Source of the DNA: Isoetes taiwanensis
Lineage: Eukaryota; Streptophyta; Lycopodiopsida; Isoetales; Isoetaceae
DNA length: 64,000 nt
Reading direction: 5' to 3'
Assembly (NCBI GenBank): GCA_021234155.1
Contig: JAJEKV010000052.1
Coordinates: forward strand, 1,175,933 to 1,239,932
Both the position numbers and the translations under genes were made by a program. Below, in pieces: positions 1 to 64,000 of this stretch. How positions within the stretch are numbered: the first letter of the stretch is position 1; each line of letters opens with the position of its first letter. The notes under the pieces are model-generated. The model saw only the letters and a list, made by a program, of their open reading frames with translations, made no database searches and was not told where the DNA came from.

Positions 1-418
1 ATGCTTTGGGGTAGAGGTTATTTAGCACTGTGGAGCAAAAGCAAGCAACTATTTCAAGAAAATCATTGCAATTTTGTAGAGGCCAAGAGAGGAGGCCATT
101 GTCAGAGATAATCTGGGTCTGTAATAAGGCGAAATAGCCTCTGCCATTCACTGACAGTCTTCCAATCTTAGCCTAGCAACATCACACATTAGAACTGAAG
201 ATTAATCTGAAGTTTTAATCCATTATTGAAGCAACGAAATGATAAGGACAATAATGCATGACGAAAACATCAAAAATAAAGCGACAGCCTTCGTATGATT
301 CAATATTTGGACCGGAACCATATACGTAAAACATGCAAGGCATTTCATAAACCCCTTTATTATGCACAACAAGATTATGGAAATAAGTTCATGAGAACTT
401 ATAGAACTTGACCAATGA

Positions 419-652
419 CTATTTTGTGCATGTGCAATAGCATTGTTGGATACAAGAGCGGCAAGAATACTGGGCACAGTCTGAATCGGAAATGCAATTG
501 CAATAGCCGCGGCTCTCACTCTGAAAGAGCGATCTAGAAACCAAGCTTTTGCCCAAGCTTCTTCCGGAAGCATTGGAAGAGCTTAAGCTGCCGAATACCA
601 GCACAACTAAGAGAAACATGGTGCCAATCTTGCGAACGAATGAAGTAGCCAT
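419..652 (-). CDS. Secreted cysteine-rich peptide (unit A copy)
   Basis: The product is 77 residues from an ATG at 652. Residues 1-29 look like a signal peptide (basic start, then a hydrophobic run around FLLVVLVFGS, then small residues). A short basic/serine spacer follows, then a C-terminal domain with eight cysteines spaced C-x-C-x6-C-x4-C-x2-C-x3-C-x-C-x-C. This layout fits small secreted plant defence or signalling peptides, but I recognise no named family. A TATA-like element lies about 40 bases upstream. The paralogue at 17805-17551 has substitutions inside the mature domain but keeps all cysteines, which argues for a real gene. The gene is divergent from the receptor kinase, with about 390 bases between the two starts. 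No expression evidence is available here. Confidence 0.6.
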   Translation of the reverse strand: MATSFVRKIGTMFLLVVLVFGSLSSSNASGRSLGKSLVSRSLFQSESRGYCNCISDSDCAQYSCRSCIQQCYCTCTK

Positions 653-689
653 GGCGGACGCTTAGGTTGAGGTAAGCTCCACACAACCA

Positions 690-699
690 TTTTTATAGA
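690..699 (-). promoter_or_regulatory. TATA-like box for the unit A peptide gene
   Basis: On the minus strand the sequence reads CTATAAAAATGG about 40 bases upstream of the peptide ATG at 652. The same element is conserved in unit B. The distance would leave a very short 5' UTR. This is sequence inspection only. Confidence 0.4.
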
Positions 700-1046
700 G
701 GGGTCTTGCATTGTCTGCATTTTTTCTTTTCTTCTGGCCTCCTGTTTGAAACTTGTGCCGGTCTTGGTTACTTTCTAGATGCCACAGACGGCCCCACCTG
801 TTTGGAAGTCAATCAAGACCTCATGTTAGGTTCTAGATGATCAGAAAGGGTCCTCATAATAAGACACATCTAAAAATTCCTTAGCTTTGACATTTTAAAC
901 ATGTTGACAATAAACACGCAAATGCCTCTATCAGAAAGGGTCCGCCTTAGCTCTGATATTTTCAAACATGTTGACAATGAACATGCGCTTGCCTTCTGTC
1001 TTATTTATCTACGAACTCAAGTTAGGAATTCAAATTAGGGACTGAA

Positions 1047-3382
1047 ATGCTAGCGCACAGCATGGATAGGCTTGGACTTATGGTGCTATTCCTTCTGGGC
1101 ACCATCTTGCCCTCTGCTGCCCTTGTTACCCTTGGCTCAACGCTTATTGCTGCTGGCAACAGTTCTTGGAAGTCTGATGATGGCAATTTTGCCATGGGAT
1201 TTATTCAAGTACGGCATGGCACATTTGTTATGGCAATTTGGTATGAGAAGGTCCCTTCCCAGACTGTTGTGTGGAGCGTCCGATCAACTGGATCAGTGAA
1301 GGATATAGAAGTTAGTAGCAAAGCCACTATTTCCTTGTCCATGGATGGTAATTTAACACTTGTAGATTCTGGCAATACTGTTTGGTACGCAAACACTGGG
1401 TCATTGCTGCGGCTGGAGCTTCTATGTTGAATTCTGGCAATTTCATCCTCTTCAATAACAGTGGCAATGTATGGGAAAGCTTCTCCTATCCCACCCACAC
1501 CTTGTTACCCAACCAAAAATTGTCTTCCACCCTTACTAATGGAGATTACTTGCTAGAGTACGGCTCAACTACACATCTTCACGAGGATTGGATGACCAGC
1601 TGACCGATCCTTCATATTGGAGCTTCTCAGCCACTCCTTTCCAGTCACCCTTTCTTAATCTCAGCTCATCTGGTGTAGTAACAGTCTACAATGTGCAAGA
1701 GAATGACTCATATAAACTGGTGGACTTTGATTACCAGTCGGAGGGTTTTATGCGAAGGTTGTCTTTAGATGGTGATGGAAATGCGAAAGTATATGGTTTC
1801 AATTCAAGCTCAAACTCATCATGGGTCGTATTATGGCAGGCTATGCTAACAGAGTGTAGCATATATGGCAGATGTGGGACTAATGCATTATGTGCCTACA
1901 TGCCAACTCCTACTTGCATTTGTCCGCCCGGCTTCGAAATGCAAAATGGGAGTTGTGTTCAGCAAATTCAAATTGGATGCAGCACTAATGTTGCAAAGGA
2001 AAAGCTCAGCATCGTTTCCTTATACCATGCAGACTTTCATAGCAATGACTTCGACAGATATTATTTTGTGTCCATGGACAAATGTAAACAATATTGCTTG
2101 GATGAGTGCAAGTGTGCTGCTGCTGTTTACTACCTCTCTGGAGTAGGCACATGCTTGCTCAAAAGCAAGCTTTCAAATGGGGTGCAATCACCTGGTATTC
2201 CATATGTGGTTCTTCTAAAACTTTCAACAGATGCTAAGATAAATGCTACTATGCAATTCCCTCAAGATTTGAGCTCCTATACTACCGTTTATCTGTCTTC
2301 AACTATCAAGTATTCTTTAGGGAAGAGTTCTTTTCTGCCATGAGATTATGCAACACCAATGTTCTTTGTAGCTGTAAGTGAATTCTGTTGTCTCATTGTT
2401 TGTATCGGTGGCTTTTTTATGCTTAAATCAAAGTGGAGAGCAACGCGGGAACATGGGTGGATGCATGGCATGCCTACCAGGTTTTCACATGAGCAGCTCA
2501 AGTTTGCAAGTGAGAACTTCAGTCATAAGATTGGATCTGGTGGATTTGGGCAAGTTTACAAAGGTAAGTTACCAGATAAAACTCTGATTGCCATCAAGAA
2601 GCTTGAACTGGCAAACCACGGGGAGGAGCAATTTGAAGCGGAAGTGACAACAATAGGTAAGGTTCACCACATAAATCTAGTCCGATTATTAGGATATTGT
2701 TCAGAAGGTCCACATCGATTGCTAGTTCATCAGTACATACCGAACGGGTCCCTGGACAACTTCTTGTTCTCCAGCTCGAATGATCAAACATCCAGTTGGG
2801 ATATTCGATTTGGTATTGCTGTGGGCATTGCTAGAGGCATCATGTATTTACATGAGGAATGCGATGAGTGCATCCTTCATTTTGACATTAAGCCTCAAAA
2901 TATATTGTTGGATGAGAATTTTATGCCCAAGATATGTGATTTTGGTTTGGCTAAATTGATGAGTAGGGAAACGCTCACTTCTATGTCTACCATTAGAGGC
3001 ACGAGGGGGTACTTAGCACCAGAATGGACTACCAATCAGCCCATCACTGCCAAGGCAGATGTGTATAGCTATGGCATGCTAAATTTTAAGTGGTAGACAA
3101 AACCTCTTGATTACGACGTCAGCTGTAGAAAGTAATAAATGTTATTTTCCAGAGTGGGCTATAGAGAAGTTAAAAAATGGGCATTTGGAAGTTGTAGCAG
3201 ATCCTAGATTTCGGAAGCACGTGGATTGGGAGCAGTTCAAGAGAAGCATTAAGGTAGCCATGTGGTGCATTCAGTTGGATCCAATATGCAGATTTGAGAT
3301 GAGCAAGGTGGTGCAAATGTTGGATGGTAGCTTGGAGGTCCCTAATCTTGATCTTGGCGATTGTTCTTTTAACTCCATCTAA
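1047..3382 (+). pseudogene. Broken G-type lectin S-receptor-like kinase (unit A)
   Basis: This is the paralogue of the intact gene at 18194-20554, nearly identical over its length but with four disabling changes. There is a 1-base deletion near 1402 (the frame then stops at 1430), a 16-base deletion near 1557, a TGC-to-TGA stop at 2341-2343 just before the transmembrane segment, and an 8-base deletion near 3078 inside the kinase domain. Open pieces therefore run 1047-1430, about 1588-2343, 2359-3096 and 3107-3382. Lectin, EGF-like, PAN, transmembrane and kinase regions can all still be read in pieces. It cannot encode a full receptor. The first piece could in principle give a short secreted lectin-domain fragment, but nothing shows that it does. 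Confidence 0.9.
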
Positions 3383-4133
3383 GGACCATTTAAAAATGAT
3401 AACGTGATACAGCATTCGTACAGGAAGTCATCAGTTCCTAATCCTTCTCCATAGTTGATGACTAATTAATTTGGGTATCAATTGCGAGCGGACTAGGGGT
3501 CCCAATCTCTCACTTGATCATGATTGGTCCCAGAATCTAGAATCTGGGTTTCATAAGTTACAGAGTATCCGTAAGTTATGAAGAAGATGGATTCAAACAT
3601 GGAAAACGAGATTGATTTGTTTTAGGCTATTAGCCACAATTGTGAGATATGCCACGTATAAGAAAACCATCAACTCTTTTAGGAGAAAAAGGAGCTTTTT
3701 TGAAATTCTGGGTCAAAAGTTTCTAAGTTGCATCAATCCTTAAACATCTCCCTGTCATGCAATTATCCGATTATCCAGTCACAACAATGATGTCCATCTT
3801 GGATCAGCATCTTGACATAATCCATCGCTCCCGAGTGATTATCACTTTCACGGCTAAGATTAGGGAGCTTATAAGATCAAAGGTGATAATCGCCTCCACT
3901 AGCTGCTTAAGGGCCGTCAACCCTCCCCTCTGGATGATCATGGCAGACAACCCTTTTGGCCGGCATGGTAGATAGCCCTCGAGGCTATATGCCATAATCA
4001 TCTCAAGGGGAGGGTTAACTTCCTCTTCAAATGATTCAGCCTTTAATATCATTCATCTTGCATGGTATTGTAATCAATTCACATTGGCTAGTACATTGAT
4101 ACAAGCATTTGTAGTGAATTGAGTGTAGGTTTA
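3383..4133. other. 3' flank of the unit A kinase, no gene seen
   Basis: This stretch is shared with unit B (20555-21282) with small indels. It includes a short inverted CTCGAGGCTAT-type region around 3960-4010. I see no coding sequence or RNA gene. Confidence 0.6.
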
Positions 4134-5153
4134 GTTGTCTTTTAACTCATCTTCTTGTCTTCCAGCTCCAAAACATATGCAATTTAGGGTCTATTCACAC
4201 CCACGGTTATTAAGTTTAATTAAGTTAACTTTTACAGTTAAGTTAAGTTAACACTAACCGGGTGATTGCCTTCACACCAAAGCTAGTTAAAAAATTTTGT
4301 TAGGCTAAGTTAACGGAAAACCATTTCGCACTCATTTAGTTAAAAAATTTGGTTAAAAAATAACTTAACTAGCTAACTAAATGCTTTCGAACATGTCTCG
4401 TTAAGTTAGCCAAAGGCATAAAAAATAATAAGCACATTTAACTAAACTTAAAGTGACCTCTATGAGGTCATTTAACTTTTAGTGCTAATTTTTAATTTAG
4501 TTAACTTTTAGTTAATTTTGCTAACTTAACTGAACAAGGTGCGAAGTCAAGTTTAGTTAGTGTTTTTGGTTAAAAAAGTTAACTAAATTCTTAACTATAT
4601 GCTAACTTAACTAGTGGTGGGAATGTAAATTTAGTTAAAAATCATATTTTAACTTAACTTAACCGTGTGAATGTACCCTTATTCTCGGAATAATTAACTA
4701 CGAATCTTAGCTTTTCCACAACATTGGTCAAGTTCTCAAATAACAAGTAACAGGGTTCAGAGAAGAAAATGTCTTACAAGATATATCCTTAGCCCCTATA
4801 TGATTTCTCCGTGAAACGTAACTTCCTTATATAAGGAGGTAGAATGATAATCAAATGTCCCAATCTACCTTTTGAAGGGACCCTTGAAATGGACAACTGA
4901 ACTGGCGATCACAAGAAGACGAACCAGAGCAGGCTACGAGACAATAAGACACTTGAACTATTTTAAAGTCCCTTCCATCCTCTTGTGGAAAATCCTATTT
5001 TTTTGGATAACTAAAGAAACAATGGCCATGGTTTATGATCATCTCTGCTGTTTGAGAGGGATGATTGTCTTTATTTCGAAGACCTCATACAGTGCTCGTT
5101 TTTTATTTGACTGATAGTACAATGCATGCAAAAGAAAATTATAAATTTACTAC
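4134..5153. repeat. Segment inverted relative to unit B
   Basis: The sequence from 4134 to 5153 matches the reverse complement of 21283-21816. The flanks on both sides are colinear (GTAGGTTT on the left, TAAACAACCCAAATC on the right). Without the 492-bp MITE and its 3-bp duplication, the segment is about 525 bases here against 534 in unit B. Which orientation is ancestral cannot be told from this window. Confidence 0.85.
4187..4678. mobile_element. 492-bp MITE with TTA target duplication (PIF/Harbinger, Tourist-like)
   Basis: The ends are GGGTCTATTCACAC on the left and, read inward from the right, GGGTACATTCACACGG, followed by AACTTAA-rich inner repeats. The element is flanked by TTA at 4184-4186 and 4679-4681. 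The inverted paralogue in unit B reads GCAATTTATTCTGG with a single TTA, so it is an exact empty site. A 3-bp TTA duplication is characteristic of PIF/Harbinger elements and their Tourist-type MITEs. The interior is rich in TTAACTTA motifs and has no coding capacity. Confidence 0.88.
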
Positions 5154-6562
5154 TAAACAACCCAAATCTATTTTAAATATTCAAACAGTAGACGCAAGAA
5201 GAGCTAATTGTGGGGTAAAGAGGCTGCACGGATATATAGAGAGGACAAATATAAGAATCTACTAAGATATATATCAACTTTGTTAATTTGGGATTTTCCG
5301 GTCTGGCTAAAAAGGTTTTTGGAATTTGTTTTGCGCGATTTCCTATGATTTGAAAGAGTTTTTTTCCGCCGGAAACAACTCCGATACTCCAAAAATCGAA
5401 AAACCTCCGTTTAATATGAATTGAAAGTTTGAGATGTAACTCCACTGGGTTCTCGGTGGAAAATCATTTTCTGGCCTCCTGGGTTTTAAAATCATTCTCT
5501 GGCCTCCTCGGTTTTTGAGGCGGAGTTTATGTTTTAGACCCTATATTTACCAACATGCCGGAAAACAACGGCTTTGCTTGCTATCTTAAGCGGCTCGCTT
5601 CTTCTTGAGATTTCTCAAGGTCCGGCTCTGCTTCCTCTTGAAGCGACATGATTACTTTCGGATACATCAAACCGGTAAGGATACAATTTAGATCCGCGGG
5701 ACCGTCCTATTAGATTTCTCTGGAGAAACTATCGGTAAGAAGTGCATATTTGTCCTAGATTTTTTCCATGCATGTGCACCCTCTTAATGTTTGTCTTTAG
5801 TCACGTAACAAACTGCAAGTCCAATGCATGGATTCCAAAGCTTTGATATGATTGCTAAATTTCTTCTTTTATATAGCTAAGAAGTTTGTGGATAGAACTA
5901 TGCTTGCATCTATGTAGAATTACATATCAAACAGTAATATGGAGTAATATGGATGAACGGGCAATCTTTTGCATACATTTGCATATCTTTGCATTGGGAA
6001 CTTTGCACATCTGTCCGCAGTTTGTTTGGAGATGTACTAAATTTTCCCATGTGCTTGCATGACAGGATGGATATGCCTGGATATTATTGCACCAAATGGT
6101 GCAAAACCATAAGCAGAGAATGTGATGGAAGGTAGGCCATGCTTCCTTTTTTGAGTTTGTTCTTAATTATTGCTTTGGGTTTTTCTGTAATATAGTACTG
6201 CTTTTTTCTGAAATGCCATGTTGAGGCTCAATGAGGTCGTTTTTAAGTTTAAGTTCACTTTATAATATGATATTTTGCCCAATTGGGATAAGCCTATGCA
6301 CCTCTGCACATTATTTTTGCTGATGATGTTGATCTCGGTAGCATTCTTGAGTTTTTCTGAGTTATGCATGGCCTGTTTGCAAACTATATAAATAAATGGA
6401 GGTCTTTATCCTAAGAAGGGTTTTAGATTGCATGCTTTCTAGCTCATAAGCCAGCACCCTTGCCCCTGAACTTTCTTTTGTTTGTTTAAATGGCTTTAAA
6501 GCAATGATAGGGTTGTTTTGTGTTTTTTCATGCATCTATTTCTTTGCAAAGCTATTGATCTC

Positions 6563-7490
6563 ATTGCAAGACTGGTGCTGCTACTAACATTATTTTTGGA
6601 CTTGCTTTGGGCTATAAATCTGTCATCATTCCGGTTTTGCTATTGCTATAGCCATTTTTCCGAGCCCCGGCTTTTTAGCCATGTATGGAATTCTTTGTCT
6701 TTGCTCTTGAATGCTTTCAAACACTTGCCCTTTGGACTTGCCATCGATGCATATGGTCCAATGGGTGACAATGTTGGTGGCATTCTTTGAGATGGCTAGT
6801 ATGAGCCACTCTATTCGTGAGGAGGACAGATGCATTAGATCTTGCGAGGAAACACCACCGCTGACCATAGGAAAGGGATTCGCTATTGGATGCAGCCTTG
6901 GTGTCTCTCGGCTCTATTTGGCACCTTTGTCGATAGGGGGTGGCATTGCGGTGGTTGATGTTATTCACCTAAGGAATTTGTTGGATTAATTGTTGGGGCC
7001 ATGCTTCCATATTGGTTCTCGGCAATGACCATGAAAAGTGTTGGCAAAGCGGATTGGCAATGGTTGAAGAAGTGAGGAGACAATTCAACACCATGCCCGG
7101 TCTCATGGAAGGACATGCTAAACCGGACTACAAGAAATGATCAACTAGCGCATCTCTTAAGGAAATGATACCCACGGTGCTCTGGTTATGTTAACACCTC
7201 CGATTGTTGGAACTTTGTTCCGGTTCACAAACTTTATTTGGATTGTTGGTCGGTGCTTTGGTATCCGGAGTCCAGATTGGGATAATGCAAAGAAATACAT
7301 TGAAATTTGGTGTTTTGAACATGCTAGAACTCTTGGTCCAAAGGGATCGGACGCACACAAAGCAAAATTGTAATTGGTGACACCGTTGGCGATCCTCGAA
7401 GGATACCTCGGAGTCCTTCTTTGAACATATTAATCAAGCTCATGGTAGAGTCGCTAGTGTTTGCACCCTTCTTTGGTTGGAGATGCATTT
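6563..7490 (+). pseudogene. Vacuolar H+-translocating pyrophosphatase fragment
   Basis: Reading across several frames gives long matches to the C-terminal half of the plant proton-pumping pyrophosphatase. In order: [20 protein letters not shown] (about 6566-6630), GLAIDAYGPMGDN (about 6735), EMASMSHSIRE (6789), KGFAIG (6872), [18 protein letters not shown] (6995-7045), [20 protein letters not shown] (7060-7120), WDNAKKYIE (7278), [16 protein letters not shown] (7318-7366), GDTVGDP (7376) and [19 protein letters not shown] (7420-7480). Frameshifts and stops separate these blocks, so it is dead. No introns are apparent in the piece, so it derives either from one large exon or from a processed copy. 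It lies wholly inside the Helitron, so capture by that element is the likely origin. Confidence 0.88.
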
Positions 7491-10480
7491 TATTGTGGAA
7501 AGGAAATGGGCACGGTGATGTTAACAGCTTGGTGCAAGGCATCAATTCTTCCACTTCTGTTTCAAATCCTTTATGAGGCAAGATTATTAGAAGCATACAG
7601 GCAAGGCAAGTTCTGTCTTAAGTATTGTGAGGCTACTTCCCAATGGTAGATAGATGCATTTTGGAAACTCAACTTTAAATGTTGTTTGCCACATATGCAA
7701 GCCTTTTGTTTTATCCATTGCTAGGTGTTGTGGTGGTGATAATGCACCACAACTTTTAGAGGGCATGTTCTATTATATTATTTCCTCATCATGCAACTAA
7801 ATTATGACATGCTCATGAGACTATGGCATCCCTAGGTTAAAAAGGTGCAACCACATATACAAACTTGCAATGGAGTTTTGCCATTACATTTGTTGCATCA
7901 CAATTCGGACACATGTTTGTTACACTTGCATTTCATTTTGGTATTAGCATCGCTATTGGGCACTTCAGCTTCACTTCAGCTTCAGTTCACTTAATTTTTC
8001 AATAACCTTAAAATAATTTTCCATTCACATCTATGCCTAGACTTTTAAAACAAAATCAAGCAAAATAGTGGAAAAAATGGATGAAACACTCATTTATTAC
8101 ACGTTTGCCCTGTTATCATATTGTTGCAAAACAAACAACCAAAATTTAGGGTGCAACATTTATCACATGTATATTCATTAGATTCACAAAGAGATTGTAT
8201 TTGATAGAGGGGCCTTAGCATCCAAATAATAATACACCATGAATAGAACTAAGAAAATAAGCCTACAACTTCATGGTTTAACTTTTCATCAGATTCACAA
8301 AGTTATTGTATTTGATAGAGGGGCCTTACTTCTAATTTGCATAAAGTGTCGTGTATTTACGTTTGAGGAAACTATTGGATTTTCTTCATTCACTGGTCTA
8401 CTACAAGCCATCCAAGTTAAAACAGTGTAATATCAAACCCCATCTATTTAGATTTAACTAAGTTCCAAACCCATAGTTTCATAAATAGCTCTACATTCTA
8501 ACATTTGCCATGCCCACGTGCCATCCTATGCAAGGCACATTGTTTGTGTTGTAACGTCCTTTTTAAATGCCTCTGCCAAGCCCAAAGTCCAAGTCCAGTT
8601 AAGAAAGAATAACAACATAAAACAAAAGAACAATCTTGGAAAAATCCATATTGATTTTTTGTGTTGAACAAATATATAATCCCCAGGCACCACTCTATGA
8701 ATGGCACATTCCATTCACACTGCCACATTGCATTGATAAACCTAATGATCACCTCTTCCACACATAACCAACAAACGAATTAAGGAAACATACAAAAAAG
8801 AAAGGCATTACAATAATGACCTTTGCACGCAGAAAAGCCAATTACAATACCTATTCGAATTCTCCACTATAATTGTTACTTCTAGGTTGCACACAATATA
8901 AGGCCATCAGTAATAATTTGATGTTTTCTGGCTCCAGTATATTGACGTATCCTTTTGGTGACAAATTGGGCCACAAAATCCTATGTGGAATTGAGCCTAT
9001 AGTAACTGGGATTGCTTTTGGCCGTTTATTTCAGATTTTGCTCTTGCATAACAACAGCAACTCTACCAACTTGAAGCCAATGAAGTTGCAAGCATAAAAA
9101 ATATTCCAAAATAATTGGTTGATGCCTCATACCGGTGTTGTAGGGCTGGGATGTTTACAATTTGCATTATGTACGTTTCTCAACTCTCAACTCTAGATAT
9201 CATGGTGGCTTTTACGACATACAAGATGAATTGCAACATTGGCCCCTATTTTTTCTCTTACATATATTTTTGTGTGCTAATTAAAATATTGGTACCTATA
9301 TTTTCTATTACATATAATTTTTATCTAAATAATCCCATCTACACTAGAACAATCACTTCAACATCTTTAAACATTTGCACATTACTTGCAGGCAAAGGTC
9401 AGAGCAATTATTGATGAACATTGACCATTGGGTCCGATGGTAAATTTATTTTATAGCTCTAAACACTGCAAATGGAAATCGGTGAACAGAAATAATAATA
9501 GCTAACAATATGCAGTGGATGCAGATACGTGGCATTATAGCCTTCTCTATGATCCTCTTAATGGCGAGGCGTTGTAGAGAGCTAATCATGTTGCAGGGCA
9601 CAAACTAAGGTAGGCCACAAACTTGAGAATGCTTTTAAATGGTTTGACGAGTTTTGACGTCGCCCTTTAACCTCTACAATGCAAATATTGAACTCATACT
9701 ACTACCGCTCACTTGGCAAGCTCATTTTTTAGTGTGCACGGGAAATTGTAAGGAATATAAGTGGATTTATAAAAATATTTTAAGGACAGATACAAATTCA
9801 TTAACATGTTGTGGACTTTGTCCTATTCTGATCCATTCTAACTTCTTCCACGACAAGCATCATTCCAAACACCACTACAAGCATCATTGCGATCGTCGCT
9901 ACATGTAAATTATCCTATCAAATCTACAACTATCTAAACAACTTAATGAAACCCTTGCTAGCTATGTGTAGGCCATAGTTGTGTCAAAACTCAATACATG
10001 TTTTTATGCTATATGAGATTATCCTACAATTGACCATGATGAACCATTATATAATTCACTAAAAACACTCATGAGCCAATGTATGTGTGTCGATCCTAGA
10101 GAAGCACTTAGCATTAACAATGCTAAAAAATTGTATATGCTCTTTGCGCTACATGTTCATGCCTTCTTATTTCAAGTATAATTTTGCATAGACATTGAAT
10201 CCACCCTTCTTGCCTATAAAATACAAGAGAAAAAATTTGACCTATAAAATCTAAGAGAAACGTAGGGGGCATAAGCATATCTTTTGGGTTATGATGCATT
10301 TCACCATGTAGCTAGAGGCGTCTTCTTTGGGCATTTTTATTACACACGAAATCAACACAAAACATTCAATAATGCCCCTCACATCCACACTTACATTCAC
10401 ACCTTCCTTCCTCTTTAGGATCATGTCAAATACAAAAATTGCCATTCTTTCTTCTAGCCAATAATTAAATCACCATCCTT
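7491..10480. other. Rest of the Helitron interior, no gene recognised
   Basis: This is an AT-rich interior with only short open frames. A 35-base phrase (ATTCACAAAG...GAGGGGCCTTA) occurs twice, near 8181 and 8291. I see no splice-bounded exon or RNA gene that I could defend. Confidence 0.5.
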
Positions 10481-10523
10481 TCAAATTGTAGTAAAGCCCG
10501 GCAACGCCGGGCACCATAACTAG

Positions 10524-11420
10524 TGTACTTTAATATCTTAAAAAGAGGAAAGGACACAAACTTTGACCTTGAAACTTATTTATAGATTTGTCATGTTTTA
10601 GGATCTTAGCTGGGTAGGACCAGCACAAGGTTGGAGGGTAAGAGTGGCATTGCTGCAATTTTTGCAACCCCTTATGGCTTTGTCAACATTTCTTAAAATA
10701 AGTTGTCAAACAGTTGGATCCAAGCGATAAGGTTGGGTCCATGGGTCCATGAGTGGCACTGCTACATTTTTGGCAACCCCAATTTTTTTTCGGCGACCCC
10801 AAATGTCTTTGTCTCTCTTTCTCTGAAAGTGCTCGCTTTAACATCTATATCTCTTTGTGCATACCACTTGGCCCAGTTGAATATGTACTCTTAGTGGTGT
10901 TTTGGCAAAATCATTACTATTGGTGATTCTACAAGATAGAACCTCCAACCGTTGGAATTGTGTCACGTAACCACATTAAGGGTAACTTACCATTTGCATC
11001 ACAAGCTATTGTTTTGAAAGTTGCTTTGGGATATGCGATTAAGTACTTGACTTTAGGGTGCTTATAACACTGTTAAGGGTGGAAGTCTTATCTTAGGATG
11101 GTTGGTCAGATAGAGAGTCCTCTAGAACATTCTTATATGCTATTTTGGAAATCAACATCGTTACCTTACAATCCTTGGGTTGCAAGTTGCTGTTTTGGTT
11201 GTAGTTTTTATTTAAGGACATCCAGTCAATCTAGTGAGTCATGTTAAAACTTGCTTTTTCATCCAATCAATACGGGGGACATCAACACCTCTGTTCGACT
11301 CAATGAAGTTTGTATCCAACAGCTTTTTGGGACATCCAATCAATATGATTGGTTTAAGCTGCTTAGACTATTTTCAGATGGCTAGTCAACTAGAACCTTC
11401 TAGAACATCCTCCTAGAACA
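10524..11420. repeat. Distal part of duplication unit A
   Basis: This matches 21934-23300 of unit B. Unit A lacks the 271-bp MITE (its empty site lies near 10650) and about 250 bases matching unit B 22705-22960. I see no convincing gene in either copy. Homology stops after a shared ACATCCTCCTA phrase. Confidence 0.8.
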
Positions 11421-11714
11421 ATTTGAGCTATTGATTGAATGCATGGATAGCTTGAGATGTGGTATCTGAATCTTTTTCTGACGTTCCAAAAGCTCCAAAT
11501 AAATATTATAACATGACCTATATCAACAAGTGGGAACTTTTAGAAGCTTCTATTTGTTATGATACTTATATGCATATGCAATAGCAAGGAGATTGAGATT
11601 ATGTTAACCTCAAAAGTCGTATTTAATTAAAGTGGGACAAATCTCGAATTTTGGGACTCAGACTGAAAATGAGACTCATTTCCAAATAAATAGTTGAGAA
11701 AGTTTACAAAAACG

Positions 11715-12012
11715 TAGAGTGGGGTGAGACCTAAAGGGGAGGGGAAGGGGAGAAGTTGGGGGAGAAGTCATGGAAAGGGTAAGTTAGAAGAAGGGGAGGG
11801 AGCAAGTTTAGGAAAGGGGGCCAAAAGAGGGGGCAAAGGGGGAGGTGGGTAAGGGGCAAGGGGGCAAGAGGAGGGGCAGGGGCAAGGGGGGCAAGGGGGA
11901 GGGGCAAGGGGCAAAGGGGCAAAGAGGGCAAGAGGAGAGGCACGGGGAGGGGCAAAGTCGAAGAGGAGATGGCAAAGAGGAGATGGCAAGGGGAGGGAAA
12001 AAGAGGGAGAGG
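11715..12012 (+). repeat. Homopurine G-rich tract
   Basis: About 300 bases are almost entirely A and G on the plus strand, dominated by GGGGCAAGG, GGGGAGGGG and AAGAGG words. Many runs of three or more G could form G-quadruplexes or triplex DNA. Leucine/proline-rich open frames on the other strand are by-products of the composition. Confidence 0.85.
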
Positions 12013-12025
12013 GGATGAATCTAAA

Positions 12026-12150
12026 AGTAAGGATTATTATAAATAATAAAATAAATAAATATAATAAATACAATATAATAAGTAATACAATTAAAATTCA
12101 ATAAATCATTTAATAAATACAAATAAATATAATTAATTAGATAATTTCTC
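12026..12150. repeat. AT-rich AATAAATA low-complexity stretch
   Basis: A run of AATAAATAAATATAATAAATAC-like words lies directly after the homopurine tract and is followed by a short TTTC microsatellite (about 12147-12165). There is no coding potential. Confidence 0.7.
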
Positions 12151-12199
12151 TTTCTTTCTTTCTCGCCCCGCGTGGCGAGAATGGGCTCAGCGCGATGAG

Positions 12200-13840
12200 A
12201 ATTGTGCTTTGTGTTTCAATCGCCCCCTTCTTGTAGCCCTTCTATTGCCCCTTCCATGAAAGCACTCTGCCAAGTGAATTGCACGATAATCCGTCTTCCT
12301 TTTCTTCTCAATAGTCCTTTTCTTCCTTCTATAATCCGTCTATGGCGTGAGAGAAGGCTTCGATATATTCTCACGAATGCCTCCTTCTCTTCCTGCAGGA
12401 TCTGTCCAGCTCAGACCTCCATATCTTCAGGATTATGCTGCTGTCGCCGGCTATGGAGAGCTCTGCCATCGGAATAGAAGACTAGCTGGCTCTCCTTAAA
12501 CTGCACATACAGCTCTCTGGTTTTATGGAGCGCCTTGCTGAGGCTGTGCTTGAGGATGGAATTACATACTGCCGCCGAAAACTGCTTCACACTCTTGTAC
12601 TGCGGAAAAATCTACTGCTGCAAAAAACCTGGCTTCTATACCTTTTTTTGAATCCTAAATTTGAATTTGTGCTTCTCGTTTGTGCTTCGTCTTGCTTCGT
12701 CTTGGTCGATCCCTGCTTTCCCCTTTCATCCTTTCGTCTTGCAAATATGCTCTTTAGATTCATCATGATTAGATTCGTCATGCCTGCCCTCTGCGCAGCA
12801 AAGATTTTCCAGCCTTATAGGATCAAGGTTGCAGGATCTTATAGGAGGAGGTCATACCTCAGACGAGGAAGAGCCGGCACAAAGCTACTGCACATATCGG
12901 AGCTACTGCACATATCGGAGCTACTGGCGCTCTTCTCACGTCAACAATCTGGAACCAAAAGTTCGGCCCTGATTTTTTGAGTTACAGTAAATTGTGCTAA
13001 AGCACGAATCCGATTCAAGATCCTGCTTCAGTCGCTCGATTTAAAAGCTGGCTTACCGTGAAGGAAAGTGGGCCTTAACTTAAAGCTCGTGCTCTGCCAT
13101 ATCTTCACATGACGGACCTCTGCTCCGGCAAGTTTGCCATAGCCAGATAACTTTCTCCTCTTTCTGCAACTTTTTTCGCAGTACAAGCTCTTCTTATCTG
13201 TTTCAGCCTTAGTGGGGTATTTCCAAGCTCTGATCCGACCTGATCCGGGGCGTTTCCAAGCTTTGTAAGCTCTGATCCGACCTGATCAGGGGCGTTTCCA
13301 AGCTTTGTAAGAAATGGTTCTTTCCAAGCTTTGTGGTTGTAGTTCTTCTGATACTATGCCAGATGAAGAAATGGAATTCCGGCACAGCAGATGGGAAGCT
13401 TGGAAGCCGATGAAAGCTGGAAGGGCCGATGAAAGCTCCGCATCGTGAAAAGAAATGGTTCTTGAAAAGCTCGGCTTCCATGCCATAGCCACGATCTTGG
13501 GAGTTCGCCATAGCCACAATTTCGTAAGTGTACCAAATCTCTTCTTTTCAAAGGTATGTACCAAATCTCCCCCCTTTTTCAATTTCAAATTTCAAACTTA
13601 AACATGGGTGGGAGGAAAAAAGTGGAATAAATGGGTGGGAGGAAAAAAGTGGAATAATAGGGTGTACATAATAAAAAAATACGGATATAGCGTGGCCAAT
13701 AAGTTATTTTTTCTAAGCCTAATGGGTATGAAGGATTAAAATATTATATATAAATGGACGTCTATTTATACGCCCCCAATTTCACACATTGTGCACATTA
13801 TGTTGCCATTATAGGGGCACATTTTCAAGGCACATTTTCA
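12200..13840. other. No recognisable gene; local tandem duplications
   Basis: This holds several small direct repeats. GGAGCTACTGCACATATC-type 18-mers lie near 12888-12925. A 50-base phrase around CGTTTCCAAGCTTTG repeats near 13235-13310. A phrase of about 27 bases, GGGTGGGAGGAAAAAAGTGG..., is doubled near 13606-13655. The open frames are short and unlike any family I know. Confidence 0.5.
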
Positions 13841-13852
13841 ATGTTTAAGTCA

Positions 13853-14130
13853 AAACATTGATATACCCGCCGGGGGGGGGAATTGACTATTTTTTTTTTT
13901 TTTTTAATCTACGTATACATAGGAAATGCATAGTTATGGTGTGCATTTAGGGAATACATAAGATATTGTATTTATTAGGAAATATATAGGATAAGATATT
14001 GTGTTTATTAGAAAACATTGATATACTAAAAAAGGGGGGGATGGAGGATTCTATTTTTGGGTCTACGTATACATAGGAAAAAAAATGCATAGGTATAGTG
14101 TGCACTTAGAAAATACATAGGATATGGTGC
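13853..14130. repeat. Imperfect tandem duplication with ATTGATATAC start
   Basis: Two tandem copies of about 165 bases and 110 bases each begin with AAACATTGATATAC, run through a G-run and a T-rich stretch to CTACGTATACATAGGAAA, then TGCATAG...GTGTGCA. Homopolymer runs (G8-9 and T18) could contain sequencing error. Confidence 0.7.
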
Positions 14131-14276
14131 AACTAATAATGATTTGCACTTTATGATATTGGAGGTAGAAACTATGTTTGTAGGCAAGTAGGTTCGCCAC
14201 ATTTGTTGTATGTTTGATCACATGTGAATAAACGATAGTAATAGGATGTTTGAAGGGCTTAGAATTGCATTTTGCA

Positions 14277-14740
14277 CTTTGACGCCTTTCGACTCACGAG
14301 AGGGGCTGAAGAGGAGCTCTTTCACCTCGCCGGTCGAGAAAGGCCTCGAACCTGCGTTTTGCTTTGCGAGCCGCTTTGTTCGGCGTGTCGAAAGGCCTTA
14401 AACTCCGTTTTGGCTTTGTTGCCTTTCTGCGACTCATGAAATGAGAAAGGCCTTCTAAAACTGCGTTTTTAGTTTGGTACGCCTTTCGAATTTCGCGAGT
14501 CGAGAAACCCTTCTCACCCCTAAAACGTGTTTTCGCTTTGAGCGCCTTTCGACTCGCGAGTCGAGAAAGGCTTCTCTACCCTAAAACTTAGTTTTCGTTT
14601 TGAGCTGCTTTTGAGCTGCCTGACCCCTTCGCTTTTTGTTTTTGTCGCCTCACTCGCTTGAAGTCGAAAAGGCCTTTTTGACCCCCTAAAACCTGCGTTT
14701 TTTTCGTTGAACCGCCTTTCTCGTCCTCGTTTTTTGCCAC
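14277..14740. repeat. Palindromic minisatellite (CGACTCGCGAGTCG core)
   Basis: About six degenerate copies of a unit of about 70-80 bases: CGCCTTTCGACTCGCGAG, then TCGAGAAAGGCCTT, then a C-rich link and AAAACTGCGTTTT. The best copies (near 14543 and 14484) hold a near-perfect palindrome around ACTCGCGAGT flanked by CTTTC and GAAAG. The copies are CpG-rich, unlike the surrounding AT-rich DNA. Confidence 0.75.
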
Positions 14741-15423
14741 GTAGCATCACTTGACTAACTTGATTTTGTCTTTTGCGCCCTTATCTCGACCCGGATAGTA
14801 CATGCTTGGGAGCAATGAAAAGACGGTTCATTGAAGAAAGATGCCGAGAAGAGGGTGGTGACATCGGTTGGACATACAAGCACGTGGCCTATGAAGGAAC
14901 TCCTCATACAAATTTCTATCGTCGTAAGTTGCTCGTGACTTGGACAGAGCTCCACGCTACCGCTTGCACTAGGTGGTTCATGTGTGAAGAGGGTGTAATC
15001 ATTGTGATAATACGACCACTATGGTCGCTTCACCCACTGTAATATATATTCTAATGAGCCCATTTATAAATATAAGGTATCTCAAAACTAGTATTTTTTG
15101 GTGATTAAGTAAACAATTTGCTTAATTTTTGTTGGAATTTGTGATCTCTTGTCTACCCACCTAAGAAAATAGAACCAAAATGTCTTGGTAAAGGAATTCA
15201 CCCTCACGCGAAAAACTCTTATTTTGAATGATAAATAAGCCCCAAAACGGGGACTCGACTCGCTATCCGACAAAAACTGGGAGAAAGCTTGGATGCACAG
15301 TAACAGACAAAAATTCGAATTAAGGCCAGTTTTCGGGTCGGGGTGCTCCTTCTTGTGTAAAATAACAGAGTTCCGAAAAAAAGTGGGAATGGAATGAGTC
15401 CCACTTTAATTAAATACGACTTT

Positions 15424-17114
15424 CAAGAAATAATGATCATGACTATTTAATTACAATAAGTGTCATAAGCATATTCCTCTAAGCAACAATATTTTGGTCT
15501 TCCAACAACAACAAAGAATTGAATCCTACATATTCCAATCGGGTTCTCAATGCTTGAAATAGTCCATATTGGCCCATGCATAAACACATTATTGATATAA
15601 TTCTTGGAAAGCTCATACTATATCATGTCACAATTATGAAAAGAACACTTCAAGATTCCTAATAATAATACTCAATGCACGAATGGGTGAAAATTTTAAA
15701 TGGCTTACCTAATTGTAGCCTAATAACTCTACACGGAACAAACCGGATCATAGTTGCAAGGTTTTAGGAAAAAAAAAAAGGCTTTAGGGCAACAAAGCGT
15801 TAAAAAATAGCCTTTGCAATAGAGATCTGGCTCACACGACATGAGCTGACCAAAACTTACTACAGTTCCACAAGGAAGAAAATTAAAACAAAGAATATGT
15901 TTGACTGCTGGAACAACTTGATGCAAAGAATGTACAAATTGTGAAGAGAAACTTATTAATGCTTGATGGTATGAACAATGGCCCGTTCCAAAGCAGCTCC
16001 AAAGTGGCAACCGAAGCTGCAAAGCTGCTCGACAATTTTCCACTTCAAAACCTAATCCTATGAACATCTCAAGCAAAACATTACTCCATGCGACTGAAAG
16101 AATTGAAGATGTTAATTCCTATTCTCCACGATAGATTTTACTTTAACCATGAAGTAGTAAACAGTTACCTGACATTTCCTTGCATAAATAGTTGTGGGTT
16201 AACTCAAATCACACGTGGACTGAAGTTGTTCAAACCCAATTTGGTTGGGGTTGCTTGTGAATATTGCTAGTGGGAGGTTGGTGAGACCTAGTTGGCAAGG
16301 CGAGGTTGCTAAGATATTGGTAGTGTGATCATAATTTAATGAAACCAGGATAATGCCATCAGTCAAAACCATCAGACTAGGATTCTAGAATAGGCAAGTA
16401 TGCATGTATTGTGTGCATGCTTTGCAGTCATTTTTAGGCCACTTACCAATCACCTTCAGCTCATCATCAAGGTTTGGCAATGTCATTGCATTTTCACAAT
16501 AAAGATTCAACTTTATTTTTTCCTTTCTAAGTACTAGATTTTAGTGAATGCCACCAACCGATAAAATATTGTGGGTTCGTGTGAGCAATGGCTATTCGAA
16601 GGACATACAGAATATAGTGTGGTCAGGATTTATCATGCAATATGCAAGGTTACTCCCTTGATAGCTGGGGCTACGCTATCATTTAGCATATTCATACTCA
16701 CATAATATAGTCGAATAGACAACCAAATCTAGTTTATAAGCTTGTCTTCCAATGTTTTCGCCTATAGCCATTGCTCTTGCATTTCACATGCTTTCAGTTG
16801 AAAAGTATGTTATGTTTGAAAATAAAGTAATGAAAAAACGATGCTAGGAATAGAAATTTCTTTGGATACATTTGCAATATCAATGGTATATTATGTGCAA
16901 GGAATATCTGGCTTATCATGGCTGGTTGTTAGTTTCTTTCTCAAGGATGATTTGCATATGGACCTAAACGGAGGTAATGCTTTAGATCTATTGTTTATTT
17001 GATATAGGTTGCCAGGACATGCAATTTTGCTTGTTAAGGGCCTGGCGAGCTCATTAGGGTGAACAAAGGTCGGAACCAGGCGAAATTGCATGCCCTGGCA
17101 CATTCTCTATCGTA
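15424..17114. other. Spacer between duplication units, no gene recognised
   Basis: AT-rich DNA with short frames only. A stretch near 16745-16800 (CCAATGTTTTCGCCTATAGC and what follows) matches, as reverse complement, part of 23550-23620, so fragments of this spacer also lie inverted beyond unit B. I see no RNA gene. Confidence 0.5.
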
Positions 17115-17550
17115 ATGCTTCGGGGTAGAGGTTATTTAGCACTGTGGAGCAAAAGCAAGCAACTATTTCAAGAAAATCATTGCAATTTTGTAGAGGCCAA
17201 GAGAGGAGGCCATTGTCAGAGATAATCTGGATCTGTAATTAGGCGAAATAGCCTTTGCCCGAACATTACGTCTTCTTAGAAGAAGTGCATTCACTGACAA
17301 TCTTCCAATCTTAGCCTAGCAACATCACTCATTAGAATTGACGAAAGAAACCTAATCTGAAGTTTTAATCCATATTGAAGCAACGAAATGATAAGGACAA
17401 TAATGCATGACGAAAACATCAAAAATAAAACGACAGCCTTCGTATGATTCAATATTTGGACCGGAACCATATACGTAAAACATGCAAGGCATTTCATAAA
17501 CCCCATTATATATATGCACAACAAGATTATGGAAATAAGTTCATGGGAAC

Positions 17551-17805
17551 TTATAGAACTTGACCAATGACTATTTTTGTGCATGTGCAATAGCATTGGA
17601 TACAAGAGCGGCAAGAATACTTGGCACAGTCTGAATCGGATTTGCAATTACAATAGGATGGGGGGCTCTCACTCTGAAAGAGCGATCTAGAAACCAAGCT
17701 TTTGCCCAGGCTTCTTCCGGAAGCATTGGAAGAGCTTAAGCTGCCGAATACCAGCACAACTAAGAGAAACATGGTGCCAATCTTGCGAACGAATGAAGTA
17801 GCCAT
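17551..17805 (-). CDS. Secreted cysteine-rich peptide (unit B copy)
   Basis: The product is 84 residues from an ATG at 17805. The signal peptide (residues 1-29) and spacer are identical to the unit A copy. The C-terminal domain keeps eight cysteines, with one residue fewer between the fifth and sixth (C-x2-C instead of C-x3-C). A 1-base difference just before the old stop extends the tail by about seven residues (ending GQVL). The differences fall in the mature domain and not in the signal, a pattern often seen in defence or signalling peptides, though the sample is tiny. It is divergent from the kinase at 18194. No family is recognised with confidence. Confidence 0.62.
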   Translation of the reverse strand: MATSFVRKIGTMFLLVVLVFGSLSSSNASGRSLGKSLVSRSLFQSESPPSYCNCKSDSDCAKYSCRSCIQCYCTCTKIVIGQVL

Positions 17806-17842
17806 GGCGGACGCTTAGGTTGAGGTAAGCTCCACACAACCA

Positions 17843-17852
17843 TTTTTATAGA
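17843..17852 (-). promoter_or_regulatory. TATA-like box for the unit B peptide gene
   Basis: The minus-strand CTATAAAAATGG lies about 40 bases before the ATG at 17805 and is identical to the unit A element. The 388-base gap between the two divergent ATGs (17806-18193) is the likely shared promoter region. It contains a repeated phrase, CAGAAAGGGTCC, at about 17996 and 18079. Confidence 0.42.
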
Positions 17853-18193
17853 GGGGTCTTGCATTGTCTGCATTTTTTCTTTTCTTCTGGCCTCGTGTTT
17901 GAAACTTGTGCCGGTCTTAGTTACTTTCTAGATGCTCACAGACGGCCCCACCTGTTTGGAAGTCAAGCAAGACCTCATGTTAGGTTCTAGATGATCAGAA
18001 AGGGTCCCCCTAATAAGACACATCTAAAAGCTCTGACATTTTAGAACATGTTGGCAATAAACACGCAAATGCCTCTGTCAGAAAGGGTCCGCCTTAGCTC
18101 TGATATTTTCAAACATGTTGACAATGAACATGCGCTTGCCTTCTGTCTTATTTATCTACGAACTCAAGTTAGGAATTCAAATTAGGGACTGAA

Positions 18194-20554
18194 ATGCTAG
18201 CGCACAGCATGGATAGGCTTGGACTTATGGTGCTATTCCTTCTGGGCACCATCTTGCCCTCTGCTGCCCTTGTTCCCCTTGGCTCAACGCTTATTGCTGC
18301 TGGGAACAGTTCTTGGAAGTCTGATGATGGCAATTTTGCCATGGGATTTATTCAAGTACGGCATGGCACATTTGTTATGGCAATTTGGTATGAGAAGGTC
18401 CCTTCCCAGACTGTTGTGTGGAGCGTCCGATCAACTGGATCAGTGAAGGATATAGAAGTTAGTAGCAAAGCCACTATTTCCTTGTCCATGGATGGTAATT
18501 TAACACTTGTAGATTCTGGCAATACTGTTTGGTATGCAAACACTGGGTCCCTTGCTGCGACTGGAGCTTCTATGTTGAATTCTGGCAATTTCATCCTCTT
18601 CAATAACAGTGGCAATGTATGGGAAAGCTTCTCCTATCCTACCCACACCTTGTTACCCAACCAAAAATTGTCTTCCACCCTTACTAATGGAGATTACTTG
18701 CTAGAGATCCACACCAGAGGGATACGGCTCAACTACACATCTTCACGAGGATTGGATGACCAGCTGACCGATCCTTCGTATTGGAGCTTCTCAGCCACTC
18801 CTTTCCAGTCACCCTTTCTTAATCTCAGCTCATCTGGTGTAGTAACAGTCTACAATGTGCAAGAGAATGACTCATATAAACTGGTGGACTTTGATTACCA
18901 GTCGGAGGGTTTTATGCGAAGGTTGTCTTTAGATGGTGATGGAAATGCGAAAGTATATGGTTTTAATTCAAGCTCAAACTCATCATGGGTCGTATTATGG
19001 CAGGCTATGCTAACAGAGTGTAGCATATATGGCAGATGTGGGACTAATGCATTATGTGCCTACATGCCAACTCCTACTTGCATTTGTCCGCCCGGCTTCG
19101 AGATGCAAAATGGGAGTTGTGTTCAGCAAATTCAAATTGGATGCAGCACTAATGTTGCAAAGGAAAAGCTCAGCATCGTTTCCTTATACCATGCAGACTT
19201 TCATAGCAATGACTTCGACAGATATTATTTTGTGTCCATGGACACATGTAAACAATATTGCTTGGATGAGTGCAAGTGTGCTGCTGCTGTTTACTACCTC
19301 TCTGGAGTAGGCACATGCTTGCTCAAAAGCAAGCTTTCAAATGGGGTGCAATCACCTGGTATTCCATATGTGGTTCTTCTAAAACTTTCAACAGATGCTA
19401 AGATAAATGCTACTATGCAATTCCCTCAAGATTTGAGCTCCTATACTACCGTTTATCTGTCTTCAACTATCAAGGATTCTTTAGGGAAGAGTTCTTTTCT
19501 GCCATGCAATTATGCAACACCAATGTTGTTTGTAGCTGTAAGTGAATTCTGTTGTCTCATTGTTTGTATCGGTGGCTTTTTTATGCTTAAATCAAAGTGG
19601 AGAGCAATGCGGGAACATGGGTGGATGCATGGCATGCCTACCAGGTTTTCACATGAGCAGCTCAAGTTTGCAAGTGAGAACTTCAGTCATAAGATTGGAT
19701 CTGGTGGATTTGGGCAAGTTTACAAAGGTAAGTTACCAGATAAAACTCTGATTGCCATCAAGAAGCTTGAACTGGCAAACCACGGGGAGGAGCAATTTGA
19801 AGCGGAAGTGACAACAATAGGTAAGGTTCACCACATAAATCTAGTCCGATTATTAGGATATTGTTCAGAAGGTCCACATCGATTGCTAGTTCATCAGTAC
19901 ATACCGAACGGGTCCCTGGACAACTTCTTGTTCTCCAGCTCGAATGATCAAACATCCAATTGGGATATTCGATTTGGTATTGCTGTGGGCATTGCTAGAG
20001 GCATCATGTATTTACATGAGGAATGCGATGAGTGCATCCTTCATTTTGACATTAAGCCTCAAAATATATTGTTGGATGAGAATTTTATGCCCAAGATATG
20101 TGATTTTGGTTTGGCTAAATTGATGAGTAGGGAAACGGTCACTTCTATGTCTACCATTAGAGGCACGAGGGGGTACTTAGCACCAGAATGGACTACCAAT
20201 CAGCCCATCACTGCCAAGGCAGATGTGTATAGCTATGGCATGCTTCTGTTTGAAATTTTAAGTGGTAGACAAAACCTCTTGATTACGACGTCAGCTGTAG
20301 AAAGTAATAAATGTTATTTTCCAGAGTGGGCTTTAGAGAAGTTAAAAAATGGGCATTTGGAAGTTGTAGCAGATCCTAGATTTCGGAAGCACGTGGATTG
20401 GGAGCAGTTCAAGAGAAGCATTAAGGTAGCCATGTGGTGCATTCAGTTGGATCCAATATGCAGATTTGAGATGAGCAAGGTGGTGCAAATGTTGGATGGT
20501 AGCTTGGAGGTCCCTAATCTTGATCTTGGCGATTGTTCTTTTAACTCCATCTAA
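18194..20554 (+). CDS. G-type lectin S-receptor-like serine/threonine kinase
   Basis: This is a 786-residue, single-exon plasma-membrane receptor kinase. A signal peptide covers about residues 6-26; M1 and M6 are both possible starts. The bulb-lectin domain is at about 30-160 (GNFAMGF, IWYEKV, WESFSYPTHTLLP). An EGF-like stretch at about 275-310 is followed by a PAN/apple-like cysteine region at about 317-400. One transmembrane segment spans about 444-465. The kinase domain covers about 500-770: glycine loop GSGGFGQV (502-509), lysine in AIKKL (about 523), catalytic loop HFDIKPQN (617-624), DFG (637-639) and APEW (663-666). The residue before the catalytic Asp is Phe, so it is a non-RD kinase, a class often tied to immune-type signalling. 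The layout matches the SD2-type family. Ligand and partners are unknown. Confidence 0.93.
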   Translation: MLAHSMDRLGLMVLFLLGTILPSAALVPLGSTLIAAGNSSWKSDDGNFAMGFIQVRHGTFVMAIWYEKVPSQTVVWSVRSTGSVKDIEVSSKATISLSMDGNLTLVDSGNTVWYANTGSLAATGASMLNSGNFILFNNSGNVWESFSYPTHTLLPNQKLSSTLTNGDYLLEIHTRGIRLNYTSSRGLDDQLTDPSYWSFSATPFQSPFLNLSSSGVVTVYNVQENDSYKLVDFDYQSEGFMRRLSLDGDGNAKVYGFNSSSNSSWVVLWQAMLTECSIYGRCGTNALCAYMPTPTCICPPGFEMQNGSCVQQIQIGCSTNVAKEKLSIVSLYHADFHSNDFDRYYFVSMDTCKQYCLDECKCAAAVYYLSGVGTCLLKSKLSNGVQSPGIPYVVLLKLSTDAKINATMQFPQDLSSYTTVYLSSTIKDSLGKSSFLPCNYATPMLFVAVSEFCCLIVCIGGFFMLKSKWRAMREHGWMHGMPTRFSHEQLKFASENFSHKIGSGGFGQVYKGKLPDKTLIAIKKLELANHGEEQFEAEVTTIGKVHHINLVRLLGYCSEGPHRLLVHQYIPNGSLDNFLFSSSNDQTSNWDIRFGIAVGIARGIMYLHEECDECILHFDIKPQNILLDENFMPKICDFGLAKLMSRETVTSMSTIRGTRGYLAPEWTTNQPITAKADVYSYGMLLFEILSGRQNLLITTSAVESNKCYFPEWALEKLKNGHLEVVADPRFRKHVDWEQFKRSIKVAMWCIQLDPICRFEMSKVVQMLDGSLEVPNLDLGDCSFNSI

Positions 20555-21282
20555 GGACCATTGAAAAATGATAACGTGATACAGCATTCGTACAGGAAGT
20601 CATCAGTTCCTAATCCTTCTCCATAGTTGATGGACTAATTAATTTGGGTATCAATTGCGAGCGGACTAGGGGTCCCAATCTCTCACTTGATCTTGATTGG
20701 TCCCAGAATTTGTGTTTCATAAGTTATAGAGAATCCGTAAGTTATGTAGAAGATGGATTCAAACATGGAAAACGAGATTGATTTGTTTTAGGCTATTAGC
20801 CACAATTGTGAGATATGTTACGTATAAGAAAACATTCAACTCTTTTAGGAGAAAAAGGAGCTTTCTTGAAATTCTGGGTCAAAAGTTTCTATTGCATCAA
20901 TCCTTAAACATCTCGGTGTCGTGCAATTATCCGATTATCCAGTCACAACAATGCCCACCTTGGATCAGCATCTTGACAGCAATGGTTATTTCTGATAATC
21001 CATCGCTTCTGAGTGATTATCACTTTCACGGCTAAGATTAGGGAGCTTATAAGATCAATGGTGACAATCGCCTCCACCAGCTGTTTAACGGCCGTCAACC
21101 CTCCCCTTGAGGCCGGTAGATAGCCCTCGAGGCTATATGCCATGATCATCTCAAGGGGAGGGTTAACTTCCTCTTCAAATGATTCAGCCTTTAGAATCAT
21201 TCAGCTTGCATGGTATTGTAATCAATTCACATTGGTTAGTACATTGATACAAGCATTTGTAGTGAATTGTCTGTAGGTTTTG
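20555..21282. other. 3' flank of the unit B kinase, no gene seen
   Basis: This is colinear with unit A 3383-4133, apart from a few short indels. It is probably 3' UTR and intergenic DNA. No clear polyadenylation signal or RNA gene can be asserted. Confidence 0.5.
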
Positions 21283-21816
21283 TAGCGAATTTATAATTTT
21301 CTTTTGCATGCATTGTACTATCAGTCAAATAAAAAACGAGCACTGTATGAGGTCTTCAAAATAAGGACAATCATCCCTCTCAAACAGCAGAGATGATGAT
21401 AAACCATGGTCATTGTTTCTTTAGTTATCCAAAAAAATGGGATTTTTCACAAGAGGATGGAAGGGACTTTTAAAAAAGTTCAAGTGTCTTATTGTCTCGT
21501 AGCCTGCTCTGGTTCGTCCTCTTGTGATCGCCAGTTCAGTTGTCCATTTCAAGGGTCCCTTCAAAAGGTAGATTGGAACATTTGATTATCATTTTATAAC
21601 CGTGTTTTGGTAGCTATACCTCCTTATATAAGGAAATTACGTTTCACGGAGAAATCATATAGGGGCTAAGGATATATCTTGTAAGACATTTTCTTCTCTG
21701 AAACCTGTTACTTGTTATTTGAGAACTTGACTAAGAAAAGCTTTCGTAGTTAATTATTCCAGAATAAATTGCATATGTTTTGGAGCTGGAAGACAAGAAG
21801 ATGAGCTAAAGACAAC
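21283..21816. repeat. Inverted counterpart of 4134-5153
   Basis: The reverse complement of this segment aligns with unit A, including a TATATAAGGAGG-type stretch and the empty MITE site near 21765. The flanks remain colinear with unit A. Confidence 0.85.
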
Positions 21817-22059
21817 TAAACAACCCAAATCTATTTTAAATATTCAAACAGTAGACGCAAGAAGAGCTAATTGTGGGGTAAAGAGGCTGCACGGATATAT
21901 AGAGAGGACAAATATAAGAATCTACTAAGATATATACTTTAATATCTTAAAAAGAGGAAAGGACACAAACTTGACCTTGAAACTTATTTATAGATTTGTC
22001 ATGTTATAGGACCTTAGCCGGGTAGGACCAGCACAAGGTTGGAGGGTAAGAGTGGCATT

Positions 22060-22330
22060 AGGGGTGGCCACATGCAATATTTGCTGCCTCCACCTCCGTA
22101 TCTCAATTTCATACGAGAGCGGATACCAGAGAGGTGAAGAGTGGCAGAATAAAGGGGGAAGAGCTTCAGAAGAGAGGGGAACCAGCAGATTGCACTAATT
22201 TTTGTGGATGCTCCCCTGCAAGAATGGAAGATTGAAAACTGGCCTCCGACTTCAAGATGGAGGCCTCCACTTCCGTTTTTGCCTCAAAATCTGCCGTTGA
22301 AGGCAGAAAAATGATCATGTGGCCACCCCT
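22060..22330. mobile_element. 271-bp MITE with ATT target duplication
   Basis: The terminal inverted repeat is AGGGGTGGCCACATG at both ends. The element is flanked by ATT at 22057-22059 and 22331-22333. Unit A has the empty site (GTGGCATTGCTGC near 10650). A 3-bp duplication allows a PIF/Harbinger-like or CACTA-like mobiliser; the superfamily is not settled. It has no coding capacity. Confidence 0.85.
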
Positions 22331-23300
22331 ATTGCTGCAATTTTTGCAACCCCTTATGGCTTTGTCAACATTTCTTAAAATAAGTTGTCAAACAGTTGGA
22401 TCCAAGAGATATGGGTCCATGAGTGGCACTGCTACATTTTTGGCAACCCCAAATTTTTTCCGGCGACCCCAAATGTCTTTGTCTCTCTTTCTCTGAAAGT
22501 GCTCGCTCTAACATCCATATCTCTTTGTGCATACCACTTGGCCCAGCTGAATATGTACTCTCAATGTGGTGTTTTGGCAAAATCATTACCATTGGTGATT
22601 CTACAAGATGGAACCTCCAATCGTTGGAATTGTGCCACGTAACATTAAGGGTAACTTACCATCTGCATCAAAAGCTATTGTTTTGAAAGTTGCTTTGGGA
22701 TATGGATCGACCGCTGTCTTACAGTGCTATGGTGCCCAACTTCCTAAGGCAGGATTCTATCATGCCTACAAAGTGTGCATGTATGGCTAAAGTTTTGCCC
22801 AACGGATGTGTGGTGAGTTGGTATAGGTCTAGTAATGCCAAAATAAATGTGAATTTGATCATGGGTTCAAACCTTGCCAATGTATGTTTATCTTTGGGAG
22901 TTGGTTACTGGGATTATACGATGATGATCCCCGACGTGGTAGAACTTAAAAGCCTATACGTGTCTTATCTTAGGATGGTTGGTCAGATAGAGAATCCTCT
23001 AGAACATTCTTATATGCTATTTTGGAAATCAACATCGTTACCTTACAATCCTTGGGTTGCAAATTGCTGTTTTGGTTGTAGTTTTTATTTAAGGACATCC
23101 AGTCAATCCAGTGAGTTCATGTTAGAACTTGCTTTTCCATCCAATCAATACGGGGGATCTTCAACACCTCTGTTCAACTCAATGAAGTTTGTATCCAACA
23201 GCTTTTTGGGACATCCAATCAATATGATTGGTTTAAGCTGCTTAGGCTATTTTCAGATGGCTGGTCAACTAGAACCTTCTAGAACATCCTCCTAAAACAA

Positions 23301-23405
23301 TTTTTATTTGACTGTACTATCAGTCAAATAAAAAACGAGCACTATATGAGGTCTTCAAAATAAAGACAATCGTCCCTCTCAAACAGCAGAGATGATGATA
23401 AACGG
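23301..23405. repeat. Third copy of a stretch of about 95 bases, with hairpin
   Basis: The sequence from about 23310 to 23405 repeats 21313-21405 in the same orientation, and occurs inverted in unit A near 5028-5120. At its left edge TTTTTATTTGACT and AGTCAAATAAAAA form a hairpin with a 9-base loop. It marks the end of unit B homology. Confidence 0.75.
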
Positions 23406-24486
23406 ATCACCTAGGCCACCTTTATTTCAAAATCATTAGATTAAGAGTCCCGTAGTTCTTACTCTCATTAGATAGCAATGGCCGCTTGGATTGGATTGCG
23501 CATCTAGGTAAGTAGAGGATTGTCCATCGTCCGAGCCTAATGAGGATGAAATTGGTTGACTCTTACTGAAAGCATGTGAAATGCAAGAGCAATAGCTATA
23601 GGTGAAAACATTGGAAGAACTATACTGTGTGAGTCTTCTCCGGAAGCACACATATAGTCCAGAGGAGTTCTAGAAATACCAACTCTACTGGAAGGGCTAT
23701 TGGAACAATTAGGGTTGGTCCATCATTAAGTCTTAATTTAATGAGTTGACTTTATTAAGAAAATTATACTTTAATTATATTAGAGAGGAGGTTTGCCTCA
23801 TGAGCATATCATAACGATGCTCGCTAAAATGTGCAAGGCAAATGCTAAAAGCTACTTCAAAACAGTTCGCAGCTTTTCTTTTGATTCTCACTGGTGAACT
23901 TTAATCATCGGATTTCTATCTTTTTTAGAGGAATTCCAACTTATGAAGTTCTCCGGTTGGGAAAAGAAACCATCCAAGTTCACGTGTTGGCGAAACAATA
24001 TTTTGGTCAATGGAAGAAAATCCAACTTCAGAAGTTCGTCTCTTGGCAGGAAAATTGCTATTTGGTCACACTTTTGAAACCATACATGCTATTTTAAATT
24101 TTGAATAGGAGAATTTTTTAGATAACTTTCTAGTAATAGCTCGGCCAACTGTAGAAAGTTCAGATCATGTGCCTCCATTTGGCAACTTTACCAACTATAC
24201 TTAAGACTTAAAACATACTTATGACACTAATATCCATTAGAAGCTCTATTAAGCATGCGGGCTCAAACTACTTCCTTATCGCTGAGTGCAACCTTTTGTA
24301 TTATATGCATTATCTATGTATATTCATTATTTTCCATTCCTTATCGGGTTTTTTCTCATCTTAGATTTTTGATCATTGATCTTTGGAATATTCTCTGCTC
24401 TATGCCAAATCAAAGGCCATTAAATTTTTGGCCAATAATTCATCCGCCACTTCCAATGGTCGAAACGCCACAAGTAGTTAGATTAA
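23406..24486. other. No gene recognised
   Basis: AT-rich DNA with short frames. It shares an inverted fragment with 16745-16800. It ends at an A-run immediately before the retroelement fragment. Confidence 0.5.
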
Positions 24487-25657
24487 AAAAAAAAAACCCG
24501 GACTTAACTAGTCAAGACAACAATCCTACTAGCCAATCAAACTACTGCAGTCAATCCCTTAGTAGTTTAATCATTCTATACAGTGTCTTGAGCCAAGGAC
24601 AAAGATAGTGCATCATATCCAGGTCTGTACAAGTTTCCTAACTTTAGAAAGATATAATACTTTTGTCACATATAATACAATATTTTCTACAATTCATGCA
24701 AGGCATGTCTCTTCATACGTAGACTCCTTTACTTTTTCATATATTTTTTCCACTTTAGGTTTCACTTTATGCATGGAAGCACATGTCTTAACTCTTTACA
24801 CCAAAATTATTTTCCATGCATGCAATACTTATTTTCCACATGCCAGACTCATGCATGTAAAGTTATGCATGCAGACTTATCTTATAATATATTTTTGTTT
24901 ACTCCCAATAGTGGTTTCGAAGTTATCTTTCTAGTATTGTCAAATTTCAGACATCCCCTTATTCATTAGTTACCATGCAAATGTATGTATGTTCATCTTT
25001 CATCAATTTCTATAAGTTCAGCTTTAACTTTTCCTGCTTAACAGTTAAAAGCCACCACCATTACTTCATCGAATAGATTGATATTTTATTGCACCTTATT
25101 TTTACCACTAGCTTAGCTTTGGTGTTTCATGACGACAGTATTTAGACGTATGGACTCAAGTCTGCTCCACAATGCTGAAACTTAGAACAAACACAGTAAT
25201 ATTTTACTTCATATTCAGTTCTGCCAACAACATTGGTTTAGCTTTTTCCGCCAGCAAAGTCATTTTTTAAGCAAAATATGCTATAACCAGGAGCTTTACT
25301 ATTTAAATATTAATTATCTGGCTCAAACCACCTTACATAAGTTGCAAATGAAAGACTAGAATATCTGTTTGCTCCATGTTCTTACTATCAGTTACCTTTG
25401 ATTTTAGATTGATCTCGTACACCATATGTGAGTTCTGAACTTTCCTTTTAATCATTTAAGATACAAAATCATTAAAATACCAGGGTTTTCGCTACAACTC
25501 CTTCTATTTTTCCGCATATCAACGCAGATACAAAATTGCCTATTTATCATACTTGAAATTCTTGTGTAGTCCATATACTCGATTCAAATCATCCTTTTGA
25601 GCGAACTCCTCATAACAGCAAAAAAGAAAGCACAATAGCAGAAGAAATTCCACGTAC

Positions 25658-25786
25658 CTGCATCCAATCATGTAAACGTTAGCAATAGGCTTGGTAACGA
25701 TACAAGGGCCAAAAGGTACATTGGGAATTTCTTGGCTCTTCGCCCTTCACCCATTGTACCTCTTTTATGCCCTTGATTCGTTCAAG
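25658..25786 (-). other. Possible internal exon or coding relic, copy 1
   Basis: On the minus strand a stretch ending in a good donor (GATGCAG|GTACGTGG, exon edge 25658) can be read as IPNVPFGPCIVTKP... into VYMIGC. The same stretch in copy 2 (about 40176-40305) carries substitutions that keep the frame open. No acceptor gives a clean frame with exon 1, so this may be a splice variant, a relic or chance. Confidence 0.25.
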
Positions 25787-26692
25787 CTCAGATAAAATGA
25801 AAACAAATATTGGACAAACTTATAATAAAGATAAGAGTAACTAATTCTGAAAACCTGTTATTTATTTACCATAGCTGCAGTACAACAACATAAAAGGCCA
25901 ATGCAGCACATTTATATTAAGGCCTGCCATCTTTATGTTAACATTTGGATCTTCTCCTTTCAATTAATGTTACGCCTTCTACTTTCTTAGCCTAGCCTTA
26001 GTCAGCTATTTCACACTGTCTTGAAATCATAATAATGTAAGGGATAAAACCAGGCTTACTTAGACATCTGGCCTAATGATAACTATTGAAAACATAGAAT
26101 AGTAGTAGGCCTACTTAAAAACTAGTTATTTGGCCTGGACTTCTAGCTGTTATACGTCCTCACAGTATGCCAAGGCAGCCCATTTATAATACATATGATA
26201 ACAAGGTCTATTTACAAGTTATCTGGTCTGCAAATGGATATTTGGAAACCTGGGATAACACAAGGTTTATTTAGATATTAGTTGCCTGGTCAGGATTTAC
26301 AGCAGATATATATATATCATAGCAAGGCACTGTAGTACAGTTATACTAAGGCATGCAATCTATGTGCTTACATCTGGATCCTCTTTTCTTAACACCCTCA
26401 CATTATGCCAGGGCAGCACATCTATAATACATATGATAATAAGGCCCATTTAAAAGTTACCTGGTCTGCAAATGGACATTTGGAAACCTGGGATAATACA
26501 AGGTTTATTTAGATGGGATAATACTGGAAACATGGGATAGTGTCAGGCCCATTTAAACATTAGTTATACTGCCTGCACCATTATCTGTTATAAATCATTG
26601 CAGAAGGCTAGGCTAAGCAAGGGTTAGATCACAATGATCTTTTATCTAATCTGACCCCTTTCTTTTAAACAAATTGACTTAATCTTTGTTAC

Positions 26693-26992
26693 CTGAACTT
26701 CGTCTTCATCAGAGGACAAATCCACGTCTTGTTGTGTTTCAGGAACAAAGTGTTCATTGCTGGGATTCGCTCTGGAATAACCACTATTTCTTTTAGCCAG
26801 CTGCCCTGTACTGCTATCCCCGTATCCTCTCTTAGGTGCATAGCCACGGCCTCTGCCCCTTCTTTCCATTTCTAGTGCTTTGATTCTAACTTCCCTATCA
26901 CACCAAGCAAGTTCCCTTTCTAAGCTTTCACAAAGCCGCTCCTCTTCTTCTGAATAGAAACCTTCACTTCCGTTTTCAGACTTGCCTCCCAT
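26693..26992 (-). CDS. First exon of retroelement ORF1 (copy 1)
   Basis: The exon starts at an ATG in good context (AAAAATGGG) and codes about 100 residues. It has an acidic start with SEEEERLCESLERELAW (possible helix or coiled coil), an Arg/Gly-rich patch (RRGRGRGYAPKRG), and an acidic end, SSDEDEVQ. It ends at a clean donor, CAG|GTAACAAAG, in phase 0. Without splicing the frame continues 16 more codons to a stop at 26642. Copy 2 at 60731-60423 differs by in-frame insertions and deletions only. I do not recognise the domain; RG-rich and acidic stretches would suit nucleic-acid or protein binding. In this copy the downstream exons are missing, so it is probably not functional alone. Confidence 0.55.
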
Positions 26993-27022
26993 TTTTGCAG
27001 TTATGCTTATTAGCGGGAGTTT

Positions 27023-27091
27023 TTAGAGGTCATAAAGACCGGTTGGCTGCCAGTTAGCATTCCGACCTCTGCCATCTCTGGTATCTGCCAT
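27023..27091 (-). CDS. Upstream micro-ORF before exon 1 (copy 1)
   Basis: An ATG at 27091 opens a 22-codon frame (starting MADTRDGRGR) that stops 30 bases before the exon 1 ATG and is in the same frame. Copy 2 has the same micro-ORF with two amino-acid changes. It could reduce translation of ORF1, or it could be remains of a longer N-terminus cut by a stop. Confidence 0.3.
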   Translation of the reverse strand: MADTRDGRGRNANWQPTGLYDL

Positions 27092-27715
27092 TTTTCATCG
27101 ATTCTCAGAACCCTAAATTCTTTACTTTAATTTTGGCGACTGAACGTCTCACCTTAAGCCCCTTAGGGGTCAACACTTAGGTCGTATACAACTGTCTAAG
27201 GTAAAACATTATGTCCCTTAAATTAAACCATCTTCTCATTAACCACCCGTTAGGTTTCAACTTAGCAACCTAGGTCCTAGGTTACCCTACTAGTCCACAA
27301 GTCTTTTACAAGCTTAGGCCATATATTTTTTTAAAAAAAACCTACTATGCATGTCTAACATTTGTACTTGATAATTTTTTTTAAAAACCAAGCAGTTGAT
27401 GAGTGCACCAGTTTCAACTTACCAATTTAGGCCCTAGGTTATCATCCTAGCCCCAGTTTTACTATAAGCCTAGGCCATATTTTTTTTAAAAAAGGCAGCA
27501 ATACTATGTATGCCTACCATTTATACTTGATACATTTTCTTACCAAGCAGTTTGTTGAGTGCATAATCATTTAAGCATCTCTTTATACATTTATAAAAAA
27601 AACCCTACCTCCATCCGTAGGATTGTATTAAAGACCCCTGTATCTTAGTCAGCTTACTGTAACTATAGGGTGAATAGACCCCTACTTGTTACAGTAGGGG
27701 CCTTTTACAACCCTA

Positions 27716-27762
27716 CTAGAAACGTGTGCCCGGCGATGCCGGGCATTAGTGGTGGATGTGTG
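27716..27762 (-). mobile_element. Helitron 3' end (minus strand)
   Basis: Read on the minus strand, GCCCGGCATCGCCGGGC forms a hairpin, followed by ACACGTTT and CTAG before a T. This is almost the same as the ends at 46451 and 43886. The 5' TC end should lie at higher coordinates, but I could not identify it. If it lies beyond about 33 kb, the F-box and cyclophilin remnants would be inside the element. Confidence 0.6.
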
Positions 27763-30476
27763 CAATGCATTTAAGGGAATATATATTTTTCAGGTGAAGT
27801 AGATACTATAGATAGAGAATAAACTTTAACTTTAAAGTGTAAATATATGAAGTAACTTGTATAAAACTATTTAGTTCTTGATCTAACAATTCCATTTTCA
27901 TCGACAAATTGCCTTCAGCAAAATCTTTAAAAAATATATTGGGTCTACCCACAAATACAAACTTTTTTTAATGCAATTTGAAACTATAATGTCTGTCAGC
28001 CTCAATGGATCCACATCATGAAGAACTTATCCCAAAGAATCTTAGGAACATCTATCAGCTCGATGCAAAGCTCATTTGCGATGCTGACAGGTATAAAACC
28101 TCCTCTCATTAAGACTATGGCGGCGAACATGAATGTATAAACATCCTCTAATATCGTGTTCCACATGCACGACTCAGGTCTACCAACAACTATGCTATAT
28201 TTTGCTAGAAACTCGGGAAGCTCATAATCACCATGTCCCCACTTTGAATTGTCTCAAAATACCAAGGGTTTCCTCCACTACGCTGCTCCAATGCTACCTT
28301 CATCGGATGCATTTTCAATCTGGTTTATCAAACACGAAGTAGTTGGTGTATTTATTCTAGTTAATCTGACATTCTCAAATTCCCTAGCTAATGCTTTCGC
28401 CTTGGCCATACAGCTTCATACCTAATGCCTGCCTTTCTCCAATCTAGTTTTCAATTTCTTAGGTGTTTGATAAGATAGGTTTTGCCGTACAACATTCGGG
28501 GTTTGAGGCCCAGATGTTTAACATTAACAATATCACTTGGTAGTGAACTCATTACATCTACACTTGTCAATACATCAACTGAGACACACTCATTCAATTC
28601 AATGTGCAAGTTAGTTCCTGATGATGCGACCTGACCAGGCAATAGTTGAGGGCATGTTGAATGTGTATGGTTATTGATTTTGTAGGTGCAATAGGATGTT
28701 AAAGATAGGAAGGAAACCTTAGGTTATATTGCCTCCTTAGTTGTTAGTTCAAAAATTGCTAATTCAACCAACAAATTGCCTTAGTCAGCATGTCTTAAAC
28801 ATTAGTCGTGGGCATATAAATTAATGCAATAGAATATTGTAGCCAAATGCCAACCCATGAAAAAATGACTTGCATTTGTCATGTAACAGTTTGTAACAGT
28901 TTGTAGGTGTGATGATGATAGGAGTTCACAGATTGTAGTTCGCAGTTCGCAATTCACAGTTAAAGTTCAAACATTGAGCCAGATAAATTTCTAACCAGAT
29001 TGTAGTCCGCAGTTCAAGTTTGTAGTTCGCAATTCACAGTTAAAGTTCAAACATTGAGCCAGATAAATTTCTAACCATGCACTGCCATAGCCAAAATCAA
29101 TTCCTTAATATGTGATTCATAATGAGAGAAATTATGATTGAATCACATAAAAGATGCTTGCAGCTGCGGCTATAAGATTGAAATTGCAGCTTTTATATCC
29201 TTATTCAATTTTTTCAACTAACCTAACCTGAACATGCTGCAAATGGAAGATCCATATATGCGTTTGGATCTACAACAGACATCCGTTGGCAAATTACTGA
29301 AAGCCAGAGCTATCATTGCTCAAGACAAAAAGATAAACTGAGAACAAATTAAATACCGCAAATATTCTTCATTATCTTTGTAAAGCATCAACAAAACCTT
29401 TTCATAGCAACATACCCATTTCAATAAAATTGTCCAACTTTCACGTCGTCAACCATCTTCGCATCAAATGCCATACCCTATATTGCTCAAAAAGAACCTT
29501 ATATAAAAAAGCTAGATCTCATTCTGCATGAAATAAATAAAAATTAATGCTTAGTTCAAGCATACAGTTGCAATTAGAAGGCATCAAAAAATGGATTATC
29601 AGTGTTGGTTACTGAATTTACAACACGTCTTATGGATTTCTAAGGCCTTCTCATTCATGCTGGGCTGATGATCTAGCTTTCAGCAACCAAATCCCTAGCA
29701 TGACGCAATTTTTACATTATGTCTGATCCTAATATTTTACATATGAAAATTTGATAGCCTAATACAAATTTAATCTAATTCATTCTCAGAGCTAGAAGAA
29801 ATGAAGCATTAAAACCTCATGTGCATGTCTGATTTCCAAAAATATAGACATCTGATAGATATATCCGCACATATATCGAGATATGTCCCAAAACCACCAG
29901 CCTCATGATCACAATGGCACCACAAAAGCATGGCGCACTTACAACGATCTATGCATGGACATACTTGCTATCTATCATAATCTGGACTTCGAGATGCACT
30001 TGTTTAGGTTAGAAATGGAAATGATGAGCAAAGCAGATCCCTCATAAGTAAAAACTTGCTTAAATGTCTGCCTATTTGAGACAGAATGGTCCATTTCCAT
30101 GCAATGCCCTAATCTACATGGAATTTATACTCCACTCCAAGCTACACTACAATATATAAAACAAACTGGTGTCAAGCTCATATGAAGATGGGCACCCAGC
30201 AAACAGTAACTTTCTTTTGTATGTCCTCGTACCAGTCTGCCTAAGTAAAATTTTATGCCAATATCTCAAAAATTGAAAAACCTTTATCTGGAGAATGCTT
30301 GTTAGAAAAAGAAGGCATACTTGAATTTGTTGCATTTTGTGAACATGAGGTTCTGGATTCTCAAACAGAGTGGCCATGAAAAGCTTTATTCATTGAAGCT
30401 TGCCTCGGCATTACTTTGCTTCTGCATCAAATAAACAAAAGGAGTAACATATAAAAATGGATGTAGTAGATGCATA
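27763..30476. other. Mostly featureless; weak decayed coding near 28000-28340
   Basis: On the minus strand about 28010-28200 reads as WNTILEDVYTFMFAAIVL, then RGGFIPVSIANELCIELIDV in one frame, with stops around it. It looks like a degraded exon, but I cannot name the family. A phrase of about 60 bases (GTTCGCAATTCACAGTTAAA and on) is tandemly repeated near 28935-29075. Nothing else is supportable. Confidence 0.4.
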
Positions 30477-30727
30477 TTCACACGGGGGGTTACTTCGGGC
30501 AACGAGAGCCTTCGGATGGGCATATTTGCCCTTTATTCCAAGATCTGGACCGTACATAGCGATCCTCGTTTGTGGGGTATGCATGTACAAGTTTTTGTAT
30601 ACTGTATATTAAGATTTGCAAAATACTATAAGATTTGAGAGAATGTACTTAATGGTATTAAATTTGTACATGTATTGTAAATATATTTTTGGGGCTCTCG
30701 CTGCCCTACGTAACCCCCCCGTGTGAA
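30477..30727. mobile_element. 251-bp MITE with TA target duplication
   Basis: The ends are inverted repeats, TTCACACGGGGGGTTAC and GTAACCCCCCCGTGTGAA, and the match continues inward through GGGCA(A/G)CGAGAGCC. Flanking TA dinucleotides at 30475 and 30728 suggest a Tc1/mariner-type MITE. No empty site is present in the window to confirm the duplication. Confidence 0.7.
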
Positions 30728-31189
30728 TATGTAGCATAATAACAGAATATGCACCCAAACCAAAGGGGGTTTAAGGGGGATTTTAATTTAAATGTGTCAA
30801 ATGCAATGGTTTGTGTTAATAATGTTAGTTGTGTGTTAACTAAAAAAAATTTTGGCCCCTTTGGGGCCTTACGGATGGTGTAGAGGTGTAGATATAGACA
30901 TTTTAAGTAATTGCAATGACCTTACTAGAAATAAAGGGCATGTTTCTGCCATCACTAGTCTCATTGTTCAAATTTAGGTCGGGCAGAATATGCAAAGCTA
31001 GAACCATATGGAGGTAGTAGGAAAAAGATATTGCAAATACTCACAGTAAAATTTCTTTAAAGAGAAGCAATAGAATTGTTAGTAATCACCATAAATGAGA
31101 TAATAGAATTACAGAATAGATCCTCTAATCCAGCATTTCCGTGCGTGATAGTGGCTGGATTATAATATAATATGCCTCTGCCCTATTAT

Positions 31190-32298
31190 TCATGAGTGAC
31201 TTGCCAAGGCCGTCTCCTTCAGAAGAAGATACAATGAGATTTTTGCCCGCAAACCGCCATGTATTAATATCAAGGCACCTTCTCTATCTGCTCCAAGTTC
31301 ATGCACTTGATTGTAATAGTCATCAACAACATAATCCACAACATCTCCTCTAAACGCAACCTCTCGCCATGTATCTGCCAGAATGTTGTAGGAAAGTATG
31401 CTGTGAGCATAAGAATCATAGTGTCCCCTTATTGTGACAAAATGAACCACCCCATTATGCCTTTGTTTTGGTACCATTCGCAAATTTCCTTCTGAGATCA
31501 TCCCACCATCACTACATTTGTCGCTTGTGCATTTACCGGACCAGCTTTCTACATCAGAATCATACACATGTGCCACAAAAAGTGGTATCCGGCAGTCACA
31601 ATGCATTCACAAAGTGCTCCTTTGGAAGCTCCCAATAAGAAATCACAACTACTTTATACCTAAGCCTTTTGTTGCATGATCTCACGGAGGAACTTTTAGG
31701 GTTCTTATCTACATGCAATGCAACTATACAAGCACGGAAATCAAGCACGCAAGATGGAGCTTTGGGTAAGAATATAGACTAACCGGTAAGGGGATTGAGA
31801 ATCGCCAGTTGCCAATTTAAAACCCGCCTCAACATATTGAGCAAATGAACAAAGTATGTTTTGGGGAAGCTCTCCAATCGCCGGCAATTCTAACAAAGAG
31901 TTTTGGGGGCTCCACTCGAAAGTGCCTTCAGCCTCGACCTTAAAAACAACATCCATTCCATTGATAACCTTCCCAACAAAGAGTGATGAAGAACTGAGAT
32001 CCATTAGTATTAGGCCCTCGCATTTGCCATAGACAAGACACGGGGCAAGTGTTAAGCTTAAAGTTTTCATCTGCAAACTTGGCCCCATAGATAGATTCTC
32101 CTCCCCTTCCATCTCCATGGGTAAAATCCCTCCTTGGATGATAAAACTAGGGATAATAATGATGAAGAATGTCGCCTTTAAAATGCAAAGCCTTACCACT
32201 TTGGATCTCTGCGCAGAATGCTGATCCGAGAAAAGCGCTAAGCGAGAAAGGACGGACCATCTCTTAGGATAGTCTTGCAAGTGTTTCGGGGCAACCAA
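31190..32298 (-). pseudogene. F-box/kelch-type protein remnant
   Basis: Two minus-strand frames (32298-31741 and 31606-31190) are joined by a readable stretch in a third frame (KNPKSSS, RLRYKVVVISYW). The order is: a start region; LPAIGELPQN; SPYRLVYI; RYKVVVIS; FVAHVYDSDVESW; YNILADTWREV. The pattern of a PLTG-like block, then RYKVVV, then VYDS...SW is typical of plant F-box proteins with a C-terminal kelch-like domain, which select substrates for SCF ubiquitin ligases. The F-box itself is not evident. Frameshifts and a stop at about 31606 break the gene. It may be a captured fragment, because a Helitron 3' end lies downstream on the same strand. Confidence 0.55.
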
Positions 32299-32575
32299 GG
32301 CCAGAACTAGCAGCCGGGGCCAAAGCTATAAGGGAACCTCTCGCAAATGATCGCCATATCTCTCGGTATCGAGGAAACCCGAAGGGGTACAACATTTTTT
32401 GCACTTATGGGCTCCGTCTGAATTGGCTAGGCTGGACCGAGGAAGACTATGATGGCCAGCCATCGGTACAAGTTGCAGATGCAGAGTAAATGCCCTAAAT
32501 TCGTCGGTGCAGATCAGCGATTTTCACATTTCGGAAAACAGACCGAACCGAGTCAAAGGGGATAGATCCAGAGAA

Positions 32576-32893
32576 TTATATCAGAAACAGGCAAAGATTA
32601 TTAACCCCGTGACACATATGTTCCAGAGCTCGGAAATTGTCCACAGTTTTAGGAATTGCATTACCATAGAGCCCCATAACCACGCGACCTGCTGCCTTCC
32701 CATTGATTTCCACATCAAAATAAGCCTTGTGTGTGTGTGCCTTCGTTTTGTAAAATTTCGACCAGAGCCAAGCTGCAGAAGCAACCTCGGCTCCAGAAGG
32801 CCTAGCCCTAAATGCACGAATTTTCAGAAAGAAGCTACATGCAGGAGTTGTCCACGATTTTTTTGGCCTTAGATGCCCTAAAATGCTTTCCAC
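32576..32893 (-). pseudogene. Cyclophilin (peptidyl-prolyl isomerase) 5' fragment
   Basis: The minus-strand frame holds [20 protein letters not shown] and then [17 protein letters not shown], matching the N-terminal strand block of single-domain cyclophilins (usual YFDVEI...[26 protein letters not shown]). The frame then reads EHMCHG, where CTGE is expected, and soon stops. The catalytic core residues further on are absent, so the piece cannot be an active isomerase. It lies on the same strand as the F-box remnant, about 280 bases upstream. Confidence 0.75.
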
Positions 32894-35036
32894 AAGGATT
32901 GATGTTCAGCCCCTAAAATACAAAAATACAAAGAGGGCTTTTGTTGTGAGCCCTTGGATGTTGGACCATTGAAAAAAAAAAGCTAAATCAACGACTAAGA
33001 AATGGTGCACTCTAGATGTACGCATTAGTACATCCATTCGAATACGCCATGAAATCTTAGGAAAACCTTTGTCAAAAGCGTAAAAAAATACAAAGAAAAC
33101 CCCCTGTTATTATGCTACATATTCATTCAATAAAATAAAACAGAAAGGAGACAAAACAGAGTTCAAAATGTCTTACCATAGAAGAAGGCAATCAAACTCA
33201 CGATCTAGACTCCCTGCATTACATTTAAATGCATGTATTAGTTGGAATTTGGCAGAATGAGAAGTAAATAGAAAGGAGAGCTTAATGCTCTAAAAAATAT
33301 CCGAAGCACAGAAAGAAAAAATTAAAGCCTAGCAGAGAATTGATAACAACCTTATATGTGATGTAGTTTCTAATTATTCATAATTAAAAGTATTGCTCAA
33401 CAGAATGCATGCATCCTTTGTCTCGACATTCAACACACATGGCAAAACAACATAAAGCCTCATGGCGGATAGCTTATAAGTCGTGCATCATATGATGTCT
33501 TGACAATTCCATACACTAACATAAACTCGCACAAAATCGTAAAATATTAAGAGTACACATAACACATAAAATATTAGGGGTGTTATAGAGACCATGAACT
33601 TGCAAAAATACCGAAGATCTTTAGGTACCTAGATAGGGTATAACTTAAGGGCAAGCTTACCAAAAGATAGCTTCGCTGTCACTTGTAAAATGAAATGCTT
33701 CCAAGCTGACTTTCAAGTGTCTCGCCACTTCCTAGAGCAACCCATGCAAGAAAGGAAAATAGAGAATTGTTATGTGATTCAGTTCGAGATGCCGACAAAA
33801 TAACAATTAAACATATATTCTTTAGCACGATCTGCAAATCAATATCTACAAAGATGAGACAATCTAAGCAAAAGCCCTCTTCTCTTGCAAATAGGGAAAC
33901 ATTATGGATTCACTGGGGTACCACTATTAGTATTCCTAACTACGCTACTGCTGCATTTGCAAGCGCTATACCACATCTCTGAAGATAAAATCCCCTTATA
34001 AATTCAGAGCTATTTGAACTCTTCTACAAAACAATTCTGTCTCTGCAAAACAGATCAACGATAACATCAGAGATTATTCAAGAAAAAACATACCAAAAAA
34101 AAAAAAATGAGAGCATACTTACGCAAAATTCAGTAAGACCTTTGCAGAAAGTTAACATGTAGAAGCATGGCAGACGTGAAAGCTTGGGTTTAAACTTCGA
34201 TTCTTCAAACTCAATGCTTCAAATTAAGCTGTTTCATTTTGGCCGATCTTTGCTTTTATCTCTGCTAAAAATCTTTCAAAAGGAATTACAGACTGTAGTA
34301 AGAAAATGTATGCTTTATGGTTGGAAATTACCTCTTGTGACACTCATCTTTGACTAATAAAACAGGATTTTGAACTCTTCCATATAATCTGGTCGGACTC
34401 CTTTGTGGATCTGTGACTCTCAGATGTCCGAAGCTCCATCTCCGGCCAAGCCTACAAAGGTTGAAAATAAACACCTTCCGTTCCTCCTGCCAAAAAAAGC
34501 TAGATTTTACAAACCTGCAGCCAAAAGGCTATGCAAAGCCCCACTCCCTGCTAAAAAGGTAACGCATTGATTCTGCATGTCCTGTTTGCAAGGGAAGGCC
34601 AACGACCCCAAGCTGCTAGTGGACGTCCCGAAAGTTTAGGGTCAGATCTGAAAACTAAAAAGAAAATGATGAGAATAAGAAAATCAAACAGCTCACTCGG
34701 CCAGGCTCCAGTCTTCCCAATCATAGACTTCAAATGCTGCATGCAGATTGGTCTTTCGGCAAGAGATGGGCGAGCGGACTGGAAGTGGAGGCTGAAAGAG
34801 AGAAGGAAAAATTCAAATTTCGTACTCAAAATTCGTATTCAAGGCCACAGTCAGTCTCCGGCAAGGGGAGAGGGAACGCCGCATGCGGCGTTACATGCGG
34901 CGTTCCGGGCACATTCCCCAACGCCTTGCCTTTTTAAAAAAGAAGATAATTACCCAATGTTTCTTATAGAACTGAACTATTGTCTTGTATGTCTATACTT
35001 AAAGCAAATTAATAGATCAGCAGGAATTCATACCTT
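32894..35036. other. No gene recognised; one GC-rich palindrome
   Basis: Short frames only. Around 34870-34905 GGAACGCCGCATG and CATGCGGCGTTCC form an inverted repeat, with the decamer ATGCGGCGTT doubled. The stop codon of the reverse transcriptase (35039-35037) is followed by AAG|GTATGA, a donor-like site, so the 3' UTR may be spliced into this stretch. Confidence 0.5.
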
Positions 35037-37061
35037 TTAGTACTCCTTTAGCATTTGCAACATCGTGTTGACATCGTACTTTAAGCCAGGGAATTCGTTG
35101 GCTCCGATGTATTTGAACACCCTTCTTTTTATTCCCTTTATATCAAAGCCATTGCTCACAAAATTGTTTATCAGTTCCTGAATATCTCTTGCAGCATTTA
35201 TAGGGTCGCTGTTTACATACATGCATGGCATTATTTGTGACAGAATCACATTTCGGGCTTGATAGTATGGCCTACAGCTTGCTGCATGTACAAATTTCAT
35301 GGCCTCAAAGGGCAGATATTCCCTTTTATCATATTTAGTGGTTTGGAAGATGCCAAGCACTTTATCATATACTTGGATTGTCATATTCAAGAAGTTTGCC
35401 TTGCTGCCAGTCAAATATCCTTGAGCATTTTCAAAGTATTTCGTCTCCTCCTTGATTCCCAGAACATCTAAATCATATATTTGAAGTTCTTGCTTCCCAT
35501 TGTCCAGTTCCTTACTCAGAAACTGTTTTATATTAGGACAGTTAAGGGCTAGTAGATCATCCATGTACCTAAACACGTATCGAAACAATTTTATTTCCTC
35601 AAATCTGCCCTGTTTTGCTAGATTGACAATGAAGTTAAGCTCGAACCATGCCAGATATAGATTGCACCAGCTTGGTGAACATGAAAAACCCATCGGGATT
35701 CCGCATACTTGCTGCCATATCCCTTGTCCCAGACCTACAAAGCAATTATTAAGCAGCAAGTTATTGGTTTTTATGAACCTTTTCTGGCTCATCATTGTCC
35801 AACATTTTCCTTTTGGTGCTGATTTGAACCATTTAGCCACCAGAGTGTCAGTATTTACTCTTTTCAGCCATAACTCATATCTTTTGTTCTTTTTCTTCAT
35901 ATGACTCCAAGCTTCAACTATTATTTTTTCACTGATTCTGCAGATGCCATTTTCTCCCTGTAGAGGAATGCTTTCATAGCATTTAGTTATGTCAGCCACA
36001 AAAACTTCTTTCACCTTTGTTGGTACGTTTAGTGCGACATCATATACTGAATTTACCATCCAGTTTGAGTTTACTTTTCCTGGTAGAAAAGTATTGATCA
36101 TAGCACAATGGGCCATTGAAATTTCGGGCCATAATTCTAGGATAGAATTTAGAACTATTGTAATAGTTTGAGCTATTTCTGTATACACGGTTCCATGCGC
36201 ATTGGTGATCCATCTATACTCATTTTTATGGGCTTTAAATAATCCCAGCAGGTATGGTAATTTATCCTCTTCATAGTTACAACTTCCAATGCAATCAAAT
36301 ATTCCGTTTTGGATGTCTGTTATTAAATTCTCCTTTTCCACCCCTAGTGGTATAAAATCAGGACTGCTTAGTCTCATCAGGGCCATGTCCCTTATATGCC
36401 TTGGACAGATAAAGGCCGGGTTGTTAGATGCCTTATCTACCCCTGAGATATATAACTTTTTGGTTAACCATTCAAAATTATTGATGACATCTACATCATT
36501 GAATGGGAATTTTTTAATTTTTTCTTTTCTGCAGACCTCCTTTACTGCAGTACCAGCTTCCTCCAATACATCCATTATAACTTCTTCTATGTGTTCTTCA
36601 CATATATCTGGAAACTGGAATCTATGCAGTTCAAAAATAAGGCCACATGTTTTTCTTAGCTCATGTTTCAATTCCCTCCAAATTAGAACTCTATCAGGGA
36701 TATGACTAAGGCCCTTAGCAAAAAGATTGCGAAGTGCTCTATTTCGGATAATATTTAGGTTGGTAGTCCTAATATGTCCTATCTCCGGATCAATAAAACT
36801 CTTGAGATTTGGGTTGCTGCATGGACAGCAGACTTCAACATCCTGTGCGAAGATGTAGTAAGGCTTATAGGCTAGTTCCTTAATGCTTTCAATATACTTC
36901 CATGAAAACATGGTGCCTTCCATAATTTTCTCCCCAGTATCTCCTAGGATTTTTTTCATGCTTTTATGTACGATCTTTGGGATGCAGGTCTTATCCAGCA
37001 CTTTTGATGAAAAAAAACAGTGTACTATCTTTTTCTTGTTTTTGTCCCTGTTTTCACTCAT
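35037..37061 (-). CDS. Penelope/TERT-like reverse transcriptase, 674 residues
   Basis: This is an intact 674-codon frame. The N-terminal part has FIDPEIGHIRTTNLNIIRNR (89-108) and VDKASNNPAFICPRHI (208-223), a DK-type motif placed like the DKG motif of Penelope-like elements. The RT core follows: LPYLLGLFKAHKN (268-280), RWITNA (283-288), motif A FVADITKCYESIP (354-366; Asp357), motif B CGIPMGFSCSP (453-463), motif C FRYMDDLLALN (497-507; Asp501 and Asp502), then FLNMTI (557-562) and the thumb-side YDKREYLPF (577-585). All three catalytic aspartates are present. No GIY-YIG, RNase H or integrase domain is seen. The frame is open 14 codons upstream of the ATG, back to an acceptor (TGTACAG|GTA). 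I infer activity in RNA-templated DNA synthesis. Confidence 0.85.
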   Translation of the reverse strand: MSENRDKNKKKIVHCFFSSKVLDKTCIPKIVHKSMKKILGDTGEKIMEGTMFSWKYIESIKELAYKPYYIFAQDVEVCCPCSNPNLKSFIDPEIGHIRTTNLNIIRNRALRNLFAKGLSHIPDRVLIWRELKHELRKTCGLIFELHRFQFPDICEEHIEEVIMDVLEEAGTAVKEVCRKEKIKKFPFNDVDVINNFEWLTKKLYISGVDKASNNPAFICPRHIRDMALMRLSSPDFIPLGVEKENLITDIQNGIFDCIGSCNYEEDKLPYLLGLFKAHKNEYRWITNAHGTVYTEIAQTITIVLNSILELWPEISMAHCAMINTFLPGKVNSNWMVNSVYDVALNVPTKVKEVFVADITKCYESIPLQGENGICRISEKIIVEAWSHMKKKNKRYELWLKRVNTDTLVAKWFKSAPKGKCWTMMSQKRFIKTNNLLLNNCFVGLGQGIWQQVCGIPMGFSCSPSWCNLYLAWFELNFIVNLAKQGRFEEIKLFRYVFRYMDDLLALNCPNIKQFLSKELDNGKQELQIYDLDVLGIKEETKYFENAQGYLTGSKANFLNMTIQVYDKVLGIFQTTKYDKREYLPFEAMKFVHAASCRPYYQARNVILSQIMPCMYVNSDPINAARDIQELINNFVSNGFDIKGIKRRVFKYIGANEFPGLKYDVNTMLQMLKEY

Positions 37062-37103
37062 TCTTAGTCTTCCTTGGCAATCCCTATGAACTACCCTAGA
37101 TAC

Positions 37104-37396
37104 CTGTACATAATAAACATAGGGAAATTAGGGTCAATCCTTACATCCCTCCATCTAGAAGTTCAGCTCAGAGGTAATTTTCATTTGAATCTTTTATCCT
37201 TTTGGGTAGAATAGCATGGTATACTAGCATGCTCTCGCTTAATTCCAGGTACTTTCATTCCTTTAGAAAGTCCAGCTATTGAGTGGTGACTAGCACTCAA
37301 ATATTTTTACAGCACAACATCTTGTATTTTTTACAACAAATACTATGTACCATACAAGATGCAAACATAATTTAAATTCAATCAGATTTGTCATAC
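37104..37396 (-). other. Candidate intron between ORF1 and the RT
   Basis: The donor TAG|GTATGA directly follows the ORF1 stop at 37399-37397. The acceptor TTTATTATGTACAG|GTA, with a pyrimidine-rich lead and a CCTAAT branch-like site, ends at 37104. Removing these 293 bases places the RT frame in phase with ORF1, separated by the single TAG. This is a hand prediction; RNA reads would decide it. Confidence 0.45.
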
Positions 37397-38942
37397 CTAT
37401 TTATTATATGTGAGTTTGTGGACCACTTCATCCTCAGTAATGTCATGTGCTCCAAGTTCCTTTTTGGTGACTGATTTCTCCAAAGTACTGGGTGTGTTGA
37501 GCTGCTCCACAATAGAGTTATCAGCAATGCTCGATCTGCTCCCTCCTGGAGGTGCTGTAATACGTGGGGGAGTATAGCCTTCAATCATCCTCATGGAGAG
37601 TGCTTTGGATCTTCCTATTTTGGCCTTTTTGCCATAACTGCTACTAGATCCTGCTTCAATATCCTGCATAAAGCTTGCTGGTTTGATACTTTTTTCACAA
37701 ATAACAGCCATTTTGCAGTTTGGATAGTTAATCTTCAAATCAGACCATGGGTCAGCAGCCTGTAAAAATGTCATGTTAATTAGTGCATTCCTGACCTCCA
37801 GGTAGGACAGATATGCTATAATGCTATTCCTGAGCGTGGTCTTCAATAATTTCCTCATAGAAACCATCTGGGCTACCACAGACATGTCAGGGAAAACATA
37901 GTCCAGATTATTGAACATAAACCAAACAGCATGGTCCAGCCATGTCATGCTGTCTTTGCATGCGTTTCCTTTTGCCCTGGGTTCACAAGCACATTTGAAA
38001 TAGGGGCAAAAGGTTCTCCAGACTCGTTTTAGGTAAAAAGCATCCCTGGGAATTGTAGAATATGCCATATGTCCTTTTTGTCTCACATAAATGTGGTCAT
38101 CAATGTCGCAGGTTTTATCAAAAAACCTGTGATCAATATTCAATTTGAACTTTTCCTTGTATATTATCTTCTCCATTTTTATGGCAGCAGCCTTGGCCAT
38201 CCTTTCCTGATCCGGTGTGATGTTTCCTAACATGATCCAAGCTGCTCTATTAATTGGTGCAAGAGCTCCGAAGTTCTTGGTACGCCATATACCCTGATTA
38301 CAAAACATTGCGTGGCTTTCCACTAGCCTCTCTGGTATTATGGGAAAGATGTGACAATTGTGCAAGGTGAAGCTAAATTCCTTGTCTCCATCTTCCTTTG
38401 CCTTTGCAGCCTTGTTGCCCATGGTAATTTTATCTTGTTCAGATAACAGGGAATCACCAAAGGGATCATCCTCTACATCCTCATCGTCCTTTGTCACTAC
38501 ATTTTCACATACCACATTGCTCAAACAGGACCTTTTAATTTTGTTTGCCTTTTCCAGGGCTGGTACACCTGTAAAAAATTGCGTTTTAGCAGCATCTTCT
38601 TCGATAGTCCAGTTGTATATCTTGTTTGGTAATCCTTCATACACTTCCTCTAATATCTTACTGGTAGCATCCCAATCATCACATACTTTATTAAGTCTTG
38701 GTACTAGCTCCAGCCAGTCATTAAAGCCCAAATGTGAGATGGCTGATAGCTGCTCAGGTGTTCTCATTGCTTATTTTTCCAGCAATAACATGTGCACTTT
38801 TGGACCTTTAAGACATGTTAAGAGTGTTTGCACAGCATTACTAGGACATATAATATTGCTCAAACCATATCCCATCGGTCCGAGGTCTCTATTCCAAGTA
38901 GGAGGCACAAATTCAATCGCCTGTGTCTCCCCATCTTCCTGA
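37397..38942 (-). CDS. ORF1 exon 2 of the RT element, with one in-frame stop
   Basis: The exon opens at an acceptor (ATGTTTTCAG|GAAGAT) in phase 0, the phase in which exon 1 ends. It reads 57 codons to a TAA at 38773-38771, then two codons later continues in the same frame from an ATG at 38767 for 456 codons to a TAG at 37399. Visible features of the 456-residue part are a conserved-looking start (SAISHLGFNDWLELVPRLNK), an acidic stretch (93-101), a cysteine/histidine-poor but cysteine-dense patch, CPYFKCACEPRAKGNAC (254-270), and a Ser/Lys/Pro-rich tail. I recognise no known domain. The TAA could be an inactivating mutation, a true boundary between two proteins, or a recoding site. Confidence 0.6.
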
Positions 38943-40595
38943 AAACATGTGCTCATAGTTTTAGTATATATTCATGTCATTCGAACAGCTCAAATCCATA
39001 CCAATAGATATGATGTATCACTGGTAAGACCAATGAAATGAAATATCTAAAAAAAACCCAGACTTAACTAGTCAGGACAACAATCCTACTAGCCAATCAA
39101 ACTACTGCAGTCAATCCCTTAGTAGTTTAATCATTCTATACAGTGTCTTGAGCCAAGGACAAAGATAGTGCATCATATCCAGGTCTGTACAAGTTTCCTA
39201 ACTTTAGAAAGATATAATACTTTTGTCACATATAATACAATATTTTCTACAATTCATGCAAGGCATGTCTCTTCATACGTAGACTCCTTTACTTTTTCAT
39301 ATATTTTTTCCACTTTAGGTTTCACTTTATGCATGGAAGCACATGTCTTAACTCTTTACACCAAAATTATTTTCCATGCATGCAATACTTATTTTCCACA
39401 TGCCAGACTCATGCATGTAAAGTTATGCATGCAGACTTATCCTATAATATATTTTTGTTTACTCCCAATAGTGGTTTCGAAGTTATCTTTCTAGTATTGT
39501 CAAATTTCAGACATCCCCTTATTCATTAGTTACCATGCAAATGTATGTATGTTCATCTTTCATCAATTTCTATAAGTTCAGCTTTAACTTTTCCTGCTTA
39601 ACAGTTAAAAGCCACCACCATTACTTCATCGAATAGATTGATATTTTTTTGCACCTTATTTTTACCACTACCTTAGCTTTGGTGTTTCATGACGACAGTA
39701 TTTAGACGTATGGACTCAAGTCTGCTCCACAATGCTGAAACTTAGAACAAACACAGTAATATTTTACTTCATATTCAATTCTGCCAACAACATTGGTTTA
39801 GCTTTTTCCGCCAGCAAAGTCATTTTTTAAGCAAAATATGCTATAACCAGGAGCTTTACTATTTAAATATTAATTATCTGACTAGAATATCTGTTTGCTC
39901 CATGTTCTTACTATCAGTTACCTTTGATTTTAGATTGATCTCGTACACCATATGTGAGTTCTGAACTTTCCTTTTAATCATTTAAGATACAAAATCATTA
40001 AAATACCAGAGTTTTCGCTACAACTCCTTCTATTTTTCCGCATATCAACGCAGATACAAAATTGCCTATTTATCATACTTGAAATTCTTGTGTAGTCCAT
40101 ATACTCGATTCAAATCATCCTTTTGAGCGAACTCCTCATAACAGCAAAAAAGAAAGCACAATAGCAGAAAAAATTCCACGTACCTGCAGCCAATCATGTA
40201 AACGTTAGCAATAGGCTTGGTAACGATACAAGGGTTAAAAGGTACATTGGGAATTTCTTGGCTCTTCGCCCTTCACCCATTGTACCTCTTTTATGCCCTT
40301 GATTCGTTCAAGCTCAGATAAAATGAAAACAAATATTGGACAAACTTATAATAAAGATAAGAGTAACTAATTCTGAAAACCTGTTATTTATTTACCATAG
40401 CTGCAGTACAACAACATAAAAGACCAATGCATCACATTTATATTAAGGCCTGCCATCTTTATGTTAACATTTGGATCTTCTCCTTTCAATTAATGTTACG
40501 CCTTCTACTTTCTTAGCCTAGCCTTAGTCAGCTATTTCACACTGTCTTGAAATCATAATAATGTAAGGGATAAAACCAGGCTTACTTAGACATCT
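38943..40595. other. Part of the element's first intron (left of the insertion)
   Basis: From 39052 this matches 24487-26074 of copy 1, with a few substitutions and one 30-base gap. The plus-strand frame at 39168-39494 is preserved only because the copies are young. No exon is asserted apart from the uncertain stretch near 40176-40305. Confidence 0.6.
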
Positions 40596-40699
40596 CACAA
40601 GGCGCCCAAAAATGAATTGCTATATAAAAGTAATATCATATAATCTAAAAACCATGATAGACATGGTTTTTTATACAACATTATATTTCATAGCAAAAA

Positions 40700-40895
40700 A
40701 CCACATGCTATAGTGGTTTGTCAAAATGAATAGTGGTTTACAACATGGTTATTTAGTTCAGTTACTTATAAGATAGTGGTTTGCTAAAACTAGCTGTAGT
40801 TTATGGGACCATTTCAATTCAAACTAAAATTAGTAGTGGTTTATTAAGACTACTAACATTTTCTTAAGACACTAAATGAATAATGTAATGGTTTG
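40700..40895. repeat. Left subterminal TAGTGGTTT repeats
   Basis: Exact TAGTGGTTT occurs at 40711, 40731, 40774 and 40834, with variants near 40795 and 40884. CACTA elements carry such short subterminal motifs as binding sites for their TNPA-type protein; that role is inferred here. Confidence 0.7.
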
Positions 40896-40899
40896 AAGA

Positions 40900-43035
40900 C
40901 TAATTCATTGTGTTCAAGAAACTTGCAATTACAAATGATATACCTAAGCATTATTATAGTTTATTTCATGGTGTATCAACAATCATCTAACTCGATAGTT
41001 GATCGAGTCCAACCAAGACCAAAACCATGCCTCATTGTATATATATAAGTAGGACGTTCTTGAATAAATTTTGGCCAAATTTTGTCAAGATGGGGGAATG
41101 ACACTTTTTTTTTCTTGTTCGATGCTTGGGAGGTGCCCTACATGTATCGTAGGGTCCAGTTGGGACATTTTGCCTCAGTATTCTATTTTGGTTCCAGACA
41201 TTGTGCTATATGTGTGTAATCAAAACATATACTGTATGATCATTTTAATCAGTTTACTAAAGAATATCGCCATGTAATTAAGTCAATCATTTTATTTGAG
41301 AATAAATGGATCCTTTGAAATTTATCAAAGGTCCTTTATCTGACTAGGGTAAATTTGACGAACAATACCTTCTTATCACTAAGTTAACATTGATTGAAGC
41401 AATAAGAGTTCATAGACCAATCTTGGAGTTTTTGGACTTGCTCAAACCAGGGTCCTTGAATAGTGGATTCAGCAGTCGGATAGGGGAACTGAGCTCCAGG
41501 AGAGTGGGCATTAGCGTACATCGCTCCTAGGGAGCCCTGCGCTTTGGGATCCATCTCCTAGGGTGTGGCCTCTCACCAGTGGCGAGGAAGTCGCAAAAAG
41601 TCTTGGCCTTATTTGAGTTGGGGCTTCTTAACTGAGCTCGACTTCTTAATAATAGGCGGCCCAGATGGGGTTAGGTGTTTTAACATCCTTGCCTACCTCA
41701 GACGACCAGGATCATGCACCATGTCATCACGTAGAGGAAAGGTCTTGACTATAGAAGATCGTTCTTTAAAAGCCCCCAGAAGCAGCTTGCCCCAAAAGTC
41801 CACCTCGAAGGCTGGCGAAGGACAAACAACTCCCCCACTCTAGAACTATGAATGCGCTCTACCAATGGACTCAGAATATTGACATTACTCTGTGGACCAA
41901 GTTTCATGGGTAGAAGACCACCCCTTCTTCAAGACAGAGAAAGCTTCTTAGACTACCTCTTTGTTTTTAGTTTTTTTTCATCTATTGCATGGACAAGTTA
42001 GAAGGACCATCAAGAGGACTATTGCTGGAAATAAAATGGGTTGTAATCTTAAGAAAATCTGTTCCTTTATGGACATAAAATCCAATTTAACAAAGGATCT
42101 GGATCTGCTGCACACACACATTGCAAAAACCAAGCAAATAATTTCATCTGTTGGCATCCTAAATAATCTAGAACATCACCATGCCCTTCAAATGAACAAC
42201 AAATCAGACACTCCTTGACCATCACAAACCTGCCAAAGACAATGAGTAGGTGGAAGGAAGCTTGATAAACCAGAAATGTGGCGCTCTATTTGTCACCCCA
42301 CACTCCCCAAGGATTGTGCCCTAGGGGCAACCCAAAAAATAGGCGTTATATAATTGTATCACATCCAACTGTCGAGATGAGCGGCTCAGATTGTGATCCA
42401 AGTCCTAAAATCCTATTGGCTTTAAATTAGGCCCAGATTTGATCCCTGCCCTCCATTTTTTTTGCCGCTTCTATCTCCCGCCCTTTTCGTGCACCGCAAA
42501 AAATGCCCACCTCCTTTTCGATTGAGCAGAACTGTAAAGCAGAGGGTGCGCTTCTTTTCTTCCAGATCTAGTCAGTTGGAGATGAAGGTGAGATGAAGGT
42601 GAGATGGAGATGTCTCTAATAATTCCCTGCTTCCGGTTCTTTGAGCCAGAGCCATTCCAGCCCAGCTATGGCGATGGAAGCTCGGTTATGGTTAATCCGG
42701 CAGGGGTGGAGCTTCAGAAGGACCAACACTCTGTTGCAGAGCTTCTCCAACACTATGTTGATGTTGAAGTTCTGAAGAAGAAGAGGCTCTGTCCAATGTG
42801 CCGGAAATATGCACAAAGAAGGGCCATTCAGCTTGATCTCGAGGGTTCAAATCGTGTAGGACATTCATCTTCTGCCATCGAAAAATGGTGGATCTTACCT
42901 CTTTTTTTCTTCGCAGGAATGCATCACCGGCCCCATTCCTTCTTTTGCTTAAATATTTGAGCCGAGCCGATTTTCTGGAGCCCTGTTTCCTGGAGCCGAT
43001 TCATGGACAGTGCATTGAAGATTGCATAGTAGCAG
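40900..43035. other. CACTA interior, no recognised gene
   Basis: The longest frame (42604-42960, plus strand) contains a Cys pair in RLCPMCRKYAQRR and may be an exon relic, but I cannot name it. The rest is short frames. Confidence 0.4.
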
Positions 43036-43204
43036 GTGGAGCAAGATTTTCAATTGCCTTCTGTTACAGACCGATGTAGTCCACGAAATCGATGGTAGAA
43101 CTTCCATCACGTTGCTCTGCCCTCCCAATGCAGTGCTAGATCCAGTTATCAAGAGCCTGGGCGACAATAAACCCCTGCTTCTAATAGCACATATCCTCCG
43201 CTAA
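43036..43204 (+). pseudogene. Possible fasciclin-domain (FAS1) fragment
   Basis: The plus-strand frame reads FNCLLLQTDVVHEIDG, then SITLLCPPNAVLDPVIKSLG, then PLLLIAHIL before a stop. The order F-x-LL-x(4)-VV...ITLLCPPN...LLL-x2-HIL resembles the FAS1 domain of fasciclin-like arabinogalactan proteins (cell-surface glycoproteins). No signal peptide or AGP region is attached. It is likely a captured exon inside the transposon. The match is short and by eye. Confidence 0.35.
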
Positions 43205-43885
43205 CACGCAGCCTGCAATACCTTGATATTCCGCATCTAAATTTTCTTCATGGCATTGCTTCTTTGACCTCGATTCGGAGTTTGGATTTGGCCTGGATCC
43301 CTGCCCTTGCCATCAAATTGAAGGCTTTCCTGCGCAAACTGGCAAACAGCTGAACAGAATCCTTTGTGCCGTCGTTTCTAGATAGTCTTCAATATCATTT
43401 CTTATTTTATATTACAATCATTCAGTTCTTTCATGATATTAAGCCTCTGGTTCTGCTGGGCTCTGGAGCAATAACCATAGCCTATTTTTTTCAACCCCCT
43501 TTTTCCCTTCTTAGCAACCGTGATCAGGGGCTGAGCTGCAGCTTGAAAAAAATCCCCTGTTCTTTGAGGAATGTTCTAGGTTTAGCTTGAAGAAAATCCT
43601 CCACTTTGATGAATGTTCTAGGTTCCATCTATGGTACAATGACGGAAAAGAGACAAGGACCTTTGTACTTTCCATATTTTTCTTTTGCTTCCTTTAAACA
43701 CCATTTCATTTACAGGTTTATTTATGTTTATGCCTCAAGTTTCAATCAGAATAGAATGCTTGCAATGGCAGTTCTGCTTGCTGCCAAGCTGCCCTGCTAC
43801 TTTTGAAGATAAGTACATAGATGTTGTAAGCCTCGTCTGTTTTCTCATCAATCAAAACAGATGTAGGAATAAATTTTAAGTATTA

Positions 43886-46246
43886 CTAGTAACGGTGCCC
43901 AGCGTTGCTGGGCATTCGTTGGAAGTTTGTAAGTTTGTAAATGTTTTTATTGCAATAAGAAATGTGTGCAGTAAGCTTTTATTATTGGAATAGAGAAATA
44001 TTCAAACATAGTTATAGTGCCCAGTGCTGCTGGGTATTAGCATGCCCCATTAATGATGCCCGAAATCATTGTTCTGACCGGAAGCCGTGGTAACACGGGA
44101 GTGTTACAATGGATCATGGTAAGTGTTAAGGAAACCGAATATAACATGCAATTGGGAAAATAGGGAATACAAACCCAACATGCAATTGGCTAGTGAACAA
44201 CTTGGCATGGGTTTAAGAAACACAACATAACATTGGGTGCAAAATTGTTTGCATGATAGGCATAAATGAAGGAAAACAGAAGGAATTCTAATAGAACAAC
44301 AGGGAATGTGCTTAGGAAACCCAACATAACATTGGGCCTTTTAGTACCAAATATTGCATACCTTATCTCCCAGCAAGGTTAGCCCCAAGGTTTTAAATGG
44401 CAAACATCTCTTAATTTTAGTGTGCTAAACCTATGTGAGGGAATGATACTTAGTAATGCTAGGGCAATATAGGCAATACATTAATTCGCTTTCATCATTT
44501 ATTGGACATGAAAATATTGATCAATTGATTTTATCCCATAGGTTCCTCAGATGATTATTAATCGATTTTAATGCATCCCTGATTGTGAAGGTCAAAGTTG
44601 GTTCATATATAGGTTAATAATTTTGCAAAAGTTTGTCTAAGAGAACACGTATCACGGACCTTAGATTGCACAATTTGTATTGTGTTTTAAGAAGCCAAGA
44701 TGTGGGGCATAAGGTGAGTTCGACATGATCATTATTTCAAAGGGCATGGTTGCAAATCATGTACATATAATTAAGACAACCATGTTAATGTTATTCATTG
44801 AAGCATCCTCTTCTTCTAATTTCTTAAGACAAAGATGCAAAGGATCGAGGAGGCTAGCTTCAATGCTATAAAAGAGAAGATAAAACTAAAACACACGATA
44901 TAACTTTCAACCAACAAATTCAAAAACGAAATGCCGGGTTTATAGCCAATCACCGGGTTTTGATATACCCGTTGGTGATGGCATTGTAGCGTTTATAGGT
45001 GTGTCCTTGGGAAAGAAGATTAGGATGATAGAATTTAGAGTTAAAGCAATTGATCCATTGTCAATTAGGAACATGTGCTTTCACTGGATGAACCAGGAAA
45101 AAAGACTTGATGAGACAAAACACAAAGTCTGTACTTACTCATATTATATTTTGCAAAAATAAGGCAGCTAATTGCTGAAGCACCCCATGCAGCAGGAGTC
45201 AAGTTATATCTCAAGGCTTTAATATTTTGACTTGAACTTAAAACCATCAAAGCCTCAAACTGCATGCCAAATTTTGTTAATAAGATATAGAAAATGACTT
45301 AAATCCCACGAAGACTACTGCCATAGATCCAAATGATCTTACCCTACTGCAAAATCTCCAGAAAAGCTCACCACAAAAACATGCAAAGATGGATTGAAGA
45401 AGCCAGAGTATTTGATTGTAAAAAGCCTGGCAGCAGGGTTGATTCCATTTCCACTGTATGCCCTCCATTTTCCCTGCGTTTCACATAATTTAGCATTCAT
45501 CTGGAAGTAGAGAAAGCTGATGAAGGACTTACGTTTTTGTGGAGAGTGAGAATGGGCTTTTCTTCTGAATGGGCCTCATCTGTAATTACTTCCTGAAAAC
45601 TTGAGCACCATGGTCCGGGAGTTATGAGCAGGGACAGAGATCGGGAGGTGCTAAAGGGCTCCATCTGCAACATTCATGCCATGGTCAAAACAAAAACAAA
45701 AACGAATTCAGAGAATCACCCACCCCATTTCTAAGAAGATATGTTGCAGAAGGAAGTCCCTCATCCCGCCACAGAGGGATAAGGCATGCATTTCCAAACA
45801 TAACATGGATTCTTACCATAATCTCTGCGAGAGCGTTTTGGAGAGGGCGAGCGTCCTCGTCTGTCATAGCGCCAGCTAGCTCCAAGGTCCGCCATCATAA
45901 CTTTGTTTCACGATTGAAGTCCGAGATCAGATCCAAGAAGCATTACGGACTGCCGTAGTGTTAGGGTTCACTTTTGTTCTAAGCTTTTGGCCTCTGCCGT
46001 CCCAAAGCTTCCACCCACATTCACCATTGCACGCCACAGCCATAGCCACATTGAAGCCGTTCTCTGCTGCAAAACTGCCATCACTGACCGAGCCGGCCGA
46101 TCCTCCCAACCCTACATTGCCTTCGCAAAAAACCACACCCGATCAAGGGCGTGATCTGGACCGTCTGGCATGTTAGATCAAATTTGGGCCCTCCGATTTA
46201 GGGCGACAAACAAAACAGACAAACACTAAAATTTTATTATAAAGGA
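43886..46246 (-). mobile_element. 2.36-kb Helitron with captured exons
   Basis: On the minus strand it starts TCCTTTATAATAAAATTT after an A and ends CTAG before a T at 43885. The 3' hairpin GCCCAGCAACGCTGGGC is followed by ACCGTTA and the terminal CTAG. A second, weaker hairpin of the same type lies inside at about 44013-44030. It has no Rep/helicase. The 5' third contains splice-bounded exon-like pieces (see the SR-rich fragment). No empty site is available in the window. Confidence 0.65.
45543..45898 (-). pseudogene. Captured SR-rich gene fragment (two exon-like pieces)
   Basis: Piece one (45898-45817) begins with two ATGs and reads MADLGASWRYDRRGRSPSPK, then RSRRDY, and ends at a good donor (TATG|GTAAGAATCC). 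Piece two (45664-45543) lies between an acceptor (ATGTTGCAG|ATGG) and a donor (AAAAAC|GTAAGTCC). In the phase set by piece one it has a stop after four codons, so the fragment is dead. The Arg/Ser-Pro/Arg start resembles N-termini of plant splicing-related proteins; the family is not identified. It sits in the 5' part of the Helitron in the Helitron's own orientation, as expected for transduplicated exons. Confidence 0.45.
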
Positions 46247-46450
46247 TTGTGTCTTTGGCACCATCGAATGCTGCAAACAATTTTGTTCTTTGCAAATATT
46301 TTTGTTCTTAAAATTTAAGAGCTGTAGATGTTAGAGTACATGATGGAATTTCTGTCATCAAATAAAACAAGAATAGTTGCAATAAGCTGCATTTAAACAA
46401 AATGCAAATGCAAATATCAGATGCCTAAAAAGCAATTATTTAAGAGAATA

Positions 46451-46804
46451 CTAGTAAACGTGTGCCCGGCATTGCCGGGCTAATGTCTTAACTTCTGTTT
46501 TTACTTGGCCTTTAACATCTATTTGTGCAACTTCGAACAACACTACAGGTTGATGCTCGCAAGAACGGACTGGCACATTTTTGGGTTCAATTTTTGTACT
46601 AATGTTTGAAATCTATCTAAAGTAAGATCTTATGCAAATCTATAATGTTCGTGAAAAATTTGAGGAGCAACAAAAGCTCTATTACCATTTTTCCAAAAAT
46701 GCTCTTCATTTGGAGGGTGTTTTTGAATTTTGAATTTTTAAATATTCCAGCTTTAAATTTTAAATTGGCAATTACCCATGAAATAGCCCCATTATTATAA
46801 ATGA
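46451..46804 (-). mobile_element. Short Helitron (about 354 bp)
   Basis: The minus strand starts TCATTTATAATAATGG after an A and ends ACGTTTA-CTAG before a T, with the hairpin GCCCGGCAATGCCGGGC. The 5' and 3' ends resemble those of the 43886-46246 element. It is too short to code. Confidence 0.5.
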
Positions 46805-47830
46805 TATGCACAGATGGACTTCTCTATGGTAGCATCATCTAAAATGTTGTTGTAAGCATGCCCATTATTTTAAGATAGAACAATTTATACATTGAAGGTG
46901 CATTCAACAATATTTTGGTAAGAGTTGTTGACTGGCAAGACTGCATGAGCTTTGCTATGAGCATCCTAAAATAAGCACGAAGGAAATTAGTAAACAGATA
47001 AAAAATATCTTTAAGAAAGGTGTCTGTATATGGACCCTATGATCTCCCTATGATCTCCCGAAGAAGAAAACTACCTTGTGGACTCATCTGGCGGATGAGC
47101 ATATACCACATTGGATACAAAAATTGGATCGCTACTTCTTCATGATTAAGGTCCTACAAAATATGATATGTTCACCTGAGGTTTAGGATGCACTCAATTT
47201 CAAACTGTAGTTCTGCAAATCATGTATGCCATGTATACAGACCTTAATAATGCAATGCTTTTAGATTTAACAAAGAGTTTATGTAAGTTATCTACAAGCC
47301 GGAAATGGCAATGAAAAAAGAAATTGCAGCTTGCTTAAAAAATGTCCCAAATACTATCCCTTGTTGGCATATTTTGAATGAGAGATTGCACCAAATTTCT
47401 CGAAATATTGTCCCTTATTACCATGCTTCAAATGAGAGATTGAACCTGTTCACTAAAGCATAAAGCAGCCCTTTATGCGGTTTTATATTTGCCTACTTGG
47501 TTGCATGCTGTTGCTGCCGCCTTACTTGCCTCAAATCTGCGAGATGGAGCATTATTTAAAAATCAACTTCTCAATGAGACAATCAAGAAAAAAGAACTAC
47601 ATGAGCAGCAACCTACAATGGAAGGACTACTTCCAAAACCACCAAAATGCTGTAGAACCTCACCAACAGTCAATTGGCAAACCGAAAGCGTGCACCCATT
47701 ACAGCTATCTCGTAGGAGCATCGATTTGCTCACTGGAACCCAGCATAAAAACCTGGCGATGGTGCCTTTTCACAATTCAGAAACATGAACCAGCTGCCAT
47801 GACGACTCAATCTGCAATGGATCCCTTTGC
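46805..47830. other. CACTA interior, no recognised gene
   Basis: AT-rich DNA. Frames at 47475-47855 overlap each other in two phases and show no family signature. Confidence 0.4.
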
Positions 47831-50800
47831 ATTCAGAATAAGGCACCAATCTTAACTGGTTATCAGCGGCTTGGAGAGTGTGCCAAACACAATTTGCTTT
47901 AACATCACGTGAACCCAAAAGAATGCTAGATTTATCAAAAGCTTCCCCATCGGATTGAGTTTGCTGCATGTGATCTCTATCTGTATATACATTTTGCACA
48001 AACCCAGTTATGCCATAGCTGGATCTTCACCATTTACCTCCGTTGTGTTCTTCAGAGCCAACCTGCATGCCTTTTAACATCAGCACTTCCTTGAATATCC
48101 AAATGGTTGCTATCTGGACTATCTTTGTAATAATACAAACTCACAATATCCAAATTGGGTGTCTGATTTCCATCTCTTAAATGATGCTGTCAAAAGCAAA
48201 TTGTGTTGTCAATGAACTCACATATAAAAGCATATGTATTGGTTTTTAGAGACGAATATACAGATACGTGAGTTACCTGTAATCTCGCCTCTGTAAAGCA
48301 AGGTGGCTCACGAAAATCCTCATGCAATATAGCACATTCTACGGCCTTCTCAAATACGATGGGAACAGATATGCACTTTGCCATGAAGAAGCAACAGTTT
48401 GGATGTGGCCAGGACAAAAAAAATCGTGGTAGAATTTGCTCCAAAAATGTAATCTTCCAAGATCAGCATATTGATCTGTTCCTGTAAAAATGAAAAGCAA
48501 ACATGTTTGTTAGGGTTTACCACAAATCCCAGAGAAGCATGAACCTGCTTTGGATTGGGTGCTGTTGAGATCAGATTGAAGAAGCTGCTGAAGATTTTAG
48601 AGGTTAACTGGATCTGAATATCGCAAAAAATATCTGCTCTTCCCCATGCCTATTCTAAATAAGTAGCATAGCCTGCATGCCATTTTTCAATGCTTTCCTA
48701 TATTGCCTTGAACATGAGAAAACCTGTGTCAAACAGTAAGGACAAATAAGTAACACACGGCTTCCTTTCTTATCTCTAAAGAGTTTGTGGGTAGCACAAC
48801 ATGTAGAACCAGAACTGTGAAAACGACATCGGCATCGTTCAATAAACCGAGGAAGGAAAAAACAGACGGATTAATCCGAACGGCTCCATAATGTTGCTCA
48901 TGCTACTGAAGAAAAAATATACCTGCTTGTGGATAAATCCAAAAACTGGCGATCCCTAAACTTTGAACTCCATTTCAATAATCATGGAAGGCGGAGGAGA
49001 TTACCGCCTCGTGATCTTCCCTGTCATCGAAAAAACGCTCTAGGTATGCTCTAGGCTTATTTTTCCAGCTCCAGAAAGCTGGAACTTGCTGGAAGAAATG
49101 CACACAAAGGAACACGACTGCACACAGGTGATAAGATCTCTCCAAAAATGCAAAATCATAGAAGCTTACCTTTCGAACAAAGCAGAAACCCTCTGCTTCA
49201 ACTTTAGCGAAATCCTCAGTTTAAAGCAATGCTTGCACAATAGTTTAAGAATTTGATCCTTCTTGTGCTAGTAAATGGCCTGGCCATAATCATTCTGCCA
49301 TGAATCAAAACGAAATTCTGCTCCTGCTATTGTCTATGAAAGGCAGAGGATCCATGTCCTCTTGTAACAGTGCTCCTTGTTGCGTTACCCACCGCCGAAG
49401 AAAGCAATCACCGTTATAGCATTCCCTCTTACGAAACGCTCGAACGCTGGAAAAGGTAAGAAAACAAAAATCGGCGTAACATCAAAACAAAAGCGTAAGC
49501 GGCTAAGTGTTAACCTATAGGAAAGTTACATTTTAAGTAAGTAAAAATGTAAATATGTAAAAATGTAACTTACATTTTGAAGCTCTCGTCTTTTGCAAAA
49601 ATGCCTTGCTTCTCGCATTTTGAAGAAGAAAAAAATGATGGAGCTCATGATTTATGTTAGAGATCTTGAATTGCTTTTTCCTCAAAATGCATAAATATAT
49701 TTGAATACCTCATATCATGTTGGCATCAGTTTGGTTGTCTTGCCTAATTTGAGGTAGATTCCCATGGTATACTTGCCCTTTAGATAATGCAAAGAACAGC
49801 CACGTTTCATTTTACTTGTGGCTAAGAGGCGACCAATCTCTATACATGGCATTAACACGATCATCACTCACGCATAATGAGAGATGGACAAAGAAATTCA
49901 AGCGTAAGAAACGCTAACAATTTGCATGGAACATTAACCATGCCTCCATATCACAGATGCAAATGCGATTGCATTAAAAAGATGGTTGTTACCTCTGTTA
50001 TAACATCGTATCCGGGGAGTTCCTTGCATAATCAAAGATGGTTGCCTTTGTTTGGCTTTGCATATATCGTCATTGATCCTATTAGATACAAAATCATTGG
50101 CTGCATGTCATAAACTATCAATTTACTTTCTAGATTCAGAATAAGGCACCAATCTTAACTGGTTATCAGCGGCTTGGAGAGTGTGCCAAACACAATTTGC
50201 TTTAACATCACGTGAACCCAAAAGAATGCTAGATTTATCAAAAGCTTCCCCATCGGATTGAGTTTGCTGCATGTGATCTCTATCTGTATATACATTTTGC
50301 ACAAACCCAGTTATGCCATAGCTGGATCTTCACCATTTACCTCCGTTGTGTTCTTCAGAGCCAACCTGCATGCCTTTTAACATCAGCACTTCCTTGAATA
50401 TCCAAATGGTTGCTATCTGGACTATCTTTGTAATAATACAAACTCACAATCTCCAAATTGGGTGTCTGATTTCCATCTCTTAAATGATGCTGTCAAAAGC
50501 AAATTGTGTTGTCAATGAACTCACATATAAAAGCATATGTATTGGTTTTTAGAGACGAATATACAGATACGTGAGTTACCTGTAATCTCGCCTCTGTAAA
50601 GCAAGGTGGCTCACGAAAATCCTCATGCAATATAGCACATTCTACGGCCTTCTCAAATACGATGGGAACAGATATGCACTTTGCCATGAAGAAGCAACAG
50701 TTTGGATGTGGCCAGGACAAAAAAAATCGTGGTAGAATTTGCTCCAAAAATGTAATCTTCCAAGATCAGCATATTGATCTGTTCCTGTAAAAATGAAAAG

Positions 50801-53800
50801 CAAACATGTTAGTTAGGGTTTACCACAAATCCCAGAGAAGCATGAACCTGCTTTGGATTGGGTGCTGTTGAGATCAGATTGAAGAAGCTGCTGAAGATTT
50901 TAGAGGTTAACTGGATCTGAATATCTGCAAAAAATATCTGCTCTTCCCCATGCCTATTCTAAATAAGTAGCATAGCCTGCATGCCATTTTTCAATGCTTT
51001 CCTATATTGCCTTGAACATGAGAAAACCTGTGTCAAACAGTAAGGACAAATAAGTAACACACGGCTTCCTTTCTTATCTCTAAAGAGTTTGTGGGTAGCA
51101 CAACATGTAGAACCAGAACTGTGAAAACGACATCGGCATCGTTCAATAAACCGAGGAAGGAAAAAACAGACGGATTAATCCGAACGGCTCCATAATGTTG
51201 CTCATGCTACTGAAGAAAGAATGTACCTGCTTGTGGATAAATCCGAAAACTGGTGATCCCTAAACTGGATTTAAACTCCATTTCAATAATCATGGAAGGC
51301 GGAGGAGATTACTGCCTCCTGATCTTCCCTGTCATCGAAAAAACGCTCTAGGTATGCTCTACGCTTATTTTTCCAGCTCAAGAAAGCTGGAACTTGCTGG
51401 AAGAAATGCACACAAAGGAACACGACTGCACATAGGTGATAAGATCTCTCCAAAAATGCAGAATCATAGAAGCTTACCTTTCGAACAAAGCAGAAACCCT
51501 CTGCTTCAACTTTAGCGAAATACTCGGTTTAAAGCAATGCTTGTACAATAGTTTAAGAATTTGCTCCTTTCTGTGCTAGTAAATGGCCTGGCTATAATCC
51601 TTCTGCCATGAATCAAAACGAAATTCTACTCCTGCTATTGGCTATGGAAGGCGGAGGATAATCCCCCATGTCCTCTTGTAACAGTGCTCTTTGCTGCGTT
51701 ACCCACCGCCGAAGAAAGCAACCACCGTTACAGCATCTCGAACGCCGGAAAAGGTACGAAAACAAAAATCGGCGTAACATCTGCCGGCAAAAGCGTAAGC
51801 GCCGGCGTTAGCACCGCCGGAAAGTTACATTTTAAGTAAGTAAAAATGTAAATATGTAAAAATGTAACTTACATTTTTGAAGCTCTCGTGCTGCAAAAAT
51901 GCCTTGCTTCTGCATTTTGAAGAAGAAAAAATGATGGAGCTCATGATTTATGTTAGAGATCTTGAATTGCTTTTTCCTCAAAATGCATAAATATATTTGA
52001 ATACCTCATATCATGTTGGCATCAGTTTGGTTGTCTTGCCTAATTTGAGGTAGATTCCCATGGTATACTTGCCCTTTAGATAATGCAGCAGGCCACGTTT
52101 CATTTTACTTGTGGCTAAGAGGCGACCAATCTCTATACATGGCATTAACACGATCATCACTGCTGCATAATGAGAGATGGACAAAGAAATTCAAGCAGAA
52201 GAAACGCTAACAATTTGCATGGAACATTAACCATGCCTCCATATCACAGATGCAAATGCAGTGCATTAAAAAGATGGTTGTTACCTCTGTTATAACACTG
52301 TATCCAGGAGTTCCTTGCATAATCAGCATGGCTGCCTTTGTTTGGCTTTGCATATACGTCATTGATCCTATTAGATACAAAATCATTGGCTGCATGTCAT
52401 AAACTATCAATTTACTTTCTAGATTCAGAATAAGGCACCAATCTTAACTGGTTATCAGCAGCTTGGAGAGTGTGCCAAACACAATTTGCTTTAACATCAC
52501 GTGAACCCAAAAGAATGCTAGATTTATCAAAAGCTTCCCCATCGGATTGAGTTTGCTGCATGTGATCTCTATCTGTATATACATTTTGCACAAACCCAGT
52601 TATGCCATAGCTGGATCTTCACCATTTACCTCCGTTGTGTTCTTCAGAGCCAACCTGCATGCCTTTTAACATCAGCACTTCCTTGAATATCCAAATGGTT
52701 GCTATCTGGACTATCTTTGTAATAATACAAACTCACAATCTCCAAATTGGGTGTCTGATTTCCATCTCTTAAATGATGCTGTCAAAAGCAAATTGTGTTG
52801 TCAATGAACTCACATATAAAAGCATATGTATTGGTTTTTAGAGACGAATATACAGATACGTGAGTTACCTGTAATCTCGCCTCTGTAAAGCAAGGTGGCT
52901 CACGAAAATCCTCATGCAATATAGCACATTCTATGGCCTTCTCAAATACGGTGGGAACAGATATGCACTTTGCCATGAAGAAGCAACAGTTTGGATGTGG
53001 CCAGGACAAAAAAAATCGTGGTAGAATTTGCTCCAAAAATGTAATCTTCCAAGATCAGCATATTGATCTGTTCCTGTAAAAATGAAAAGCAAACATGTTT
53101 GTTAGGGTTTACCACAAATCCCAGAGAAGCATGAACCTGCTTTGGATTGGGTGCTGTTGAGATCAGATTGAAGAAGCTGCTGAAGATTTTAGAGGTTAAC
53201 TGGATCTGAATATCTGCAAAAAATATCTGCTCTTCCCCATGCCTATTCTAAATAAGTAGCATAGCCTGCATGCCATTTTTCAATGCTTTCCTATATTGCC
53301 TTGAACATGAGAAAACCTGTGTCAAACAGTAAGGACAAATAAGTAACACACGGCTTCCTTTCTTATCTCTAAAGAGTTTGTGGGTAGCACAACATGTAGA
53401 ACCAGAACTGTGAAAACGACATCGGCATCGTTCAATAAACTGAGGAAGGAAAAAACAGACGGATTAATCCGAACGGCTCCATAATGTTGCTCATGCTACT
53501 GAAGAAAGAATGTACCTGCTTGTGGATAAATCCGAAAACTGGTGATCCCTAAACTGGATTTAAACTCCATTTCAATAATCATGGAAGGCGGAGGAGATTA
53601 CTGCCTCCTGATCTTCCCTGTCATCGAAAAAACGCTCTAGGTATGTTCTACGCTTATTTTTCCAGCTCAAGAAAGCTGGAACTTGCTGGAAGAAATGCAC
53701 ACAAAGGAACACGACTGCACATAGGTGATAAGATCTCTCCAAAAATGCAGAATCATAGAAGCTTACCTTTCGAACAAAGCAGAAACCCTCTGCTTCAACT

Positions 53801-56800
53801 TTAGCGAAATACTCGGTTTAAAGCAATGCTTGTACAATAGTTTAAGAATTTGCTCCTTTCTGTGCTAGTAAATGGCCTGGCTATAATCCTTCTGCCATGA
53901 ATCAAAACGAAATTCTACTCCTGCTATTGGCTATGGAAGGCGGAGGATAATCCCCCATGTCCTCTTGTAACAGTGCTCTTTGCTGCGTTACCCACCGCCG
54001 AAGAAAGCAACCACCGTTACAGCATCTCGAACGCCGAAAAAGGTACGAAAACAAAAATCGGCGTAACATCTGCCGGCAAAAGCGTAAGCGCCGGCGTTAG
54101 CACCGCCGGAAAGTTACATTTTAAGTAAGTAAAAATGTAAATATGTAAAAATGTAACTTACATTTTTGAAGCTCTCGTGCTGCAAAAATGCCTTGCTTCT
54201 GCATTTTGAAGAAGAAAAAATGATGGAGCTCATGATTTATGTTAGAGATCTTGAATTGCTTTTTCCTCAAAATGCATAAATATATTTGAATACCTCATAT
54301 CATGTTGGCATCAGTTTGGTTGTCTTGCCTAATTTGAGGTAGATTCCCATGGTATACTTGCCCTTTAGATAATGCAGCAGGCCACGTTTCATTTTACTTG
54401 TGGCTAAGAGGCGACCAATCTCTATACATGGCATTAACACGATCATCACTGCTGCATAATGAGAGATGGACAAAGAAATTCAAGCAGAAGAAACGCTAAC
54501 AATTTGCATGGAACATTAACCATGCCTCCATATCACAGATGCAAATGCAGTGCATTAAAAAGATGGTTGTTACCTCTGTTATAACACTGTATCCAGGAGT
54601 TCCTTGCATAATCAGCATGGCTGCCTTTGTTTGGCTTTGCATATACGTCATTGATCCTATTAGATACAAAATCATTGGCTGCATGTCATAAACTATCAAT
54701 TTACTTTCTAGATTCAGAATAAGGCACCAATCTTAACTGGTTATCAGCAGCTTGGAGAGTGTGCCAAACACAATTTGCTTTAACATCACGTGAACCCAAA
54801 AGAATGCTAGATTTATCAAAAGCTTCCCCATCGGATTGAGTTTGCTGCATGTGATCTCTATCTGTATATACATTTTGCACAAACCCAGTTATGCCATAGC
54901 TGGATCTTCACCATTTACCTCCGTTGTGTTCTTCAGAGCCAACCTGCATGCCTTTTAACATCAGCACTTCCTTGAATATCCAAATGGTTGCTATCTGGAC
55001 TATCTTTGTAATAATACAAACTCACAATCTCCAAATTGGGTGTCTGATTTCCATCTCTTAAATGATGCTGTCAAAAGCAAATTGTGTTGTCAATGAACTC
55101 ACATATAAAAGCATATGTATTGGTTTTTAGAGACGAATATACAGATACGTGAGTTACCTGTAATCTCGCCTCTGTAAAGCAAGGTGGCTCACGAAAATCC
55201 TCATGCAATATAGCACATTCTATGGCCTTCTCAAATACGGTGGGAACAGATATGCACTTTGCCATGAAGAAGCAACAGTTTGGATGTGGCCAGGACAAAA
55301 AAAATCGTGGTAGAATTTGCTCCAAAAATGTAATCTTCCAAGATCAGCATATTGATCTGTTCCTGTAAAAATGAAAAGCAAACATGTTTGTTAGGGTTTA
55401 CCACAAATCCCAGAGAAGCATGAACCTGCTTTGGATTGGGTGCTGTTGAGATCAGATTGAAGAAGCTGCTGAAGATTTTAGAGGTTAACTGGATCTGAAT
55501 ATCTGCAAAAAATATCTGCTCTTCCCCATGCCTATTCTAAATAAGTAGCATAGCCTGCATGCCATTTTTCAATGCTTTCCTATATTGCCTTGAACATGAG
55601 AAAACCTGTGTCAAACAGTAAGGACAAATAAGTAACACACGGCTTCCTTTCTTATCTCTAAAGAGTTTGTGGGTAGCACAACATGTAGAACCAGAACTGT
55701 GAAAACGACATCGGCATCGTTCAATAAACTGAGGAAGGAAAAAACAGACGGATTAATCCGAACGGCTCCATAATGTTGCTCATGCTACTGAAGAAAGAAT
55801 GTACCTGCTTGTGGATAAATCCGAAAACTGGTGATCCCTAAACTGGATTTAAACTCCATTTCAATAATCATGGAAGGCGGAGGAGATTACTGCCTCCTGA
55901 TCTTCCCTGTCATCGAAAAAACGCTCTAGGTATGCTCTACGCTTATTTTTCCAGCTCAAGAAAGCTGGAACTTGCTGGAAGAAATGCACACAAAGGAACA
56001 CGACTGCACATAGGTGATAAGATCTCTCCAAAAATGCAGAATCATAGAAGCTTACCTTTCGAACAAAGCAGAAACCCTCTGCTTCAACTTTAGCGAAATA
56101 CTCGGTTTAAAGCAATGCTTGTACAATAGTTTAAGAATTTGCTCCTTTCTGTGCTAGTAAATGGCCTGGCTATAATCCTTCTGCCATGAATCAAAACGAA
56201 ATTCTACTCCTGCTATTGGCTATGGAAGGCGGAGGATAATCCCCCATGTCCTCTTGTGCGATTGCTCTTTCTTTGCGTTACCCAATCCCGAAGAAAGCAA
56301 CCAGATTCTGACATCTCGAGCAGCAAGGAAAAGGTACGAAAACAAAAATCGGCGTAACATCTGCCGGCAAAAGCGTAAGCGCCGGCGTTAGCACCGCCGG
56401 AAAGTTACATTTTAAGTAAGTAAAAATGTAAATATGTAAAAATGTAACTTACATTTTTGAAGCTCTCGTCTTTGCAAAAATGCCTTGCTTCTGCATTTTG
56501 AAGAAGAAAAAATGATGGAGCTCATGATTTATGTTAGAGATCTTGAATTGCTTTTTCCTCAAAATGCATAAATATATTTGAATACCTCATATCATGTTGG
56601 CATCAGTTTGGTTGTCTTGCCTAATTTGAGGTAGATTCCCATGGTATACTTGCCCTTTAGATAATGCAGCAGGCCACGTTTCATTTTACTTGTGGCTAAG
56701 AGGCGACCAATCTCTATACATGGCATTAACACGATCATCATCACGCTGCATAATGAGAGATGGACAAAGAAATTCAAGCAGTAAGAAAGCGCTAACAATT

Positions 56801-58717
56801 TGCATGGAACATTAACCATGCCTCCATATCACAGATGCAAATGCAGTGCATTAAAAAGATGGTTGTTACCTCTGTTATAACACTGTATCCAGGAGTTCCT
56901 TGCATAATCAGCATGGCTGCCTTTGTTTGGCTTTGCATATACGTCATTGATCCTATTAGATACAAAATCATTGGCTGCATGTCATAAACTATCAATTTAC
57001 TTTCTAGATTCAGAATAAGGCACCAATCTTAACTGGTTATCAGCGGCTTGGAGAGTGTGCCAAACACAATTTGCTTTAACATCACGTGAACCCAAAAGAA
57101 ATGCTAGATTTATCAAAAGCTTCCCCATCGGATTGAGTTTGCTGCATGTGATCTCTATCTGTATATACATTTTGCACAAACCCAGTTATGCCATAGCTGG
57201 ATCTTCACCATTTACCTCCGTTGTGTTCTTCAGAGCCAACCTGCATGCCTTTTAACATCAGCACTTCCTTGAATATCCAAATGGTTGCTATCTGGACTAT
57301 CTTTGTAATAATACAAACTCACAATCTCCAAATTGGGTGTCTGATTTCCATCTCTTAAATGATGCTGTCAAAAGCAAATTGTGTTGTCAATGAACTCACA
57401 TATAAAAGCATATGTATTGGTTTTTAGAGACGAATATACAGATACGTGAGTTACCTGTAATCTCGCCTCTGTAAAGCAAGGTGGCTCACGAAAATCCTCA
57501 TGCAATATAGCACATTCTACGGCCTTCTCAAATACGATGGGAACAGATATGCACTTTGCCATGAAGAAGCAACAGTTTGGATGTGGCCAGGACAAAAAAA
57601 ATCGTGGTAGAATTTGCTCCAAAAATGTAATCTTCCAAGATCAGCATATTGATCTGTTCCTGTAAAAATGAAAAGCAAACATGTTAGTTAGGGTTTACCA
57701 CAAATCCCAGAGAAGCATGAACCTGCTTTGGATTGGGTGCTGTTGAGATCAGATTGAAGAAGCTGCTGAAGATTTTAGAGGTTAACTGGATCTGAATATC
57801 TGCAAAAAATATCTGCTCTTCCCCATGCCTATTCTAAATAAGTAGCATAGCCTGCATGCCATTTTTCAATGCTTTCCTATATTGCCTTGAACATGAGAAA
57901 ACCTGTGTCAAACAGTAAGGACAAATAAGTAACACACGGCTTCCTTTCTTATCTCTAAAGAGTTTGTGGGTAGCACAACATGTAGAACCAGAACTGTGAA
58001 AATGACATCGGCATCGTTCAATAAACTGAGGAAGGAAAAAACAGACGGATTAATCCGAACGGCTCCATAATGTTGCTCATGCTACTGAAGAAAGAATGTA
58101 CCTGCTTGTGGATAAATCCGAAAACTGGTGATCCCTAAACTGGATTTAAACTCCATTTCAATAATCATGGAAGGCGGAGGAGATTACTGCCTCCTGATCT
58201 TCCCTGTCATCGAAAAAACGCTCTAGGTATGTTCTACGCTTATTTTTCCAGCTCAAGAAAGCTGGAACTTGCTGGAAGAAATGCACACAAAGGAACACGA
58301 CTGCACATAGGTGATAAGATCTCTCCAAAAATGCAGAATCATAGAAGCTTACCTTTCGAACAAAGCAGAAACCCTCTGCTTCAACTTTAGCGAAATACTC
58401 GGTTTAAAGCAATGCTTGTACAATAGTTTAAGAATTTGCTCCTTTCTGTGCTAGTAAATGGCCTGGCTATAATCCTTCTGCCATGAATCAAAACGAAATT
58501 CTACTCCTGCTATTGGCTATGGAAGGCGGAGGATAATCCCCCATGTCCTCTTGTAACAGTGCTCTTTGCTGCGTTACCCACCGCCGAAGAAAGCAACCAC
58601 CGTTACAGCATCTCGAACGCCGGAAAAGGTACGAAAACAAAAATCGGCGTAACATCTGCCGGCAAAAGCGTAAGCGCCGGCGTTAGCACCGCCGGAAAGT
58701 TACATTTTAAGTAAGTA
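47831..58717. repeat. Tandem array of a unit of about 2.29 kb (4.7 copies)
   Basis: Unit starts (ATTCAGAATAAGGCACC) lie at 47831, 50134, 52423, 54712 and 57008, giving lengths of 2303, 2289, 2289 and 2296, plus a final partial unit of about 1.7 kb. Units 2-5 are nearly identical; unit 1 is the most diverged. Each unit holds exon-like pieces on the minus strand with donors (for example TTACAG|GTAACTCACG and ACAGAG|GTAACAACC), an 84-residue frame from a non-ATG start, and a copia-like remnant. The high identity indicates recent amplification inside the CACTA-like element. Confidence 0.92.
56605..56720 (-). pseudogene. Possible Ty1/copia RT-end remnant within the array unit
   Basis: The minus-strand frame reads GRLLATSKMKRGLLHYLKGK, then YTMGIYLKLG, resembling the copia block VGRLLYAT...KRVLRYLKGT...GIYL with the middle deleted. 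The same piece recurs in the other array units. It is too short to be certain. Confidence 0.35.
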
Positions 58718-59801
58718 GATGTAAAATAACAATACAATGCTTGAAAAACAATAGTTATCTTAAATACTATGGTATAAAAAAAAAACCTATTTTCACCTTT
58801 TTGGTGTATTGTTTTTTTTTCTTTTTAGACCTTTTTTTTTTTGGAAAAACAACACCTAAGAACATTGACTTTTAGAAAACCACATGTAGATATTATGTGT
58901 AAAACAAGAAATTATATGTAAAACAATATTCGAAAACAACAGCTATTTTTGGAAAAACACGTTTTTTTTTTTTCGAACGACGACACATCATTTTTCGAGG
59001 AAACCAATGTTTGGAAGATTTCTAATGACAACACATCGAAGCCACTATCGTATAGTATAACACATTGGTTTGCCTCTAACACAAGATATATTTAAAGAAA
59101 CACAAGATATGTTTAAAGACACAATGCCACATCTGTTTTGATGGAAAGCTTCTCCACTATTTTGGTAATAAACTTAAACCATCTATCCCATAGAACAACA
59201 ATGGTTTCATTGGAAAACCACCATGAATTGCAAATTCCTTAAAGCTAAAGCTACTATTGGTTTAAAAATGAAATGTCTTATTTTTTTTATTAAACTAACA
59301 TCAATTGTTTAATCCAATATATGATTAGTTTGTTTCCAGCACAAAATACTATAAAGATACAAAGCACCACTAGTATGATGGATAAATTGTTACACCTTAT
59401 AATGAGGAAACTCGAATCCTTTATTTTATGCGACCATTATGGTTCATGTGACAAGACGTTCATGAGCTTGATTAAGATACCAATATGAGTTGCACAATTC
59501 TTTAAGGCTAAAGCCGTTAGTGATTTATAACATATACTATTAATTGACCCACATGTCACAAAGCACCAAACTAGGAAAGAACCATAGCGAGAAACTATAG
59601 CAACAAACCACAGTAAAAAACTCTAGATATTTACGGCATGGATATATACCACGTTGAAAAACCTTAAATGTAAACCACACTATTTAACTGCCTGTGGTTA
59701 TTCAACACATTAACCCACTTAGTAACATTAGCTTATTTTAGTGGTTTAATATAAAAAGTAACCCATAAAAATGATAACAGTCTTTTTTTGGGAGCCTTGT
59801 G
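58718..59801. repeat. Right subterminal region of the CACTA-like element
   Basis: It contains inverted-sense AAACCACT/TAAACCAC-type motifs (about 59215, 59602 and 59671) and GTGGTTT words (59693 and 59741), mirroring the left end. T-runs near 58800-58860 and 58968 make it low complexity. No gene is seen. Confidence 0.65.
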
Positions 59802-60422
59802 TCTGGCCTAATGATAACTATTGAAAACATGGAATAGTAGTAGGCCTACTTAAAAACTAGTTATTTGGCCTGGACTTCTAGCTGTTATACGTCCTCACAG
59901 TATGCCAAGGCAGCCCATTTATAATACATATGATAACAAGGTCTATTTACAAGTTATCTGGTCTGCAAATGGATATTTGGAAACCTGGGATAACACAAGG
60001 TTTATTTAGATATTAGTTGCCTAGTCAGGATTTACAGCAGATATATATATCATAGCAAGGCACTGTAGTACAGTTATACTAAGGCATGCAATCTATGTGC
60101 TTACATCTAGATCCTCTTTTCTTAACACCCTCACATTCTGCCAGGGCAGCACATCTATAATACATATGATAGTACGGTCCATTTAAAAGTTACCTGGTCT
60201 GCAAATGGACATTTGGAAACCTGGAATACAAGGTTTATTTAGATGGGATAATACTGGAAACATGGGATAGTGTCAGGCCCATTTAAATATTAGTTATACT
60301 GCCTGCACCATTATCTGTTATAAATCATTGCAGAAGGCTAGGCTAAGCAAGGGTTAGATCACAATGATCTTTTATCTAGTCTGACCCCTTTCTTTTAAAC
60401 AAATTGACTTAATCTTTGTTAC

Positions 60423-60731
60423 CTGAACTTCGTCTTCATCAGAGGACAAATCCACGTCTTGTTGTGTTTCAGGAACAAAGTGTTCATTGCTGGGATTCAC
60501 TCTGGTATAACCACCTTGTGGTCTATTAAAACCACTATTTCTTTTAGCCAGCTGCCCTGTACTGCTATCCCCGTATCCTCTCTTAGGTGCATAGCCACGG
60601 CCTCTGTCTTCTACTGCTTTGAGTCTAACTTCCGTATCACACCAAGCAAGTTCCCTTTCTAAGCTTTCACAAAGCCGCTCCTCTTCTTCTGAATAGAAAC
60701 CTTCACCTCCGTTTTCAGAACTGCCTCCCAT
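60423..60731 (-). CDS. First exon of retroelement ORF1 (copy 2)
   Basis: This is a 103-codon exon from an ATG at 60731 to the donor CAG|GTAACAAAG (last base 60423), phase 0. It shares the acidic helix SEEEERLCESLERELAWCD, the RGRGYAPKRG patch and the end SSDEDEVQ with copy 1. Relative to copy 1 it lacks four residues in the RG patch and has seven extra (around FNRPQGGYTR); both changes are multiples of three. Joined at the acceptor before 38942 the frame stays open (phase 0 to phase 0). It is the likely N-terminus of ORF1. The domain is unknown. Confidence 0.6.
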
Positions 60732-60761
60732 TTTTGCAGTTATGCTTATTAGCGGGAGTTT

Positions 60762-60830
60762 TTAGAGGTCATAAAGATCGGTTGGCTGCCAGTTAGCATT
60801 CTGACCTCTGCCATCTCTGGTATCTGCCAT
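60762..60830 (-). CDS. Upstream micro-ORF before exon 1 (copy 2)
   Basis: A 22-codon frame that matches the micro-ORF of copy 1, with Arg-to-Gln and Gly-to-Asp changes. It ends 30 bases before the exon 1 ATG. Its function is not established. Confidence 0.3.
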   Translation of the reverse strand: MADTRDGRGQNANWQPTDLYDL

Positions 60831-61340
60831 TTTTCATCGATTCTCAGAACCCTAAATTCTTTACTTTAATTTTGGCGACTGAACGTCTCACCTTAAACCC
60901 CTTAGGGGTCAAGACTTAGGTCGTATACAACTGTCTAAGGTAAAACATTATGTCCCTTAAATTAAACCATCTTCTCATGAGGGACTTAACCACCCGTTAG
61001 GTTTCAACTTAGCAACCTAGGTCCTAGGTTACCCTACTAGTCCACAAGTTTTTTACAAGCTTAGGCCATGTATTTTTTTAAAAAAAACCTACTATGCATG
61101 TCTAACATTTGTACTTGATAATTTTTTTTAAACCAAGCAGTTGATGAGTGCACCAATTTCAATTTACCAATTTAGGCCCTAGGTTATCATCCTAGCCCCA
61201 GTTTTACTATAAGCCTAGTCCATATTTTTTTTAAAAAAGGCAGCAATACTATGTATGCCTACCATTTATACTTGATACATTTTCTTACCAAGCAGTTTGT
61301 TGAGTGCATAATCATTTACGCATCTCTTTATACATTTATA

Positions 61341-62000
61341 AAAAAAAAAAAGGGCAAAGGCGTGCCTCTGCTGGCATCGCATCCGGAAGCAGCACGAACC
61401 CGGAGCCAAGGCCCAATCCGGGGCCGTAACATTCAAGTCGGCGGGGCCAATCCGCCGTGATGAAGAAGGTCCGAAAAGAACCATAAAGTGACCCAATCCG
61501 GCAAGACTCAAGAAGCTGCAGACCCAATCCGGCCAGACTGAAGAAGGAAAACATTCGAAGCTCTAGGCCCAATCCGGCAAGACTGAAGAAGGAAAACCCA
61601 AACACTGACTCAAGAAAAACGAAAACCCACAGGGCCCTAAGCAAGCCACCGAATCATAATGGACTTCCAGCCATCACGATTTGGAATGCCCCATCACAGG
61701 CAAGCACTCCGGAAGCAAGCACCGTGGAAGCCGAAACCCCCCGCGGCGGGCACGCCAAAACCGGTCTTTGAAACCTTGCCCCTCGCCTCGCCTGCCGAAA
61801 TACCTGCTGAAAACGGAAAGCAGCGTGTCCTCTATCCTCGTACCATGCAAATCGACACCAAAATATTCACATCCCAGAGCCCATTTCGGATTTCTATTTT
61901 GACTGGCCAGCAAGCAGCTCAAATCACTCAAAATATACACTCTTCACTAAGATTTCGCATAAATACGCCCCCGAAATCTAGGCAAAACCATGCATGAGAT
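61341..62000. repeat. GC-rich region with CCCAATCCGGC repeats
   Basis: Similarity to copy 1 ends at an A-run near 61340. After it, CCCAATCCGG recurs at about 61412, 61493, 61523 and 61568, with (A/C)AGACT(G)AAGAAGGAAAAC following in the last copies. Composition changes abruptly to GC-rich, so this is probably an unrelated inserted sequence. The open frames on both strands are by-products. Confidence 0.6.
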
Positions 62001-63681
62001 ACCCTCCCCAAATACCAAACGAAATAATTAGAACATTATCACTAAGTGCAATCTTTTGTATTTTTTAAAGTTGTAACCATTGATAAACCATTGAATTGTC
62101 ATATATAAACAATGGAATACACCAAAATGTGCGAATACATGGTGTTCGATGAAGCCAGAGCCTGAACTTGATAAGCTCCGGCAAACGAAGCACGTGCAGC
62201 TAAATCATATCAGTGGCAGCTACAGCCAAAAGCGACAACAACAGAAGTGGATGCATGCAAATTTCCAAGGATGAACACAAAATGAAACTTGAATGATCGA
62301 TTCTTTTTGCTCTCGCTGCAGACAGCAAGCTTTTAAGCACAAACAAGGGCACGAAGCAGAGATAGCATCTGGCTACACATGCACAGCATCTTTATCAATG
62401 AAGTACTAAAGTCAGAAATGTCACAGGCGCTTCCGATATGCCACCAGGCGCTTCTCCAAGGCGAATGAACTGAAGGCTGAATCGCAGCAAGACCACCAAT
62501 TCAACCAACTCAACAAAATTGCCCCTACTTCTTGATGCCGTGGAGGATTAAGAAGCAAGGACTAGTCACAAATTAACCCGAATTCTTTCATTTTTCACAT
62601 TTCCAGCACCTTCCAATTAGAATTAGAGTGCTTTTAGATGAAGGCAGAAATGATCAGCGATCAACCATGAGCGCTGCAGCAGATTTACTGGCGTCATTGA
62701 ACCATCAGGAAAATAAGGTTGGCCCAAAAAAAGAAGCCCATGTGACACGCACAGACTCTCTTAAAATAAACCTTTCAGAATACATTACGCTGCACAAAGC
62801 CCAGAATATTAAAAAAGCCCCAACCTTTAAAAAAACGATTAGAATCATCTATTGCAAACCTTATAGCTCTAATACCAGCGAAACACACCCAAGCCCCTAT
62901 ACGTGGGGTGAACCATATCTAAGGGTAATATGTATGCCTGAGCCCTGCAAATACCCAAGGAAACACACATAACCTAGAAAGAGAAGAGGGGGGTTAGACC
63001 ATCTTACCTTCAGAGTATGCCAATGCATGCCCTAGCTTATTGGTAGATACTACCTTAAGAAGGGAGTTTGGATACTGAATCTCGGGGTCTCTCTTAAGAC
63101 AAGACTGGTTACTGACTGGATGGCTAGTTAGATGCAATAAGGCTAGTATTTCACTTTCTTCCGCCCTTCTTCCAAGCTCTGTGAGGATAGGATCAACCAT
63201 GAATGCCAGAGATGAGATCTAGAGCTTGGAGACCACAGTGCTCGTCATATTACTATCTCCAATAATCCAAGGCTTGCCAAGGCGTATGCCTCCCGATCCA
63301 ACTGCACACAGAGTCTAGAAATCTTTTCGTATGCGTAGGTTCGGATTGCTTTACGAACCCGTTGGACCTGATTCAGCCTGGAGACGGAGTGGGCAAATAT
63401 GGATTTTAGCCCCGATCCAAACATAACTCTTATGGAGATAATAACTCCAATTCCCGAAGGGGACTTTAACCTTTCATCGCTTCCAGACATCCCCAACTAG
63501 TTAGAGGAGTTCGTCAGTGCTAGCTGCACTAGATTTCGCATGGCGTTTCTACACAGCTTGTGGCAATCCTCCGATTGGTTCAAGAAGATTACAGTTGGGC
63601 TTGGCTTGGGAGTCGAAATAGGTTCAAGGCCTCTAGAACTAGGATCATACTAATACATGTAAGCTAATTCATTGATTAAGC
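62001..63681. other. No gene recognised
   Basis: Minus-strand frames at 63200-62994 and 63496-63245 are Leu/Arg-rich and might be relics (for example RVRKAIRTYAYEKISRLC), but I recognise no family. Nothing else is supportable. Confidence 0.4.
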
Positions 63682-63970
63682 TTCTAACTACAAGATTCTT
63701 TCCATGAGATGCATGAGTAGAGCTTTAAGTAGCACCATACATCTAGATCATCCAACCAAAGAGAGCATACATCTAGAACATCCATCTAGACTTAAGACTT
63801 CATTCAACTGGCCATGAATGGGCTTCTATATAGAGGTCTTGCCTGCTTCTTCTAACCGAAATAGATTCAAGGCCTCTCCTTCAGTCAAGCTTCTAACTAC
63901 GAGATTCTTTCCATGAGATGCATGAGTAGAGCTTTAAGTAGCACCATACATCTAGATCATGCAATCAAAG
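63682..63970. repeat. Direct repeat of about 85 bases
   Basis: The phrase from GCTTCTAACTAC(A/G)AGATTC through GCACCATACATCTAGATCAT occurs at 63682-63765 and again at about 63888-63970, separated by about 120 bases. The right copy runs close to the window edge, so a longer array may continue outside. Confidence 0.75.
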
Positions 63971-64000
63971 AGATAAAATAAGATAAGAGTTTTTAATGTC

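Follow-up and report, generated by a model that had tools for sequence, protein, structure and literature searches.

The 64,000-nucleotide stretch of Isoetes taiwanensis DNA analysed here (the window) contains, on the minus strand from 61347 to 24485, an element copy of about 10.4 kb that is interrupted by two nested insertions and whose parts follow the order pLTR, T8, hairpin, ORF1, intron-like stretch, reverse transcriptase (RT), T8 and pLTR. A sequence-only reading had set its extent at 35037-38942, which holds for the coding core but not for the element as a whole. The features are as follows.

59802..61347, minus strand: 5' pLTR, first part, matching the beginning of the 3' pLTR at 95% identity; opens with TTTTTTTTATAAATG (T8a), with host T bases immediately before
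40596..59801, no strand assigned: nested DNA transposon of 19.2 kb within the 5' pLTR, foreign to the element; inverted ends CACAAGGC.., 3-bp duplication AGA
39049..40595, minus strand: 5' pLTR, second part, ending in GGGTTTTTTTT (T8b, 39059-39049)
40136..40291, minus strand: conserved structured leader block of the 5' pLTR, its end near CTAAC..CTGCAG/GTACG
39019..39035, minus strand: 7-bp hairpin, 13 nt past T8b
37397..38938, minus strand: ORF1 frame, preceded by a TTTTCAG acceptor-like site; in-frame TAA at 38773-38771; stop TAG
37104..37396, minus strand: intron-like stretch (GTATG...ACAG, 293 nt), immediately after the ORF1 stop
37213..37233, minus strand: conserved hairpin within the intron-like stretch
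35037..37103, minus strand: reverse transcriptase frame, after an acceptor-like site; 688 codons plus stop
27716..34945, no strand assigned: insertion of 7.2 kb nested within the 3' untranslated region, foreign to the element
27595..27715, minus strand: conserved block upstream of the 3' pLTR, ending in GGTAGGGTTTTTTTT (T8a, 27605-27595)
24485..27602, minus strand: 3' pLTR, its first bases being the T8a run; ends GGG-T12, with unrelated host DNA beyond
25610..25765, minus strand: leader block of the 3' pLTR

The pLTR pair of the window copy is 96.0% identical across 3.1 kb, and direct pLTRs, which reach about 3 kb, were found in six of eight loci examined (window, C435, C634, C907, C26 and C1064; 92-99% identity), C1051 and C1028 having no long pLTR pair. 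The 7.2-kb stretch is regarded as an insertion because a relative, C634, is continuous across the site and has no such insert there. A block related to 27595..27715 is also present in a derivative array.

The RT lies in a stop-to-stop frame (37127-35037, minus strand) of 696 aa, or the 674 previously reported when counted from the first Met, and it carries the blocks that had been read in it (VDKASNN, KAHKN, ADITKCYESIP, GIPMG and YMDD). In the Pfam scan the window RT gave a weak RVT_1 match (1.7e-5, under the curated cut-off) and, as had been claimed, no GIY-YIG, RNase H or integrase; all 19 aligned RTs matched RVT_1, their remaining Pfam matches being at chance level only. The predicted structure, of middling quality (pLDDT 65.7), had telomerase at ranks 1-15 of VIA-align (Z 9.7-7.4), with a group II intron RT (Z 7.2) tied with the fifteenth telomerase row (7.4), in a comparison where a family missing from the ranks given is not thereby excluded. 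Foldseek likewise placed telomerase at ranks 1-11 (best E 1e-4, TM-scores about 0.3). The RT family profile matched the TERT exon of the host (5.7e-5), one non-TERT frame at the host TERT locus scored 0.021, and the host LINE RTs tested gave nothing better than E 3. By its structure ranks and the TERT-exon profile match, the RT belongs to the telomerase-like class. Telomerase reverse transcriptase itself has the nearest solved fold, and the host TERT exon has a G..(F/W).Q..GI block in common with the family, but the Isoetes element is multicopy and mobile and has its own terminal repeats. The RT sequence had no match in the PDB, and the BFVD fold search gave a best E of only 0.19. Searches of viral contigs (by the RT itself, by two RT profiles and by one ORF1 profile) and of prokaryote genomes (by the RT profile) turned up no relatives.

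Upstream on the same strand, ORF1 is, as first read, of no recognised family: its open frame (38770-37397, minus strand, 457 aa) had no notable Pfam, PHROG, NCBIfam or PDB match (one chance PDB sequence match, E 1.4), and its predicted structure was poor (pLDDT 35). The RT frame is open, in keeping with the intactness ascribed to it. The window ORF1 is not intact: its frame extends upstream to 38938 past a single TAA (38773-38771) and is considered interrupted there since a sense codon occupies that position in all 13 other aligned copies. The splice-like boundaries are genuine as sequence signals: an acceptor-like site precedes the ORF1 frame, and both a donor and an acceptor lie between ORF1 and the RT; donor and acceptor are kept across diverged copies, and ATAGGTA stands at the end of ORF1 in 13 of 15 aligned copies. 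The donor script called TAG/GTA in phase 0 in 18 of 39 copies, a different site being picked or none found in the others. These signals suggest that the intron-like stretches would be spliced for ORF1 and RT production. Read-through of the UAG from ORF1 into the RT was set aside because the stop or the phase differs in C1028, C1064, L041 and L044. No N-terminal Met is conserved in ORF1 or the RT among the aligned copies, the in-frame window ATG (38956-38954) is not conserved in relatives, and no translation start was found in the three frames checked inside the leader block.

In the host genome, the RT had at least 66 matches (64 of 4848 candidates scored) and ORF1 at least 94 (93 of 3457 candidates scored); among the RT matches listed, the 65 other than the window copy showed 54-92% identity and 42 of the 66 rows were stop-free. 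All eight loci read at length had two ORFs in the order ORF1 then RT, and the pLTR-ORF1 junction motif had 166 exact matches, against 0 for the reversed control. Head-to-tail arrays exist, one copy pair is 99% identical along 3.8 kb, and copies sit inside scaffolds (e.g. six at 16-42 Mb of the 53-Mb C907). The dN/dS was 0.03, 0.07 and 0.10 in three RT pairs and 0.06 in two ORF1 pairs. This is a dispersed multicopy family evolving under purifying selection, large and recently active, of which the window holds one copy. Since its copies are many, dispersed and diverged, it is a mobile element and not a cellular gene, which settles the copy-number check proposed earlier. Purifying selection and an open frame would also fit a domesticated single-copy host RT gene (rvt-like), but with that many RT matches, the arrays, the ends and the terminal repeats, this reading has practically no probability: copy number together with insertion structure refutes it.

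The 3' ends are GG(G)-T8, mostly merging into longer T runs. Among the 25 that were read, GG precedes the T run in 19 and GGG in 14, and the run is of at least 10 T in 21 and no longer than the element's own 8 T in four; GGGCAA precedes it at the C1028 end, and no T8 end was seen at C907. Full-length 5' ends lie at a second T8. A 5' end is in view at six loci, three of which (C634, C907 and C1051) begin elsewhere than T8a and are either truncated or masked by nested DNA. Of the 40 places considered for the junction table, 36 were fetched; the remaining four belong to the window or to loci already read. The script returned 16 internal sites, 15 ends and 5 with none; by eye there were 15 internal sites with hairpin and 18 ends (including L083, L084 and L108), L100 being a decayed internal site, L093 having no T run and L081 being ambiguous despite its script call as internal.

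A covarying hairpin lies 13 nt beyond the internal copy of the 3'-end site: across 26 distinct copies, 99.5% of cells are paired and 13 cells are changed on both sides, and all 26 stems occupy identical alignment columns. This count covers 26 of 27 distinct rows (L016, whose hairpin is deleted, was omitted, as was L024, where the script took T8a; L066 and L080 yielded no T8), and in copies with several T runs the run with the best stem was taken, which biases toward hairpins. In the weaker hairpin control, 3 pairs changed on both sides against 1.8, a count reached in 57 of 500 shuffles. The leader fold used 9 of 12 rows (C634, L019 and one C1028 row already left out), and its RNAalifold covariation term was a mere -0.06. 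The intron hairpin was counted in 26 of 29 rows, three shifted rows being excluded by eye; its four CATG pairs are no evidence, as copies were selected by CATG on both arms, and in 13 of the 26 the outermost pair does not form.

The direct terminal repeats resemble LTRs, and one could think of an LTR retrotransposon, or a LINE, with its other domains overlooked. We hold this to be very improbable, given that 19 RTs and 10 ORF1s contained no gag, protease, RNase H, integrase or APE domain, that the repeats end at T8, that the RT model is closest to telomerase and that the host LINE RTs tested did not match the family profile. GIY-YIG was also absent from these 19 RTs and 10 ORF1s; elsewhere in the host genome it had at least 121 matches (150 of 263 candidates scored). 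A GIY-YIG supplied in trans was considered, and by eye the ORF lists of three host GIY-YIG loci showed no PLE-like RT; two of the three adjoin Helitron-like or PIF1 helicase frames. The hammerhead ribozyme is common in PLEs, yet not obligatory in each, and none was found in the stretches searched, namely window positions 30000-46000 (of the window pLTRs, the second part of the 5' one) and seven loci. Telomeric repeat runs numbered 0 in the 320,898 bases examined, and none of the 25 element ends lies on telomeric repeats.

We therefore consider it probable that this is a two-ORF, endonuclease-deficient Penelope-like retrotransposon (EN(-) PLE), which is its best filing among TERT-like groups on fold and anatomy rather than on comparison with published PLE sequences. 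A TERT-like retroelement family of similar working, forming a separate or unclassified lineage outside the PLEs, would accord with the weak RVT_1 signal, with the hammerhead not found and the absence of telomeric repeats from the bases examined, and with a DK motif of the form DKA, DKG being the usual form in PLEs; DKA and YDKR blocks also occur in animal proteins of unclear class. We find such a lineage rather unlikely, as pLTRs, tandem copies, the retention of introns (putative ones here) and element ends located at the pLTR-ORF junction all count as PLE traits in the available portions of three sources (PMC3846280, PMC11167929, PMC6431247).

According to the accessible part of a review, PLEs have either one ORF with an endonuclease or two ORFs without (PMC6431247), and that of another lists EN(-) PLEs for Selaginella and conifers (PMC9033089). 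Because these sources describe such elements, the two-ORF EN(-) type is already known, and the present ORF1 is set beside published types by description only. The first reading thus stands for a Penelope/TERT-like RT without recognisable endonuclease and with an ORF1 partner and intron-like boundaries in a plant, and is not supported for an undescribed system. In the same excerpts, the EN(-) PLEs of bdelloids, Selaginella and conifers share a telomerase-like RT, no GIY-YIG found and two ORFs, and their hosts likewise include a lycophyte (PMC9033089, PMC6431247), but the Isoetes family lacks telomeric repeats in the 320,898 bases and a detectable hammerhead, and ends in GG(G)-T8, mostly within T runs. 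The telomeric-repeat ends of telomere-associated EN(-) PLEs (Athena/Coprina type, Terminons) were not seen in it. Terminons of bdelloid rotifers, from the review text available, also join an EN-deficient PLE RT to further ORFs (PMC6431247); they reach up to 40 kb, whereas the Isoetes element is of 10.4 kb, with neither telomeric repeats nor hammerhead found. Canonical EN(+) PLEs (Penelope, Poseidon, PAc and the conifer Dryad) resemble it, in the sections at hand, by pLTRs, tandem or partial-tandem copies, pLTR-ORF junction ends near a stem-loop and A+T-rich targets (PMC11167929), whereas the Isoetes family has two ORFs and the hairpin, with GIY-YIG and hammerhead not found. A term search of the main text of the I. 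taiwanensis genome paper (PMC8566536) did not return the word Penelope. The new features here are the GG(G)-T8 ends, the T runs of at least 10 at most ends, the covarying hairpin beside the 3'-end site, the conserved leader RNA and the intron-like stretch immediately after the ORF1 stop.

The family inserts into T runs, in several cases in poly(A) tails of other retroelements. Six flanks were extended for LINE frames: Pfam revealed a LINE in antisense orientation past the T run at C1051, C1078 and C1038, the C1063 frames were outside the Pfam scan, and no LINE frame was seen at C946 and the window. It is quite possible, with chances somewhat short of even, that the element simply enters A/T tracts and is integrated by ordinary break repair, the LINE link being accidental. 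LINE tails rank among the main sources of A tracts, a LINE-like motif picked only after the flanks had been inspected is absent from 13 of 25 end flanks, window copy included, and some flanks are non-independent, since L083/L084 (97.6%) and C634/L088 (95.7%) are nearly alike. However, the flanks of L113 and L116, two copies whose pLTR ends differ, are 93.8% alike across 80 nt, and the L113 site (C1038) adjoins a zf-RVT LINE fragment.

The mechanism that we propose is modelled on the internal initiation at the pLTR-ORF junction described, in the part of the report available, for the animal Penelope PAc (PMC11167929). An unspliced element RNA, tandem or circular, would be bound via the hairpin, and reverse transcription would be primed at the internal U8, with which the 3' end of a DNA strand within an A tract would pair. 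Copying would span one unit and one pLTR, up to the next U8, and the A8 cDNA end would then anneal to that tract's T strand, closing the insertion. As the element showed no endonuclease, the A-tract ends would be supplied by host breaks or LINE insertion sites; ORF1 and RT would be made from spliced RNA, and the intron-like stretches would persist because the template is unspliced. Tentatively, and with clear doubt, we suggest that an EN-less PLE lineage may have left the telomere, swapping telomeric priming for T-tract priming, with the internal U8 and hairpin guiding the RT from A-tract ends, many of them LINE-supplied (from poly(A) tails already in place, or from ends laid bare during LINE target-primed synthesis).

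The family bears on the question of how EN-less retroelements get into chromosomes at non-telomeric sites. Its recurrent ends, its young copies and its putative priming site next to a covarying hairpin make target choice and initiation testable. This lycophyte family further contributes a leader RNA that is conserved, as well as intron-like stretches. If the proposal is true, the element would live off the nicks and tails of another retrotransposon.

The RT frame (37127-35037, minus strand) and the ORF1 frame (38770-37397, minus strand) were recovered as in the sequence-only reading, with RT giving a weak RVT_1 match (1.7e-5, Pfam) and ORF1 no Pfam match of note. The absence of GIY-YIG, RNase H and integrase domains, also claimed there, held across the 19 RT and 10 ORF1 copies scanned (0 matches). 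The claimed intactness of RT stood, its frame being open. The window ORF1 is interrupted, since its frame extends upstream to 38938 across one in-frame TAA (38773-38771), a sense codon in the other 13 aligned copies. A conserved N-terminal Met is absent from both ORF1 and RT in the aligned copies, so that translation of both seems to require either splicing to a leader or initiation at a non-AUG codon; a start in the leader block was sought in three frames and not found. ATAGGTA lies at the ORF1 end in 13 of 15 aligned copies and ACAG right before the conserved RT frame in 14 of 15, and an automated check found TAG|GTA in 18 of 39 copies, in phase 0 at either boundary, and gave different results for the remaining copies.

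The whole element (minus strand, 61347-24485) is split by two nested insertions, without which it measures 10,427 bases.

Features of the element in the window
61347-59802 and 40595-39049, minus strand: 5' pLTR (long direct repeat flanking ORF1 and RT), two pieces joining at a 3-bp overlap, AGA
40596-59801: nested DNA transposon, 19.2 kb, between the 5' pLTR pieces, ends CACAAGGC
34945-27716: second nested insertion, 7.2 kb, splitting the 3' untranslated region
27602-24485, minus strand: 3' pLTR, matched upstream by the two pieces

The 19.2-kb transposon has ends CACAAGGC[T/G]CCC and a 3-bp duplication, AGA; inside it, units of about 2.3 kb that are 95-98% alike repeat in tandem across 50134-58725. 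By eye, the 7.2-kb insertion contains a cyclophilin-like frame near 32576-32905. Elsewhere in the window, 1-4135 and 17115-21283 form a direct duplication (94.8% identity), the latter duplicate with a kinase-like frame near 20000 (by eye). The window pLTRs are 96.0% identical to each other, and pairs 92-99% identical flank both genes in the window and in the copies on host sequences C435, C634, C907, C26 and C1064; no long direct-repeat pair was found in C1051 or C1028. The C634 copy is bordered on both outer sides by closely similar 1.8-kb stretches (L021/L038, 96%), each behind a pLTR end.

Whether this was a mobile element or a cellular gene had been left open, and the many host copies of RT and ORF1 decide for a mobile family. 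The assembly searched has 1110 sequences totalling 1,658,258,908 bases; the Isoetes taiwanensis genome paper (PMC8566536) states 1658.30 Mb, with 204 scaffolds plus 909 contigs left unscaffolded. It holds at least 66 RT matches (64 of 4848 first-look candidates scored), 42 of these 66 without a stop, and at least 94 ORF1 matches (93 of 3457 candidates scored), with ORF1 directly preceding RT in 8/8 loci read at length. The dN/dS values were 0.03 (few changes), 0.07 and 0.10 for three RT pairs, dS being saturated for wider pairs, and 0.06 for two ORF1 pairs, one pair near saturation (dS 2.7). Copies C435 and C1051 share 99% DNA identity across 3.8 kb. The family is mobile, and live or recently live.

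Given the two ORFs, the pLTRs, the arrays and no GIY-YIG found, the family is best named an endonuclease-deficient Penelope-like element, EN(-) PLE. The two-ORF type is already published (PMC6431247), and EN(-) PLEs occur in Selaginella and conifers according to PMC9033089; the literature searched, with most subscription papers outside its reach, held nothing on a Penelope-type family in Isoetes or lycophytes. Among solved folds, telomerases took ranks 1-15 against the RT model (pLDDT 65.7; Z 9.7 to 7.4), followed by a group II intron RT (7.2), and Foldseek ranks 1-11 were also telomerases. The family RT profile matched the motif-B' exon of host TERT at 13.3 bits (5.7e-5, small set); for host LINE RTs, E was never better than 3. 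In the host TERT locus (L123, C1056:11072000-11081900), several TERT exons seem, by eye, to recur some 7 kb downstream as a second, partial copy. Telomeric repeats numbered 0 in 320,898 bases examined, and no hammerhead ribozyme was found in window 30000-46000 or seven other loci. Elsewhere in the host, GIY-YIG has at least 121 matches, and at two loci (L125 and L126, starting at C1064:3298400 and C1078:2854000) such frames have as neighbours either Helitron_like_N frames, with matches under the cut-off, or frames for PIF1 helicase, so that Helitron-like elements may carry this nuclease.

Where the pLTR end is internal, AGA and a hairpin come after its T8 (T8b); where it is the outer one, further T bases and then unrelated DNA follow. 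The exact pLTR-ORF1 junction motif occurs 166 times in the host (reversed control, 0). The 36 further junctions fetched from 40 matches (341 candidates) comprised 15 internal ones with the hairpin, 1 decayed internal, 18 ends, 1 without a T run and 1 unclear. When these 18 ends were pooled with seven longer loci (n=25), the T run was preceded by GG in 19 and GGG in 14, and had at least 10 T in 21 and at most 8 in 4; at the C1028 end GGGCAA precedes it, and in C907 no T8 end was seen. For the window copy, C435 and C26, the full 5' end begins with a second T8 (T8a) directly after host T bases; C634, C907 and C1051 start elsewhere.

Insertions usually target a run of T, as read on the element sense strand. 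In antisense behind this run, C1051 has a 967-codon LINE frame that stops 117 nt short of the run and whose first 501 residues match RVT_1 at 3.9e-32; C1078 has an 868-codon frame matching both RVT_1 and zf-RVT, and C1038 a zf-RVT fragment. At several sites, therefore, the element has gone into the tail of a LINE in antisense orientation. These are 3 of the 6 flanks extended (frames examined in all but C1063), and the extended window and C946 flanks showed no LINE frame. The C1051 flank is itself repetitive (48 matches). ATTAAT or TTTATTA occurs within 45 nt of flank at 12/25 ends, where shuffling gives 1.5 and 2.3% of positions in the window have such a motif, the motif having been picked after the flanks were inspected and some flanks being mutual near-duplicates. 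Loci L113 and L116 differ in their pLTR ends, with flanks 93.8% alike across 80 nt.

The hairpin, 13 nt past T8b, has 7 pairs with 99.5% of cells paired in 26 distinct copies (26-62% in slid versions) and both-side changes in 13 cells against 3.3 in shuffles. A pLTR leader block of about 120 nt has 34 pairs with 92.8% of cells paired in 9 copies; 8 pairs changed on both sides against 3.0 in shuffles, and RNAalifold credits little covariation. The ORF1-RT stretch contains another hairpin, with 17 both-side-changed cells at two pairs adjoining CATG, only pairs outside CATG being informative. No Rfam family was found in the stretches searched, save for a single miRNA row, at chance level, in another part of C1028.

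According to PMC11167929, purified protein of the animal PLE PAc initiates reverse transcription inside its own RNA, close to where pLTR and ORF meet, and the sites it uses are A+T-rich; the 3' end of the Isoetes family, at the pLTR-ORF1 junction, matches this internal initiation. Insertions have their 3' end at this junction, and in an RNA that is tandem or circular the hairpin would lie just past it. In the mechanism proposed, priming by A-tract DNA would take place at U8b, the RNA form of T8b, and a stop at U8a (that of T8a), after one unit and one pLTR, would give the observed full copy; the A8 at the cDNA end could then be joined back to the T strand. As far as seen, the element does not itself encode what makes the DNA break.

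Additional rounds would give arrays. On C1031 (L127, 14178900-14184700) the junction motif occurs seven times in 2.7-3.0 kb steps, and the two units read there retain T8b with its hairpin, T8a with its preceding block, and the leader block; tblastn found neither ORF1 nor RT in them. The array consists of a derivative that is non-autonomous and has kept these signals, which suggests that they are what the family requires in cis.
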